In this document: positions 1-43,043 of the stretch, in pieces | Numbering within the stretch: the first letter of the stretch is position 1 | Layout: each line of letters opens with the position of its first letter | NCBI GenBank assembly: GCA_014879945.1 | Contig: JACSRE010000153.1 | Location: 1-43,043, forward strand | Length of the DNA: 43,043 bases | Direction: 5' to 3' | From: Myxococcus sp. | GTDB taxonomy: Bacteria; Myxococcota; Myxococcia; Myxococcales; Myxococcaceae | The notes under the pieces: model-generated | Told to the model about the DNA's origin: nothing | The model's database searches: none | What the model saw: the letters and a program-made list of their open reading frames with translations, nothing else | Made by a program: the position numbers and the translations under genes

Positions 1-144
1 GCTCGGCAGAACGCGGCGCGCTCCACGACGGCGCCCGCGGCCACGCGAGCTCGGCAGAACGCGTCGCGCTCCACGCCGGCGCCCGCGGCCACGCGCGCTC
101 GGCAGAACGCGTCGCGCTCCACGACGGCGCCCGCGGCCACGCGA
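1..144. repeat. Three tandem copies of a 48-bp repeat
   Basis: Each unit starts with gctcggcagaacgcg; units begin at 1, 49 and 97, and a fourth breaks off after about 9 bases at 145. The copies differ at only a few positions. The period is exactly 16 codons. On the minus strand one frame reads RVAAGAxVERxAFCRA per unit, but that frame follows directly after the stop codon of the amidase gene with no obvious start. The array touches the window edge and may continue outside. Whether it is coding is unresolved. Confidence 0.85.
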
Positions 145-185
145 GCTCGCCAGCTCGAGCCCGCTGCGACGGTGGGTCGAGCGCG

Positions 186-1814
186 TCAGCGCGACGAGGC
201 GACGCGCCGGCGCCGGGCCAGGCACAGCGAGGCCAGGGCCAGCACCGCCGAGGCATCGACGCTGGCGCACCCGCAGCCCATCGGCGCGGGCAGGGTCGCG
301 GTGCCCTCGGGGTAGGCGGCGAGGCTCACCGGCTCACCCTCGACGTCCATCGGCGCTTCGACGCCCGCGTCCACCTCGGGCACGCCCGCGTCGACCGGGG
401 GGAGCCCCGCGTCAGAGACGGGAGCGCCGGCGTCAGCGCCACGCGGCACCACGTCCACCCGCACGGTGATGAAGGTGTCAGCGGGGCCACCCTGGTCGGC
501 GAACCACGCCACGCCCTCCTGCAGCAGACCGAACGTCTGCGTCACGCTGCCCAGCGTGTTGCCGCGCAGCCGCACGGGGAAGCGCGCGACCTGGCCGGTG
601 GCCGTAGCGGCAGGAGCGCCCACCACGCGGGTCGGCGAGAGCCACGTCGGGTCGACGAGGGCCGAGGCCCGGTCTCGCGGGGTCGGCGCCAGGCGCGTGG
701 CCGCCGTCGTCCACCCGCGCGCGCCGATGTTGCGCAGCTCGAACCAGCCATCGAGGGTAGCGCCGAGCTCGAGCCTGATGGCGCCCAGGTGCGCCCCCGG
801 GAAGCTCTGCCCGACGAACTCACCACCCCACTCGGGCCGCGGCGGCGTCACGCCGGGGCACGTCGTCGCGGCCTGCGTCACCAGCGCGTCGAGCTGCGCG
901 AAGAGGGTGTTGCCGGGGCACTCCGTCGCCCCCCACTCGCGGTGGCCTTTGATGTTGGTGCGGTTGAGCGCGATGCCATGCAGGCTGCTCTGCCAGGCCA
1001 TCCACCCGGCGAGCGCGCACGACTGCTGGGGCGTGAGGGTGTCGGTCGTGTAGGTGCCGATGACGCAGAGGGCCATGTTGCCGGCGTTCTGGTTCAGCGT
1101 GTGGCCGCCCAGCACCCCGTCTCCGCGGCCCTCCCAGACCCGGGCGTCGCGCGACATGAGGAAGTTGTAGGCGACGTCGCAGTAGCCCCGCGTGTCCATG
1201 TGGAACGCCTGCGTCTGCCGCAGCCGCGCCTCGGGCGTGAAGGTGTCGTTGGTGGGGCTGGCGGTGTGGTGCACCACCAGGCGGTAGGGGTTGGTGAGCG
1301 AGCGACAGGTGGGCGCGCGGGCGCCCCACGCGGCCCGCGGCAGAATGGCGGGGAACGGGGCCAGCGCGTCGACCCGTCGTCCGGCCGCAGGCGCGGCGGC
1401 CGGCGGTGGCCCTGGCTCGAGCGGGAGCGACGGCTCCCCGAGGGCCTCGATGTCTTCGACGAGCAACCAGCGCGGCGGCCGGCGCGGGTCGGTGAAGCGG
1501 TACTCGAAGTGGCGCGAGCCCGGGGGCGCGTCGACGTGGCCCGCGAAGGCCTCGCCCTCGGCGAAGACGACGGTGAGCGGCTGCCACGCCGTCCATGCCA
1601 CGCCGTCGACGCTGGTGCGCAGCTCGAGCGCGTCGGCCGCGTGCGCGTCCATCATCACCCCGACGCGCACGAAGGGAGCCTGCGCGTGCGTCACCCGCGG
1701 CCCGGTCGGCGACACCACCGACAGCGCGTCATCAGGCTCCTTCGTCCGCTCGGCGCAGGCCACGGCGACACAGACGAGGGCAGCGGTGAGCGCGGAGCGA
1801 GCCATGGAGGCCAT
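186..1814 (-). CDS. PGRP/Amidase_2 N-acetylmuramoyl-L-alanine amidase with MYXO-CTERM tail
   Basis: Predicted zinc amidase that cuts the bond between N-acetylmuramic acid and L-Ala of peptidoglycan, acting outside the inner membrane. The start chosen (542 residues) gives a hydrophobic leader ending in VAVAC, a near-lipobox; an ATG three codons further in is equally possible, and the longer frame to 1898 adds an unlikely extension. The amidase domain covers about residues 160-315. LVVHHTAS (His182/183), GHREWG (His291) and ATECPG (Cys299) are the expected zinc and active-site positions of the PGRP family. The C-terminal region (about 335-475) looks like a beta-rich appended domain. It is followed by a linker rich in Asp-Ala-Gly and by CGCAS plus a hydrophobic segment and RRRR, a MYXO-CTERM tail. 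It is divergent from the protease gene at 2073. Confidence 0.9.
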   Translation of the reverse strand: MASMARSALTAALVCVAVACAERTKEPDDALSVVSPTGPRVTHAQAPFVRVGVMMDAHAADALELRTSVDGVAWTAWQPLTVVFAEGEAFAGHVDAPPGSRHFEYRFTDPRRPPRWLLVEDIEALGEPSLPLEPGPPPAAAPAAGRRVDALAPFPAILPRAAWGARAPTCRSLTNPYRLVVHHTASPTNDTFTPEARLRQTQAFHMDTRGYCDVAYNFLMSRDARVWEGRGDGVLGGHTLNQNAGNMALCVIGTYTTDTLTPQQSCALAGWMAWQSSLHGIALNRTNIKGHREWGATECPGNTLFAQLDALVTQAATTCPGVTPPRPEWGGEFVGQSFPGAHLGAIRLELGATLDGWFELRNIGARGWTTAATRLAPTPRDRASALVDPTWLSPTRVVGAPAATATGQVARFPVRLRGNTLGSVTQTFGLLQEGVAWFADQGGPADTFITVRVDVVPRGADAGAPVSDAGLPPVDAGVPEVDAGVEAPMDVEGEPVSLAAYPEGTATLPAPMGCGCASVDASAVLALASLCLARRRRVASSR

Positions 1815-2072
1815 GTGCTCGACTGGGCCCACGCTGACAAGGGCGCGCGCCGCGAGGGCGTCACCCGGGCGCGACGGGGTGAGGGGGGCGGCCCCCACCT
1901 CGCTGTGAAATCACTGCGGGGCCCGCAGCGAATGCTGAGTGGAGTCCAGTCAGCTGATCCACCCGCCGCCTTGCGTGCCAGCGAATCCCATGCCTTGCCG
2001 ACCGGAAAAACCGTTCTGGGTGCGCGGACTTGCGTCGTCCAATGGCGTGGCAATTGCTCGGGTTGAACGGCC

Positions 2073-5000
2073 ATGTCCTCCCTGTCACGAAATGTCGGAC
2101 GAACGCTCCTCGCCGCCTTCATCGCCGTCGGCTGCGCGCAGGAGCCTCGAACCCCGCCCGCGTCGCGCCAGTACGCGCCGCTGCTGGAGGAGCCGGCGCC
2201 CTCGACTGGGAGCCAGGCCGTCGCGGCCCACGCCGCGTTTCGAGGGTGGCTCGACGCCTACAAGCAGACCCCCGCCGACCAACAAGCCCGGCTGCTCGAG
2301 CACGGCCGCGCGCTCGCCGCGCAGCGCCGCGCGCACCTGGCCGGGTTGATGCTGAGCGAGCCCGAGCTCGCGCTCTCGATGGCGCTGAGCATGGCCGAGC
2401 GCCGCATGCTGCCGGCCGACCTCGCCACCCACGTCGAGCAGTGGAGAGACGGCCGGGGCATGCTCCACGTCGTCGGGGCCATCGGTGACGAGTCGTCGGG
2501 CGCGGCCGCCAGGAGCGTCGAGAAGTTCGTCACCTTCGACGGCCGCGACACCGTGCTGCGCGCCGGCGTCTACGGACGCCGCGAGGCGCTCAAGACGCGC
2601 GACGGGCTGCGGCTGCACGGCATCGAGCTCGACGGCGTGTTCGCCCTCACCGAGCTGCCCACGCGCAGGCTGCGCCCCGAAGACGCGGTGTTCTTCGACT
2701 ACGTGCCCGGCTCGCCCTGCCCCACCAGCCGCAAGGCCTCGACGGCCGCCGAGGTGGTGCACGACGGAGACAACGCCGTCGGCTTCTGCCAGCCCCTGCA
2801 CGCCGACGAGCTGGCCCAGGCCCTCACCCTCGACGAGGACACCGCGCTCGACGACACCGCCGCCACCGCGTGGACCGAGGGGCCCAAGACGGTGCTCTTC
2901 ATGCGGGTGGACTTCGACGACCGGGTTGGCGAGCCGCTGTCCCTCTCGGCCGCGCAGACGCTCATCAACACCTCGACCAATGACTTCTTCGTCGCCGGCA
3001 GCTTCGGCAAGACGAGCCTCACCGGCGTCTTCCCGCCCGTGCTGCGCATGCCGCGCACCGCCGGCGAGTACCGCGACGGAGGCATCTACCTGCAGCTCCT
3101 CCAGGACGCCCGCCAGGCGGCCCGTGACGCCGGCTACGACCTCAGCGCCTACAACCTCGACATCGTCGCGCACCCCAACCTCTTCTCGGGCTGGGCCGGC
3201 CGGGGCTACGTCGGCTCGAAGGGCACCTGGCTCAACGGCAACTTCGGCATGGGCGTCACCGCACATGAGCTCGGCCACAACTACGGCGTCTACCACGCCA
3301 ACTACTGGAACGCGGGCGAGAGCATCATCGGCGCGGGGACGCTGCAGGAGTACGGCAACCCCTTCGACAAGATGGGCAACTCGGGCGCGTCGCACTTCAA
3401 CGCCTGGTTCAAGCGCCTCTTCGACTGGACGCCGGCCAGCCAGGTGAACACCGTCACCACCAGCGGCACCTATCGCATCTACCCGCTCGAGGTGGCTACG
3501 CCCGACGGCGGCATGCAGTCGCTCAAGGTGCCGCGCAACGACAGCCAGAGCCGCGACTACTGGCTCGAGTTCCGCCAGGGCATCACCAGCAACGCCTCGT
3601 TGATGAGCGGCGCGAGCGTCAACTTCGGCTTCCCCTTCATGGGCAGCACCGGCAGCCACCTGCTGGACATGACGACCGGCGGCAACACCTCGAACTCGCC
3701 GCTCGTCATCGGGCGCACCTTCTCGGACCTGGCGACGAACCGGCACTTCACGCCCATCGGCAAGGGCGGCACCACGCCCGAGTCGCTCGACATCGTCGTC
3801 AACTTCGGGCCGTACCCGGGCAACCAGGCGCCCACCGTCACCGTGGCGGCCTCGCAGACGATGGTGCCCAGCAACACCGCCGTCACCTTCACCGCCACCG
3901 CCACCGACCCCAACGGCGACGCGCTCGCCTACTCGTGGGACTTCGACGACGGCACCTTCAGCGTCAACAACGCGCCGACGGCCGTGAAGACGCTGACCGG
4001 CAACCGCGTGCACCAGGTGCGCTGCACGGTCAGTGACATGAAGGGCGGCACCGCCACCGCGGCGGTCTTCGTCACCGTCGGCACCCCCACCACCTTCACC
4101 TTGAGCGGCACCGTCACCATGGCGAGCCTCGGCCTCGAAGGCGTTCGCGTCACCGACGGCACCCGCACCACCTTCTCGCTCTCTGACGGCACCTGGGCGC
4201 TCACCAACGTGCCGGCGGGCAGCTACACCATCAACGCCGCGAAGTTCGACCTCACCATGACGCGCGGCTTCGCGGCGCCGCTCACCGTCTCGGCCGACAC
4301 CGCCAGCCTCGACTTCACCGCGGCGCCGAAGCCCGGCTACTCCATCTCTGGCCGCGTCACCGCGAGCGGCGTCGGCGTCGCGGGCGTCACCATCTCGGAC
4401 GGCGCGCGCACCGCCACCACCAACGGCAACGGCGACTTCACCGTCACCGGCGTCCCCAACGGGGCCTACACGCTGACGGCGACGAAGACGGGGTGGCAGT
4501 TCGCGCTCAGCGGCACCGTGCGCAACCCCGTCGAGGTGATGGGGGGCAACGCCACCAACGCCACCTTCATCGCCCAGGGCCAGTTCGTGAACGGCACCCT
4601 GCCGGCCAGCGTGGCGACGGCGCCGGTGGTGACCGACGGCTACCGCACCGTGACGGCCACCCGCTCGAACGCCACCTCACCGTGGAACTACTTCATGCAG
4701 GGGGTGCCCAACGGCACCTGGAACCTCACCGCCACCTCGCCAGGCGTGACGCTCGAGCCCGCCAACTTCACCAACCCCATCACCATCGCCGGCATGGGCC
4801 GCTCGAACACCAACTTCCAGGTGCAGAGCACCACCACCACCTACCAGGTGACGGGCACCGCGCGCACCGGAGGCACCCCGCTGCCAGGCGTGGTGGTGTC
4901 AGACGGCACGCGCTCCTCGACGACCGACTCGTTCGGCGTCTACATCCTCACCGGGGTGCCCGCGGGCACGCACACGCTGACGCCGACGCGGGCGGGCTAC

Positions 5001-6971
5001 ACCTTCATGCCGGCCACGCGCGCCGTGACGGTGACGACGGCCAACCTCACCGGCATCAACTTCGACACCACCGTCGTCAACGCGCCGCCGACGCTGGCCA
5101 TGGGGCCCTCTGCGAGCATGACGCCGACGACGGGCACCACCGTGCAGCTGTCGGTGCTGGGCGCCGACGACGGCGGTGAGGCCAACCTCACCTACACCTG
5201 GTCGGCGACGGGCTCGTGGCCCACCACCTTCTCGGCCAACGGCACCAACGGCGCGCGGAGCACCACCGTCACCTTCACCGGCGCAGGCACCTACACCTTC
5301 GAGGTGACGGTCACCGACGCGGGCGGCCTGACGGCGCGGGGCACGGTGGTGGTGGTGGTGACGCAGGTGAGCACCTCGCTCGAGGTGTCGCCCACCTCGG
5401 CGAGCGTGCTGACGGGCGCGACGCAGTTCTTCAGCGCGCAGGGCCGCGACCAGTTCAACCGGTTCATGTCGCTGGGCGCCGCGTCGTGGATGGTGACGGG
5501 CGGCGGCACCATCGCCACCAACGGCATGTTCACCGCGGGCGCGACGCCGGGCGGGCCCTTCACCGTCACGGCGTCGGCCGGCGGGCGCACGGGCTCGGCG
5601 TCGCTCACGGTGGTGGGCAGCGGCGCGCCGGTGGTGACGCAGGCGGCGCGGGCCACCCCGTCGCCGGTGACGGGCACCACCACGGCGCTCTCGGTGCGGG
5701 CGACCGACGACGCCGGCGAGCCGGGCCTCGAGTACACCTGGACCGCCACGGTGGCGCCGGGCACGGTGACGTTCTCGCAGAACGCGAGCAACGCCGCGAA
5801 GGACACCACCGTCACCTTCACCCAGGCCGGAGACTACGAGTTCCTCGTCTCCATCCTCGACGGGGCGGGCAACCTGGTGACGAGCGTGGTGCGGGTGACG
5901 GTGCAGGCGACGCCGACCTCCATCGAGCTCCAGCCGGCCATCGTGACCGTCACCACCATGGGCACGCAGCAGTTCACCGCGGTGGTGGCCGACCAGTTCG
6001 CCGACCCCATCGCGATGCAGCCCGCCGTCACCTGGGCCGTCTCGGGCGGCGGCGCCGTCAACGCCACCGGCCTCTTCACTGCGGCCGCCACGCCGGGCGG
6101 GCCCTTCGCGCTCACGGCGTCGGCCGGCGGCGTCTCGGCCAACGCCACCATCACCGTCAACTCGATGCCCGACACCGAGGCGCCCCAGGTGCAGCTCATC
6201 GACCCCGTCGCCAACGCCCGCTTGAGCGGCATGGTGACGCTGATCGCCCGCGCGGTGGACAACGTGGCGGTGGTGAAGGTCGAGTTCTTCGAGGGCGCCA
6301 CGAAGCTGGGCGAAGACCTCTCACCGCCCTTCCAGTTGGTGGTGGACACCGGGGCGTGGAGCGACGGGGTGAAGGCGCTGACGGCGAAGGCGGCCGACGC
6401 GGCCGGCAACTCGACGACGAGCGACGTGGTGAACGTCATCATCGGCATGGCGGGCGTCGACCTGCTGCCGCCGACGGTCTCGATTCGGGCGCCGACGATG
6501 GGCGCGATGACGGGGCTGACGGTGATGTTCGCCGCCGACGCGAGCGACGACATCGGAGTGACGCGGGTGGAGTTCGAGCTCGACGGCGCGCAGGTCGGCG
6601 TCGCCGCGGCGGCTCCGTACGAAGGCGCCACGACCGTCACCGCCGGCGCGCACACCCTGGTCGCCATCGCCTCTGATGCCTCGGGCAAGTCCACCCGCAG
6701 CGCGGCGGTGGGCTTCACGGCCATCGACCCCGGCGGCGCCGATGGCGGCGAGCCGATGGGTGACGGCGGCACCACGGTGACCGACGCGGGCACGACGACG
6801 ACGGCCGACGGCGGCGCGACGACCGAGGCCGACGCCGGGGTGACCGAGCCCCCGCAGCCAGGGCCGGGAGAGCTGGTGCTCGGCGGCTGCGGCTGCAACG
6901 GCGTCGGCGCAGCCCCCTGGGGCCTGCTGGGCCTGTTGCTGGTCGCCGTGCGCGCGCGTCGCCGTCGCTGA
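2073..6971 (+). CDS. Giant secreted metzincin-type metalloprotease with PKD, carboxypeptidase-regulatory-like and Ig-like domains, MYXO-CTERM
   Basis: 1632 residues. The leader ends in FIAVGC (Cys21), so it may be lipidated. The catalytic domain (about 270-560) carries HELGHNYGVYH at 398-408, the HExxHxxGxxH zinc motif of metzincins; the surroundings look most like gametolysin (M11)-type peptidases, a family guess. Then come a PKD-like domain (about 584-672) and four carboxypeptidase-regulatory-like repeats (about 673-1000) with recurring VPxGxYTL strands. Two copies of a PKD/Ig-like plus Big-type module follow (about 1003-1183 and 1184-1365), then two Ig-like modules (about 1365-1455 and 1466-1550). 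A linker rich in Asp-Gly-Gly leads to GGCGCNG, a hydrophobic segment and RARRRR, a MYXO-CTERM tail. It is probably a surface-anchored protease for prey or matrix protein. The subtilase gene follows 177 bp downstream on the same strand. Confidence 0.9.
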   Translation: MSSLSRNVGRTLLAAFIAVGCAQEPRTPPASRQYAPLLEEPAPSTGSQAVAAHAAFRGWLDAYKQTPADQQARLLEHGRALAAQRRAHLAGLMLSEPELALSMALSMAERRMLPADLATHVEQWRDGRGMLHVVGAIGDESSGAAARSVEKFVTFDGRDTVLRAGVYGRREALKTRDGLRLHGIELDGVFALTELPTRRLRPEDAVFFDYVPGSPCPTSRKASTAAEVVHDGDNAVGFCQPLHADELAQALTLDEDTALDDTAATAWTEGPKTVLFMRVDFDDRVGEPLSLSAAQTLINTSTNDFFVAGSFGKTSLTGVFPPVLRMPRTAGEYRDGGIYLQLLQDARQAARDAGYDLSAYNLDIVAHPNLFSGWAGRGYVGSKGTWLNGNFGMGVTAHELGHNYGVYHANYWNAGESIIGAGTLQEYGNPFDKMGNSGASHFNAWFKRLFDWTPASQVNTVTTSGTYRIYPLEVATPDGGMQSLKVPRNDSQSRDYWLEFRQGITSNASLMSGASVNFGFPFMGSTGSHLLDMTTGGNTSNSPLVIGRTFSDLATNRHFTPIGKGGTTPESLDIVVNFGPYPGNQAPTVTVAASQTMVPSNTAVTFTATATDPNGDALAYSWDFDDGTFSVNNAPTAVKTLTGNRVHQVRCTVSDMKGGTATAAVFVTVGTPTTFTLSGTVTMASLGLEGVRVTDGTRTTFSLSDGTWALTNVPAGSYTINAAKFDLTMTRGFAAPLTVSADTASLDFTAAPKPGYSISGRVTASGVGVAGVTISDGARTATTNGNGDFTVTGVPNGAYTLTATKTGWQFALSGTVRNPVEVMGGNATNATFIAQGQFVNGTLPASVATAPVVTDGYRTVTATRSNATSPWNYFMQGVPNGTWNLTATSPGVTLEPANFTNPITIAGMGRSNTNFQVQSTTTTYQVTGTARTGGTPLPGVVVSDGTRSSTTDSFGVYILTGVPAGTHTLTPTRAGYTFMPATRAVTVTTANLTGINFDTTVVNAPPTLAMGPSASMTPTTGTTVQLSVLGADDGGEANLTYTWSATGSWPTTFSANGTNGARSTTVTFTGAGTYTFEVTVTDAGGLTARGTVVVVVTQVSTSLEVSPTSASVLTGATQFFSAQGRDQFNRFMSLGAASWMVTGGGTIATNGMFTAGATPGGPFTVTASAGGRTGSASLTVVGSGAPVVTQAARATPSPVTGTTTALSVRATDDAGEPGLEYTWTATVAPGTVTFSQNASNAAKDTTVTFTQAGDYEFLVSILDGAGNLVTSVVRVTVQATPTSIELQPAIVTVTTMGTQQFTAVVADQFADPIAMQPAVTWAVSGGGAVNATGLFTAAATPGGPFALTASAGGVSANATITVNSMPDTEAPQVQLIDPVANARLSGMVTLIARAVDNVAVVKVEFFEGATKLGEDLSPPFQLVVDTGAWSDGVKALTAKAADAAGNSTTSDVVNVIIGMAGVDLLPPTVSIRAPTMGAMTGLTVMFAADASDDIGVTRVEFELDGAQVGVAAAAPYEGATTVTAGAHTLVAIASDASGKSTRSAAVGFTAIDPGGADGGEPMGDGGTTVTDAGTTTTADGGATTEADAGVTEPPQPGPGELVLGGCGCNGVGAAPWGLLGLLLVAVRARRRR

Positions 6972-7136
6972 GGTCACCCCCCACCCGAGGCACGACCGCT
7001 CGAGCTCACCCACCAGCCGGGAGGGACGGCACCGTTCGAAGACGGCGCTTCGGCAACTTGACCCAGGGCAGCCGTTCGCCGAGTCGTCCCCTGTATCCTC
7101 AGCGCGGCGCTTCCCTGCAGGCACGCGCCGGACCCC

Positions 7137-7143
7137 AAGGAGG
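7137..7143 (+). promoter_or_regulatory. Strong ribosome binding site of the subtilase gene
   Basis: AAGGAGG lies five bases before the ATG at 7149 and fixes that start. Most other genes here have weaker sites. Confidence 0.85.
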
Positions 7144-7148
7144 ACGTC

Positions 7149-9743
7149 ATGCGAACGATCGCCGCTGTCGCCGTCGCGCTGCTGTCGATGTCATGCCCGC
7201 CCGAGCCGAAGGTGCCGGAGACGGTCTTCACCTGGGCGGTAGACGCCCAGGTGCCACACCGCGAGGCGCTGCCTGACGAGGGGCACGGCGCGCGTCCGCT
7301 GGCCGCCTCTCGGGACTCGAACGGGGTGATCAGCGACTTCGTCGAGAACGAGGTGGTCCTCACCGACGTGACCGAGCAACAGCTCGAGGCCTTCCTTCGC
7401 GAGACAGGCGGCGCCGTCATCGAGACCGACCAGGTGCCCGCGCCTCCGCCCGGCATCGTCTCGCAGCTCACGCCCGAGGAGCGGGCGGCGACCCAGTTCA
7501 CCGTGCGGGTCGACCCCGACGCGGTGTCGCTGGCGAGCTTCAAGGCCGACGCGGTGCGCACGGGCCTCTCGGGCGACCGGGCCTTCTCGTCGGAGCGCGC
7601 CGCGAAGCTGATGGCCCTCGTCGCCCGCCAGCGCAGCGCCGGCCTCATGGCCGAGCTCAACTACGCGCTCACGCCCTCGGGCGCCGTGCTGCGCCAGACC
7701 GAGGAGCACCCCCGCACCGGCGGAGGCTTCTGGGACGCCTTCACCTTCTTCGCGCTCACCGCCCACCACCCCGAGCGGAACGTGCTGGGCGCGTGGCAGT
7801 TCGTCGCCGCCCACGGCTTCGCCCGCCGCATCAACGTCGCCATCATCGACGGCGGGTTCTGGCTCGACGGCGCGGGCATGCCGGGCTCCATCCTCGGCGG
7901 TCGCTCCGACCTGCCGACCGCCTCGAGGCCGGTGCAGTACGACTTCGACGGCGACGACTCGCTGGCCGGGGGCCCGAACGGCGCGACCTGCTCGGGCGGC
8001 AAGGCCTGCCCCTGGCACGGGAACTCATCGGCTGGCGCCGCCGTGGGCATTCCCGACAACCGCTACGGAGGCGCCGGCAGCGGCGGCTTCGTGGGCGAAC
8101 CCTTCCTCTTCCGCACCAACCTGACGCGCTCGCAGATCCGCCGCGCGGTGCGCACCGCCATCGACTGGGGCGCCGACGTCGTCTCGATGAGCTTCGGCGG
8201 GAGCTGCAACCTCGACTGCACCCTCTGGCCCGGCACCGCGGGCGCGTGGATGGCCACGGGCCAGCAGAAGGGGCTCATCTTCGTCGCGTCGGCGGGCAAC
8301 GACGACAAGAACGTCGACGCCGAGTTCATCTTTCCCTGCCTGGTCCCCGGCGTGCTGTGCATCGGCGCGATGGACGCGCAGACCGTCGCCTCGAAGGACT
8401 ACTCGAACTACGGCGCCAGCGTGGACCTCTGGGCGTCGAGCGACGTCGCCGTCATGCCCAACCCCGCGGTCAGCGACCTCACCACCTTCGGGGGGACGAG
8501 CGCGTCGGCGCCCCTGGTGGCGGGCGTGGTGGCGATGATGAAGGCCGTCAACCCCGGGCTGAAGACCCCCGAGGTCACCTCCATGCTCCTGCAGACCGCG
8601 TTCGTCGTGACCTCGGACCCGAAGCTGGGCCGCGCCCTCGACGCGCGCGAAGCGGTGAAGCTGGCGGCGAAGTCGACGCTGCCTCCAGACGCGGCCGAGC
8701 CCAACGACTCCGCGGCGCAGGCCACCTCGATCACCCCCGGCCAGCCAAAGACCGGCCTGACCCTGTTCCCCGACAAGGACTACTTCCGCTTCGCGCTGAC
8801 CGACTACGCGACGGTGCAGCTCTCGGTCGAGCGCGCGCGCCTGTTGGGCAACGTGAGCGTCAGCTTCACGCAGGCGAGCAACGGCGCGGCGCCGGTCGAC
8901 CCGACCCTGACGACCTGGACGGGCGGAACCCTGAAGACGGCCATGCTGGGGCCCGGGGACTTCACCTTCGCGGTCAAGGGCGACGACCTGAGCGTCTACG
9001 ACCTCCGCGTCGACACCTCGCCGGTGTTCCTCGCGCCCGACGTCTACGAGCCGAACGAGACGCTGCCCACCGCGCGGCTGATGAAGCGAGGCACCCACTT
9101 CGCCAACCGGCACGTGCCGACCGACCTGGACTTCTACGCGTTCCCGGTGCCGTCGCTGCCCTTGCTGCAGGTGTTCACCTTCAGGGTGCTCCTGGCCGAC
9201 CAGCCCGTGTGGCTGCGGCTCTCCAAAGACGGTGCGCAGGTCGCGACGACCACGCCCTCGAAGAGCGCGTCCTTCACCATCGACGAGCCGGGCAACTACG
9301 TCATCGAGGTGTCGTCGACCGGGCGCAACCGCTACGCCTTTCACGCGGGCACCGAGCTGAACCCCTCGGTCTTCGGAGATCTGCCGGTGCCGGCGGCGCA
9401 GATTCCCATCATCGACCCGACGGACGAGACGACCCGGTGGATGGTGGGGCCGCGCGACGTCTTCGGCTTCACCCAGTCGGCGCGGAACCTGACCGCGTAC
9501 GGCAGCCTGGCGCTCGAAGGCGCGGGGCTGCACCTGAAGCTCTTCTCGAGCGCTGGCGTCGTCCTCGCCCAGGGCACCCCGGTGGCGCTGCCCGACGGCG
9601 CGTTCGGCGAGCGCCTCGCCCTCGAGGCCACGACCGCTGGCCAGACGTACCTCCTCACCGTCGAGCGCCAGGGCGTCGGCGCGGCGGGCGACGAGGAGCT
9701 GCTGCCGATGATCCACTACTCGCTCGGCTGGCAGGCGCGCTGA
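7149..9743 (+). CDS. S8 family serine peptidase (subtilase) lipoprotein with two PPC domains
   Basis: 864 residues. The leader ends in LLSMSC (Cys16), a loose lipobox, so the protein is probably exported and membrane anchored. The subtilase catalytic triad is visible: Asp234 in VAIIDGG, His290 in CPWHGNSSAG and Ser451 in GGTSASAP; ASAGND supplies the oxyanion Asn. Residues about 20-205 form a long N-terminal region before the catalytic domain, possibly a propeptide. After the protease come two bacterial pre-peptidase C-terminal-like (PPC) domains, starting near AEPNDSAAQA (about 516) and DVYEPNETLP (about 631), and a further beta-rich region. There is no MYXO-CTERM tail. It may be co-expressed with the metalloprotease upstream. 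Confidence 0.92.
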   Translation: MRTIAAVAVALLSMSCPPEPKVPETVFTWAVDAQVPHREALPDEGHGARPLAASRDSNGVISDFVENEVVLTDVTEQQLEAFLRETGGAVIETDQVPAPPPGIVSQLTPEERAATQFTVRVDPDAVSLASFKADAVRTGLSGDRAFSSERAAKLMALVARQRSAGLMAELNYALTPSGAVLRQTEEHPRTGGGFWDAFTFFALTAHHPERNVLGAWQFVAAHGFARRINVAIIDGGFWLDGAGMPGSILGGRSDLPTASRPVQYDFDGDDSLAGGPNGATCSGGKACPWHGNSSAGAAVGIPDNRYGGAGSGGFVGEPFLFRTNLTRSQIRRAVRTAIDWGADVVSMSFGGSCNLDCTLWPGTAGAWMATGQQKGLIFVASAGNDDKNVDAEFIFPCLVPGVLCIGAMDAQTVASKDYSNYGASVDLWASSDVAVMPNPAVSDLTTFGGTSASAPLVAGVVAMMKAVNPGLKTPEVTSMLLQTAFVVTSDPKLGRALDAREAVKLAAKSTLPPDAAEPNDSAAQATSITPGQPKTGLTLFPDKDYFRFALTDYATVQLSVERARLLGNVSVSFTQASNGAAPVDPTLTTWTGGTLKTAMLGPGDFTFAVKGDDLSVYDLRVDTSPVFLAPDVYEPNETLPTARLMKRGTHFANRHVPTDLDFYAFPVPSLPLLQVFTFRVLLADQPVWLRLSKDGAQVATTTPSKSASFTIDEPGNYVIEVSSTGRNRYAFHAGTELNPSVFGDLPVPAAQIPIIDPTDETTRWMVGPRDVFGFTQSARNLTAYGSLALEGAGLHLKLFSSAGVVLAQGTPVALPDGAFGERLALEATTAGQTYLLTVERQGVGAAGDEELLPMIHYSLGWQAR

Positions 9744-9799
9744 ACCGCCCCTTGGGTCAGCTGGGCTGAAGCGGGCCTCGCAACCGGGAGACGAGCTGC

Positions 9800-10246
9800 C
9801 TGGGAGCCGCCGCCTTCGTCAACCCCCTCACCGCGCTGAGCATGGTCGAGACCATGCGCCTCGAAGGCCATACGGCCCTGGTGCACACCGCGGCGGCCTC
9901 CGCCCTGGGGCAGATGCTGGTGCGCCTGTGCCTGAAGGACGCAGTGCCCCTGGTGAACGTGGTGCGCAAACCGGAGCAGGCGGCGATGCTGCGCGAGCTG
10001 GGCGCGGTGCACGTCTGCGACAGCAGCGCGCCCGGGTTCGGCGAGGCGCTCACCGAGGCCGTCGAAGCCACCGGAGCGGAGGCTACCGCGGCGCTCAAGC
10101 GCCGGATCGCCGCCGAGCTCACCACCACCTTCGCGACCCACTTCGCCCGGGAGATCTCCCTCGCGCAGGCACTCGAACCCGAGGTGGTGGCCGTCTACGC
10201 GCAGCGCGCCACGGGCACCAAGTACCTCATGAACCCCAGCCGCTGA
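9800..10246 (+). pseudogene. Remnant of a zinc-type alcohol dehydrogenase/quinone reductase (MDR family)
   Basis: The open frame begins inside the Rossmann half of the family: LGAAAFVNPLTALSMVETM, then GHTALVHTAAASALGQM and NVVRKPEQAAMLRELGAVHV, all typical of the nucleotide-binding domain. The N-terminal GroES-like catalytic domain is missing; there is a stop at 9767-9769 in this frame and no related sequence further up. The text then jumps from TEAVEATGA directly to a C-terminal segment (LKRRIAAELTTTFATHF through YLMNPSR), so about 100 residues are missing internally, although the frame is kept. An ATG at 9842 would allow a 134-residue product, but it could not be a normal dehydrogenase. 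It is best read as a decaying gene. Confidence 0.8.
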
Positions 10247-10253
10247 GTGGGCG

Positions 10254-11693
10254 TCAGGCGCCGCCGCCGTCACAGACCGACGCCGTCAGGCAGACGTTCT
10301 CCATCGCCTGCGGGCCGGGCAATCGACAGCAGGCGCCGGCGCCGTACGCGCTGCACTCGCCGACGTCGGTGCAGGTGGCCGCGCAGAACGACTTGAACGG
10401 CCCGAAGACGAACCAGCACGTCGTGTTGGCGATGCACCCCGATGGCTCCATCGAGCAGTCGTCTCCGTGGCCGAGGGTGCCGCCGTCAGAGGGCCCAGCG
10501 TCGGAGCCGCCGTCCGAGCCTGCATCACCGCTCCCGGCGTCCGCGGCGCCGGCGTCGGCGGCTCCTGCGTCGCCTTCTCCCGCGTCGGCCACGCCAGCGT
10601 CCATCACGCCGCCGTCCGGCACGCCGGCGTCGAAGCGCCCCGCGTCGGCGCCGCCGTCGAGCCCCGCGTCCCACCCGACGCCGGCGTGAGGCCATGACCG
10701 CGGAGCGCCCGCGGCCAACGCACCACGCGCGAGCACGACACCGCGCCCCAGCGTCTGCACCAGGTCGCCACCGACGGCGACGAAGCCAGCGCGAGTCGAG
10801 ATGACGGCGTGCAGGCCGAGGTCGGTCACCGGTGCCGTCTGGCTCAACTGGTCGAGAGGCCCTTCGGCGAGGTAGCCGTCGAGGCCGACGATGACCGCCT
10901 GCCCCTGGGCGTTGACGGCGACGCCGTTGAGCAACTGGGGCGCGCCCGGCACCTCCACCGGGGCCCACTGTCCATCGACCCGACGCAACATCACCGGGCG
11001 CTGAAGGCCGCCCACCACCACGGTCTCGGTCGCGTTGCCGCTGATGGTGGTGAGCCGGTCGCTGCGCCTCGACGCCTCGAAGGTGAGCGCCTCGGGCGCG
11101 CCGTGGCCGATGAGCCCGCGCTCTCCCACGATGAACAGGTCGGACGCCGAGCGCCCCCACACCTTGAAGAGCGGCCGCGTGTCGGTGGCGGGCAACGCCG
11201 TCACCTCACTCCAGCCCCCGGCGGTGCGCCGCAGCACCACCGGCTTCGGCGCGCTGCTCGTCACCACGCCACCCACCGCGACGAGCGTCTCGGCCGACGG
11301 GCCGAAGACCCCGAAGAGCGTCGCGGCGCCGGCCTCGCGCTCCACCGTCCACCGGGTGCCATCGAAGTGCGTCACCACCCCAGCGGCGCCGACCGCGTAG
11401 ACGTCGTTGGCCGAGAAGCCGTGCACCCACCACAGCGCGCGCGTGGTGCCCGGGTCCATCTGCCACCAGCCGTCGGCGTCGTGCCGCAGCACCAGGGCGC
11501 GCGAGGCCGAGCCGCCCACCGCATACAGCACGCCGTCGTCCGACTCCCACGCCGACAGCAGCGCGCCGGGCAGCTCACGCTGCACCACGCGCCACGACGC
11601 GCCGCCATCGGTGCTCCCGCCATCGGGCGTCACCGGAGGCGCGGGGCAGGCCTGCAGCAGGACCAGCAGCGGGAGGGCGCAGCGACGAAGCAT
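10254..11693 (-). CDS. Predicted lipoprotein with propeller-like repeats, Asp/Ala/Gly linker and Cys-rich C-terminus
   Basis: 479 residues. The start chosen gives a short leader ending in LLQAC (Cys16), a good lipobox; the frame stays open to 12065 but would run antisense through the sigma-factor gene. Residues about 35-340 hold repeated motifs such as WVHGFSANDVYAVG, VWGRSASDLFIVGE and VVVGGLQ, spaced like blades of a beta-propeller. A long linker of DAG and DGG repeats (about 350-410) follows, then a final domain of about 70 residues with roughly ten cysteines, probably disulphide-bonded. It is divergently transcribed from the sigma factor at 11760, with only 66 bp between starts, so shared control is possible. 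Function unknown. Confidence 0.8.
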   Translation of the reverse strand: MLRRCALPLLVLLQACPAPPVTPDGGSTDGGASWRVVQRELPGALLSAWESDDGVLYAVGGSASRALVLRHDADGWWQMDPGTTRALWWVHGFSANDVYAVGAAGVVTHFDGTRWTVEREAGAATLFGVFGPSAETLVAVGGVVTSSAPKPVVLRRTAGGWSEVTALPATDTRPLFKVWGRSASDLFIVGERGLIGHGAPEALTFEASRRSDRLTTISGNATETVVVGGLQRPVMLRRVDGQWAPVEVPGAPQLLNGVAVNAQGQAVIVGLDGYLAEGPLDQLSQTAPVTDLGLHAVISTRAGFVAVGGDLVQTLGRGVVLARGALAAGAPRSWPHAGVGWDAGLDGGADAGRFDAGVPDGGVMDAGVADAGEGDAGAADAGAADAGSGDAGSDGGSDAGPSDGGTLGHGDDCSMEPSGCIANTTCWFVFGPFKSFCAATCTDVGECSAYGAGACCRLPGPQAMENVCLTASVCDGGGA

Positions 11694-11759
11694 CAGGCGC
11701 GCACCGTACCGCACCCGGGCCCGCGTGCCGGGGCGCCCCGGGTGTGCAACACGGTGCCC

Positions 11760-12749
11760 ATGGAACTCGCTTCGCCCGCCGGCTTCGAAGCCGCGGTCGC
11801 GCCGCATCGCCGCGCGCTGCTCGCCTACTGCTACCGCATGCTGGGCTCGTGGTCGGACGCCGAAGACGCCGTGCAGGAGGCGCTGGTGCGTGCCTGGAAG
11901 GGCCTGGCCGGCTTCGAGGGCCGCTCGCAGGTGCGGGCGTGGCTGTTTCAAATCGCCACCCGCACCTGCCTCGACCTCCTCGCGCAGCGAAAGCGGAGGC
12001 ACCTGCCCGACGAGGTGCACCCGCCCGCGAAGCCCGGCGACGCGCCCGCGCCAGACCCGCTCCACGACTACCTCGAGCCCGCGCCGCTGTCGGCGCTCGA
12101 CCTCGCGCCAGGGCCCGAGACGGTGGTGAGCCGACGAGAGAGCGTGGCGCTCGCCTTCATGGTGACGCTGCAGGCGCTCCCGGGCACGCAGCGGGCGGCG
12201 CTGGTGCTCAAAGACGTGCTGGGCTTCTCGGCCGAAGAGACGGCGCAGCAGCTCGACTCGAGCGTGCCGGCGGTCAACAGCCTGCTGCAGCGGGCGCGCG
12301 CGTCACTCGACGAGGCGTCACCGCGGTGGAAGCGCCGCGCCGGCGAAGCGAAGGAGCGCGAGCTGCTCGGCCGCTACCTGCGCGTGTGGGAGTCCTCCGA
12401 CGTCACCGGGCTGGTGTCGCTCCTGCGCGAAGACGCGACGCTGACGATGCCGCCGATGGCGCTGTGGTTTCAGGGCGCGCCTGCCATCAGGGGCTTCTAC
12501 GGCGCCGCGCTCTTCGCGCCGCAGGTCGACGCGCAGCGGTACCGGGCCGTGCCCGTCGAGGCCGCCGGCCACCTGGCGCTCGCCATCTCGTCTCGCCCGT
12601 CGCCTCAGGCCCCGTGGGCGCCCAGCGCGTTGCAGCTCATCGAAGCCGAGGGCGACCAGCTGGTGCACCTGGTGGCGTGGGTCGACCCGGCCCTCACCGC
12701 GCGCTTCCTCGAGCTGGGGCGGTCGCCAGCACTCGAGGAAGGAGCCTGA
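11760..12749 (+). CDS. ECF-like sigma-70 family factor with C-terminal SnoaL-like domain
   Basis: 329 residues. Region 2 (about 10-75) is clear: AYCYRMLGSWSDAEDAVQEA followed by WKGLAGFEGRSQVRAWLFQI and TCLDLL. Region 4 (about 135-190) contains LPGTQRAALVLKDVLGFSAE and a helix-turn-helix ending in SVPAVNSLLQRARASL. The remaining 130 residues (ELLGRYLRVWESSDV onward) look like the SnoaL-like fold found at the C-terminus of the large ECF sigma factors of the TIGR02960/SigG/SigJ type, where it tunes activity. Length fits that family. No anti-sigma gene is adjacent; the neighbour is the divergent lipoprotein at 10254-11693, a possible target or signal component (inference). Confidence 0.92.
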   Translation: MELASPAGFEAAVAPHRRALLAYCYRMLGSWSDAEDAVQEALVRAWKGLAGFEGRSQVRAWLFQIATRTCLDLLAQRKRRHLPDEVHPPAKPGDAPAPDPLHDYLEPAPLSALDLAPGPETVVSRRESVALAFMVTLQALPGTQRAALVLKDVLGFSAEETAQQLDSSVPAVNSLLQRARASLDEASPRWKRRAGEAKERELLGRYLRVWESSDVTGLVSLLREDATLTMPPMALWFQGAPAIRGFYGAALFAPQVDAQRYRAVPVEAAGHLALAISSRPSPQAPWAPSALQLIEAEGDQLVHLVAWVDPALTARFLELGRSPALEEGA

Positions 12750-12832
12750 GCGCCACCTCCCGGTGTTGACGGCGCAAGAGGTTCCACCCAGATACGCGCG
12801 TCGAAGGACCAGCCCAGGCTCGAGGTCGCGCG

Positions 12833-14200
12833 TCAGTGCGTGCTGGGCGGCTCGTCGTCGCGCTCGACCGGCTCGTCGCGGAACGCGCTGGGCAAGAGGT
12901 CGAACGGCATCACCTTCGCCAGCGCGATGAGCAGCAGAATGCCGCCGGGCGCGGTGAAGATGGCCAGCGCGGGAATGGCCTTGGCGACGTCGATGAGCTG
13001 CTCGCGCATGCGGCGCTTCTCGTCTTTTGACAGCGTCTGGCCCCGGGCCGCGCGCGCCAGGAGCACCGACAGCTCCCCCGTCTCGCGAATCTCCTGCCAG
13101 AGGCGGCGTGAGTTCTTCCGCACCTGGTGGGCGATGGAGTCAACCAGCTCTTCGCCCATCACCTCGGCGCCGCTCGAGAGGGTGAACACGTCCATCACGT
13201 TGCGGTGCTTCGCGTAGAACTCGGCCAGCTGCAGCTCGCTCTTCTTCACCTCGTCGGGCGTGAAGCCGAGCCGGGCGCCGAGCGAGGCCGTCCACGCCTG
13301 CTCCTGCGGGCTGCGGAACCCGTCGGCGATGCTCGCCAACAGCGTCTGGTCGATGAGGAAGCGCTTGAGGTCTCGGCTGCGAACGCCGGCCAACACCTTC
13401 TTCATCGAGGGCGGGCGCTCGAAGGCCTTGCGCGCGAACTCACGGGTCGAGTCGGCCAGCGGGTCGGGCAGGTGCAGGTCGTCGATCTGCCGGAGAATGG
13501 CGCGCCGCGCGGGGAAGCTGGGCTTCCGCTCCGCGCACACCAGCCCGATGAGCACCTGCACCAGCAGGGCCTTCTGCTGGTCCGCGAAGGCGTTGAGCCG
13601 CTCGATGCGCTCCCGGGGGAACCGGGCCCGCTGAAACCACGCGATGGTGAGCCGCCCCATCGAGGTGGCGTCGGCGAAGATGGCGCCGTTGTGCAGCACC
13701 AGCCCGTAGTACGGGTCAGCGGCGAGCGAGAGCGCGCGCTCCTCGAGGGCCGCCTCGACGCGGGCCCAGGCCTTCGCGGGGAGCGGCCAGACCTTGTGCA
13801 GCCGCTCGATGCGGCGGTGCACGTCTTCGGCGTCGTCCACGCGGTGGCTCCACGCCGCGAGCAGGCCCAGCAGCTGCTCGGCGCGCGGGCCCGGCGGGGC
13901 GTCGATGTGCACGGTGAGGTCGAGCGCGATGCGACAGCAGGTGCGCAGCACGGCGAGGAAGAGCTGCTCCTCGGGGCCCGAGGGGCGGGCGAGCGCGTTG
14001 GGCTTCACCGGCTCGGGGCCCGTCAACGACGGCGTGCCATACAGCAGGCCCGACTCACGCAAGATGCCGCGCAGGTAGCGCCGCGCACGGCCGGGCCCGG
14101 GCGGGAGCGTCACGGCGTGCCGGTACGATTGGCTGGTGACGTCGGGCGCGTGCTCCCGGACGACCTGCGTGACGACCTCTTTGAGCCACCCGCGCTGCAT
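12833..14200 (-). CDS. LETM1-like protein with TerB-like region
   Basis: 455 residues from the ATG at 14200. The last 80 residues match the LETM1-type signature: LSKDEKRRMREQLIDVAKAI, a hydrophobic stretch (IFTAPGGILLLIALAKVMPF) and DLLPSAF. Residues about 285-380 (DLKRFLIDQTLLASIADG and LGFTPDEV) resemble the TerB helical fold seen in several stress proteins. The first 270 residues are helical and unassigned. LETM1 in mitochondria is an inner-membrane protein involved in cation exchange and ribosome binding; the bacterial role is not established. It is divergent from the small gene at 14289. Confidence 0.75.
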   Translation of the reverse strand: MQRGWLKEVVTQVVREHAPDVTSQSYRHAVTLPPGPGRARRYLRGILRESGLLYGTPSLTGPEPVKPNALARPSGPEEQLFLAVLRTCCRIALDLTVHIDAPPGPRAEQLLGLLAAWSHRVDDAEDVHRRIERLHKVWPLPAKAWARVEAALEERALSLAADPYYGLVLHNGAIFADATSMGRLTIAWFQRARFPRERIERLNAFADQQKALLVQVLIGLVCAERKPSFPARRAILRQIDDLHLPDPLADSTREFARKAFERPPSMKKVLAGVRSRDLKRFLIDQTLLASIADGFRSPQEQAWTASLGARLGFTPDEVKKSELQLAEFYAKHRNVMDVFTLSSGAEVMGEELVDSIAHQVRKNSRRLWQEIRETGELSVLLARAARGQTLSKDEKRRMREQLIDVAKAIPALAIFTAPGGILLLIALAKVMPFDLLPSAFRDEPVERDDEPPSTH

Positions 14201-14288
14201 CGCGACGCGAGTAACAGGGAGCGCCTCGTGACGCCAACGGGCGCTGCATCGGCTGTGAAACGCGCCGCCGCCGTGGCACCGTGGGGCC

Positions 14289-14702
14289 ATGCCGGAGCGC
14301 CGTCGCCAGAACCGCCGCGTCAACCCCGCCGTGCCCGAGCCGCTGGAGCGGAAGCAGGAGCGCCGGGGCGGCGACCGCCGTGACTCGGTGCGGAGGAGGG
14401 CCTCGTTCGTGGTGGAGCACGGCACCTCGCGCCACCAGGTCGAAGGAGAGGTGGGCCTCGGTGGCGCGTCGTTCACCTTCGCCGCGAAGCTCGAAGAGCA
14501 GGCGGTCGTCATCGAGCTCGAGCTGGGGCGCAAGACGTTGCGGCTCCCGGGCGCGGTGGTCGGCGCGAAGCCCGGCCGCGACGGGCTCAGGCACGTGACG
14601 CTCGGTGAGCTCGACACGCGCTCGGAGCTGAGCCTCGCGAAGTGGCTCGACGGCGTCGACGACGAGGCCGGCTCGGGGGATCTTCCGCCGCCCAGGCGAT
14701 AG
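14289..14702 (+). CDS. Small PilZ-like protein with degenerate c-di-GMP motif
   Basis: 137 residues, strongly basic N-terminus (MPERRRQNRR and ERRGGDRRDSVRRR). The arrangement of an Arg-rich motif followed by a beta-rich domain (ASFVVEHGTS, VEGEVGLGGASF, TLRLPGAVVG) recalls PilZ domains, where RxxxR and (D/N)xSxxG bind cyclic di-GMP. The second motif is not intact here (VGLGGAS), so binding is doubtful. It sits 9 bp before the Uma2 gene. The assignment is tentative; it could be an unrelated small beta-barrel. Confidence 0.5.
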   Translation: MPERRRQNRRVNPAVPEPLERKQERRGGDRRDSVRRRASFVVEHGTSRHQVEGEVGLGGASFTFAAKLEEQAVVIELELGRKTLRLPGAVVGAKPGRDGLRHVTLGELDTRSELSLAKWLDGVDDEAGSGDLPPPRR

Positions 14703-14711
14703 ACTTCCGCC

Positions 14712-15273
14712 ATGACGACGGCCCGCCAGCTCCACTTCTCGTACGAAGACTACCTGCGGGCCCTCGACAGCAGCGCGCTGAAGCTCGAGTACTGCTCCGG
14801 AGTCATCTACGCCAAGGCCGGCGGCACGCTGGCCCATGCCGAGCTCTCCGCGGCCGCGATTCGAATTCTGGGCACGGCGCTGCTGGGGCGCTGCACGGTG
14901 CTGACGTCGGACGCCAAGGTGCGAGTCGAGAGCTCGGACTTCGCCGGCTTTCCGGACGCGACGGTCGTCTGCGGCGCGCGCCAGTCTTCACGAATCGACG
15001 CCAACGCGCTCATCAACCCGACCGTCATCGTCGAGGTGACCAGCCGCTCGACCGAGCAGTACGACCGGGGTGAGAAACTCGAGCACTACCAACGCCTGCC
15101 TTCGGTGAAGGCCGTCCTCTTCGTCTCTCACCGGGAGCGGCGCGTGACGGTGGTCGAGAGGCGAGCCCAGTGGGCCTCAGGTGGCCGCTGGCGAACGCGT
15201 CACGCTCGCCGAACCGGCGCTGAGCTTCCTGGTTGACGAGCTCTACGCCGGCATCACCCTGGACCCGAGCTGA
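14712..15273 (+). pseudogene. Uma2 family (DUF820) nuclease, frameshifted near its C-terminus
   Basis: The first 155 codons give a clear Uma2 protein of the PD-(D/E)xK superfamily: YEDYLRALD, LKLEYCSGVIYAKAGG, FPDATVVCG (Asp of the core), PTVIVEVTSRST (Glu-x-x core) and DRGEKLEHYQRLPSV. After RRAQWA at about 15176 the frame runs into Arg-rich text and stops at 15236. One frame over, from 15178, the expected ending is present: QVAAGERVTL, EPALSFLVDELYAGITL and stop at 15271-15273. One extra base (or two missing) at about 15177 restores a protein of about 187 residues, the normal length. It is a recent frameshift or a sequencing error. It is convergent with the retron RT, 34 bp away. Confidence 0.85.
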
Positions 15274-15307
15274 CGCACCCACGCATTGGCAGCAAGCGTG
15301 CAGGCCC

Positions 15308-16711
15308 TCACTGCGGGAGCTTCGCCACCTGCTCGAGCAGCTGGGCGCCCCGCTTCGGGTCGCTCATGAAGACCCACGCCGCCAGGCCCTGCAGGTGCGC
15401 GTGCGACTCGCCCTCACGGTACGGCTTGCCCTTCGCGCGGTTGTGAATGGCGGCGCGCAGCCTCCGCACCACGTCACGGGCCACGCGCGCCTTCGCCACC
15501 TGAGGGCCCGCCTCGTTGACGGTCAAGCCCGTCACCCGCTGGGCCGCGCCACGCCGCAGCACCTGCGTCTTCTTCGCGTGCAGCGCGAAGCCCTCGCTCT
15601 TCAAGATGTCCTTCGTCGTCTCGACGAGGATGCCGAGCGCGAGGCGCTTTCGCTCGGGCGTCTTCTTGAACGAGAACGTCAGGTCGTCGGCGTAGCGCGT
15701 GTACGTGCACCCCAGCGCGCGGGCCAGCGCCGACAGCCGCTGGTCGAGCCGCAGGCACAGCGCGTTGGTGATGGCCGGCGAGGTGGGAGCGCCCTGCGGC
15801 AACACGCGCGGGCCCGTCGCGACGTGCAGGGTCTGCTCGCGGAACTCGATCAACTGCCGCGGCGCCTCGGTGCACAGCAGCGCCAGGAGGGTGGCCACCT
15901 GCTCGGTGGCGCCGGCCTTGCGCAGCAGGCCCTTCACCCGCTTCCAGCTCACCGTGGGGAAGAAGTCCTTCACGTCGAGCTTCACCACCACGTCGGCGCC
16001 GACGTGGGCGAGCGCGTTCGTCAGCACGCTCCGCGCCGGGAGGAAGCCGTGGGCCGCCGCGTGCACCGGCAGCTTCTCGAAGTAGTGCTCGAGCGCCCAC
16101 CGCTGGAGCGCCTTCAGCTTCGGCAGCGGCGCGGTGATGGTGCGCTCACCGCCGCTGCGCTTGGGCACCTTCCACGAGTGGTAGTGCGTGCTGGTGGACA
16201 CCTCGCGGTGAAAGGTGAGCCAGCGCAGCTCCGACAGCGACAGGTCCATCGCGGCGGCGAGCTCGGTGGCCGTCTCCCACGGCGGCAGGCCGTTGCGCTC
16301 GGCCCGCGCGGCGCGGTCCTTGAGGTCGAAGTCGTCGGGGCCCTTCAGGTCGTCCCAGTGCACCGTGTTGCCGAGGAAGCCGACGGTGCCGAAGCGCCGC
16401 GCCTCGTTGGCCAGCGCCCGCAGCGCCTTGCGCTCGGCGCGCTCCGCCGTCTTCTTCTCCTTGAAGGTCTTCTTCTCGTCCTCCGACGCCGGCCCCGCGA
16501 CGTCGGGGTGGTGCCCGGCCTCGATGAGCTTCGCGCGCACCCAGCCGTCCACCCCGCCTTTGGCCTCAATCTCGAGCCAGCGCGCCTCGGCGGCGGTGCG
16601 CTGCCGCTCGCGCTCGGCCCGCTCGGCCGCGGTCAACTTCACCCGCGGTGGCGCGCGCGTCGTCAGCACCGGCGGCGCGGCGAAGACGTGGTCGTCGATT
16701 CGGTTGGTCAC
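15308..16711 (-). CDS. ret: Retron reverse transcriptase (Mx162/Sa163-like)
   Basis: 467 residues with a GTG start fixed by a strong RBS. It makes the branched RNA-DNA hybrid msDNA using the adjacent msr-msd RNA. RT motifs run in order: KRSGGERTITAP, VVVKLDVKDFF (catalytic Asp246), LPQGAPTSPAITNA and YADD at 340-343. Both retron hallmarks are present: NALAH at 232-236 (NAxxH) and VTG at 393-395, which reads the RNA. A charged N-terminal extension of about 180 residues precedes the RT fold, as in the long myxobacterial retron RTs (about 480 residues). The repeat a2 of the retron RNA ends 39 bp upstream. It is the last gene of the minus-strand block; upstream neighbours encode SWIM, HEAT/WD40 and WGR proteins. 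Confidence 0.95.
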   Translation of the reverse strand: MTNRIDDHVFAAPPVLTTRAPPRVKLTAAERAERERQRTAAEARWLEIEAKGGVDGWVRAKLIEAGHHPDVAGPASEDEKKTFKEKKTAERAERKALRALANEARRFGTVGFLGNTVHWDDLKGPDDFDLKDRAARAERNGLPPWETATELAAAMDLSLSELRWLTFHREVSTSTHYHSWKVPKRSGGERTITAPLPKLKALQRWALEHYFEKLPVHAAAHGFLPARSVLTNALAHVGADVVVKLDVKDFFPTVSWKRVKGLLRKAGATEQVATLLALLCTEAPRQLIEFREQTLHVATGPRVLPQGAPTSPAITNALCLRLDQRLSALARALGCTYTRYADDLTFSFKKTPERKRLALGILVETTKDILKSEGFALHAKKTQVLRRGAAQRVTGLTVNEAGPQVAKARVARDVVRRLRAAIHNRAKGKPYREGESHAHLQGLAAWVFMSDPKRGAQLLEQVAKLPQ

Positions 16712-16717
16712 GACTGC

Positions 16718-16723
16718 CCTCCT
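16718..16723 (-). promoter_or_regulatory. Ribosome binding site of the retron RT
   Basis: AGGAGG six bases before the GTG at 16711-16709. It decides the GTG start. Confidence 0.85.
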
Positions 16724-16750
16724 GCTCGACCCGCGTCGGTTCCCCTCGAG

Positions 16751-16777
16751 GTCACGTCAGTGAGTGGGGCGCCGAAA
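16751..16777 (-). repeat. Retron inverted repeat a2
   Basis: Pairs with a1 at 17003-17029 over 27 positions when read as RNA, five of them G-U wobbles. It marks the 3' end of the msd template; in other retrons the a1-a2 helix is needed for priming. Confidence 0.9.
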
Positions 16778-16801
16778 GCACCACCTTCTCTCCTGGGGCT
16801 C

Positions 16802-16928
16802 GGTAGCCTCACCGGCTCTCCCGGCAGAGGGGCATCCTCCGCGTGGGAGAAACTGCGTTCGCGCAGTTGTCTCAGCTCTCCCACGCGGAGGATGCCCCTC
16901 TGCCGAGGAGAGCCAAGAACAGGCTACC
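16802..16928 (-). other. msd: msd long hairpin
   Basis: A perfect 28-bp stem (16823-16850 with 16877-16904) is extended by 16814-16822 with 16905-16914 (one bulged base, 16906), and after a small internal loop by ggtagcct (16802-16809) with aggctacc (16921-16928). The tip has its own 7-bp stem, 16851-16857 with 16862-16868, closed by a TTCG loop. This is the stable stem of the msDNA. Confidence 0.95.
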
Positions 16929-16955
16929 TAGCGATGGATGTCGGACGATTCTCCA

Positions 16956-16974
16956 GAGCGGCGCAACGCCGCTC
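16956..16974 (-). other. msr: msr stem-loop
   Basis: Eight-bp perfect stem (GAGCGGCG with CGCCGCTC) around a three-base loop, inside the part of the retron transcript that remains RNA. Stem-loops here are the usual RT recognition elements of retron msr. Confidence 0.85.
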
Positions 16975-17002
16975 CTGCGCACTGAAGCGCGAAGGCTGAA
17001 GA

Positions 17003-17029
17003 TCTCGACACCCCGCTCATTGACGTGAC
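17003..17029 (-). repeat. Retron inverted repeat a1
   Basis: 5' partner of a2. The outer 19 positions (17029-17011) contain two G-U pairs; the inner eight contain three. The first guanosine after it, at 16996, is the predicted branch site. Confidence 0.9.
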
Positions 17030-17061
17030 GTTCGGTTGGTCGCTGTGGGTCGCTCCTTGAA

Positions 17062-17091
17062 GGGACCGCCGTTCTAAAACGACGGCGGCCC
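17062..17091 (-). other. Hairpin between the SWIM gene and the retron RNA
   Basis: GGG, CCGCCGT and its complement ACGGCGG, CCC form a 10-bp stem with one bulged base and a 9-base AT-rich loop. There is no following T-run on either strand, so it is not a classical terminator. It could limit read-through or protect the upstream message. Confidence 0.4.
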
Positions 17092-17109
17092 GGTGAGTGA
17101 AGTCTTTCT

Positions 17110-18924
17110 TCAGCCGAGCTGCGCGTCGGCGTCGATGAAGCCGTCCCGGGTGAGGCCGTCGAGGCGCGCGAAGTAGGCGTCGCGGGCCTGGGCGTCGGAG
17201 TCGAACCAGGTGCGCTGCTGGCGGGCCTCTTGATGTCGCGGCCCCCACACCACCCGAACCAGCTTGTCGTCGAGCGACACCCGGTACACGAGCTCGCTGG
17301 TGCCCTCGCGGCGAACGTAGGTGCGCGTCTCGGCGCGAATGAGGGCGCGGCCCTCGGGCGTCAGGCGCGCGGCCTCGTCGTGGAGCTGCCGGCGCTGGTG
17401 GAACAGCCGCAGCGCCAGCAGGTGCTCGCACGGGCCCTCGCGGGTGCCCGAGCGCTTGAAGTGCAGGCAGGTGCAGCTCGCCCCGCGCACCCGGCCTTCG
17501 GGGTCGAGGGTGAAGCCGGGCGTGAAGGTGCGGCGGGCCTCGAGGTCCTCCACCTCGCCCGACAGCTCGGTGCCTTCGCTGCCGAGGTCGTGCACCTTCG
17601 TGAGCCGAACGGCGCCCGCGCCCTCGAGCAGCCGGTGCGCCAGCTTCTCGCGCTCGCCGCCGAACCGGATGAGCGAGACGTCGATGGGCGTGTCGAGCAG
17701 CTGCCGCGGCCGGTACTGGCTCTTCACCAGGTCGAACACCACGCGCCCGCGCAGACACTCGAGCTGCAGCGCCGCCCGCACCTCCTTCGCGGGCGCGCCG
17801 AGCGCCTTCACCAGCTCGTCGAAGGCGGAGGGCCCGCGCGTCAGCAGCGTGCCGTGCGCCTTGTCGGCCAGGGTCTCCGCGCTCGCCCCCGGCATCAACG
17901 CGTCGAAGGCCGACGCGCTCGACCAGCCCGAGTCCGTCCACCCGGTGTACCCCACCGTCAAGCTGCCCTTGTCGGCGCCGAAGTCGAGCGCCCAGAAGAC
18001 GGGCAGCCCGGCGCCGAAGAGGTGCACCTTCGCCGACTTCACGTGAGGCAGCGCGCGCGCGAGCGAGAGCAGGCGCTGGCGGCCGAACAGGCGCACCACC
18101 CGCGGCGTCTTGCCCGCCCATGGCGCGCCGTGACACTCGAGCACCGTCTCGAACGGCTCGATGACGATGCGCGGCTGCGCGCCCGGCACCAGCTCGAAGC
18201 GCAGCCCCCTGGGCGGCTTCTTCGCGGCCCTCGTGCGCAACACGAAGAGCAGGTTGTAGAGGTCGATGGGCGCGAGCTCGGCCACCACCGCCGGCAGCGT
18301 CGCCGCCGACTGCACCTGCACGAAGTTGCGCAGCCAGGCCCAGGGCACCTGCTTCGTCTGGGCCGCGGGCGCGTCGCCCCGGCTCGTCACCTCGAGCGAC
18401 ACCGGCTGCCAGCTGCGCAGGCGCTCGAAGCGGGCGATGAAGGCCTCGTCGAGCGACAGCGTCGCGGTGCCGTGCGCCACCTCGCGGCCCTCGAAGAGCG
18501 ACGACGGGAGCGCCAGGCGCGCGTAGCTCGACTCGTCACGCGAGAAGACCTCGAGCGAGAGCTCATCGGGGGTGACCGTCAGCACCGGCTCGAGGACGTG
18601 CCGCGGCTGCTCCTCGTTGCCCAGCTGCTGCTCGAGGAACTTCTTCTGCGCCTCCCAGATCTCCTTGTTCGCCTTCTTCCCCTGCTTGGTGAGGTAGGCG
18701 AGGTAGGTGGCGAGGTCCTTGCGCTTGTAGCGGAGGTCGCTGCCCAGCACGTCGAAGGCCGTCATCAACGCGTCACGGAACAACGCGGGCGCCTTGACGG
18801 TGCCGCGTAGCCCCACCGGCCCGCGGGAGCCATCGACGCCGAGCGTCACCTCGGCCCTGCCGTCTCCGGCCTTCAGCGCGCTGGGCGCGGCGTACTGCAC
18901 CTTCACGTCACGAACGGCGCTCAT
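17110..18924 (-). CDS. SWIM zinc-finger protein with C-terminal WGR-like domain (retron-associated, WHSWIM-type)
   Basis: 604 residues; AAGGAG seven bases before the ATG fixes the start. A SWIM zinc finger is plain: CTC at 484-486 and CEH at 499-501, spacing CxCx12CxH, a motif for nucleic-acid or protein binding. The last 65 residues (TYVRREGTSELVYRVSLD, RVVWGPRHQ) read as a divergent WGR domain, a DNA-end-associated module known from PARPs. The N-terminal 480 residues are unassigned; a winged helix is possible but not visible by eye. It lies 36 bp after the 2418-residue gene and 80 bp before a1. SWIM proteins of this kind are, as I recall, the signature partner of type XIII retrons, which supports a role as effector or regulator of the msDNA-RT complex. 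Confidence 0.85.
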   Translation of the reverse strand: MSAVRDVKVQYAAPSALKAGDGRAEVTLGVDGSRGPVGLRGTVKAPALFRDALMTAFDVLGSDLRYKRKDLATYLAYLTKQGKKANKEIWEAQKKFLEQQLGNEEQPRHVLEPVLTVTPDELSLEVFSRDESSYARLALPSSLFEGREVAHGTATLSLDEAFIARFERLRSWQPVSLEVTSRGDAPAAQTKQVPWAWLRNFVQVQSAATLPAVVAELAPIDLYNLLFVLRTRAAKKPPRGLRFELVPGAQPRIVIEPFETVLECHGAPWAGKTPRVVRLFGRQRLLSLARALPHVKSAKVHLFGAGLPVFWALDFGADKGSLTVGYTGWTDSGWSSASAFDALMPGASAETLADKAHGTLLTRGPSAFDELVKALGAPAKEVRAALQLECLRGRVVFDLVKSQYRPRQLLDTPIDVSLIRFGGEREKLAHRLLEGAGAVRLTKVHDLGSEGTELSGEVEDLEARRTFTPGFTLDPEGRVRGASCTCLHFKRSGTREGPCEHLLALRLFHQRRQLHDEAARLTPEGRALIRAETRTYVRREGTSELVYRVSLDDKLVRVVWGPRHQEARQQRTWFDSDAQARDAYFARLDGLTRDGFIDADAQLG

Positions 18925-18931
18925 GTGTCAG

Positions 18932-18937
18932 CTCCTT
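18932..18937 (-). promoter_or_regulatory. Ribosome binding site of the SWIM gene
   Basis: AAGGAG seven bases from the ATG at 18924, in the 36-bp gap after the WD40-HEAT-WGR gene; supports separate initiation within one operon. Confidence 0.75.
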
Positions 18938-18960
18938 CGACCGCGAACGGCGCGACCAGG

Positions 18961-21900
18961 TCATTCGTCATCGTCGTAGTCCTCGTCGTCTCCGTCGTCG
19001 TCGGCGTACGAGTCGTCGTCACCGTCATCGTCGTCGTCATCGCCTCCGCGGCGGGCCGGCTTCTGGGGCGCGGCGGGCATCATGGCCTCGGCGAGCGCCG
19101 GGTCTGACGCGAGCTGGGCGAGCTGCTCGGCGGTGAACCACTTCGGCGCGTTCTGCCGGCGCAGGGTGGTGCGCTGGGCGCGCCGCAGGGCCCGGAAGGC
19201 GGCCTCACGCAACGCAGGCGTGCCCCAGGGGGCCTCGAGCTTCGGGGGAGGCGGCGCGGCCTTGGGCTCCGGAGGCTTCGGCGCCTCGACGGCCTTCGGT
19301 GGCTTGACCCCTCGCGGCTTCACCTCGGAGTAGCCCTTGCCCGTCTTCTCCTTGATGAGCTTCTCCATCTCTTTCTGCGCGGCCTCGGGCGTGGCGAGCT
19401 TCTTGGGCTTCTTCTGGCCCGCCGAGCCGATCTTCCCGAAGCGCACCGTGGTGGTGGTGTCGACGACCATCACCTCCCAGAACTTCGAGCTGTCATCCTC
19501 TTCGAACTCGAAGCGGCGCGCGCCGGGCATCGAGACGTCGGGGCTGGGGCCGTCGTCCTCGTCATCATCCGAGTCGCCGTCGTCGCCGTCGTCGTCGTCG
19601 AGCTCCTCCTCGTCGTCGCCCCCGTCGTCTTCATCGTCGTCGCCGTCGCCGCCGCCCGCGCTGAAGGCGAGCTTCGCGAGGAAGGCGGTGACGTCTTCGC
19701 CGCCCATGCGGCCCAGCGCCATCAGCGCGGCGCGCTGCACGGCCTCGCTCGAGCCCGACTCGGCCTGCGTCATCAACGCGGTCGGCACCCTCGCGCCGAT
19801 GAGCTTGGGCAGCATCACCGCGCGGCCGGCCTCGGTGGCCAGCATCAGCGCGTCGGCCCGGAGCGCGTCGAAGGCCAGGCTGTCGAGCGGCTTGCTGCTC
19901 TCGAGCAGCGCGACGGCCTGCGGCACCGACGAGGCGATGAGCGCCGACACGGCAGCGCGACGAACACCACCGTCGACGTCGCCCGAGGCCTTCGCCAGCA
20001 CCGGCGCCGCGCCCACGCCGGCGTGCACCAGCACGCGCGCCGCCTCGGCCCGCACGCTCGCCGGCGCCGGAGACGCGCCCGCCAGCGACTTCGCCGCGAG
20101 CTCCTGCACCTGCCGCGCCTCGTGGAGCGTCGCCGCCCAGAGGAGCCGCAAGAAGGCGCTCTCTTCGGCCACCTTGTCGGTGCCGACGCTCCTGGCCCAG
20201 CGCGTGGCCGTCGACGTCGCGGCCGCCACCAGCGCCTGCGCGCGTTGGCTCTGCTCTCCTGGCGGCAGCGCAGCGCCGGCGAGCGCGTGACGCGCCATCA
20301 ACCACGCCATGTCTTCGCGCACCGAGGGGAAGTCGGAGGCGGTGAACTTCACCAGCGCGTCGGTCGGCAACGTCGCGCGCCGCCCGAGGCCGAACTTCAC
20401 CTTCGCGCGCAGCGCCGGCTGCAGCCGCGGGTTCGCCAGGCGCTCCAGGAGCGGCCCCGGCTCGGCCTCGGCCAGCAGGTACGCGAGCGCCGGGCCCGAG
20501 ATGGCGGGCAGCTCACTCGACGCCGCGCTCAAGGCGACGCGGAGCGGATCGCTGGGGAAGCACGCCTCGAGCGCCTGCAGGGACGTCTCGGCGAGCTGGT
20601 GCACCTTGAGGCCCCGCGCGAGCACCGCCTCGCTCGACGGGTCGGCCAGCGCGCCCAGGGCCCGCGTGGCCTCCTTGCGCACCTCGAAGTCGAAGTCGCC
20701 GGCGTCGCCGGCGATCAACTGCAGCTTGCCGAGCGCGCGGTCGTCGCCCACCCATCGCAGCGAACGCACGCCGGCGAGGCGGAACTCGCCTTCGAGGGAC
20801 GCGGCCTCGATGAACTCGATGACGCGCTTGCGGACCTCGGCCTCGGTGAGCGCCTTGAAGAGCCGCCCGAGGGCCTCGATGGCCGCGCCTCGCACCAACG
20901 GCGGCGTCGGCGCCTCTTCCGTTCCGCCCGCGGCGAGCAGCTCGAGCTCCTCGAGCGCGCGGAGCTGACCCGAGGCGCCGAGCGCGAGCACCGCGCGGGC
21001 CTGCTCCTCGACTTCACCGGCGCGCACGAAGAGCAGCAGCGGCCGCAGCGACGCGGGGTGCTGCTTCATCGCCAGCCCCTCCGCGGCGGCCAGCATCAGC
21101 TCCCGGTTGCCCTGCGCCAGCACCTGCTCGAGCGGCGCCTGCGGGGCGTCGTGCTTCTCGACCCTCGCGGCGTAGCTCGTCACCGCCTGTACCCGCGTGG
21201 CGACGTCGCGGTCGGCGAAGAGCGAGGCCAGCAGCGGCCCGTACTCCGGCTCGGCGCCGACGTCGGCCTCGCGCGCGCCTGCGCACCGCAGCGCCGCGTC
21301 CTTCGCGCGGACCGCGGCCCGAATCGTCTGCAGCACGCCAGGGCCGTTTCGCGGCGCCCGCTTCTCGTCGGCGAGGTGCGCCTTCGACGGGGCGCCCTTC
21401 ACCGGCGGCCGGCGGTGGTTGGTGAGGAGCAGCGCGCCCGACAAGGCGGCCAGGCGCACGTCGGCGGCCGGGTCGTCGAAGAACGCCAGCAGCGGCTCGA
21501 GCGCGATGGGGCGACGGGTGCCGGCGAGCGCGCCGATGGCGTCACGCTTGAGGCCGCTGGTGGAAGGCACGCCCGCCGAGTCGGTCGCGGCCGCGGCGGG
21601 CTCGCTCCAGGCGTCGATGGCGTCCTTCGCCTCTTTCAAGCCCAGCCCGGAGCGCGACCGGTACAGCGCGATGGCCTCGCCCTTGCGGTTGGCGCGAAGC
21701 ATCGCCTCGAGGTCGGCGTCGAGCCGCGGGCCCGCGGGCTTCGCAGCCGGCGCGGACTTCGTCGGCTCGGAGGCGGTCGGCATCGCCGCCAGCTCCTGCA
21801 GGTGGTTCACCAGTGCGAGCGCGGCCGCGTCGGTGGCGCAGGTCGAGAGCGCCACGCGCGCGGCGTCGAGGAGCGGGCCGTCGACCACCAGGAAGCTGGC

Positions 21901-24900
21901 CAGCACCGGCACGGCGCTGTCGTCTCTGCGCTCGGCGAGCAGCTGCGCGGCCAGCAGGCGCACGTCTTCGCGGTCGCTCTCGAGGGCCTTGCGCAGCGCG
22001 GGCACCACGCGCGCGTCACGGCTGGCGGCGAGCTTCTGCAGCACGCCCAGGCGCAGGTCGGCGTGGGGGCTACCGAGCGCCGCCATCAAGGCGTCGAGGG
22101 AGCCGGGCCCATCGGCGCGCTCCAGCAACACGAAGGCGTGCTGCCGCACCTCGGGCACGTTGGAGGCGAGCGCCTCGACGAACCAGGGCCGCGCCGTCGG
22201 GCCTCGCGCGTTGAGCTGCTCGAGCGCGAGCAGGCCCACGTCGGCGGAGGACGACGAGAGCGCGTGGCGGACCGCGACGTCGGGCGTGGCGGCGAGCAGC
22301 TTCGTCAGGCCCGCCATCGCCTTCTTGCGCACCAGGCCGTCTTCGTCGTCGAGCGCGCGCACCAGGGCGGGCACGACGGACGCTGGCTTGGGGCTGCCGG
22401 CCGAGGCCAGCTCGGTCATGCGGTCGACGCAGTCACGGCGCACCCGGCGCACCGTCTCGTCGGGGCTCGAGAGCCGCAGCAGCCCGACGTAGGCGCCGAA
22501 CGCAATCCACCGGCGCACCTCGAGCTCCTTCTCGTTGGGCGAGGCCACCTTCGTCGCGGCGCCGGCGAAGAGCTTGCGCAGCCAGTCCTTCCGCGCGACC
22601 GCGTCGGTGCTGGCGCGCCCACGTTGGTTGGTGTCGGGCACCACCGTCTCGGCCGCCGGGCGCAGGGCCACCACGCGCTTGACCTCGGCGAAGAACTCGA
22701 GCGGCTTGCGGCGCAGCAGCAGCGTCTGGCCGGCGAGGTACCGGGCCTGGGGCGTGTCGGCGCTCAGCAGCTGCACCAGGCGCATGGCCGCGCGCTCCCG
22801 CTCGCCCTCCTCCGGCCAGTCCTTCATGTCGCCGGCCTTCTCGGGCTTCGCGGGGCTCACCGCCTCGAGGAGGAGCTCGGTGTACGCGCCGACGTCGGCG
22901 CGGAGCTCGAGGGCCCGGGCCGCGGCGTAGCGCACGTCGGCGCGGCGGGCCGAGAGCGCGGCCGTCAGCAGCTCGGGCTCATGGCCTTCGCGGGCCGCGC
23001 GCAGGTCACGCGCCAGCAGCGTCGCGAAGAAGGTGTCAGACAGGTAGTCGTCGGCGTCGTCGAGCCCGAGGAAGAGGGCGTTGTCTCCCGCCGAGCCGAG
23101 CGCCACCAGCGCCCGCAGCGCGCCTTCACGAATCGGCAGGTGCGAGTCCTTCAGCGTGCCGGTGAGCACCGCGAGGCCGCGGTCGTCTCCGAGCCTCGCG
23201 AGCCCCTCGGCGGCCCAGCTGCGCACCGCGACGTCGGCGTGGCTGAGGGCGTCGAGCAGCAGGCCTTCGGCGCCGGCGTTGCACAGGCCTCGCGCCGCCT
23301 GCTCGCGGACGGCCGGGTTCTCGTCCTTCAGGAGCGGGTCGGCGAAGAGCGCGGCGGTGCGGGCGCTGCCCAGCGTGGCGAGGGCGCCCGTGGCGCGCGC
23401 GCGCAGCGGCTCGAGGAACGCGGGCGGGTGCCGGAGCTTCAGCTCTGCGTCGAGCACGAAGCCGCGCATCGGCTCGACGATGACCTCGTCGCCCCGCTTC
23501 GCGAGCAGCTCGGCCGCGCGCACCCGAACCTCGAGCGCGTCAGAGAGGAGCCCCGCCGTCAGCGGGCCGGTGTCGTCCTTCACCAGCGCGTCGGCGCTCT
23601 CGAGCGCGGCGAGGCGAACCGGGATGGAGAGGTCGGCCAGCGCCTTCACCAGCGGAGAGCGCAGCGCCTCGGCTTCGGGCTTGCCTGAGAGCACCGCAGC
23701 GCGCCGGGCGGCCAACACCCGGGTCGCCGCCGCTTCGGCCTCGAGGCCCTTGAGCCAGGGGCTGGCCGCGCCTCGACCCAGCAGCCGCGCGAGCGCGACG
23801 AGGGCGGCCTCGCCGACGGCCGCGTCACGGTCGAGGACGGCCTTCTCGAGGCGCTCGAGCACCCAGGCCGGCGTGCCCTTGGGGGCGGGCTGGTCGTCGT
23901 CGCTCGGCACCTTCGCGATGAGCGAGAGCTGCCGCACGGCAGCCAGGCGCAGGTCGGCGAAGCGGGCCTGCAGCGCCCGGTCGATGGCGCCAGCGGCGTC
24001 TTTGTCGTGCCAGGCCCACAACGTCTTGAAGGCCTCGGCGCGCACGGCGGCGGCCTCGTCTTCCAGCGCGTGGCCCAGGAGCGTCTCGGCCTCTTCGGTG
24101 CGCGCGGCCGCGGCGAGCCCGACGAGGCGCGAGAGCCCGCGCTTGCGCATGTCTTCGAAGGCGCTGCGCAGCAAGACGCCGGTGAACTCGAGCGGGTGCG
24201 CCTCGTCCTTTCGCTTCGTCAGCGCGTCGGCGGCGGCCGCGCGCACCGGGGCCTCGGCGTCGTCCACCATCGAGGCCAGGCGCTGGCGCGCGCGGGGGTC
24301 CGAGAGCTGCGCGAGCGTCTGCACCACCCAGACGCGGTGGGCGGCGGGCTCCTCGCGCGAGAGCTGGAGCAGCGCCGACACCGCGCGCACGTCGCCCGCC
24401 GCGAAGAGCAGGCCCGCGGCGCCCCGGCTGGCGACGTCGGTGGCCCGCGCCGACATCGCCACCAGCAGCGGCGTGAGGTCGTCCTGGGTGAGCTCCTTCG
24501 AGGCGTTGGCGAGGCCGAGCTTCGTGCGCAGGGCCGCGAGCTGCTCGGCGTTCGGGTCCTTCCCGCCGTTGGCGCGGCGATAGACCTCGGGCAGCTCGAG
24601 CATCTTCTCGAGCAGCGCGGCCACCGCGGGGCGCTCCAGCACGCGCACCACGAAGGCCACCTGCCGCACCAGCACCGCGTCATCGTCGAGCGCGCGGCCC
24701 GAGATGGACTGGAGCTGCGGCAGCTTCGACGTCAGCAGCGCGCGCACCAGCACCTCGGCGCGCACGTCGGGGGAGCCCTTCTCGAAGCCCAGGGCGAGGG
24801 CCTCGACGCCCTCGGGGAAGACGGCCTGCAACGCATCGAGGCCCGCGAGGCGAACGTTGGGGTCGGCGTCTCTCAGCGCGCCCGCCAGCAGCGCGGGCAC

Positions 24901-26217
24901 CAGCGGCACGGCCGGGTACAGCGGCGCCAGGGCCTTGAGGGCCGCGACGCGCACCGACGGGGCCGACGCGCGCACGCCCTCACGCCACGCGGCGAACGGC
25001 TGGTCCTCGGTCTTCGACAGCGCCTCGAGCGCCGCCAGCGCGACCGCCGCGTCGGAGTCTCGCACCAACCCACGCAGGAGCCGGCGCGCGTCTTTCCTCG
25101 GGCCGGCGCCGAGCGCCTTCGCCAGGGCCAGCCGCACCGGCGCGTCTTTGTCGCCGGCGAGGGTCTGCAGCAGCGGAACGACTTCACCCTCGGCGACTCT
25201 GGGCAGGTCGCGCGCGAGCGCCTCTTTCGCGGCGCGCTGGGCCGACTTCAGCTGCGCGGCGGTGACGGCGAAGAAGTCGAGCCCGACGTCGGTCGCCTCG
25301 ACCAACTGTCCGTCAACGGCCACGGTGATGAAGGTGAGCGTGCGGCGGTCGCCACCCACCACCACCTCGCAGAGCGCCTTGCGCGGGTCGCTCTCGACGA
25401 CGGCGATGGCGCGCTGCACGCCGTCGGCCTCGAACGTCTTGCTGCGCTTCTTGTCGTCGAGGCGGGTGGTGCGCACCTTCGCGTCGTGGCCGGTGGACAT
25501 CAGCCGATCGCTCGCGTCCTTCGCGTCGGCCTTCGGCACGGGCAGGAAGGTGAAGGCGGTGGCGCCGCCCGCGTGGCCGGTGTCGCCTTCGCCGCGCACC
25601 TCACACTCCACGGCGCCCTCGAGGTACCAGAGGCGCGTGGCGCCATCGTCGCCGGTCGACGCGAGGCGCCCGTCACGCGGCGTGAAGGCGAGCGCCGTCA
25701 CCGCGCCCCGGTGGCCCTCCATCTCGCGCACGGCCTTCGTCGCGAAGGTGAAGACGCGCACCACGCCGTCATCGCCTGCCGCTGCGACGCGGCCCGAGAG
25801 CGCGTCGAGCGCCACCGCGCGCTGCACGCCCCTGGCCTGGAACTCGTGCTGCTTCGCGCCGTCGGCCCACACCACCACGCGCCCATCGACGCCGGTGGAG
25901 GCGACCAGCGCGCCCGACGAGGCGAGGGCCGTGACGCCGCCGGCGTGCGCCTCGACGCTGCCCTGCCCTTCGCCCGTGGCGAAGTCGAAGCGGTGCAGCT
26001 TTCCATCGGCGCCGCCGACGACCAGCTTCGGGCCCGAGAAGGCCAGCGCCAGCGCGTTGGTGGCGAGGGGGAGCTGCCGCAGCACCTTGCGGGTGCCGGC
26101 GTCGAAGAGGGTGACGGCCGACGCGCCCGAGAGCCGGGTGCCGCCGATGGCGAGCGTCCTGCCGGTGGCGGCGAGCGCCTTGACCTGCTCGAGGTGACCG
26201 ATGGTGTGGTGGGCCAT
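18961..26217 (-). CDS. Giant WD40-HEAT-WGR protein (retron-associated)
   Basis: 2418 residues from the ATG at 26217, 11 bp after the preceding gene (an earlier start at 26310 would overlap that gene). Residues about 1-330 form a WD40-type propeller (HAGGVTALASSGALVASTGVD, HRGAVTALAF, RLASTGDDGATRLW). From about 345 to 2170 there are dozens of HEAT/ARM-like helical repeats (VRLAALDAL, DADPNVRLAGL, REQAARGLCNAG). They are interrupted at about 1497-1537 by RKGEAIALYRSRSGLGLKEA, which matches the C-terminal domain of ribosomal protein L7/L12. An acidic stretch (about 2187-2222) leads into a WGR domain (about 2225-2293: KFWEVMVVDTTTTVRFGKIG, KTGKGY). A Pro-rich segment and a second poly-Asp tail end the protein. 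No enzyme motif is visible. It is likely a scaffold or sensor. ARM-repeat proteins are, as I recall, part of type XIII retrons. Confidence 0.88.
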   Translation of the reverse strand: MAHHTIGHLEQVKALAATGRTLAIGGTRLSGASAVTLFDAGTRKVLRQLPLATNALALAFSGPKLVVGGADGKLHRFDFATGEGQGSVEAHAGGVTALASSGALVASTGVDGRVVVWADGAKQHEFQARGVQRAVALDALSGRVAAAGDDGVVRVFTFATKAVREMEGHRGAVTALAFTPRDGRLASTGDDGATRLWYLEGAVECEVRGEGDTGHAGGATAFTFLPVPKADAKDASDRLMSTGHDAKVRTTRLDDKKRSKTFEADGVQRAIAVVESDPRKALCEVVVGGDRRTLTFITVAVDGQLVEATDVGLDFFAVTAAQLKSAQRAAKEALARDLPRVAEGEVVPLLQTLAGDKDAPVRLALAKALGAGPRKDARRLLRGLVRDSDAAVALAALEALSKTEDQPFAAWREGVRASAPSVRVAALKALAPLYPAVPLVPALLAGALRDADPNVRLAGLDALQAVFPEGVEALALGFEKGSPDVRAEVLVRALLTSKLPQLQSISGRALDDDAVLVRQVAFVVRVLERPAVAALLEKMLELPEVYRRANGGKDPNAEQLAALRTKLGLANASKELTQDDLTPLLVAMSARATDVASRGAAGLLFAAGDVRAVSALLQLSREEPAAHRVWVVQTLAQLSDPRARQRLASMVDDAEAPVRAAAADALTKRKDEAHPLEFTGVLLRSAFEDMRKRGLSRLVGLAAAARTEEAETLLGHALEDEAAAVRAEAFKTLWAWHDKDAAGAIDRALQARFADLRLAAVRQLSLIAKVPSDDDQPAPKGTPAWVLERLEKAVLDRDAAVGEAALVALARLLGRGAASPWLKGLEAEAAATRVLAARRAAVLSGKPEAEALRSPLVKALADLSIPVRLAALESADALVKDDTGPLTAGLLSDALEVRVRAAELLAKRGDEVIVEPMRGFVLDAELKLRHPPAFLEPLRARATGALATLGSARTAALFADPLLKDENPAVREQAARGLCNAGAEGLLLDALSHADVAVRSWAAEGLARLGDDRGLAVLTGTLKDSHLPIREGALRALVALGSAGDNALFLGLDDADDYLSDTFFATLLARDLRAAREGHEPELLTAALSARRADVRYAAARALELRADVGAYTELLLEAVSPAKPEKAGDMKDWPEEGERERAAMRLVQLLSADTPQARYLAGQTLLLRRKPLEFFAEVKRVVALRPAAETVVPDTNQRGRASTDAVARKDWLRKLFAGAATKVASPNEKELEVRRWIAFGAYVGLLRLSSPDETVRRVRRDCVDRMTELASAGSPKPASVVPALVRALDDEDGLVRKKAMAGLTKLLAATPDVAVRHALSSSSADVGLLALEQLNARGPTARPWFVEALASNVPEVRQHAFVLLERADGPGSLDALMAALGSPHADLRLGVLQKLAASRDARVVPALRKALESDREDVRLLAAQLLAERRDDSAVPVLASFLVVDGPLLDAARVALSTCATDAAALALVNHLQELAAMPTASEPTKSAPAAKPAGPRLDADLEAMLRANRKGEAIALYRSRSGLGLKEAKDAIDAWSEPAAAATDSAGVPSTSGLKRDAIGALAGTRRPIALEPLLAFFDDPAADVRLAALSGALLLTNHRRPPVKGAPSKAHLADEKRAPRNGPGVLQTIRAAVRAKDAALRCAGAREADVGAEPEYGPLLASLFADRDVATRVQAVTSYAARVEKHDAPQAPLEQVLAQGNRELMLAAAEGLAMKQHPASLRPLLLFVRAGEVEEQARAVLALGASGQLRALEELELLAAGGTEEAPTPPLVRGAAIEALGRLFKALTEAEVRKRVIEFIEAASLEGEFRLAGVRSLRWVGDDRALGKLQLIAGDAGDFDFEVRKEATRALGALADPSSEAVLARGLKVHQLAETSLQALEACFPSDPLRVALSAASSELPAISGPALAYLLAEAEPGPLLERLANPRLQPALRAKVKFGLGRRATLPTDALVKFTASDFPSVREDMAWLMARHALAGAALPPGEQSQRAQALVAAATSTATRWARSVGTDKVAEESAFLRLLWAATLHEARQVQELAAKSLAGASPAPASVRAEAARVLVHAGVGAAPVLAKASGDVDGGVRRAAVSALIASSVPQAVALLESSKPLDSLAFDALRADALMLATEAGRAVMLPKLIGARVPTALMTQAESGSSEAVQRAALMALGRMGGEDVTAFLAKLAFSAGGGDGDDDEDDGGDDEEELDDDDGDDGDSDDDEDDGPSPDVSMPGARRFEFEEDDSSKFWEVMVVDTTTTVRFGKIGSAGQKKPKKLATPEAAQKEMEKLIKEKTGKGYSEVKPRGVKPPKAVEAPKPPEPKAAPPPPKLEAPWGTPALREAAFRALRRAQRTTLRRQNAPKWFTAEQLAQLASDPALAEAMMPAAPQKPARRGGDDDDDDGDDDSYADDDGDDEDYDDDE

Positions 26218-26228
26218 GGAAGCGTGCC

Positions 26229-28886
26229 TCAGGCCTTCAGCTGCAGGCCGACGTCGAGGTGGGGGTGGGCGACCTTCACGGTGGCGAGCGCGGCCAGACA
26301 GGCCTGCCACTCACCGCGCGCGATGCTGCCGGAGAACTCGAGGAACAACGGGCTGACGGCGCGGGCGAAGCCTTCGTCCTCCACCGCCAGCGCGCGCGCG
26401 GCCTCGAGGGCGCGGCGCTTGGCGGCCTGGGCGCTCGAGTGGCGCTGGGGCAGGTCGCCTTCTCGCGCTTCGGCCGCGCGGCCCGGCGGCAAGCCGAACA
26501 GCAAGGTGCGCAGGAACTCCTGCAGCACGGCGACGTTCGAGAAGCGGCCCGCCGACTCTGGCAGCTTCGCGGGCCCGCGCGGCCTCCACCCCTCGGGGAG
26601 CGACGAGGGGCGGTGGCGCTCCCACAGCATGCGCACGGCCATGGTGCGCACGGAGCGGTCGGCGCTCTCCATCAACCACGCGAGGCGCTCGGGGCCGCCG
26701 AGGCGCCCGTAGTGGCGCGCGATGAGCTCCATCGCGACCTCGCGGCTCTGGCGAATGCGGCTCTCGGTGAGGCGGAAGACGTGCGCGGGGTCGAGCTCCT
26801 CCACCGTCAGGGTGCAGGCAGGGTCCGCGGTGGGCGCGCCGGCGTTCTCGAGCGCGTTGAGGCAGAGGTTGCGCACCTCTTTGTGCTCGCTGTCGGCCAG
26901 CTCGTAGACGCGCAGGTGGTAGCCCCAGCGGCGCAGGTCGGCGCGGGTGATGGTGACGGCGAAGCGGCGCACGTCGGCGCGCGCGTCGAACAGCGCCTTC
27001 CAGAAGGGCTCGGGCAGGTAGTGGGCGAGCGTCAGCTTCGGGGTGAGGGCGTGCGCGATGGCCTCGGGCTGGAGCGGCCCCACCGTCGGGTGGTGGCAGC
27101 GCAGGTACGTCTGGGCGAACACCCGCACCGGGTCGGGCTCCTTCGCGCCGGTGGCCAGCTCGAGCAGCCGCTTCACGCCGCGCTCGACGTCTCCTTCTCC
27201 GAAGTCGCGTGGGTCGACCTGCCCGAGCAGCAGGCGGGTGGCGAACCCGGACAAGGTCGGGTCGGTGCGGCGCGCGAGCGCGAGCAGCCACGGCAGGCCG
27301 ATGCTCTGGAAGGTGGCGTGCGTCGAGAGCAGGTGGAGCGCGAGCTCACGGGTGGCGCGGTTGAAGACGAAGCCCTTCACCGCTTCGACGTCGAGGCCGG
27401 GCAGGCTCCTGGCCCGGCGCAGCGCCTCTGAGGCCAGGGGCGCGAAGGCCGGCTCGGCGAGGAGCGACAACAGCCACGGGGCCCCGAGGTGCTCGGGCGC
27501 GACCAGCGTCGCCAGCTGCCGGGTGAAGCGCAACAGCACGTTGAGCTGCGAGGCGTCGTTGCGGCGTGGGTCGGCGAAGAGGGCCTTGATGAAGGCGGCC
27601 AGCTGCTCGCTCACCTTCACGCGCTCGGCGAGGTACTTGCGCGCCCACTCACGCTGCGGGTTCGCGCCGAAGACGAGCTCGACGAAGAAGGCGTCGGTGA
27701 GGTCGGCGCGGTCGAAGTGCGCTTCGAGGCGCGCGGCGGCCCAGGCCGAGGTGCCCTGCTCTCCGAGCAGCTTCGAGAAGAGCGGCAGGCCGATGGCCTT
27801 CGCGTTGCGCGCCTCGAGCACCGAGAGGGCCCACTGCCGGGTGTCGGCCTGGCCACGGAGCGCGTAGTCGACGACCGCCTCGGCCGGCAGGTCGCTGGCG
27901 TGCGCGCGGGCGTACTCGATGGCGAACTTGCGCGCGGCGGGCGAGGGCGAGAGCAACAGCAGCAGCACCGTCGGCTTGAGCCCCAGGCCCTCGAGCTTCG
28001 CGGGGTGCAGCTCGGGCGTGGTGGTGAGGAGCTCGACGAGCAGCTCGTGCACCGCGGCGATGGGCCGCTGCGCGAGGCGCTGGAGCCACGCCGGGTTGGT
28101 CTGCCGCAGCTGCGCCGGGAAGTGCTTCTTCAGCTTGTCGATGGCGAACTTCGCGACGTCGTTGTGCTGGGCCGACTCGAGCAGCAGCATCAGGGGGTCG
28201 GCGTTGAGCTTCCAGGCGTTCTCGTAGCGCTCGTCGCGCGCGCCGATGGCGTTGTTGCAGGCCACGCCCCGCCACAACGAAGCCCCCGCGGGCAGCTCGG
28301 CGAGGGTGGCGCCCGCGAAGACGGGGTACAGCTCGGGCACGGCGAAGGAGAGGTGATTGAGGTACCGCCAACCGCGGCGCTGCAGGTAGACGATGGTGCC
28401 GCGGGTGACGGCGTTGGTGGACTCGCTGGCGTCGAAGCGCGCCAGCAGCGCGCCGAAGAAGAGCGCGTCTTGCCGCTCCTCGGCCAGCTTGTAGATGCGC
28501 TTGAGCCCGCCCCAGAGGCCGCGGTCGAGCGGCGCGGTGCGCACCAGCTCGAGCGGCGCCGCGCGGGTGGGCTCGGCGACCGACTGGTAGAGCTCGGTGA
28601 GGAAGTCGGCCAGCAGGTACTTGCCGCCCGGCGCCGGCTCGGCCTGGGTGAGGTAGCGCCGCCACAACAGCGCCACCTTCATGCGGCGCTGCGCCTCTCG
28701 CGGCTCGCGCTGCGCCTCTCTGAGCAGCGCCTCGAAGGCCTCGGGCAGCAGCGCGCCCTCTGGCACCGCCTCGGGCACCGGCTGGGGCTGGGCGGCGAAG
28801 TGGATGATGGCCTGCGCGAGGTCTGGCGCCTGGCCGCGGGCCAGCGTCTTCAAGTCCTCGAGCGTGATGTCAGGTCGCTCCGCCAT
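26229..28886 (-). CDS. 885-residue helical-repeat (HEAT-like) protein, retron operon
   Basis: 885 residues; GGAGG five bases before the ATG sets the start. The sequence is almost entirely short amphipathic helices in tandem (LASEALRRARSLPG, DVRRFAVTITRADLRRW, EVRNLCLNALENAG, SVRTMAVRMLWERH), the texture of an alpha-solenoid, without a recognisable enzyme motif. No signal peptide or membrane segment, so cytoplasmic. It is the first gene of the tight series leading to the retron, 11 bp before the WD40-HEAT-WGR gene, and is probably co-translated with it. It may partner that protein or be an additional effector scaffold. The assignment as HEAT-like rests on repeat texture only. Confidence 0.8.
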   Translation of the reverse strand: MAERPDITLEDLKTLARGQAPDLAQAIIHFAAQPQPVPEAVPEGALLPEAFEALLREAQREPREAQRRMKVALLWRRYLTQAEPAPGGKYLLADFLTELYQSVAEPTRAAPLELVRTAPLDRGLWGGLKRIYKLAEERQDALFFGALLARFDASESTNAVTRGTIVYLQRRGWRYLNHLSFAVPELYPVFAGATLAELPAGASLWRGVACNNAIGARDERYENAWKLNADPLMLLLESAQHNDVAKFAIDKLKKHFPAQLRQTNPAWLQRLAQRPIAAVHELLVELLTTTPELHPAKLEGLGLKPTVLLLLLSPSPAARKFAIEYARAHASDLPAEAVVDYALRGQADTRQWALSVLEARNAKAIGLPLFSKLLGEQGTSAWAAARLEAHFDRADLTDAFFVELVFGANPQREWARKYLAERVKVSEQLAAFIKALFADPRRNDASQLNVLLRFTRQLATLVAPEHLGAPWLLSLLAEPAFAPLASEALRRARSLPGLDVEAVKGFVFNRATRELALHLLSTHATFQSIGLPWLLALARRTDPTLSGFATRLLLGQVDPRDFGEGDVERGVKRLLELATGAKEPDPVRVFAQTYLRCHHPTVGPLQPEAIAHALTPKLTLAHYLPEPFWKALFDARADVRRFAVTITRADLRRWGYHLRVYELADSEHKEVRNLCLNALENAGAPTADPACTLTVEELDPAHVFRLTESRIRQSREVAMELIARHYGRLGGPERLAWLMESADRSVRTMAVRMLWERHRPSSLPEGWRPRGPAKLPESAGRFSNVAVLQEFLRTLLFGLPPGRAAEAREGDLPQRHSSAQAAKRRALEAARALAVEDEGFARAVSPLFLEFSGSIARGEWQACLAALATVKVAHPHLDVGLQLKA

Positions 28887-28891
28887 GAACC

Positions 28892-28896
28892 CCTCC
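28892..28896 (-). promoter_or_regulatory. Ribosome binding site at the head of the retron operon
   Basis: GGAGG, five bases before the ATG at 28886. With the gap upstream, this is the likely first cistron of the retron transcript. Confidence 0.75.
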
Positions 28897-28960
28897 GGTC
28901 AAAAGCGGGCGGAGGTTAGGCCAGCGAGGTGGTCCTCGACACAACAACCGGCAGTGGCCG

Positions 28961-29059
28961 CTACGGCGCGCGCGCGCCAGGCCTCCGCGCGACCACCTCG
29001 TTGGGACCACACGCGACGAGCAGGAGCGCCAGGACGAAGACGACGTGACGACGACTCAT
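28961..29059 (-). CDS. 32-residue predicted lipoprotein
   Basis: In the 254-bp gap between the ligase and the helical-repeat gene there is an ATG frame of 32 codons: MSRR, a hydrophobic core (VVFVLALLLV), then LVAC at 14-17, a textbook lipobox, followed by 15 residues (GPNEVV and an Arg/Pro-rich end) and TAG. No good RBS is visible. The mature peptide would be only about 16 residues attached to lipid. It lies on the same strand as its neighbours. The signal is convincing as a lipoprotein leader, but a short frame in GC-rich DNA may still be chance. Confidence 0.45.
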   Translation of the reverse strand: MSRRHVVFVLALLLVACGPNEVVARRPGARAP

Positions 29060-29140
29060 GGAGGGCGTGTGCGGCCTCGCGCCCGCAGGTCGAGCGCGCG
29101 TCGTCAAACATCCAAGGCGTTCGGGAGCGTGGCGGGCGCC

Positions 29141-30907
29141 TCACTTCTCGGCGTAGCCCTTGCGCGTCTTCTCGCTGATGAGCTTGGCGGCCTCGGCCTG
29201 CGCCTTCGCGTCGCTGTCGTAGTCCTTCTGGGTCACCTGGCCGTCGGTGCCGATCTTCCCGTAGCGGGTGAAGAAGGTGCTGCCCTCGACGCGAATCTCC
29301 CAGAACTTCGCCGAGCCGCCCTCGACGAACTCGAAGTAGCGCGCGCCGGCTTCGTTCGACTTCGACGACTTGCCGCTGGCGGAGGAAGGCGCGGGCGCGG
29401 CGGCCACGGGCGCGACCGGCGCGGCGACGGGCGCGCTCTTCGCCGGCGCGGGAGCGTCTCCGTCCTCGTCGTCGAACGGGCTCTTCTTCTTCACCGCCGC
29501 CGTCGGCGCGCCGACCTCCTTGAAGCCCTTGGCCACCTTCTCGGCGATCTTCTTCTCGGCGTTCTCGCGCGCCTCGGCGTCGTCTTCGAAGAGCTTCTCT
29601 TTCTCTTCGAAGGTGCCGAAGCGGACCTTCTGCTTGGAGCCGGTCGTCTCCACCTCCCAGAAGTAGCGGGTGTCACCATCGGTCATCTCGAAGCGGCGAA
29701 GGGGCATGGGTCCTCTCGGGGTGGGTGGTGGAGCAGCAGGCACGGACATGGGTTTCGAGGTGATGGCCTCGACGCGGCGCACGTTCGCGCCGGGCGACGT
29801 CGAGACGGGGAAGCGGCCGTCGATGCGCTCGCCGACGTAGCTGGGGAAGCGCGGCACGCCGGTGTTCGACAGCTCCTGGTAGCGGAAGGTGATGACGGCG
29901 CCGACCTTCGGCGGGTTCTCGCGCTCGGCGTCGCTGAAGCCGGTGCCGACGTTGAAGCGGGTGCCGTCAGGCAGCTCGACCAGCAGCGCGCCGAGCCGCC
30001 CGGCGTGTCTGCCGAGGCCAGGCACGTGCTCGAGCACCCGCGCCTCGGTGTCGTGAAAGCTCTTCACCTTCAGCAGCGTGCTCGAGCGGCCCGCCTCGTA
30101 GCGGGAGCGCGGCTGGCGCACCATCAGCCCCTCTCCGCCCAGGCCCTCGACGCGCGACAGCTCCCGCTGCAGGTGCTCGACGCCCTCGCAGACGACGTGC
30201 GCGCAGGCCTCGAGCCATTGGGTCTTCAGCGCGGTGAGCGTCTGGTCGATGAAGGCCACGCGCTCCTCGAAGACGCCGCCGTGCCTGGGCGCGTCGAAGA
30301 CGACGTACTTGAGCTCCTTCCACAGCTCCGACTCGTCTTGCCGCTTCACGATGCCGACGGTGCGCTGGAAGCGCTTTCGCCCGCCCCACAGCTCGCCGTC
30401 GAGCGGCACCTTCGGGAGCTGCTCGGTGAACCACCTCGGCGCGAAGAACTCGTTGCCCAGGCGCGAGATGAAGCGCTCGCCGTCCCAGTAGGCGCGCACG
30501 CCGTCGAGCTTCTCGCTGATCCACCAGCCGGTGAGGTCGACGTCGTTCTCCCACTTGTGGGCGAGCAGAATCGGCGGGCCCTCGTCGTCGTCAGCGTCGG
30601 CCGCGTCGCCGGGCGCCTTCGGGGGCCTCGGTCGCGCGGGCCGGCCCGAGAGCGGCGATGAGCCCAGGCGGAGCGTCTCGGCGTCGTCTCCCCGGTACGC
30701 GCGCAGGTGCTTGCAGGTGCGGCGCTCGATGCCGATGCCCTGGTGCATCCACGCGGGGCAGGTGCAGGAGTAGACGCCGCCGTTGTTCTTCAGCGTGTAG
30801 ATGGAGGCGCCGGAGCCTTTGACTTGCGCGGTCTCTCCGTCGGCGAGGTCCTGACTCACGGGCGCCGGTTGTAGCAGAGGCGAGGCCGACTTCTGCTGCG
30901 TCAGCAT
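29141..30907 (-). CDS. ATP-dependent DNA ligase with N-terminal SWIM finger and two C-terminal WGR domains
   Basis: 588 residues from the ATG at 30907, which overlaps the preceding stop; a GTG at 30859 is an alternative. The SWIM finger comes first: CTC at 48-50 and CKH at 65-67. The ligase core follows with nucleotidyltransferase motifs in order: I, EKLDGVRAYW (adenylated Lys133); III, LDGELWGG; IIIa, YVVFDAP; IV, GEGLMVRQP; V, LLKVKSF. An OB fold ends near VGERID. The core is compact like LigE-type minimal ligases but has no signal peptide. After a linker come WGR domain 1 (about 402-465, YFWEVETTGS, KGFKEV), an Ala/Pro linker and WGR domain 2 (about 520-588, KFWEIRVEGS, RYGKIGTDGQ, KGYAEK). 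WGR 2 closely resembles that of the 2418-residue protein. It is probably a nick- or end-sensing repair or defence ligase. Confidence 0.93.
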   Translation of the reverse strand: MLTQQKSASPLLQPAPVSQDLADGETAQVKGSGASIYTLKNNGGVYSCTCPAWMHQGIGIERRTCKHLRAYRGDDAETLRLGSSPLSGRPARPRPPKAPGDAADADDDEGPPILLAHKWENDVDLTGWWISEKLDGVRAYWDGERFISRLGNEFFAPRWFTEQLPKVPLDGELWGGRKRFQRTVGIVKRQDESELWKELKYVVFDAPRHGGVFEERVAFIDQTLTALKTQWLEACAHVVCEGVEHLQRELSRVEGLGGEGLMVRQPRSRYEAGRSSTLLKVKSFHDTEARVLEHVPGLGRHAGRLGALLVELPDGTRFNVGTGFSDAERENPPKVGAVITFRYQELSNTGVPRFPSYVGERIDGRFPVSTSPGANVRRVEAITSKPMSVPAAPPPTPRGPMPLRRFEMTDGDTRYFWEVETTGSKQKVRFGTFEEKEKLFEDDAEARENAEKKIAEKVAKGFKEVGAPTAAVKKKSPFDDEDGDAPAPAKSAPVAAPVAPVAAAPAPSSASGKSSKSNEAGARYFEFVEGGSAKFWEIRVEGSTFFTRYGKIGTDGQVTQKDYDSDAKAQAEAAKLISEKTRKGYAEK

Positions 30908-31755
30908 GCTTCCACGGAGCGACGCCCCGCTCGCCGCCGCAGCAGCCAGACGAGCGCGACGCCGAGCTGCCGCTCTGACCAACCACAGCCGCAGCTCGTG
31001 GGTTGCTGCAACCCCGGCGGGCCCACGGTGAAGTCGCACGCGAAGCACCGTTCGCAGTTCGCCGTGGCCCGACCCGCGCGGCCCACCTTCTGCACGACCC
31101 AGCCCTCGACCGGCGTCGCGCTGCAGCCGGTGAAGGTGCGCTCGGGAGCACCCGGGCAGCGCAGCCCCGTGAAGTTGGCGCAGGCGTCGCCGCAGGCGAG
31201 CTGGCCCTCGCACGCGCCGTCGGCGGCACAGGGGGCGTGGCCCAGGAGCGCGTCGACGGTCTCCACCAGCTCGTGCATGCCGATCTGGGTCTCGTTGCGG
31301 AGGAGCTCCGTGCCGGGCCAGCAAGGCGGGTTCACCCGCACGTGCGCCACCCCGGCTCGCTGACCGGCCACCGTGGCCGCGAGCGGTCTGCCGCAGGCGC
31401 CTTCACCGATGGGCGCGTCGCCGTAGAGCAGGTAGACGGGCAGCTCGCCGTCGACGGGGGCGGGCACCTGCCCGGCGGCGCGCAGGCGCTCCACGAAGGC
31501 GGGCGTCCCAGCGAGGGTCAGGGTCTCGTCGGCGCGCACCACCACCGAGCCGCGATAGCGAAACGCGAGCTCGCCGTCCCAGAACTCTGCGAGGTTCGAG
31601 GCGGAGAGCAGGCACTCGTAGAAGTCGTCAAGCCGCTGCTGGTCGGCCGAGGCGCCCTCGAGCCAGAGCACCTGCACGCCGACGCGCCTTGGCGCGGCCT
31701 GGGCGTTCGCGCCAACCAGTGCGCCCATCAGCAGCAGCCCTACCACGCGCTTCAT
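30901..31755 (-). CDS. Secreted Cys-rich MYXO-CTERM protein with HE motif
   Basis: 284 residues; GGGAGG eight bases before the ATG sets the start. It has a Sec signal peptide (MKRVVGLLLMGALVGANAQA, cut before APRR), a domain without recognised family, and GMHELVETVDALLGHA at about residue 165, reminiscent of a metal-binding helix of a peptidase though not a full HExxH. A Cys-rich part (CAADGACEGQLACGDAC, NCERCFACD) follows, then a tail with SCGCG, a hydrophobic segment and RRRAGRR, a MYXO-CTERM-type anchor. Its stop overlaps the ligase start by 7 bp, so the two are translationally coupled, an odd pairing of a surface protein with a cytoplasmic ligase. Confidence 0.8.
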   Translation of the reverse strand: MKRVVGLLLMGALVGANAQAAPRRVGVQVLWLEGASADQQRLDDFYECLLSASNLAEFWDGELAFRYRGSVVVRADETLTLAGTPAFVERLRAAGQVPAPVDGELPVYLLYGDAPIGEGACGRPLAATVAGQRAGVAHVRVNPPCWPGTELLRNETQIGMHELVETVDALLGHAPCAADGACEGQLACGDACANFTGLRCPGAPERTFTGCSATPVEGWVVQKVGRAGRATANCERCFACDFTVGPPGLQQPTSCGCGWSERQLGVALVWLLRRRAGRRSVEAC

Positions 31756-31763
31756 TGCACCTG

Positions 31764-31769
31764 CCTCCC
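31764..31769 (-). promoter_or_regulatory. Ribosome binding site of the MYXO-CTERM gene
   Basis: GGGAGG eight bases before the ATG at 31755; selects this start over the upstream in-frame extension. Confidence 0.7.
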
Positions 31770-31875
31770 TGGCAGGCCGACCTTGCCTCACCCAATCAGG
31801 GCGCGGGGCACATTCTGCCCACTGCCGCGCGGCGACGTTCGGTAGGGTGGCCCACCCCCGATTCCGGAGCACCAC

Positions 31876-32547
31876 ATGACCCGTCGTTCCTCTCACCGCG
31901 TCGCCTTCGCCGCGGCCCTGGCGCTCCTCGCGCCCCTGCTCACCGCCTGCGAAGAGGACTTCTTCAGGGACTCGGAGTGGGGAATCGAGGTTGACGAGTT
32001 CGACTGGGATGAGGCCCAGCGCTTCACCGAGGAGGACGGCGACGAGGTCTACACCGACGAGGCGAAGGTGAAGCTCGAGCAGGGCGCCCGCTCGGTGAAG
32101 CTCCGCAATGAAGTCTCACCCGTGGCGCGGGGTGGCGGAATGGCGCTCACGGTGACCGACTCCGAGAACGAGCGGGTGTACAGCTTCGACCCGACCCGCA
32201 ACACGCTGAGCATCGCCGCGGGCACGGACAAGCTGTCCGTCGTGCAGAACCCCGACAAGACCTACACGGTCGACGGCGTGGCGGCCGCCAATGGCAAGGC
32301 CGCGGTGCAGCTGCTCAAGCAGTCGCCCATCTACAACGACGCCTCTGCGTGGGGCTTTGCGCTCACCTATTCCATCTGCCAGAGCTGCTTGACGCGGAAC
32401 GCCGCGCGCCAGCCCATCTGTTGCTACAACTGCGGGTCAGGTGGCCCAGCGGCGGACCCACCGGCGGTCTGCGACATCATGCGCGATCTCTGTGACTGCG
32501 CCGCGTGCGACAAGCTCGGCAAGACGTCTTGCCCCAAGTGCCCGTAG
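31876..32547 (+). CDS. Cys-rich predicted lipoprotein
   Basis: 223 residues. The leader ends in LLTAC (Cys25), a perfect lipobox. The mature N-terminus is acidic (EEDFFRDSEW, DEVYTDEAK), then comes a beta-rich domain that recurs as short strands (VKLRNEV, ALTVTDSENERVYSF, TLSIAAG). The last 55 residues hold about 15 cysteines (ICQSC, PICCYNCG, CDIMRDLCDCAACD, CPKCP), suggesting disulphides or metal binding. No family is recognised. It overlaps the next gene by 10 bp and is divergent from the MYXO-CTERM gene at 31755, 120 bp away. Because the next gene looks like an apolipoprotein N-acyltransferase, this lipoprotein could be a dedicated substrate (inference). Confidence 0.8.
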   Translation: MTRRSSHRVAFAAALALLAPLLTACEEDFFRDSEWGIEVDEFDWDEAQRFTEEDGDEVYTDEAKVKLEQGARSVKLRNEVSPVARGGGMALTVTDSENERVYSFDPTRNTLSIAAGTDKLSVVQNPDKTYTVDGVAAANGKAAVQLLKQSPIYNDASAWGFALTYSICQSCLTRNAARQPICCYNCGSGGPAADPPAVCDIMRDLCDCAACDKLGKTSCPKCP

Positions 32548-34493
32548 CCGGGGCGCGAGGGCCCGTCGCGTCGGCGCTCATCTTCCTGCTGGCCGGCGCC
32601 GCGCTGGGGTTGAGCGGTCTCTCCCCTTCACTCTGGGTGCTGGCGTGGGCGTCGATCGCCGCGCTGAGCGTTGCGTTGGCGACGGCGCCGAGCCGCCTGA
32701 GGGCGGTCGGCGGCCTGGTGCTCTTCTGCGCCGTGGTGAACGCGCTCTGGCTCCACTGGAGCTACGGGATGACGAGCGCGACCTTCGGGGCCGGGGCGCG
32801 GGCGGCGAAGCTGGCGGTCGGCTTCGTGGTGGTCGAGGCCGCGCCGCTGCTGCTGACGCTCTGGGCCGGCGCGCTGGTGATGCACGGCCGCGGGCTGGTG
32901 CGGGTGTGGCTCCCGGTGGCCTGGGCGCTGGGAGAGACGCTGCAGGCCTTCTCGACCCACGTGACCACCGAGTGGCTCTTCACGCAGGTGGCCGTGCCGC
33001 CGGTGCTGCGGGCGGTGGGGCACTTCGGCGCACGAGCGGCGCTCCTGGCCTGCCTCTTCGTCGCCGCCAGCCTCGGGGAAGCCCTGGCTCGGCGCCGGCC
33101 TCGAGTCCTGGCCCCGGCCCTGCTGCTGGCCCTCGCGTTGGTCCTGCTGCCGGCGCTCCCACCGGCGGCGGCCGACAGCTTCGCGGGCATCGGCGTGGTG
33201 CACATGACCTCCGAGCTGGAGCCGCCCACCATCACACCCGGGCACAGCTTGCTGGTGTGGCCCGAGACCGCGGTCGCGCAGTCGCCGGCGCTCGACGAGG
33301 GGAGGCCGCCAGACGTGGAGCTGGACCTGGTGCGTCACCTCTCGGGGTCTGCCAGCCACCTCGTGGGCGCCACGACGCGCCTGGTGCAGGGGAAGCAGAA
33401 CAGCGCCCTCGCGGTGGCGCCGGGAGGGCGGGTGACCGGCGTTCGGGCCAAGCGCGTGCTCTTCCCCGTGACCGAGCGCCCCTTCCTCGGCGTGGGTTCG
33501 AAGGCCTTCACGCCCGGCCGGGGGGGTCCGCTGCTCGAGGTGGGAGGTCGAAAGGTCATCACCCTCGTCTGCTTCGAGTACATGACGCGCGGCCTCATCG
33601 CTGAGGGGCAGGCGGGCGGCGGCGAGCTGCTCGCCATTCTCGCGGGCGACACCTACCAGGCAGGCAGCGAGGTGGCGCGCCGCCAGGTGGAGGCGCACGT
33701 GGTGCTGCGCGCGGCGGAGTTCCGCCTGCCTGTCGTGTACGCGTCGAGAGCCGGGGGGGCGTTCATGGTGGGCCCAGACGGCGCGGTGCTCGCGCGAGGT
33801 GCGTTGGGCACGAGCGGGGTCCTGAGCTGGGACGGCGCCGCGGCGCGAGACGAGCTCGACACGGCGACGCCAGCGGTCGAGGTGCTCTTCTCCGAGCGCA
33901 CGCCCTCGTTTCGCCCCGATTGTCCGCCTGGGAGGTGTCGCTTCCACCTCGTCGAGCGCTTCACGTGCCCGGCCGAGCCAGGGAGCGTGGTGGTGCTGGC
34001 AGGTCACGGCTCGCCGCCGGACTACCTCGGCCAAAGCGCCGCGCGCCTGGGTGCGCTGCTGGCGTGCTTCAAGCCGCGGCTGGTCGTGGTCGATGCCTGC
34101 TATGGCGCCTCCGCGCCGCTCCTGGCTGAGCTCGCCGACCTCGACACGCTGGTGCTCGCGCCGCCCTTCTTCGTCGAGCACGGCGGCCTTCGCTACGAGC
34201 GCGCCTTCTTCGAGCCGGGGACCCCACAGGTGCGGGCCGAGGCGGTCCGCTCACCTCCGGGTCAGCCGCTCCTGCGCTGGAGACCGAATGGCCCCGCGCT
34301 CGAGGCGGCCGCCGCGCGGCTGGACGCCCTGCAAGGAGAAGCGCTGCGCGGTCGAGTGAAGAACTGGGTCCCCACCCTGGCAGCCCACGAGGTCGAGCCA
34401 GGCCAGGAAGTGCTCTTCCCGATCGACTGGCGGCGGGTCGGCAGCCCACCGGCCGAGGTGAAGCCCGAAGCCGGACGCGCCGAAGCACCATAG
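32538..34493 (+). CDS. Apolipoprotein N-acyltransferase-like protein fused to a caspase-like domain
   Basis: 651 residues from a GTG at 32538; a GTG at 32505 is also possible. Residues about 1-200 form some six membrane segments. The nitrilase-like domain (about 205-450) carries Glu243 in LLVWPETAV, Lys305 in RAKRVLFPV and Cys345 in LVCFEY, matching the Glu-Lys-Cys triad of Lnt, which adds the third acyl chain to lipoproteins in the inner membrane. It is shorter than usual between motifs. Past the Lnt end, VVVLAGHGSP (His490) and LVVVDACYGAS (Cys521) sit at strand ends 31 residues apart, as in the His-Cys dyad of clan CD (caspase/gingipain-like) peptidases. Such a fusion is not one I know. 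It is co-transcribed with the Cys-rich lipoprotein. The Lnt part is fairly sure, the peptidase part tentative. Confidence 0.8.
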   Translation: MPVAGARGPVASALIFLLAGAALGLSGLSPSLWVLAWASIAALSVALATAPSRLRAVGGLVLFCAVVNALWLHWSYGMTSATFGAGARAAKLAVGFVVVEAAPLLLTLWAGALVMHGRGLVRVWLPVAWALGETLQAFSTHVTTEWLFTQVAVPPVLRAVGHFGARAALLACLFVAASLGEALARRRPRVLAPALLLALALVLLPALPPAAADSFAGIGVVHMTSELEPPTITPGHSLLVWPETAVAQSPALDEGRPPDVELDLVRHLSGSASHLVGATTRLVQGKQNSALAVAPGGRVTGVRAKRVLFPVTERPFLGVGSKAFTPGRGGPLLEVGGRKVITLVCFEYMTRGLIAEGQAGGGELLAILAGDTYQAGSEVARRQVEAHVVLRAAEFRLPVVYASRAGGAFMVGPDGAVLARGALGTSGVLSWDGAAARDELDTATPAVEVLFSERTPSFRPDCPPGRCRFHLVERFTCPAEPGSVVVLAGHGSPPDYLGQSAARLGALLACFKPRLVVVDACYGASAPLLAELADLDTLVLAPPFFVEHGGLRYERAFFEPGTPQVRAEAVRSPPGQPLLRWRPNGPALEAAAARLDALQGEALRGRVKNWVPTLAAHEVEPGQEVLFPIDWRRVGSPPAEVKPEAGRAEAP

Positions 34494-34582
34494 ACCGACG
34501 AGCGTCTGAGCCGGGTCGGCCGCCTCGCGAACAGCCGCGCTTCCACGTTCGTGCAGCGGCCGCTGGGCCTGGTCCGGTGCCC

Positions 34583-35692
34583 TCAGCCGAACAGCCCGAA
34601 CCCGGTGCTCATGATCACCTGCGGGCCGCCGCCCTGCGTGGCCTGCTGCTTTGCCCAGCGGTGCAGCGCGCGATCGAGCGCTCCGAACACGTCGGCCGGC
34701 AGCTCGGGGAAGGCCATCCACTCGATGGACTCGGGCACCTCGAGCGGCGCGCCCCCCCGCACCTGCACCAGCGCGTTCATGCGGCCGTTCGACGCGACGA
34801 TCTTGCCCTTGCGCAGGCTCACCACGCGCACCGGCGCCTCGAGCTTCTCACCGACGAAGTCGAGGAACGGCCGCCGCTGCAGAATCGTCGACAACACGGC
34901 GGCGGCCGGGCCCTTGATGGCGCAGGTCGTTCGCTCGCCGTTCCCGAACGCCGAGAACTTCGGCAGCGGCAGCTCCCGGTGCCGACACGCGATGGCCATC
35001 ATCGTCGCCAGCACGGCAAGGTCCTGCTGCGGGTGCTCCCGCTTGCCCTCGAGCACGATGAAGACCTGGTCGGCGTCGGGCTGCTTCGGTTCGCCTTTCA
35101 CGGGCACGTACCTCGAGAGCCACTTCGTGAGCGCGCGCTCGGTCGTCTCTTCGGTCAGCTCGAGGAACGAGACGGTCATCAGCGGGTCACCGCGCTCGAT
35201 GGAGAGGACCTGGTGGAAGTCGGCGTTCAGCTCCTTGCCGATGAGGCCGTAGCCCTTCTTCGCGCGCTCGGCCGCGTACAGCGCCGCGTTGTCGTCGGGC
35301 GTCGCCAGCGGGTAGAGGCCCCTGGCTTCGACCTTCACCGGAAACTCGAAGCGCCACTGCGAGCGCCACCGCGCCTTGCCCCTGGCGTCGACGGCGATGG
35401 CCAGCTGCGAGTTGCTGTAGCCGCCTTCGGCGAAGCCACCCCAGAACGGGCGCTTGAAGGCCTTCGCGAAGTCGCCGAGCACCTTCTTGTCGACGAAGTG
35501 GGTGACCTCGCCGTTCTCGCGGTCTTCCCCGACGCGCGCCTCCACCGCCATCGCGAGCGCGCGGCCGCCGTCGAGCTGCACGAGGTACGTCACGCTCGGA
35601 CTCGAGTGCTCGCGAATCCACTCGCCGAGCTCGAGCACCAGCTTCGCGTTCGGCTTCTTGAAGGCCAGCAGGCCTGAGGTCAGGTAGGGCAC
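34583..35692 (-). CDS. Unknown 369-residue cytoplasmic protein
   Basis: Starts at a GTG (35692) giving MPYLTSGLLAFKKPNAK; the frame extends upstream to 35794 but there runs across the SWIM-leader remnant. There is no signal peptide or membrane segment. Visible landmarks are LVQLDGGRALAMAVEA, FWGGFAEGGYSNSQLAIAV, KKGYGLIGKELNADFHQVLS, FIVLEGKREHPQQDLAVLA and a C-terminus ending VIMSTGFGLFG. The text is balanced alpha/beta, with no motif I can assign. A decayed copy of the ligase's N-terminal leader lies immediately upstream, hinting that the gene once had, or replaced, a SWIM partner. Confidence 0.75.
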   Translation of the reverse strand: MPYLTSGLLAFKKPNAKLVLELGEWIREHSSPSVTYLVQLDGGRALAMAVEARVGEDRENGEVTHFVDKKVLGDFAKAFKRPFWGGFAEGGYSNSQLAIAVDARGKARWRSQWRFEFPVKVEARGLYPLATPDDNAALYAAERAKKGYGLIGKELNADFHQVLSIERGDPLMTVSFLELTEETTERALTKWLSRYVPVKGEPKQPDADQVFIVLEGKREHPQQDLAVLATMMAIACRHRELPLPKFSAFGNGERTTCAIKGPAAAVLSTILQRRPFLDFVGEKLEAPVRVVSLRKGKIVASNGRMNALVQVRGGAPLEVPESIEWMAFPELPADVFGALDRALHRWAKQQATQGGGPQVIMSTGFGLFG

Positions 35693-35747
35693 GCGCCGTA
35701 CCTTCGCATGTGAGGGCGCCGAAGTGCCCGGCCATCCCCGGGCGCTG

Positions 35748-35828
35748 GTAAGTGGAGGCCCGGGAGCCTTCGATGTTCGCGGTCGCCCCGTCACTGAGGT
35801 CCTGACTCACGGGCGCAGGTCGTCGCAG
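35748..35828 (-). pseudogene. Remnant of a SWIM/ligase-type N-terminal leader
   Basis: Minus-strand text SQDLSDGATANIEGSRASTY matches SQDLADGETAQVKGSGASIY of the ligase (from 30859 down), and 18 bases before it are also alike (LRRPAPV versus LLQPAPV), including the same GTG AGT CAG GAC CTC. Similarity stops after the Tyr, just before where the CxC of the SWIM finger should come, and the frame does not join the 369-residue gene downstream. It is a truncated duplicate or the relic of a second SWIM gene. Confidence 0.7.
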
Positions 35829-35851
35829 CCAGAACGCAGCGGGAGCACCAG

Positions 35852-37057
35852 ATGCACGTCGTGACGATGTTGCGAGAGGGCGGAGTGGGCGCGTACGCCG
35901 CGGTGGCCCTCGGAGCGCTCGGGCTGCTGCTCGGCGTCGTCGCCGTCATCGCGTTCCTCTCTCGGAGCGCCTCGGCGTTCCTGTTCGGGCTGGCGACCCT
36001 GGTGGTGGGGCTGGGCGCGGCCGGGGCCGGCGTCGCCGGCGCGCTGCACGGACAGCGGCAGACCCGCCTGGCCGCCGCGAGCATCGACTCCTCCGTCACC
36101 GCCGAGCGCGTCCTCCAGGCTGGCGACGCCGAGGCGCGCAACGCCGCGCTGGTGGGCTTCGCCGCCTCTGGGCTCCCGGTGGTGTTGGGCGCCCTCGCGG
36201 CGCTCGCCGGCGCACGCCTGGCGCGAACGCCGAGCCGCGTGCAGGGCCATGGCGAGAGGGCGTCTTCGGCAGACGCGGGCGCGGCGCCGACGGTGGTCGC
36301 CGTCACCTTCACCCTCATGGCGCTGCTCGCGTGGGCCGGGGCCGGCCTCGTCGGCTTCTGGCGGCCACCCTCGACGCGCTACCGCTTCGCCACCGACGAC
36401 CACGACGCGTGGGGGCTGGCGGCCGCGCTCGAAGAGGTGGAGCGCGACACCCCCTCGGCCTGCGACCGCCTGCACGAGGCGCTGACGCGCTTCTGGGAGC
36501 CGTCTCACCCGCGCCAGTGGCCCCGGCGAATGCGCCACGAGGTTCCCCCGGAGCTCTCGCAGTGGCGCGCCGCGGCCGATGGGTGCGCGGAGCGGGTGCT
36601 GACGTCACTCGACCAGCCAGCCGCCAACCCCACCGCGTGGACGCGCGACGGCCTGCTGGACTCACCGCTCCTCCAGGACGACACCTTGCGCGCGCGCGCC
36701 CTGGCCTGGTCTCCGGCCTCAGCGGCCGTCGATGGCGACGAAGAGAACGTCACGGGCACGCTCGCGCGGGAGCTGCTCGCCGCGACGGTGCGACGCGCCC
36801 TGCCCCGGGTGCGCCACTGCTACGAGCGCGCGCTGACGAAGAACCCGACGCTCGCGGGGAAGCTGCTGGTCTCGTTCGCCATCACGTCGCGCGGCGCGGT
36901 GGAAGAGGTCGCTGAAGCGAACGACGAGGGCCCCGCGTTCCCAGACGCCGAGGTGACGGCGTGCGTGGTGGCCGTGGTCGCGAGCCTTCGGTTTCCAGCG
37001 CCGACCGGAGGCGCCGTCGTCGTGAGGTACCCCTTCGTCTTCACGCCGGCCCGGTAG
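35852..37057 (+). CDS. Membrane protein with C-terminal AgmX/PglI (TonB-like) domain
   Basis: 401 residues, preceded by GGGAGCACCAG before the ATG. Four membrane segments are visible (about 13-35, 41-65, 97-123, 147-168), so the N-terminus is an integral membrane domain. A soluble stretch (about 175-300) is followed by the AgmX/PglI C-terminal domain (about 305-400: VRRALPRVRHCYERALTKNP, LAGKLLVSFAITSRGAV, ASLRFPAPTGGAVVVRYPF), which is common in myxobacterial motility and transport proteins and related to the TonB C-terminus. It probably spans the inner membrane with the last domain in the periplasm. The surroundings give no partner genes. Confidence 0.82.
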   Translation: MHVVTMLREGGVGAYAAVALGALGLLLGVVAVIAFLSRSASAFLFGLATLVVGLGAAGAGVAGALHGQRQTRLAAASIDSSVTAERVLQAGDAEARNAALVGFAASGLPVVLGALAALAGARLARTPSRVQGHGERASSADAGAAPTVVAVTFTLMALLAWAGAGLVGFWRPPSTRYRFATDDHDAWGLAAALEEVERDTPSACDRLHEALTRFWEPSHPRQWPRRMRHEVPPELSQWRAAADGCAERVLTSLDQPAANPTAWTRDGLLDSPLLQDDTLRARALAWSPASAAVDGDEENVTGTLARELLAATVRRALPRVRHCYERALTKNPTLAGKLLVSFAITSRGAVEEVAEANDEGPAFPDAEVTACVVAVVASLRFPAPTGGAVVVRYPFVFTPAR

Positions 37058-37229
37058 GCGGCGGTCGGGCCGCCGATGCGCCCGGGGGCCGACGGAGCTC
37101 CGTCATCGAGGCGAGCCGACCCCGCGCAGACTGAAGCGACGTGCAGTCGTCGCGGGCGGCCCCCCTCACCGTCTCGGGTGGAGCCGAGCAGCGGTTGCGC
37201 CGACGCCGTGGCTCGGGTGTGGTGCCCTC

Positions 37230-40200
37230 ATGCGTTCTGCCCTCGTCGCGCTCGTGCTCGTCAGCAGCGTCGCCTTCGCCGATTGGCCCATGGCGCGGCG
37301 GGACAACCGACGAACGGGCGTCACGACCGAGCCCGCCGACCTGCGCACGCCGACGGTGACGTGGCGGCGGTACCTCGGCGGAGAGCTCGGCGGTGAGCAG
37401 CAGGTGGCGATCGACCTCGAAGGCGACGGCTCTTCCGAGGTGGTGCTCATCGCCGGCGGCAAGCTGGTGGCGAAGCGCCCCGACGACACGGTGGTGTGGG
37501 AGACCGCTCCGCTGGCCGTCTCGACCATCGTCCACGTGGCCGACCTGAACGGCGACGGCGCGCAGGAGCTCGTCGTCACCGGAGAGAGCGCCTTCCTCGG
37601 CATCTTCGACGTTCGAACCGGCGCGCTGCGCTGGCGCATGGCGGCGGGCACCTTCGGCACGGTGGTGGGAGCGGTTCGCCTCGCCGACCTCGACGGAGAC
37701 GGGCTCGACGACCTGTACGCGGCCGACAACGCCTGCGGCAGCGTGAACGGGAAGCCGCGCGCCATGGCCTGGCACTTCGCCAGCGGCTTCGGGCCCGAGG
37801 TCGACGACGGCAGCCGGCGCCTGTGGGAGCTGCCCGCCAACCGCGAGTACTACTGCGGCGCCGCCGACGTCGTGGCCGACCTCGACGGCGACGGCCAACC
37901 CGAGGTGCTCACCTTCGCGATTCGCCGAGCCTACGCGTACGACGGCCGCACGGGGCTGGCCCTCGCGTCGGGCGCCACCGACCCCGGCTACGACCTGGGC
38001 TTCTCGATTCCCTATGGGGTGATGCGCACCGAGCTGGCGCCGCTGGGCGGAGGCCGCAAGGCCGTCGTCGCCGCGACGAACAACTCGTACGACGCGTCGA
38101 TCAACTCCCGCGCGCTCTTCGTGATGACGTTCGACCGCGCGAGGCCCGTGGGCGAGCGGCTGAAGCTGGAGTGGAGGCGCGGCGTGGCGCAGCTGGCGAC
38201 CGACCGGCACCCGTTCCCCGCCCGGCTGAGCAGCGACCTCGATGGTGACGGCACACCCGAGGTCACCTCGAGCTTCACCGAAGGCGGCCGCACCCGCGCG
38301 TACGTGTTCGAGCTGCTGACCGGCGTGGTGAGGTCGGCCGTCGACGACGAACAGGTGGTGGCGGTGCTGCAGCTGTCACCGGCCGAGCGCCCGACGCTGG
38401 TGACGAGCGGGGCGGCCGGGCTGCGCGGCTACCGCTTCGCGACGCTCTCGCCCGCCTTCCCGACGCCGGCCTTCACGCTCCCGACGGGCCAGGTGCTGCC
38501 GATGATGGACCGGCGCTCGCGCCGCGCGGTGAACACGGGCATCGAGTGGGCGACGCTCCCGCTCGGCGCGGCCCGGGGCCTGGTGCTGTTCCGCAACCAG
38601 GCGCTCGAGCTGTGGTCGCTCGGCGAGGCCCCCGCGGTGGTGCACGCGCTGCCGATTCCGGCGGGGGTCGGGCTCCGCGGGGTCTCGGCGCACCGCGACC
38701 TCTCGGGCGCTGCCGAGGGCCTGCTCTTCGCGCGCTCCGACGGCTACCTCGTCGCCATCAACCCCGCGCTGCAGCCCATCAACTTCTCGGACGGCGAGCT
38801 GCCGCAGCCGGGCATTCGGACCGGCGGCGCCTACTCAGGGCCACGCGGCCTCGGGCCGGTGCCGATTACGGCGCGCTTCGACGCGGGCGCCGACGAGGTC
38901 ATCGTTCGCGACTCGGTGGGGCGCCTCAAGCGGCTCGACGCGCGGGCGGCCAGCCTCGTCTCGGAGCCGAACGAGGTGTGGAGCTGGCCCGGCGCCAGCT
39001 TCCCCGTGGCGCTCGACCTCGACGGCGACGGCACGCGCGAGCTCGTGGTGGCGCTCGAGGGCGACGCGCTCGTCGGCCGCTCACCCGAGCTGGTGGAGCA
39101 GTTCCGCGTGCCCGGGCAGCCCAGCTGGGCCGCCGCCTCCGACCCCGTGCCGATGTTCAGCGACGCGGGCGTTCGGTTCGCGCTCACGCAGTTCAACTCG
39201 AGCACCGGTGACGGGCGCGCGGTGTCGGTGGCGCCGGGGGGGCTCTGGTGGGCGAGCACGCCGATGATCACCGCCGGGAGCGGGCAGGGCTACGCCGCCA
39301 TCGACGACCTCGATGGAGACGGAGCCGACGACGTGATCGCGAGCCTGCGCGGCGCGTTGTGGCTGCACGCAGGGGTCGATGGGGGGCTCTACGGCTCGAC
39401 GACCGCCACCCACGCCATCATGCCGGTGGTGGTGCGTGGCAAGGCCGGGCCCATCACCACGGTGGGCGCGGCCAGCTACCACGCGCTCGAGGGCGTGGCG
39501 CTCGCGACGCCTCCTGCGCCATCGACGCCCGCGACCTGGAGCGTCACGCTGCCGCAGCGCTTCTACTCGGCGTTCGCCGCGACGCTCTCGTGCCCGAGCG
39601 GCCTCGTCATCGCCAACGCCGGCTTTCAGTCTCCCGAGCTGGTGTTGATCGACGCGCAGAGCGGCGCGGAGCGCGCCCACGTGGTGCTCGCGCGCGGGCA
39701 GCGGTTCTCGAGCGAGGCCGAGGTCGCCGACGCGGGCGTGCTGCCGGGCTCGCTCGGCAACGCGACGGCCCTGCAGACGCTGTGGCCGGGGCAGTCGGCG
39801 GTCGTCATCGGCAGCACCGACGGGTTCCTCTACGCCATCGACGCCTGCGCCGCGGGCGCGCCGGTGCTGTGGACGCTGAACCTGCGCGCGCCGGTGGGCG
39901 AGGCGGTGACCGGCGACCTCGACGGCGACGGCCTGCAGGAGCTGCTCGTCACCGCCGCCGACGGCTTTCTCTACGGCATCGGGCCCCAGCGCTTCGCCCC
40001 GCCGCGTGAGGTGCGGGAGATCGACCCGCGCCGCCCCGACGCGGGAGACCTCGACGAGTCCACCCTCCCAGGCGTGCTGACCGCCGAGTGGGACGCGGTG
40101 CCCAACGCGACCGGCTACGAGTGGGCGCTGCTGACGGCCGGTGGAACGCCGCTGACGAGACACCCGACGGTCCCCGGCAACCCCTTCATCCCCGTGGGCG

Positions 40201-40559
40201 CTGACGTCACCCGCGTGGGGTACTCGAGCATGCTGAGGCCCGGCGCGCGGTACGTCTTCGCCGTGCGCGCGCGCGGCGCGTCGGGCGCCTCCTCCGAGGT
40301 GCTCAGCGACGGCGTTCGCTATCAACCGGTGGACGAGCCCGACGCAGGCGCTTCGATGCCCGACGCAGGCACCGACGGCGGCGCCGCGGCCTCACCTGAT
40401 GGAGGTACCGGCGGCGCCGGCGCGATTCGAGGAGGCTCCGGGTGCGGGTGCACCGCGGTCGACCCGGTCGCCGGCGCGCTCGCGCTCCTCTGGCTGCTGG
40501 TGCGGCGCCGTCACCCAGGCGCCGCTACCCGCCGAGGCTGCGGAGCGCCCAGGCGGTGA
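37230..40559 (+). CDS. FG-GAP/VCBS repeat surface protein with fibronectin-like domain and MYXO-CTERM
   Basis: 1109 residues. The signal peptide (MRSALVALVLVSSVAFA) is cut before DWPM. At least seven calcium-loop motifs of the DxDGDG type are visible, for example near residues 105, 153, 217, 336, 596, 693 and 896 (DLNGDGAQELVV, DLDGDGLDDLYA, DLDGDGTRELVV), the pattern of FG-GAP/VCBS or integrin-like beta-propellers. A fibronectin type III-like domain (about 945-1040, WDAVPNATGYEW, YVFAVRARGASGASSEV) follows. After an Asp/Ala/Gly-Gly linker come GCGCTAVD, a hydrophobic segment and RRRHPG, a MYXO-CTERM-type tail. The final codons overlap the DUF819 gene on the other strand by 35 bp. Confidence 0.9.
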   Translation: MRSALVALVLVSSVAFADWPMARRDNRRTGVTTEPADLRTPTVTWRRYLGGELGGEQQVAIDLEGDGSSEVVLIAGGKLVAKRPDDTVVWETAPLAVSTIVHVADLNGDGAQELVVTGESAFLGIFDVRTGALRWRMAAGTFGTVVGAVRLADLDGDGLDDLYAADNACGSVNGKPRAMAWHFASGFGPEVDDGSRRLWELPANREYYCGAADVVADLDGDGQPEVLTFAIRRAYAYDGRTGLALASGATDPGYDLGFSIPYGVMRTELAPLGGGRKAVVAATNNSYDASINSRALFVMTFDRARPVGERLKLEWRRGVAQLATDRHPFPARLSSDLDGDGTPEVTSSFTEGGRTRAYVFELLTGVVRSAVDDEQVVAVLQLSPAERPTLVTSGAAGLRGYRFATLSPAFPTPAFTLPTGQVLPMMDRRSRRAVNTGIEWATLPLGAARGLVLFRNQALELWSLGEAPAVVHALPIPAGVGLRGVSAHRDLSGAAEGLLFARSDGYLVAINPALQPINFSDGELPQPGIRTGGAYSGPRGLGPVPITARFDAGADEVIVRDSVGRLKRLDARAASLVSEPNEVWSWPGASFPVALDLDGDGTRELVVALEGDALVGRSPELVEQFRVPGQPSWAAASDPVPMFSDAGVRFALTQFNSSTGDGRAVSVAPGGLWWASTPMITAGSGQGYAAIDDLDGDGADDVIASLRGALWLHAGVDGGLYGSTTATHAIMPVVVRGKAGPITTVGAASYHALEGVALATPPAPSTPATWSVTLPQRFYSAFAATLSCPSGLVIANAGFQSPELVLIDAQSGAERAHVVLARGQRFSSEAEVADAGVLPGSLGNATALQTLWPGQSAVVIGSTDGFLYAIDACAAGAPVLWTLNLRAPVGEAVTGDLDGDGLQELLVTAADGFLYGIGPQRFAPPREVREIDPRRPDAGDLDESTLPGVLTAEWDAVPNATGYEWALLTAGGTPLTRHPTVPGNPFIPVGADVTRVGYSSMLRPGARYVFAVRARGASGASSEVLSDGVRYQPVDEPDAGASMPDAGTDGGAAASPDGGTGGAGAIRGGSGCGCTAVDPVAGALALLWLLVRRRHPGAATRRGCGAPRR

Positions 40560-41658
40560 AGAGGCCCAGGTAGGTGCCCAGCGCGAGGCCCGCGAGGCCC
40601 AGCGTGATGCCCGGCGCCAGCAGCGCCTTGTTCTTCAGCGCCGCCGCCACGGGCGGGATGAAGGCCGGCCCGAAGACCGCCGCGGTCGAGCTCACCAGCG
40701 TGGTGTCGACGTCGATGCCGAAGGCCTTGCAGAGCGAGACGTGGAACACCACCGACAGGCCCACCACCATCACCACGAAGAGCAGCAGCGGCACGCTGGC
40801 GCCCGAGAGCTTGCTCACGTCGGCGAGGGAGCCGACCGAGACGCAGAAGACGAGCAGCAGGTACTCGCCCAGCACCGACGCGGTGGCCAGGCTGCGCACC
40901 TTCTCGACGAGCGACAGCGCCAGCGCCAGCGTCGTCAGCGACAACATCACCACCGTGCCGTCGAGCTTGCCGGCGGCGCCGAACGCCACGCCCGCCGAGG
41001 CCACCACGCACGCCAGGGCCAGCGCGAGCGCCGTCGTCGTCGAGGGCAGCGTCTTCACCGACCACAGCTTCGGCGCCTCGGCGGCGACGTGGGCCTCGCC
41101 GCTCGAGCTGGCCGGGAACGGCTTCATGAAGCGCAGCAGCACCCGCTGTCCCACCGTCAACATCACGAAGAGCCACGCGCCGCCCACCACCACGTCGGCG
41201 GCGTTGAGCAGCACGAACGTCTCGCTCTTCGTCTCGAGCGCGATGCCGATGGCGTTCATGTTGGGCGTGCCGCCCACGTAGACGCCCACCAGCATGCCGG
41301 CCACCTTCCACCACTCGTCGGTCGAGGCACGAAAGGTGAAACCCGCGAGGGTGGCCGCGGCGATGGCCGAGGCGCAGGCCAGCCCGAAGGCGATGAGCAG
41401 GCCGGGCCCGAGCGAGAGCCACTTCTTCAGCTCGGTCGAGAAGAGCAGCAGCGGAATCGCGAGCGCGACCGACGCCTCGTTCACCGACATCGCGGGCCCG
41501 GGCGCCACGGTGACGAAGGGCAGGTTCGCCGCGAGAATGCCCACCGCGTAGCAGACCACCACCGGCCCCAGCGCCTTGAGCACCTTCACGCGCTCGCACG
41601 CGACCTTCGCCAGCGCCGGCACCAGCGCATAGGCCGCGACCTGCAGGGCGAGCGTCAC
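40525..41658 (-). CDS. DUF819 family membrane protein
   Basis: 377 residues from a GTG at 41658 that overlaps the stop of the TauE gene (GTGA), so translation is coupled. Around ten membrane segments. Landmarks of the family are VYVGGTPNMNAIGIAL in the first half and STAAVFGPAFIPPVAAALKN near the end, with LLVFCVSVGSLADVSKL between; this two-fold arrangement is typical of DUF819, a transporter-like family (YjcL type) of unknown substrate. It is third gene of the operon starting with the PLP enzyme. Confidence 0.85.
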   Translation of the reverse strand: MTLALQVAAYALVPALAKVACERVKVLKALGPVVVCYAVGILAANLPFVTVAPGPAMSVNEASVALAIPLLLFSTELKKWLSLGPGLLIAFGLACASAIAAATLAGFTFRASTDEWWKVAGMLVGVYVGGTPNMNAIGIALETKSETFVLLNAADVVVGGAWLFVMLTVGQRVLLRFMKPFPASSSGEAHVAAEAPKLWSVKTLPSTTTALALALACVVASAGVAFGAAGKLDGTVVMLSLTTLALALSLVEKVRSLATASVLGEYLLLVFCVSVGSLADVSKLSGASVPLLLFVVMVVGLSVVFHVSLCKAFGIDVDTTLVSSTAAVFGPAFIPPVAAALKNKALLAPGITLGLAGLALGTYLGLFTAWALRSLGG

Positions 41659-42410
41659 GTCGCCCCGGCCTTCGCGGTCAACGAGCCCACCAGCAGCACG
41701 CCGCCCGCGACCAGCAGCAGCGCCGCCACCGCGACGCGGAACTTTCGCTCATCGAGCGCCGCGTGCACGCGCTCACCCAACACGATGCCGGCGCCCAGCG
41801 GCAACAAGAGCAGCGCGCTGGTCTGCAGAGAGTGAAGCGTCACGGCGCCATCCTGCACCAGCCGGGGCATCACCAGCGCGTTCATCACCACCCACACCGC
41901 CGACAAGGTGGCGCGAAACGCGTGCTTGTCGGCCAGCTCGCGCGCCGAGACGTAGACGGTGAGCGGGCCCCCGGTGGCGAAGATGCCGTGAATGACGCCC
42001 GCGCCGAGCAGCCCGGCCACCCGCGCGCCCTCGTGGAGCGGCCTCGTCAGCGAGGCCTTGCCCAGGGCCTGGCGCAGCTGTGAAGCGGCCACCGCCATCA
42101 CGAAGAGCGCGAAGAGGGGCTTGGCGATGCCCTGGTTCACCACCCGCGTCAGCGCGGTGCCGATGACGACGCCCACCGCCATCAGCGGCACCACCCGCCG
42201 CCACAAGAAGCGCCAGTCGACGTGCGCGCGGTTTCGCGCCACCAGGTAGACCGACAACACGAGGTTGACCGGCACCAGCAGGCCCAGCAGCGCGTCCACC
42301 GGCGAGAACAGCGCGCCCACCGTGAGCGCGATGACCATGCTGCCGAAGCCGGCGACGGCCTCGACGAAGAAGCTCACCAGCACCAGCGCGGCGAGAGCGA
42401 GGACTCCCAC
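41655..42410 (-). CDS. TauE/SafE family membrane exporter
   Basis: 251 residues from a GTG, seven bases after the stop of the PLP-enzyme gene. Eight predicted membrane segments in two halves, beginning VSFFVEAVAGFGSMVIALTV and again GAGVIHGIFATGGPLTVYVS, the duplicated signature of TauE/SafE (DUF81) proteins that export small sulphur-containing or organic anions. With DUF819 and the PLP enzyme it makes a plausible catabolic or export unit, perhaps moving the enzyme's product; the substrate cannot be told from the sequence. Confidence 0.88.
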   Translation of the reverse strand: MGVLALAALVLVSFFVEAVAGFGSMVIALTVGALFSPVDALLGLLVPVNLVLSVYLVARNRAHVDWRFLWRRVVPLMAVGVVIGTALTRVVNQGIAKPLFALFVMAVAASQLRQALGKASLTRPLHEGARVAGLLGAGVIHGIFATGGPLTVYVSARELADKHAFRATLSAVWVVMNALVMPRLVQDGAVTLHSLQTSALLLLPLGAGIVLGERVHAALDERKFRVAVAALLLVAGGVLLVGSLTAKAGAT

Positions 42411-42417
42411 GGACGCG

Positions 42418-43043
42418 TCAGACGCGCTCGAAGAGGCCGTCGAGGAAGTCGAGCAGGAACTCGTTGACCTGGGTGCGGTCGCCGATGGCGCCGACCATGC
42501 CGTACATCGCGGCGCTGCCCTCGGGCGCGGGGTGGCCGGCGGTGAGGCTGGCGGCGCACTCCTTCAAGTCCTTCAGGAAGACGTCGCGCACCTTCTCGTG
42601 GGCGGGCGTCACCATGCAGTGCAGGGCCGGCGGGTCCATCTGGCGGTCGAGCTTCCAGCCCCGCGCGTCCATGGCGTCGCCCAACTCGTAGACGTTCAGC
42701 GTCTCGGAGCCGAACGAGAAGATGCCGATGTGCGGCTCGCCGAACACCCGCAGCCCGGGAATGGCGTTGATGCCGGCCAGCATGATGGCGGTGCTCTCGA
42801 GCACCGACTTCGCGCGCGCCAGGTAGCCCGCCTCTCCGAGGTGGTGCATCACCGACCAGGCCGCCGCGATGGCGCCGCCGGGCCGCGTGCCGCAGAACGA
42901 GGGCGACGCGTAGAGGCCGCCGTTCCACCCGCCCCAGGTGAAGAACTGGTGCCGGCGGAAGCTGCCGTTGCGGTACATCACCACCGACGCGCCCTTGGCC
43001 GCGTAGCCGTACTTGTGCAGGTCGGCCGAGATGCTGGTGACGC
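42418..43043 (-). CDS. PLP-dependent decarboxylase/lyase, sphingosine-1-phosphate-lyase-like (partial)
   Basis: The 208 C-terminal codons of a pyridoxal-phosphate enzyme; the start lies beyond 43043. SISADLHKYGYAAKGASVV carries the expected PLP-binding Lys (DxHKYGYxxKG) of the group II decarboxylase family, in the form used by sphinganine/sphingosine-1-phosphate lyases. Further family text is WGGWNGGLYASPSFCGTRPG and MVTPAHEKVRDVFLKDLKE. These enzymes cleave phosphorylated long-chain bases or decarboxylate amino acids; the short fragment does not separate the two, though the lyase is favoured. It is first gene of a three-gene minus-strand operon. Confidence 0.87.
   Translation of the reverse strand, partial: VTSISADLHKYGYAAKGASVVMYRNGSFRRHQFFTWGGWNGGLYASPSFCGTRPGGAIAAAWSVMHHLGEAGYLARAKSVLESTAIMLAGINAIPGLRVFGEPHIGIFSFGSETLNVYELGDAMDARGWKLDRQMDPPALHCMVTPAHEKVRDVFLKDLKECAASLTAGHPAPEGSAAMYGMVGAIGDRTQVNEFLLDFLDGLFERV

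Follow-up and report, generated by a model that had tools for sequence, protein, structure and literature searches.

The locus described here raises the question of why a DNA ligase carrying a SWIM zinc finger and two WGR domains is encoded next to a retron operon, and whether it serves the retron or merely neighbours it. The window, i.e., the whole 43,043-nucleotide stretch of Myxococcus sp. DNA that was analyzed (contig JACSRE010000153.1), had been read earlier from its letters; this first-pass annotation proposed that the ligase and the retron proteins read the same DNA signal, and that the ligase could process msDNA, seal retron-induced nicks or act in immunity. We tentatively favour the reading in which WGR-bearing type XIII retrons have the ligase as an optional, accessory partner for nick sealing or repair. 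The chief competing view is that of a general repair ligase with the retron only as its neighbour. The features concerned are collected in Table 1.

Table 1. Features of the ligase gene and the adjacent retron operon in the window (residues of the ligase in parentheses).
Feature	Position	Strand	Basis or remark
Promoter-like GCTAxA element	30869..30880	-	just upstream of ligase GTG
SWIM-LigE-WGR-WGR DNA ligase	29141..30859	-	probable coding region from GTG
SWIM zinc finger CxCx14CxH (48-67)	30707..30766	-	motif; precedes ligase core
LigE-type nucleotidyltransferase + OB core (107-366)	29810..30589	-	Pfam, NCBIfam, PDB
Lys133, predicted adenylation residue	30509-30511	-	
WGR1, degenerate (404-464)	29516..29698	-	local profile, 41.8 bits
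WGR2, canonical (521-587)	29147..29347	-	Pfam PF05406 75 bits; profile 112.6 bits
HEAT-ARM_XIII protein, 885 aa	26229..28886	-	PDLC02921 692 bits
WD40 + HEAT/ARM repeat protein, WGR inserted at 19324-19524	18961..26217	-	PDLC02919 1023 bits
SWIM_XIII protein	17110..18924	-	PDLC02972 479 bits
msd long hairpin of retron ncRNA	16823..16904 (region ~16716-17010)	-	folding + covariation
Type XIII retron reverse transcriptase	15308..16711	-	PDLC02956 487 bits; Pfam RVT_1

The ligase open reading frame (29141-30907, minus strand) corresponds to 588 residues when counted from the earlier start at 30907. The closest relatives resemble the protein only from residue 17 onward, where the codon is a GTG (30859), and in the homologous gene of genome G095 an in-frame stop lies just upstream of the equivalent start; the true start is therefore probably this GTG. 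The GCTAxA element just ahead of this GTG suggests that the ligase has its own leaderless or nearly leaderless transcript. Most of nine aligned homologues have a similar element; the window contains one match, with one mismatch, which alone is not significant. When the window gene is compared with five relatives, each folded domain gives a dN/dS ratio of about 0.02-0.5, so that purifying selection maintains the entire protein. An 82%-identical 76-bp copy of the 5' end of the gene is located about 5 kb upstream (35694-35831, minus strand). The copied part surrounds the GTG start and precedes the SWIM cysteines, and the copy heads the open reading frame 34583-35794; perhaps it is a remnant of a duplication or rearrangement.

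The catalytic core can be assigned with certainty, from its sequence, to the LigE type, in which motifs I-V lie in a nucleotidyltransferase-OB arrangement uninterrupted by any large DNA-binding domain. The motifs are KLDG (residue 133), LDGE (169), YVVFD (201), GGEG (257) and LLKVK (278), and K133, E172, G257-G260, K280 and K282 are invariant in 13 aligned ligase sequences. The protein scores 336 bits against NCBIfam NF006592 'DNA ligase' (cut-off 200), has Pfam matches to DNA_ligase_OB_2, DNA_ligase_A_M and WGR, and finds the solved LigE structures 4d05, 8u6x and 6gdr as its top matches by sequence and fold; in the PADLOC library, no model matched the ligase. The SWIM finger residues C48, C50, C65 and H67 are conserved across the aligned SWIM-bearing relatives. 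The description given in the first-pass annotation, i.e., ligase motifs, a SWIM finger, two WGR domains and Lys133 at its position, is borne out by these motif positions, by NF006592 and Pfam, and by the LigE structures.

The first WGR domain has a deletion at the turn of the WGR motif and is not reported by Pfam. In the AlphaFold model, however, its strands and helices follow the same order as those of WGR2 (pLDDT ~80), and by its profile score and this model WGR1 is real but degenerate. The whole-chain pTM is only 0.40, a value at which the packing of the domains is not interpretable from the model. As read from the aligned homologues, the N-terminus is polar with no hydrophobic leader, and the enzyme is probably cytosolic. 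With its catalytic residues conserved, the ligase is predicted from its family to seal nicks in an ATP-dependent manner, and the WGR domains, likewise judged by family, would provide DNA-end binding or recruitment.

The retron beside the ligase is, judged by its genes and RNA, an intact and typical type XIII retron, since the PADLOC type XIII matches are strong and the msd hairpin covaries; the retron operon of the first-pass annotation is thereby confirmed and typed. It lies downstream of the ligase on the same strand, in the order HEAT, WD40/HEAT/WGR, SWIM and reverse transcriptase (RT), and the order of HEAT-ARM_XIII, SWIM_XIII and RT_XIII is the same in relatives. In the giant WD40/HEAT protein, the PDLC02919 match runs from residue 32 and the inserted WGR scores 111 bits. 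An Rfam search gave no match at the gathering threshold; the msr-msd was instead found by folding and covariation. The long hairpin upstream of the RT gene folds with z = -9.9, and across eight loci 213 of the 214 cells of the msd stem are paired, and 23 of 28 pairs show compensatory changes.

Neither the HEAT homologue of L133 nor the WGR-less operons have the WGR that the giant HEAT protein carries (open reading frame 18961-26310, minus strand); this domain was seemingly acquired or lost in evolution. Downstream of the RT gene, a LETM1-related protein is encoded at 12833-14713 on the minus strand (its NCBIfam NF040639 score of 112 bits is under the cut-off, and the Pfam LETM1_RBD match is weak). 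The same genome has a second, divergent RT_XIII-like reverse transcriptase (G000:C56:10166-11026), for which the 20 kb upstream contain neither a SWIM nor a HEAT partner. In the open literature, no paper was found that describes WGR in type XIII retrons or a DNA ligase with SWIM and WGR domains. We know of no established mechanism for type XIII retrons.

Among 195 Myxococcota genomes, RT_XIII is present in 78 and SWIM-LigE in 53. The ligase family is mostly without retron neighbours: 42 of the 53 copies have no WGR and are unlinked to a retron, with no retron gene within ~6-10 kb, or less at some contig ends. Several of these copies, which occupy ordinary chromosomal sites, adjoin a protein-kinase gene. 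The window's own family has 50 ligases, of which 42 are WGR-less and ~350-400 aa long, and the congeners G090, G093 and G094 have neither the ligase nor RT_XIII. Two genomes, G047 and G089, encode single-WGR ligases with no RT_XIII in the genome. A linked ligase occurs in only 7 of the 78 RT_XIII genomes, and in one metagenome-assembled genome outside this set (see below); the ligase was accordingly rejected as a core gene of type XIII. Viral contigs were also searched for relatives of the ligase, and none was found. The first-pass annotation had named a ligase occurring mostly without retron neighbours across Myxococcota as grounds for refutation, and for the family at large its claim fails on these grounds.

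These observations are evidence for the rival explanation that the protein is a general DNA-repair ligase: a chromosomal accessory SWIM-LigE would have gained WGR domains in one lineage, a retron would have been inserted alongside, and the pair would have stayed together by descent. The WGR-less copies at ordinary sites, the WGR-ligases of G047 and G089 and the separate promoter-like element all agree with it. In addition, a DUF819 gene adjoins the ligase in G091 and G092 and lies within 5 kb in G095, and part of the ligase-retron linkage is therefore shared descent.

The association holds, on the other hand, for the WGR-tagged form, which is found preferentially beside WGR-bearing type XIII retrons. 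All six full-length double-WGR ligases in the window's family adjoin a type XIII operon, upstream of it and in the same direction; in G092, G091 and G011 the ligase adjoins the HEAT genes, the RT being found on another contig. Among RT_XIII genomes, 8 of 10 WGR-ligases are linked (G151 and G194, with contig breaks at both, being counted as unlinked) versus 0 of 39 WGR-less SWIM-LigE proteins. Among HEAT-HEAT-SWIM-RT operons, the ligase is linked in 8 of 8 with a WGR versus 0 of 15 sampled without. The corresponding p values (~1e-7 for the former and, by Fisher's test, ~2e-6 for the latter) treat genomes as independent, ignoring phylogeny, and are descriptive only.

The RT tree places all linked RTs, together with four unlinked ones, in a single supported clade of 12 rows (97/92). 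In the ligase tree, the WGR forms that are linked to a retron cluster with the ligases of G047 and G089, which have a single WGR. The first-pass annotation had stressed that a ligase WGR closely resembles that of the 2418-residue giant protein. The two are indeed very similar (49-54% identity for WGR2), but the likeness is not specific: WGRs of other proteins in related genomes are closer (55-63%), and a special likeness was rejected.

At the six double-WGR loci, the gap between ligase and retron is 115-1541 bp and is filled by unrelated genes, and the outer flanks are partly different. Such variable spacing with unrelated inserts, together with the promoter-like element of the ligase itself, argues against conserved co-transcription; the ligase probably lies outside the retron transcript. 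The gap looks like an insertion spot. By reading, it contains a Doc/Fic-like toxin-antitoxin pair between the ligase and HEAT genes in G010 C17 (L067/L068), a collagen-like gene in G095, and HEAT-like and other genes elsewhere; further unrelated genes are present in the gap in G011, G092 and G095.

Linkage between ligase and retron occurs in three arrangements, although the evolutionarily independent cases amount to only ~3 lineages. Besides that of the window's family, a search of named genomes identified a 57% identical SWIM-Lig-WGR protein in the Erken genome (CAITIQ010000342, ErkenSummer bin, uncultured deltaproteobacterium), where the last WGRs are split off as a two-WGR gene directly behind the ligase. 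RT_XIII is the next gene, on the opposite strand, its end touching that of the WGR gene in a tail-to-tail manner. In G185, which belongs to another family, a distant single-WGR ligase is located ~5 kb from a type XIII operon headed by a separate WGR gene. Such fission or fusion of the ligase and a WGR gene beside the retron is the strongest sign of a functional link. Three arrangements in different families, together with the co-variation of WGR domains between retron and ligase, would be unexpected from one passive insertion, and a general repair ligase is in our judgment a serious possibility that falls short of being likely.

There are also exceptions. Sandaracinaceae L136 has a double-WGR ligase, with an assembly frameshift, and no retron within 8-10 kb, and L163-L165, which belong to other type XIII clades, include a WGR protein with no linked ligase. 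In L171 (G151 C304), a WGR domain is found in another frame directly behind RT_XIII, at ~3440-3625; this retron apparently has a small WGR gene of its own.

The ligase might instead process the nucleic acid of the retron, e.g., by sealing or maturing msDNA, as the first-pass annotation suggested. Genetic linkage to an RT clade is compatible with this, and the long duplex hairpin of the msd could be engaged by a duplex-binding ligase. However, a linked ligase is absent from most type XIII retrons, among them those with the nearest RT relatives, and the msd shows no sign of a nick that needs sealing, which makes this role improbable. Ligases can leave AMP-DNA intermediates, and together with WGR modules of an end-binding type and a location in a defence locus this might point to an offensive ligase that adenylates or joins invading DNA ends and so blocks replication or packaging, but the catalytic residues are all conserved, which points to ordinary sealing, many genomes encode the same core as a gene by itself and no precedent was found, so that we regard this as very improbable indeed.

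In the preferred reading, that of an accessory partner, the protein would be a LigE-type ligase that works in the cytosol and seals nicks with ATP, and its SWIM finger and WGR domains would supply the DNA-end or nick binding absent from minimal LigE. One subgroup of type XIII retrons with WGR proteins of their own would keep the gene adjacent as an optional partner. The retron WGR proteins and the ligase would gather on the same kind of DNA break; Lys133 would be adenylated with ATP, the AMP would be passed to the 5' phosphate, and the nick would be sealed. The ligase may thus repair or limit host DNA damage during phage attack or effector action, a protective role that is hypothetical, as is its dependence on the retron. 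The co-variation of domains suggests that the ligase and the retron proteins have a common target, and the earlier idea of one DNA signal for both fits this co-variation and the linkage, if indirectly.

Because the ligase shares the WGR domain with the giant HEAT protein, and within the HEAT-HEAT-SWIM-RT class is linked only when the operon carries a WGR, DNA ends or nicks can be put forward as a concrete candidate for the shared signal. It is conceivable, although rather unlikely, that this type XIII subgroup possesses a dedicated repair arm, in which a WGR-targeted LigE ligase acts at the structures that the retron WGR protein senses or attacks; the ligase attached to this defence system would then keep self-damage in check or permit recovery.

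Among known systems, the bacterial Lig E enzymes (4d05, 6gdr and 8u6x) share with the window ligase a nucleotidyltransferase-OB core of ~40-49% identity and the same catalytic motifs. Lig E seals nicks with ATP, prefers singly nicked DNA, binds DNA only through its core, has no extra DNA-binding domains and usually has a periplasmic leader (PMC10799422). Unlike these minimal enzymes, the window ligase adds SWIM, WGR1 and WGR2 and is a multidomain variant on a Lig E core; whereas the leader places the known enzymes in the periplasm, the leaderless N-terminus would keep this one in the cytosol. Lig E, so far a minimal exported enzyme, would thereby come to include a targeted and probably cytosolic ligase whose end-binding modules are PARP-like. 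Compared with the type XIII retrons defined in PADLOC (RT_XIII, HEAT-ARM_XIII, SWIM_XIII and WGR_XIII), all operon proteins match and the msr-msd is present, but the window locus differs in the WGR inserted in the HEAT protein and in the attached WGR-ligase. In bdelloid rotifers, a LigE to which PBZ domains have been added is induced by radiation, and it raises the radiotolerance of human cells (PMC10665377). Like the window ligase, it combines a LigE core with added damage-related domains, and it acts in tolerance of DNA breaks; unlike it, the rotifer enzyme is eukaryotic and horizontally acquired, bears PBZ rather than SWIM or WGR domains and is accompanied by no retron.
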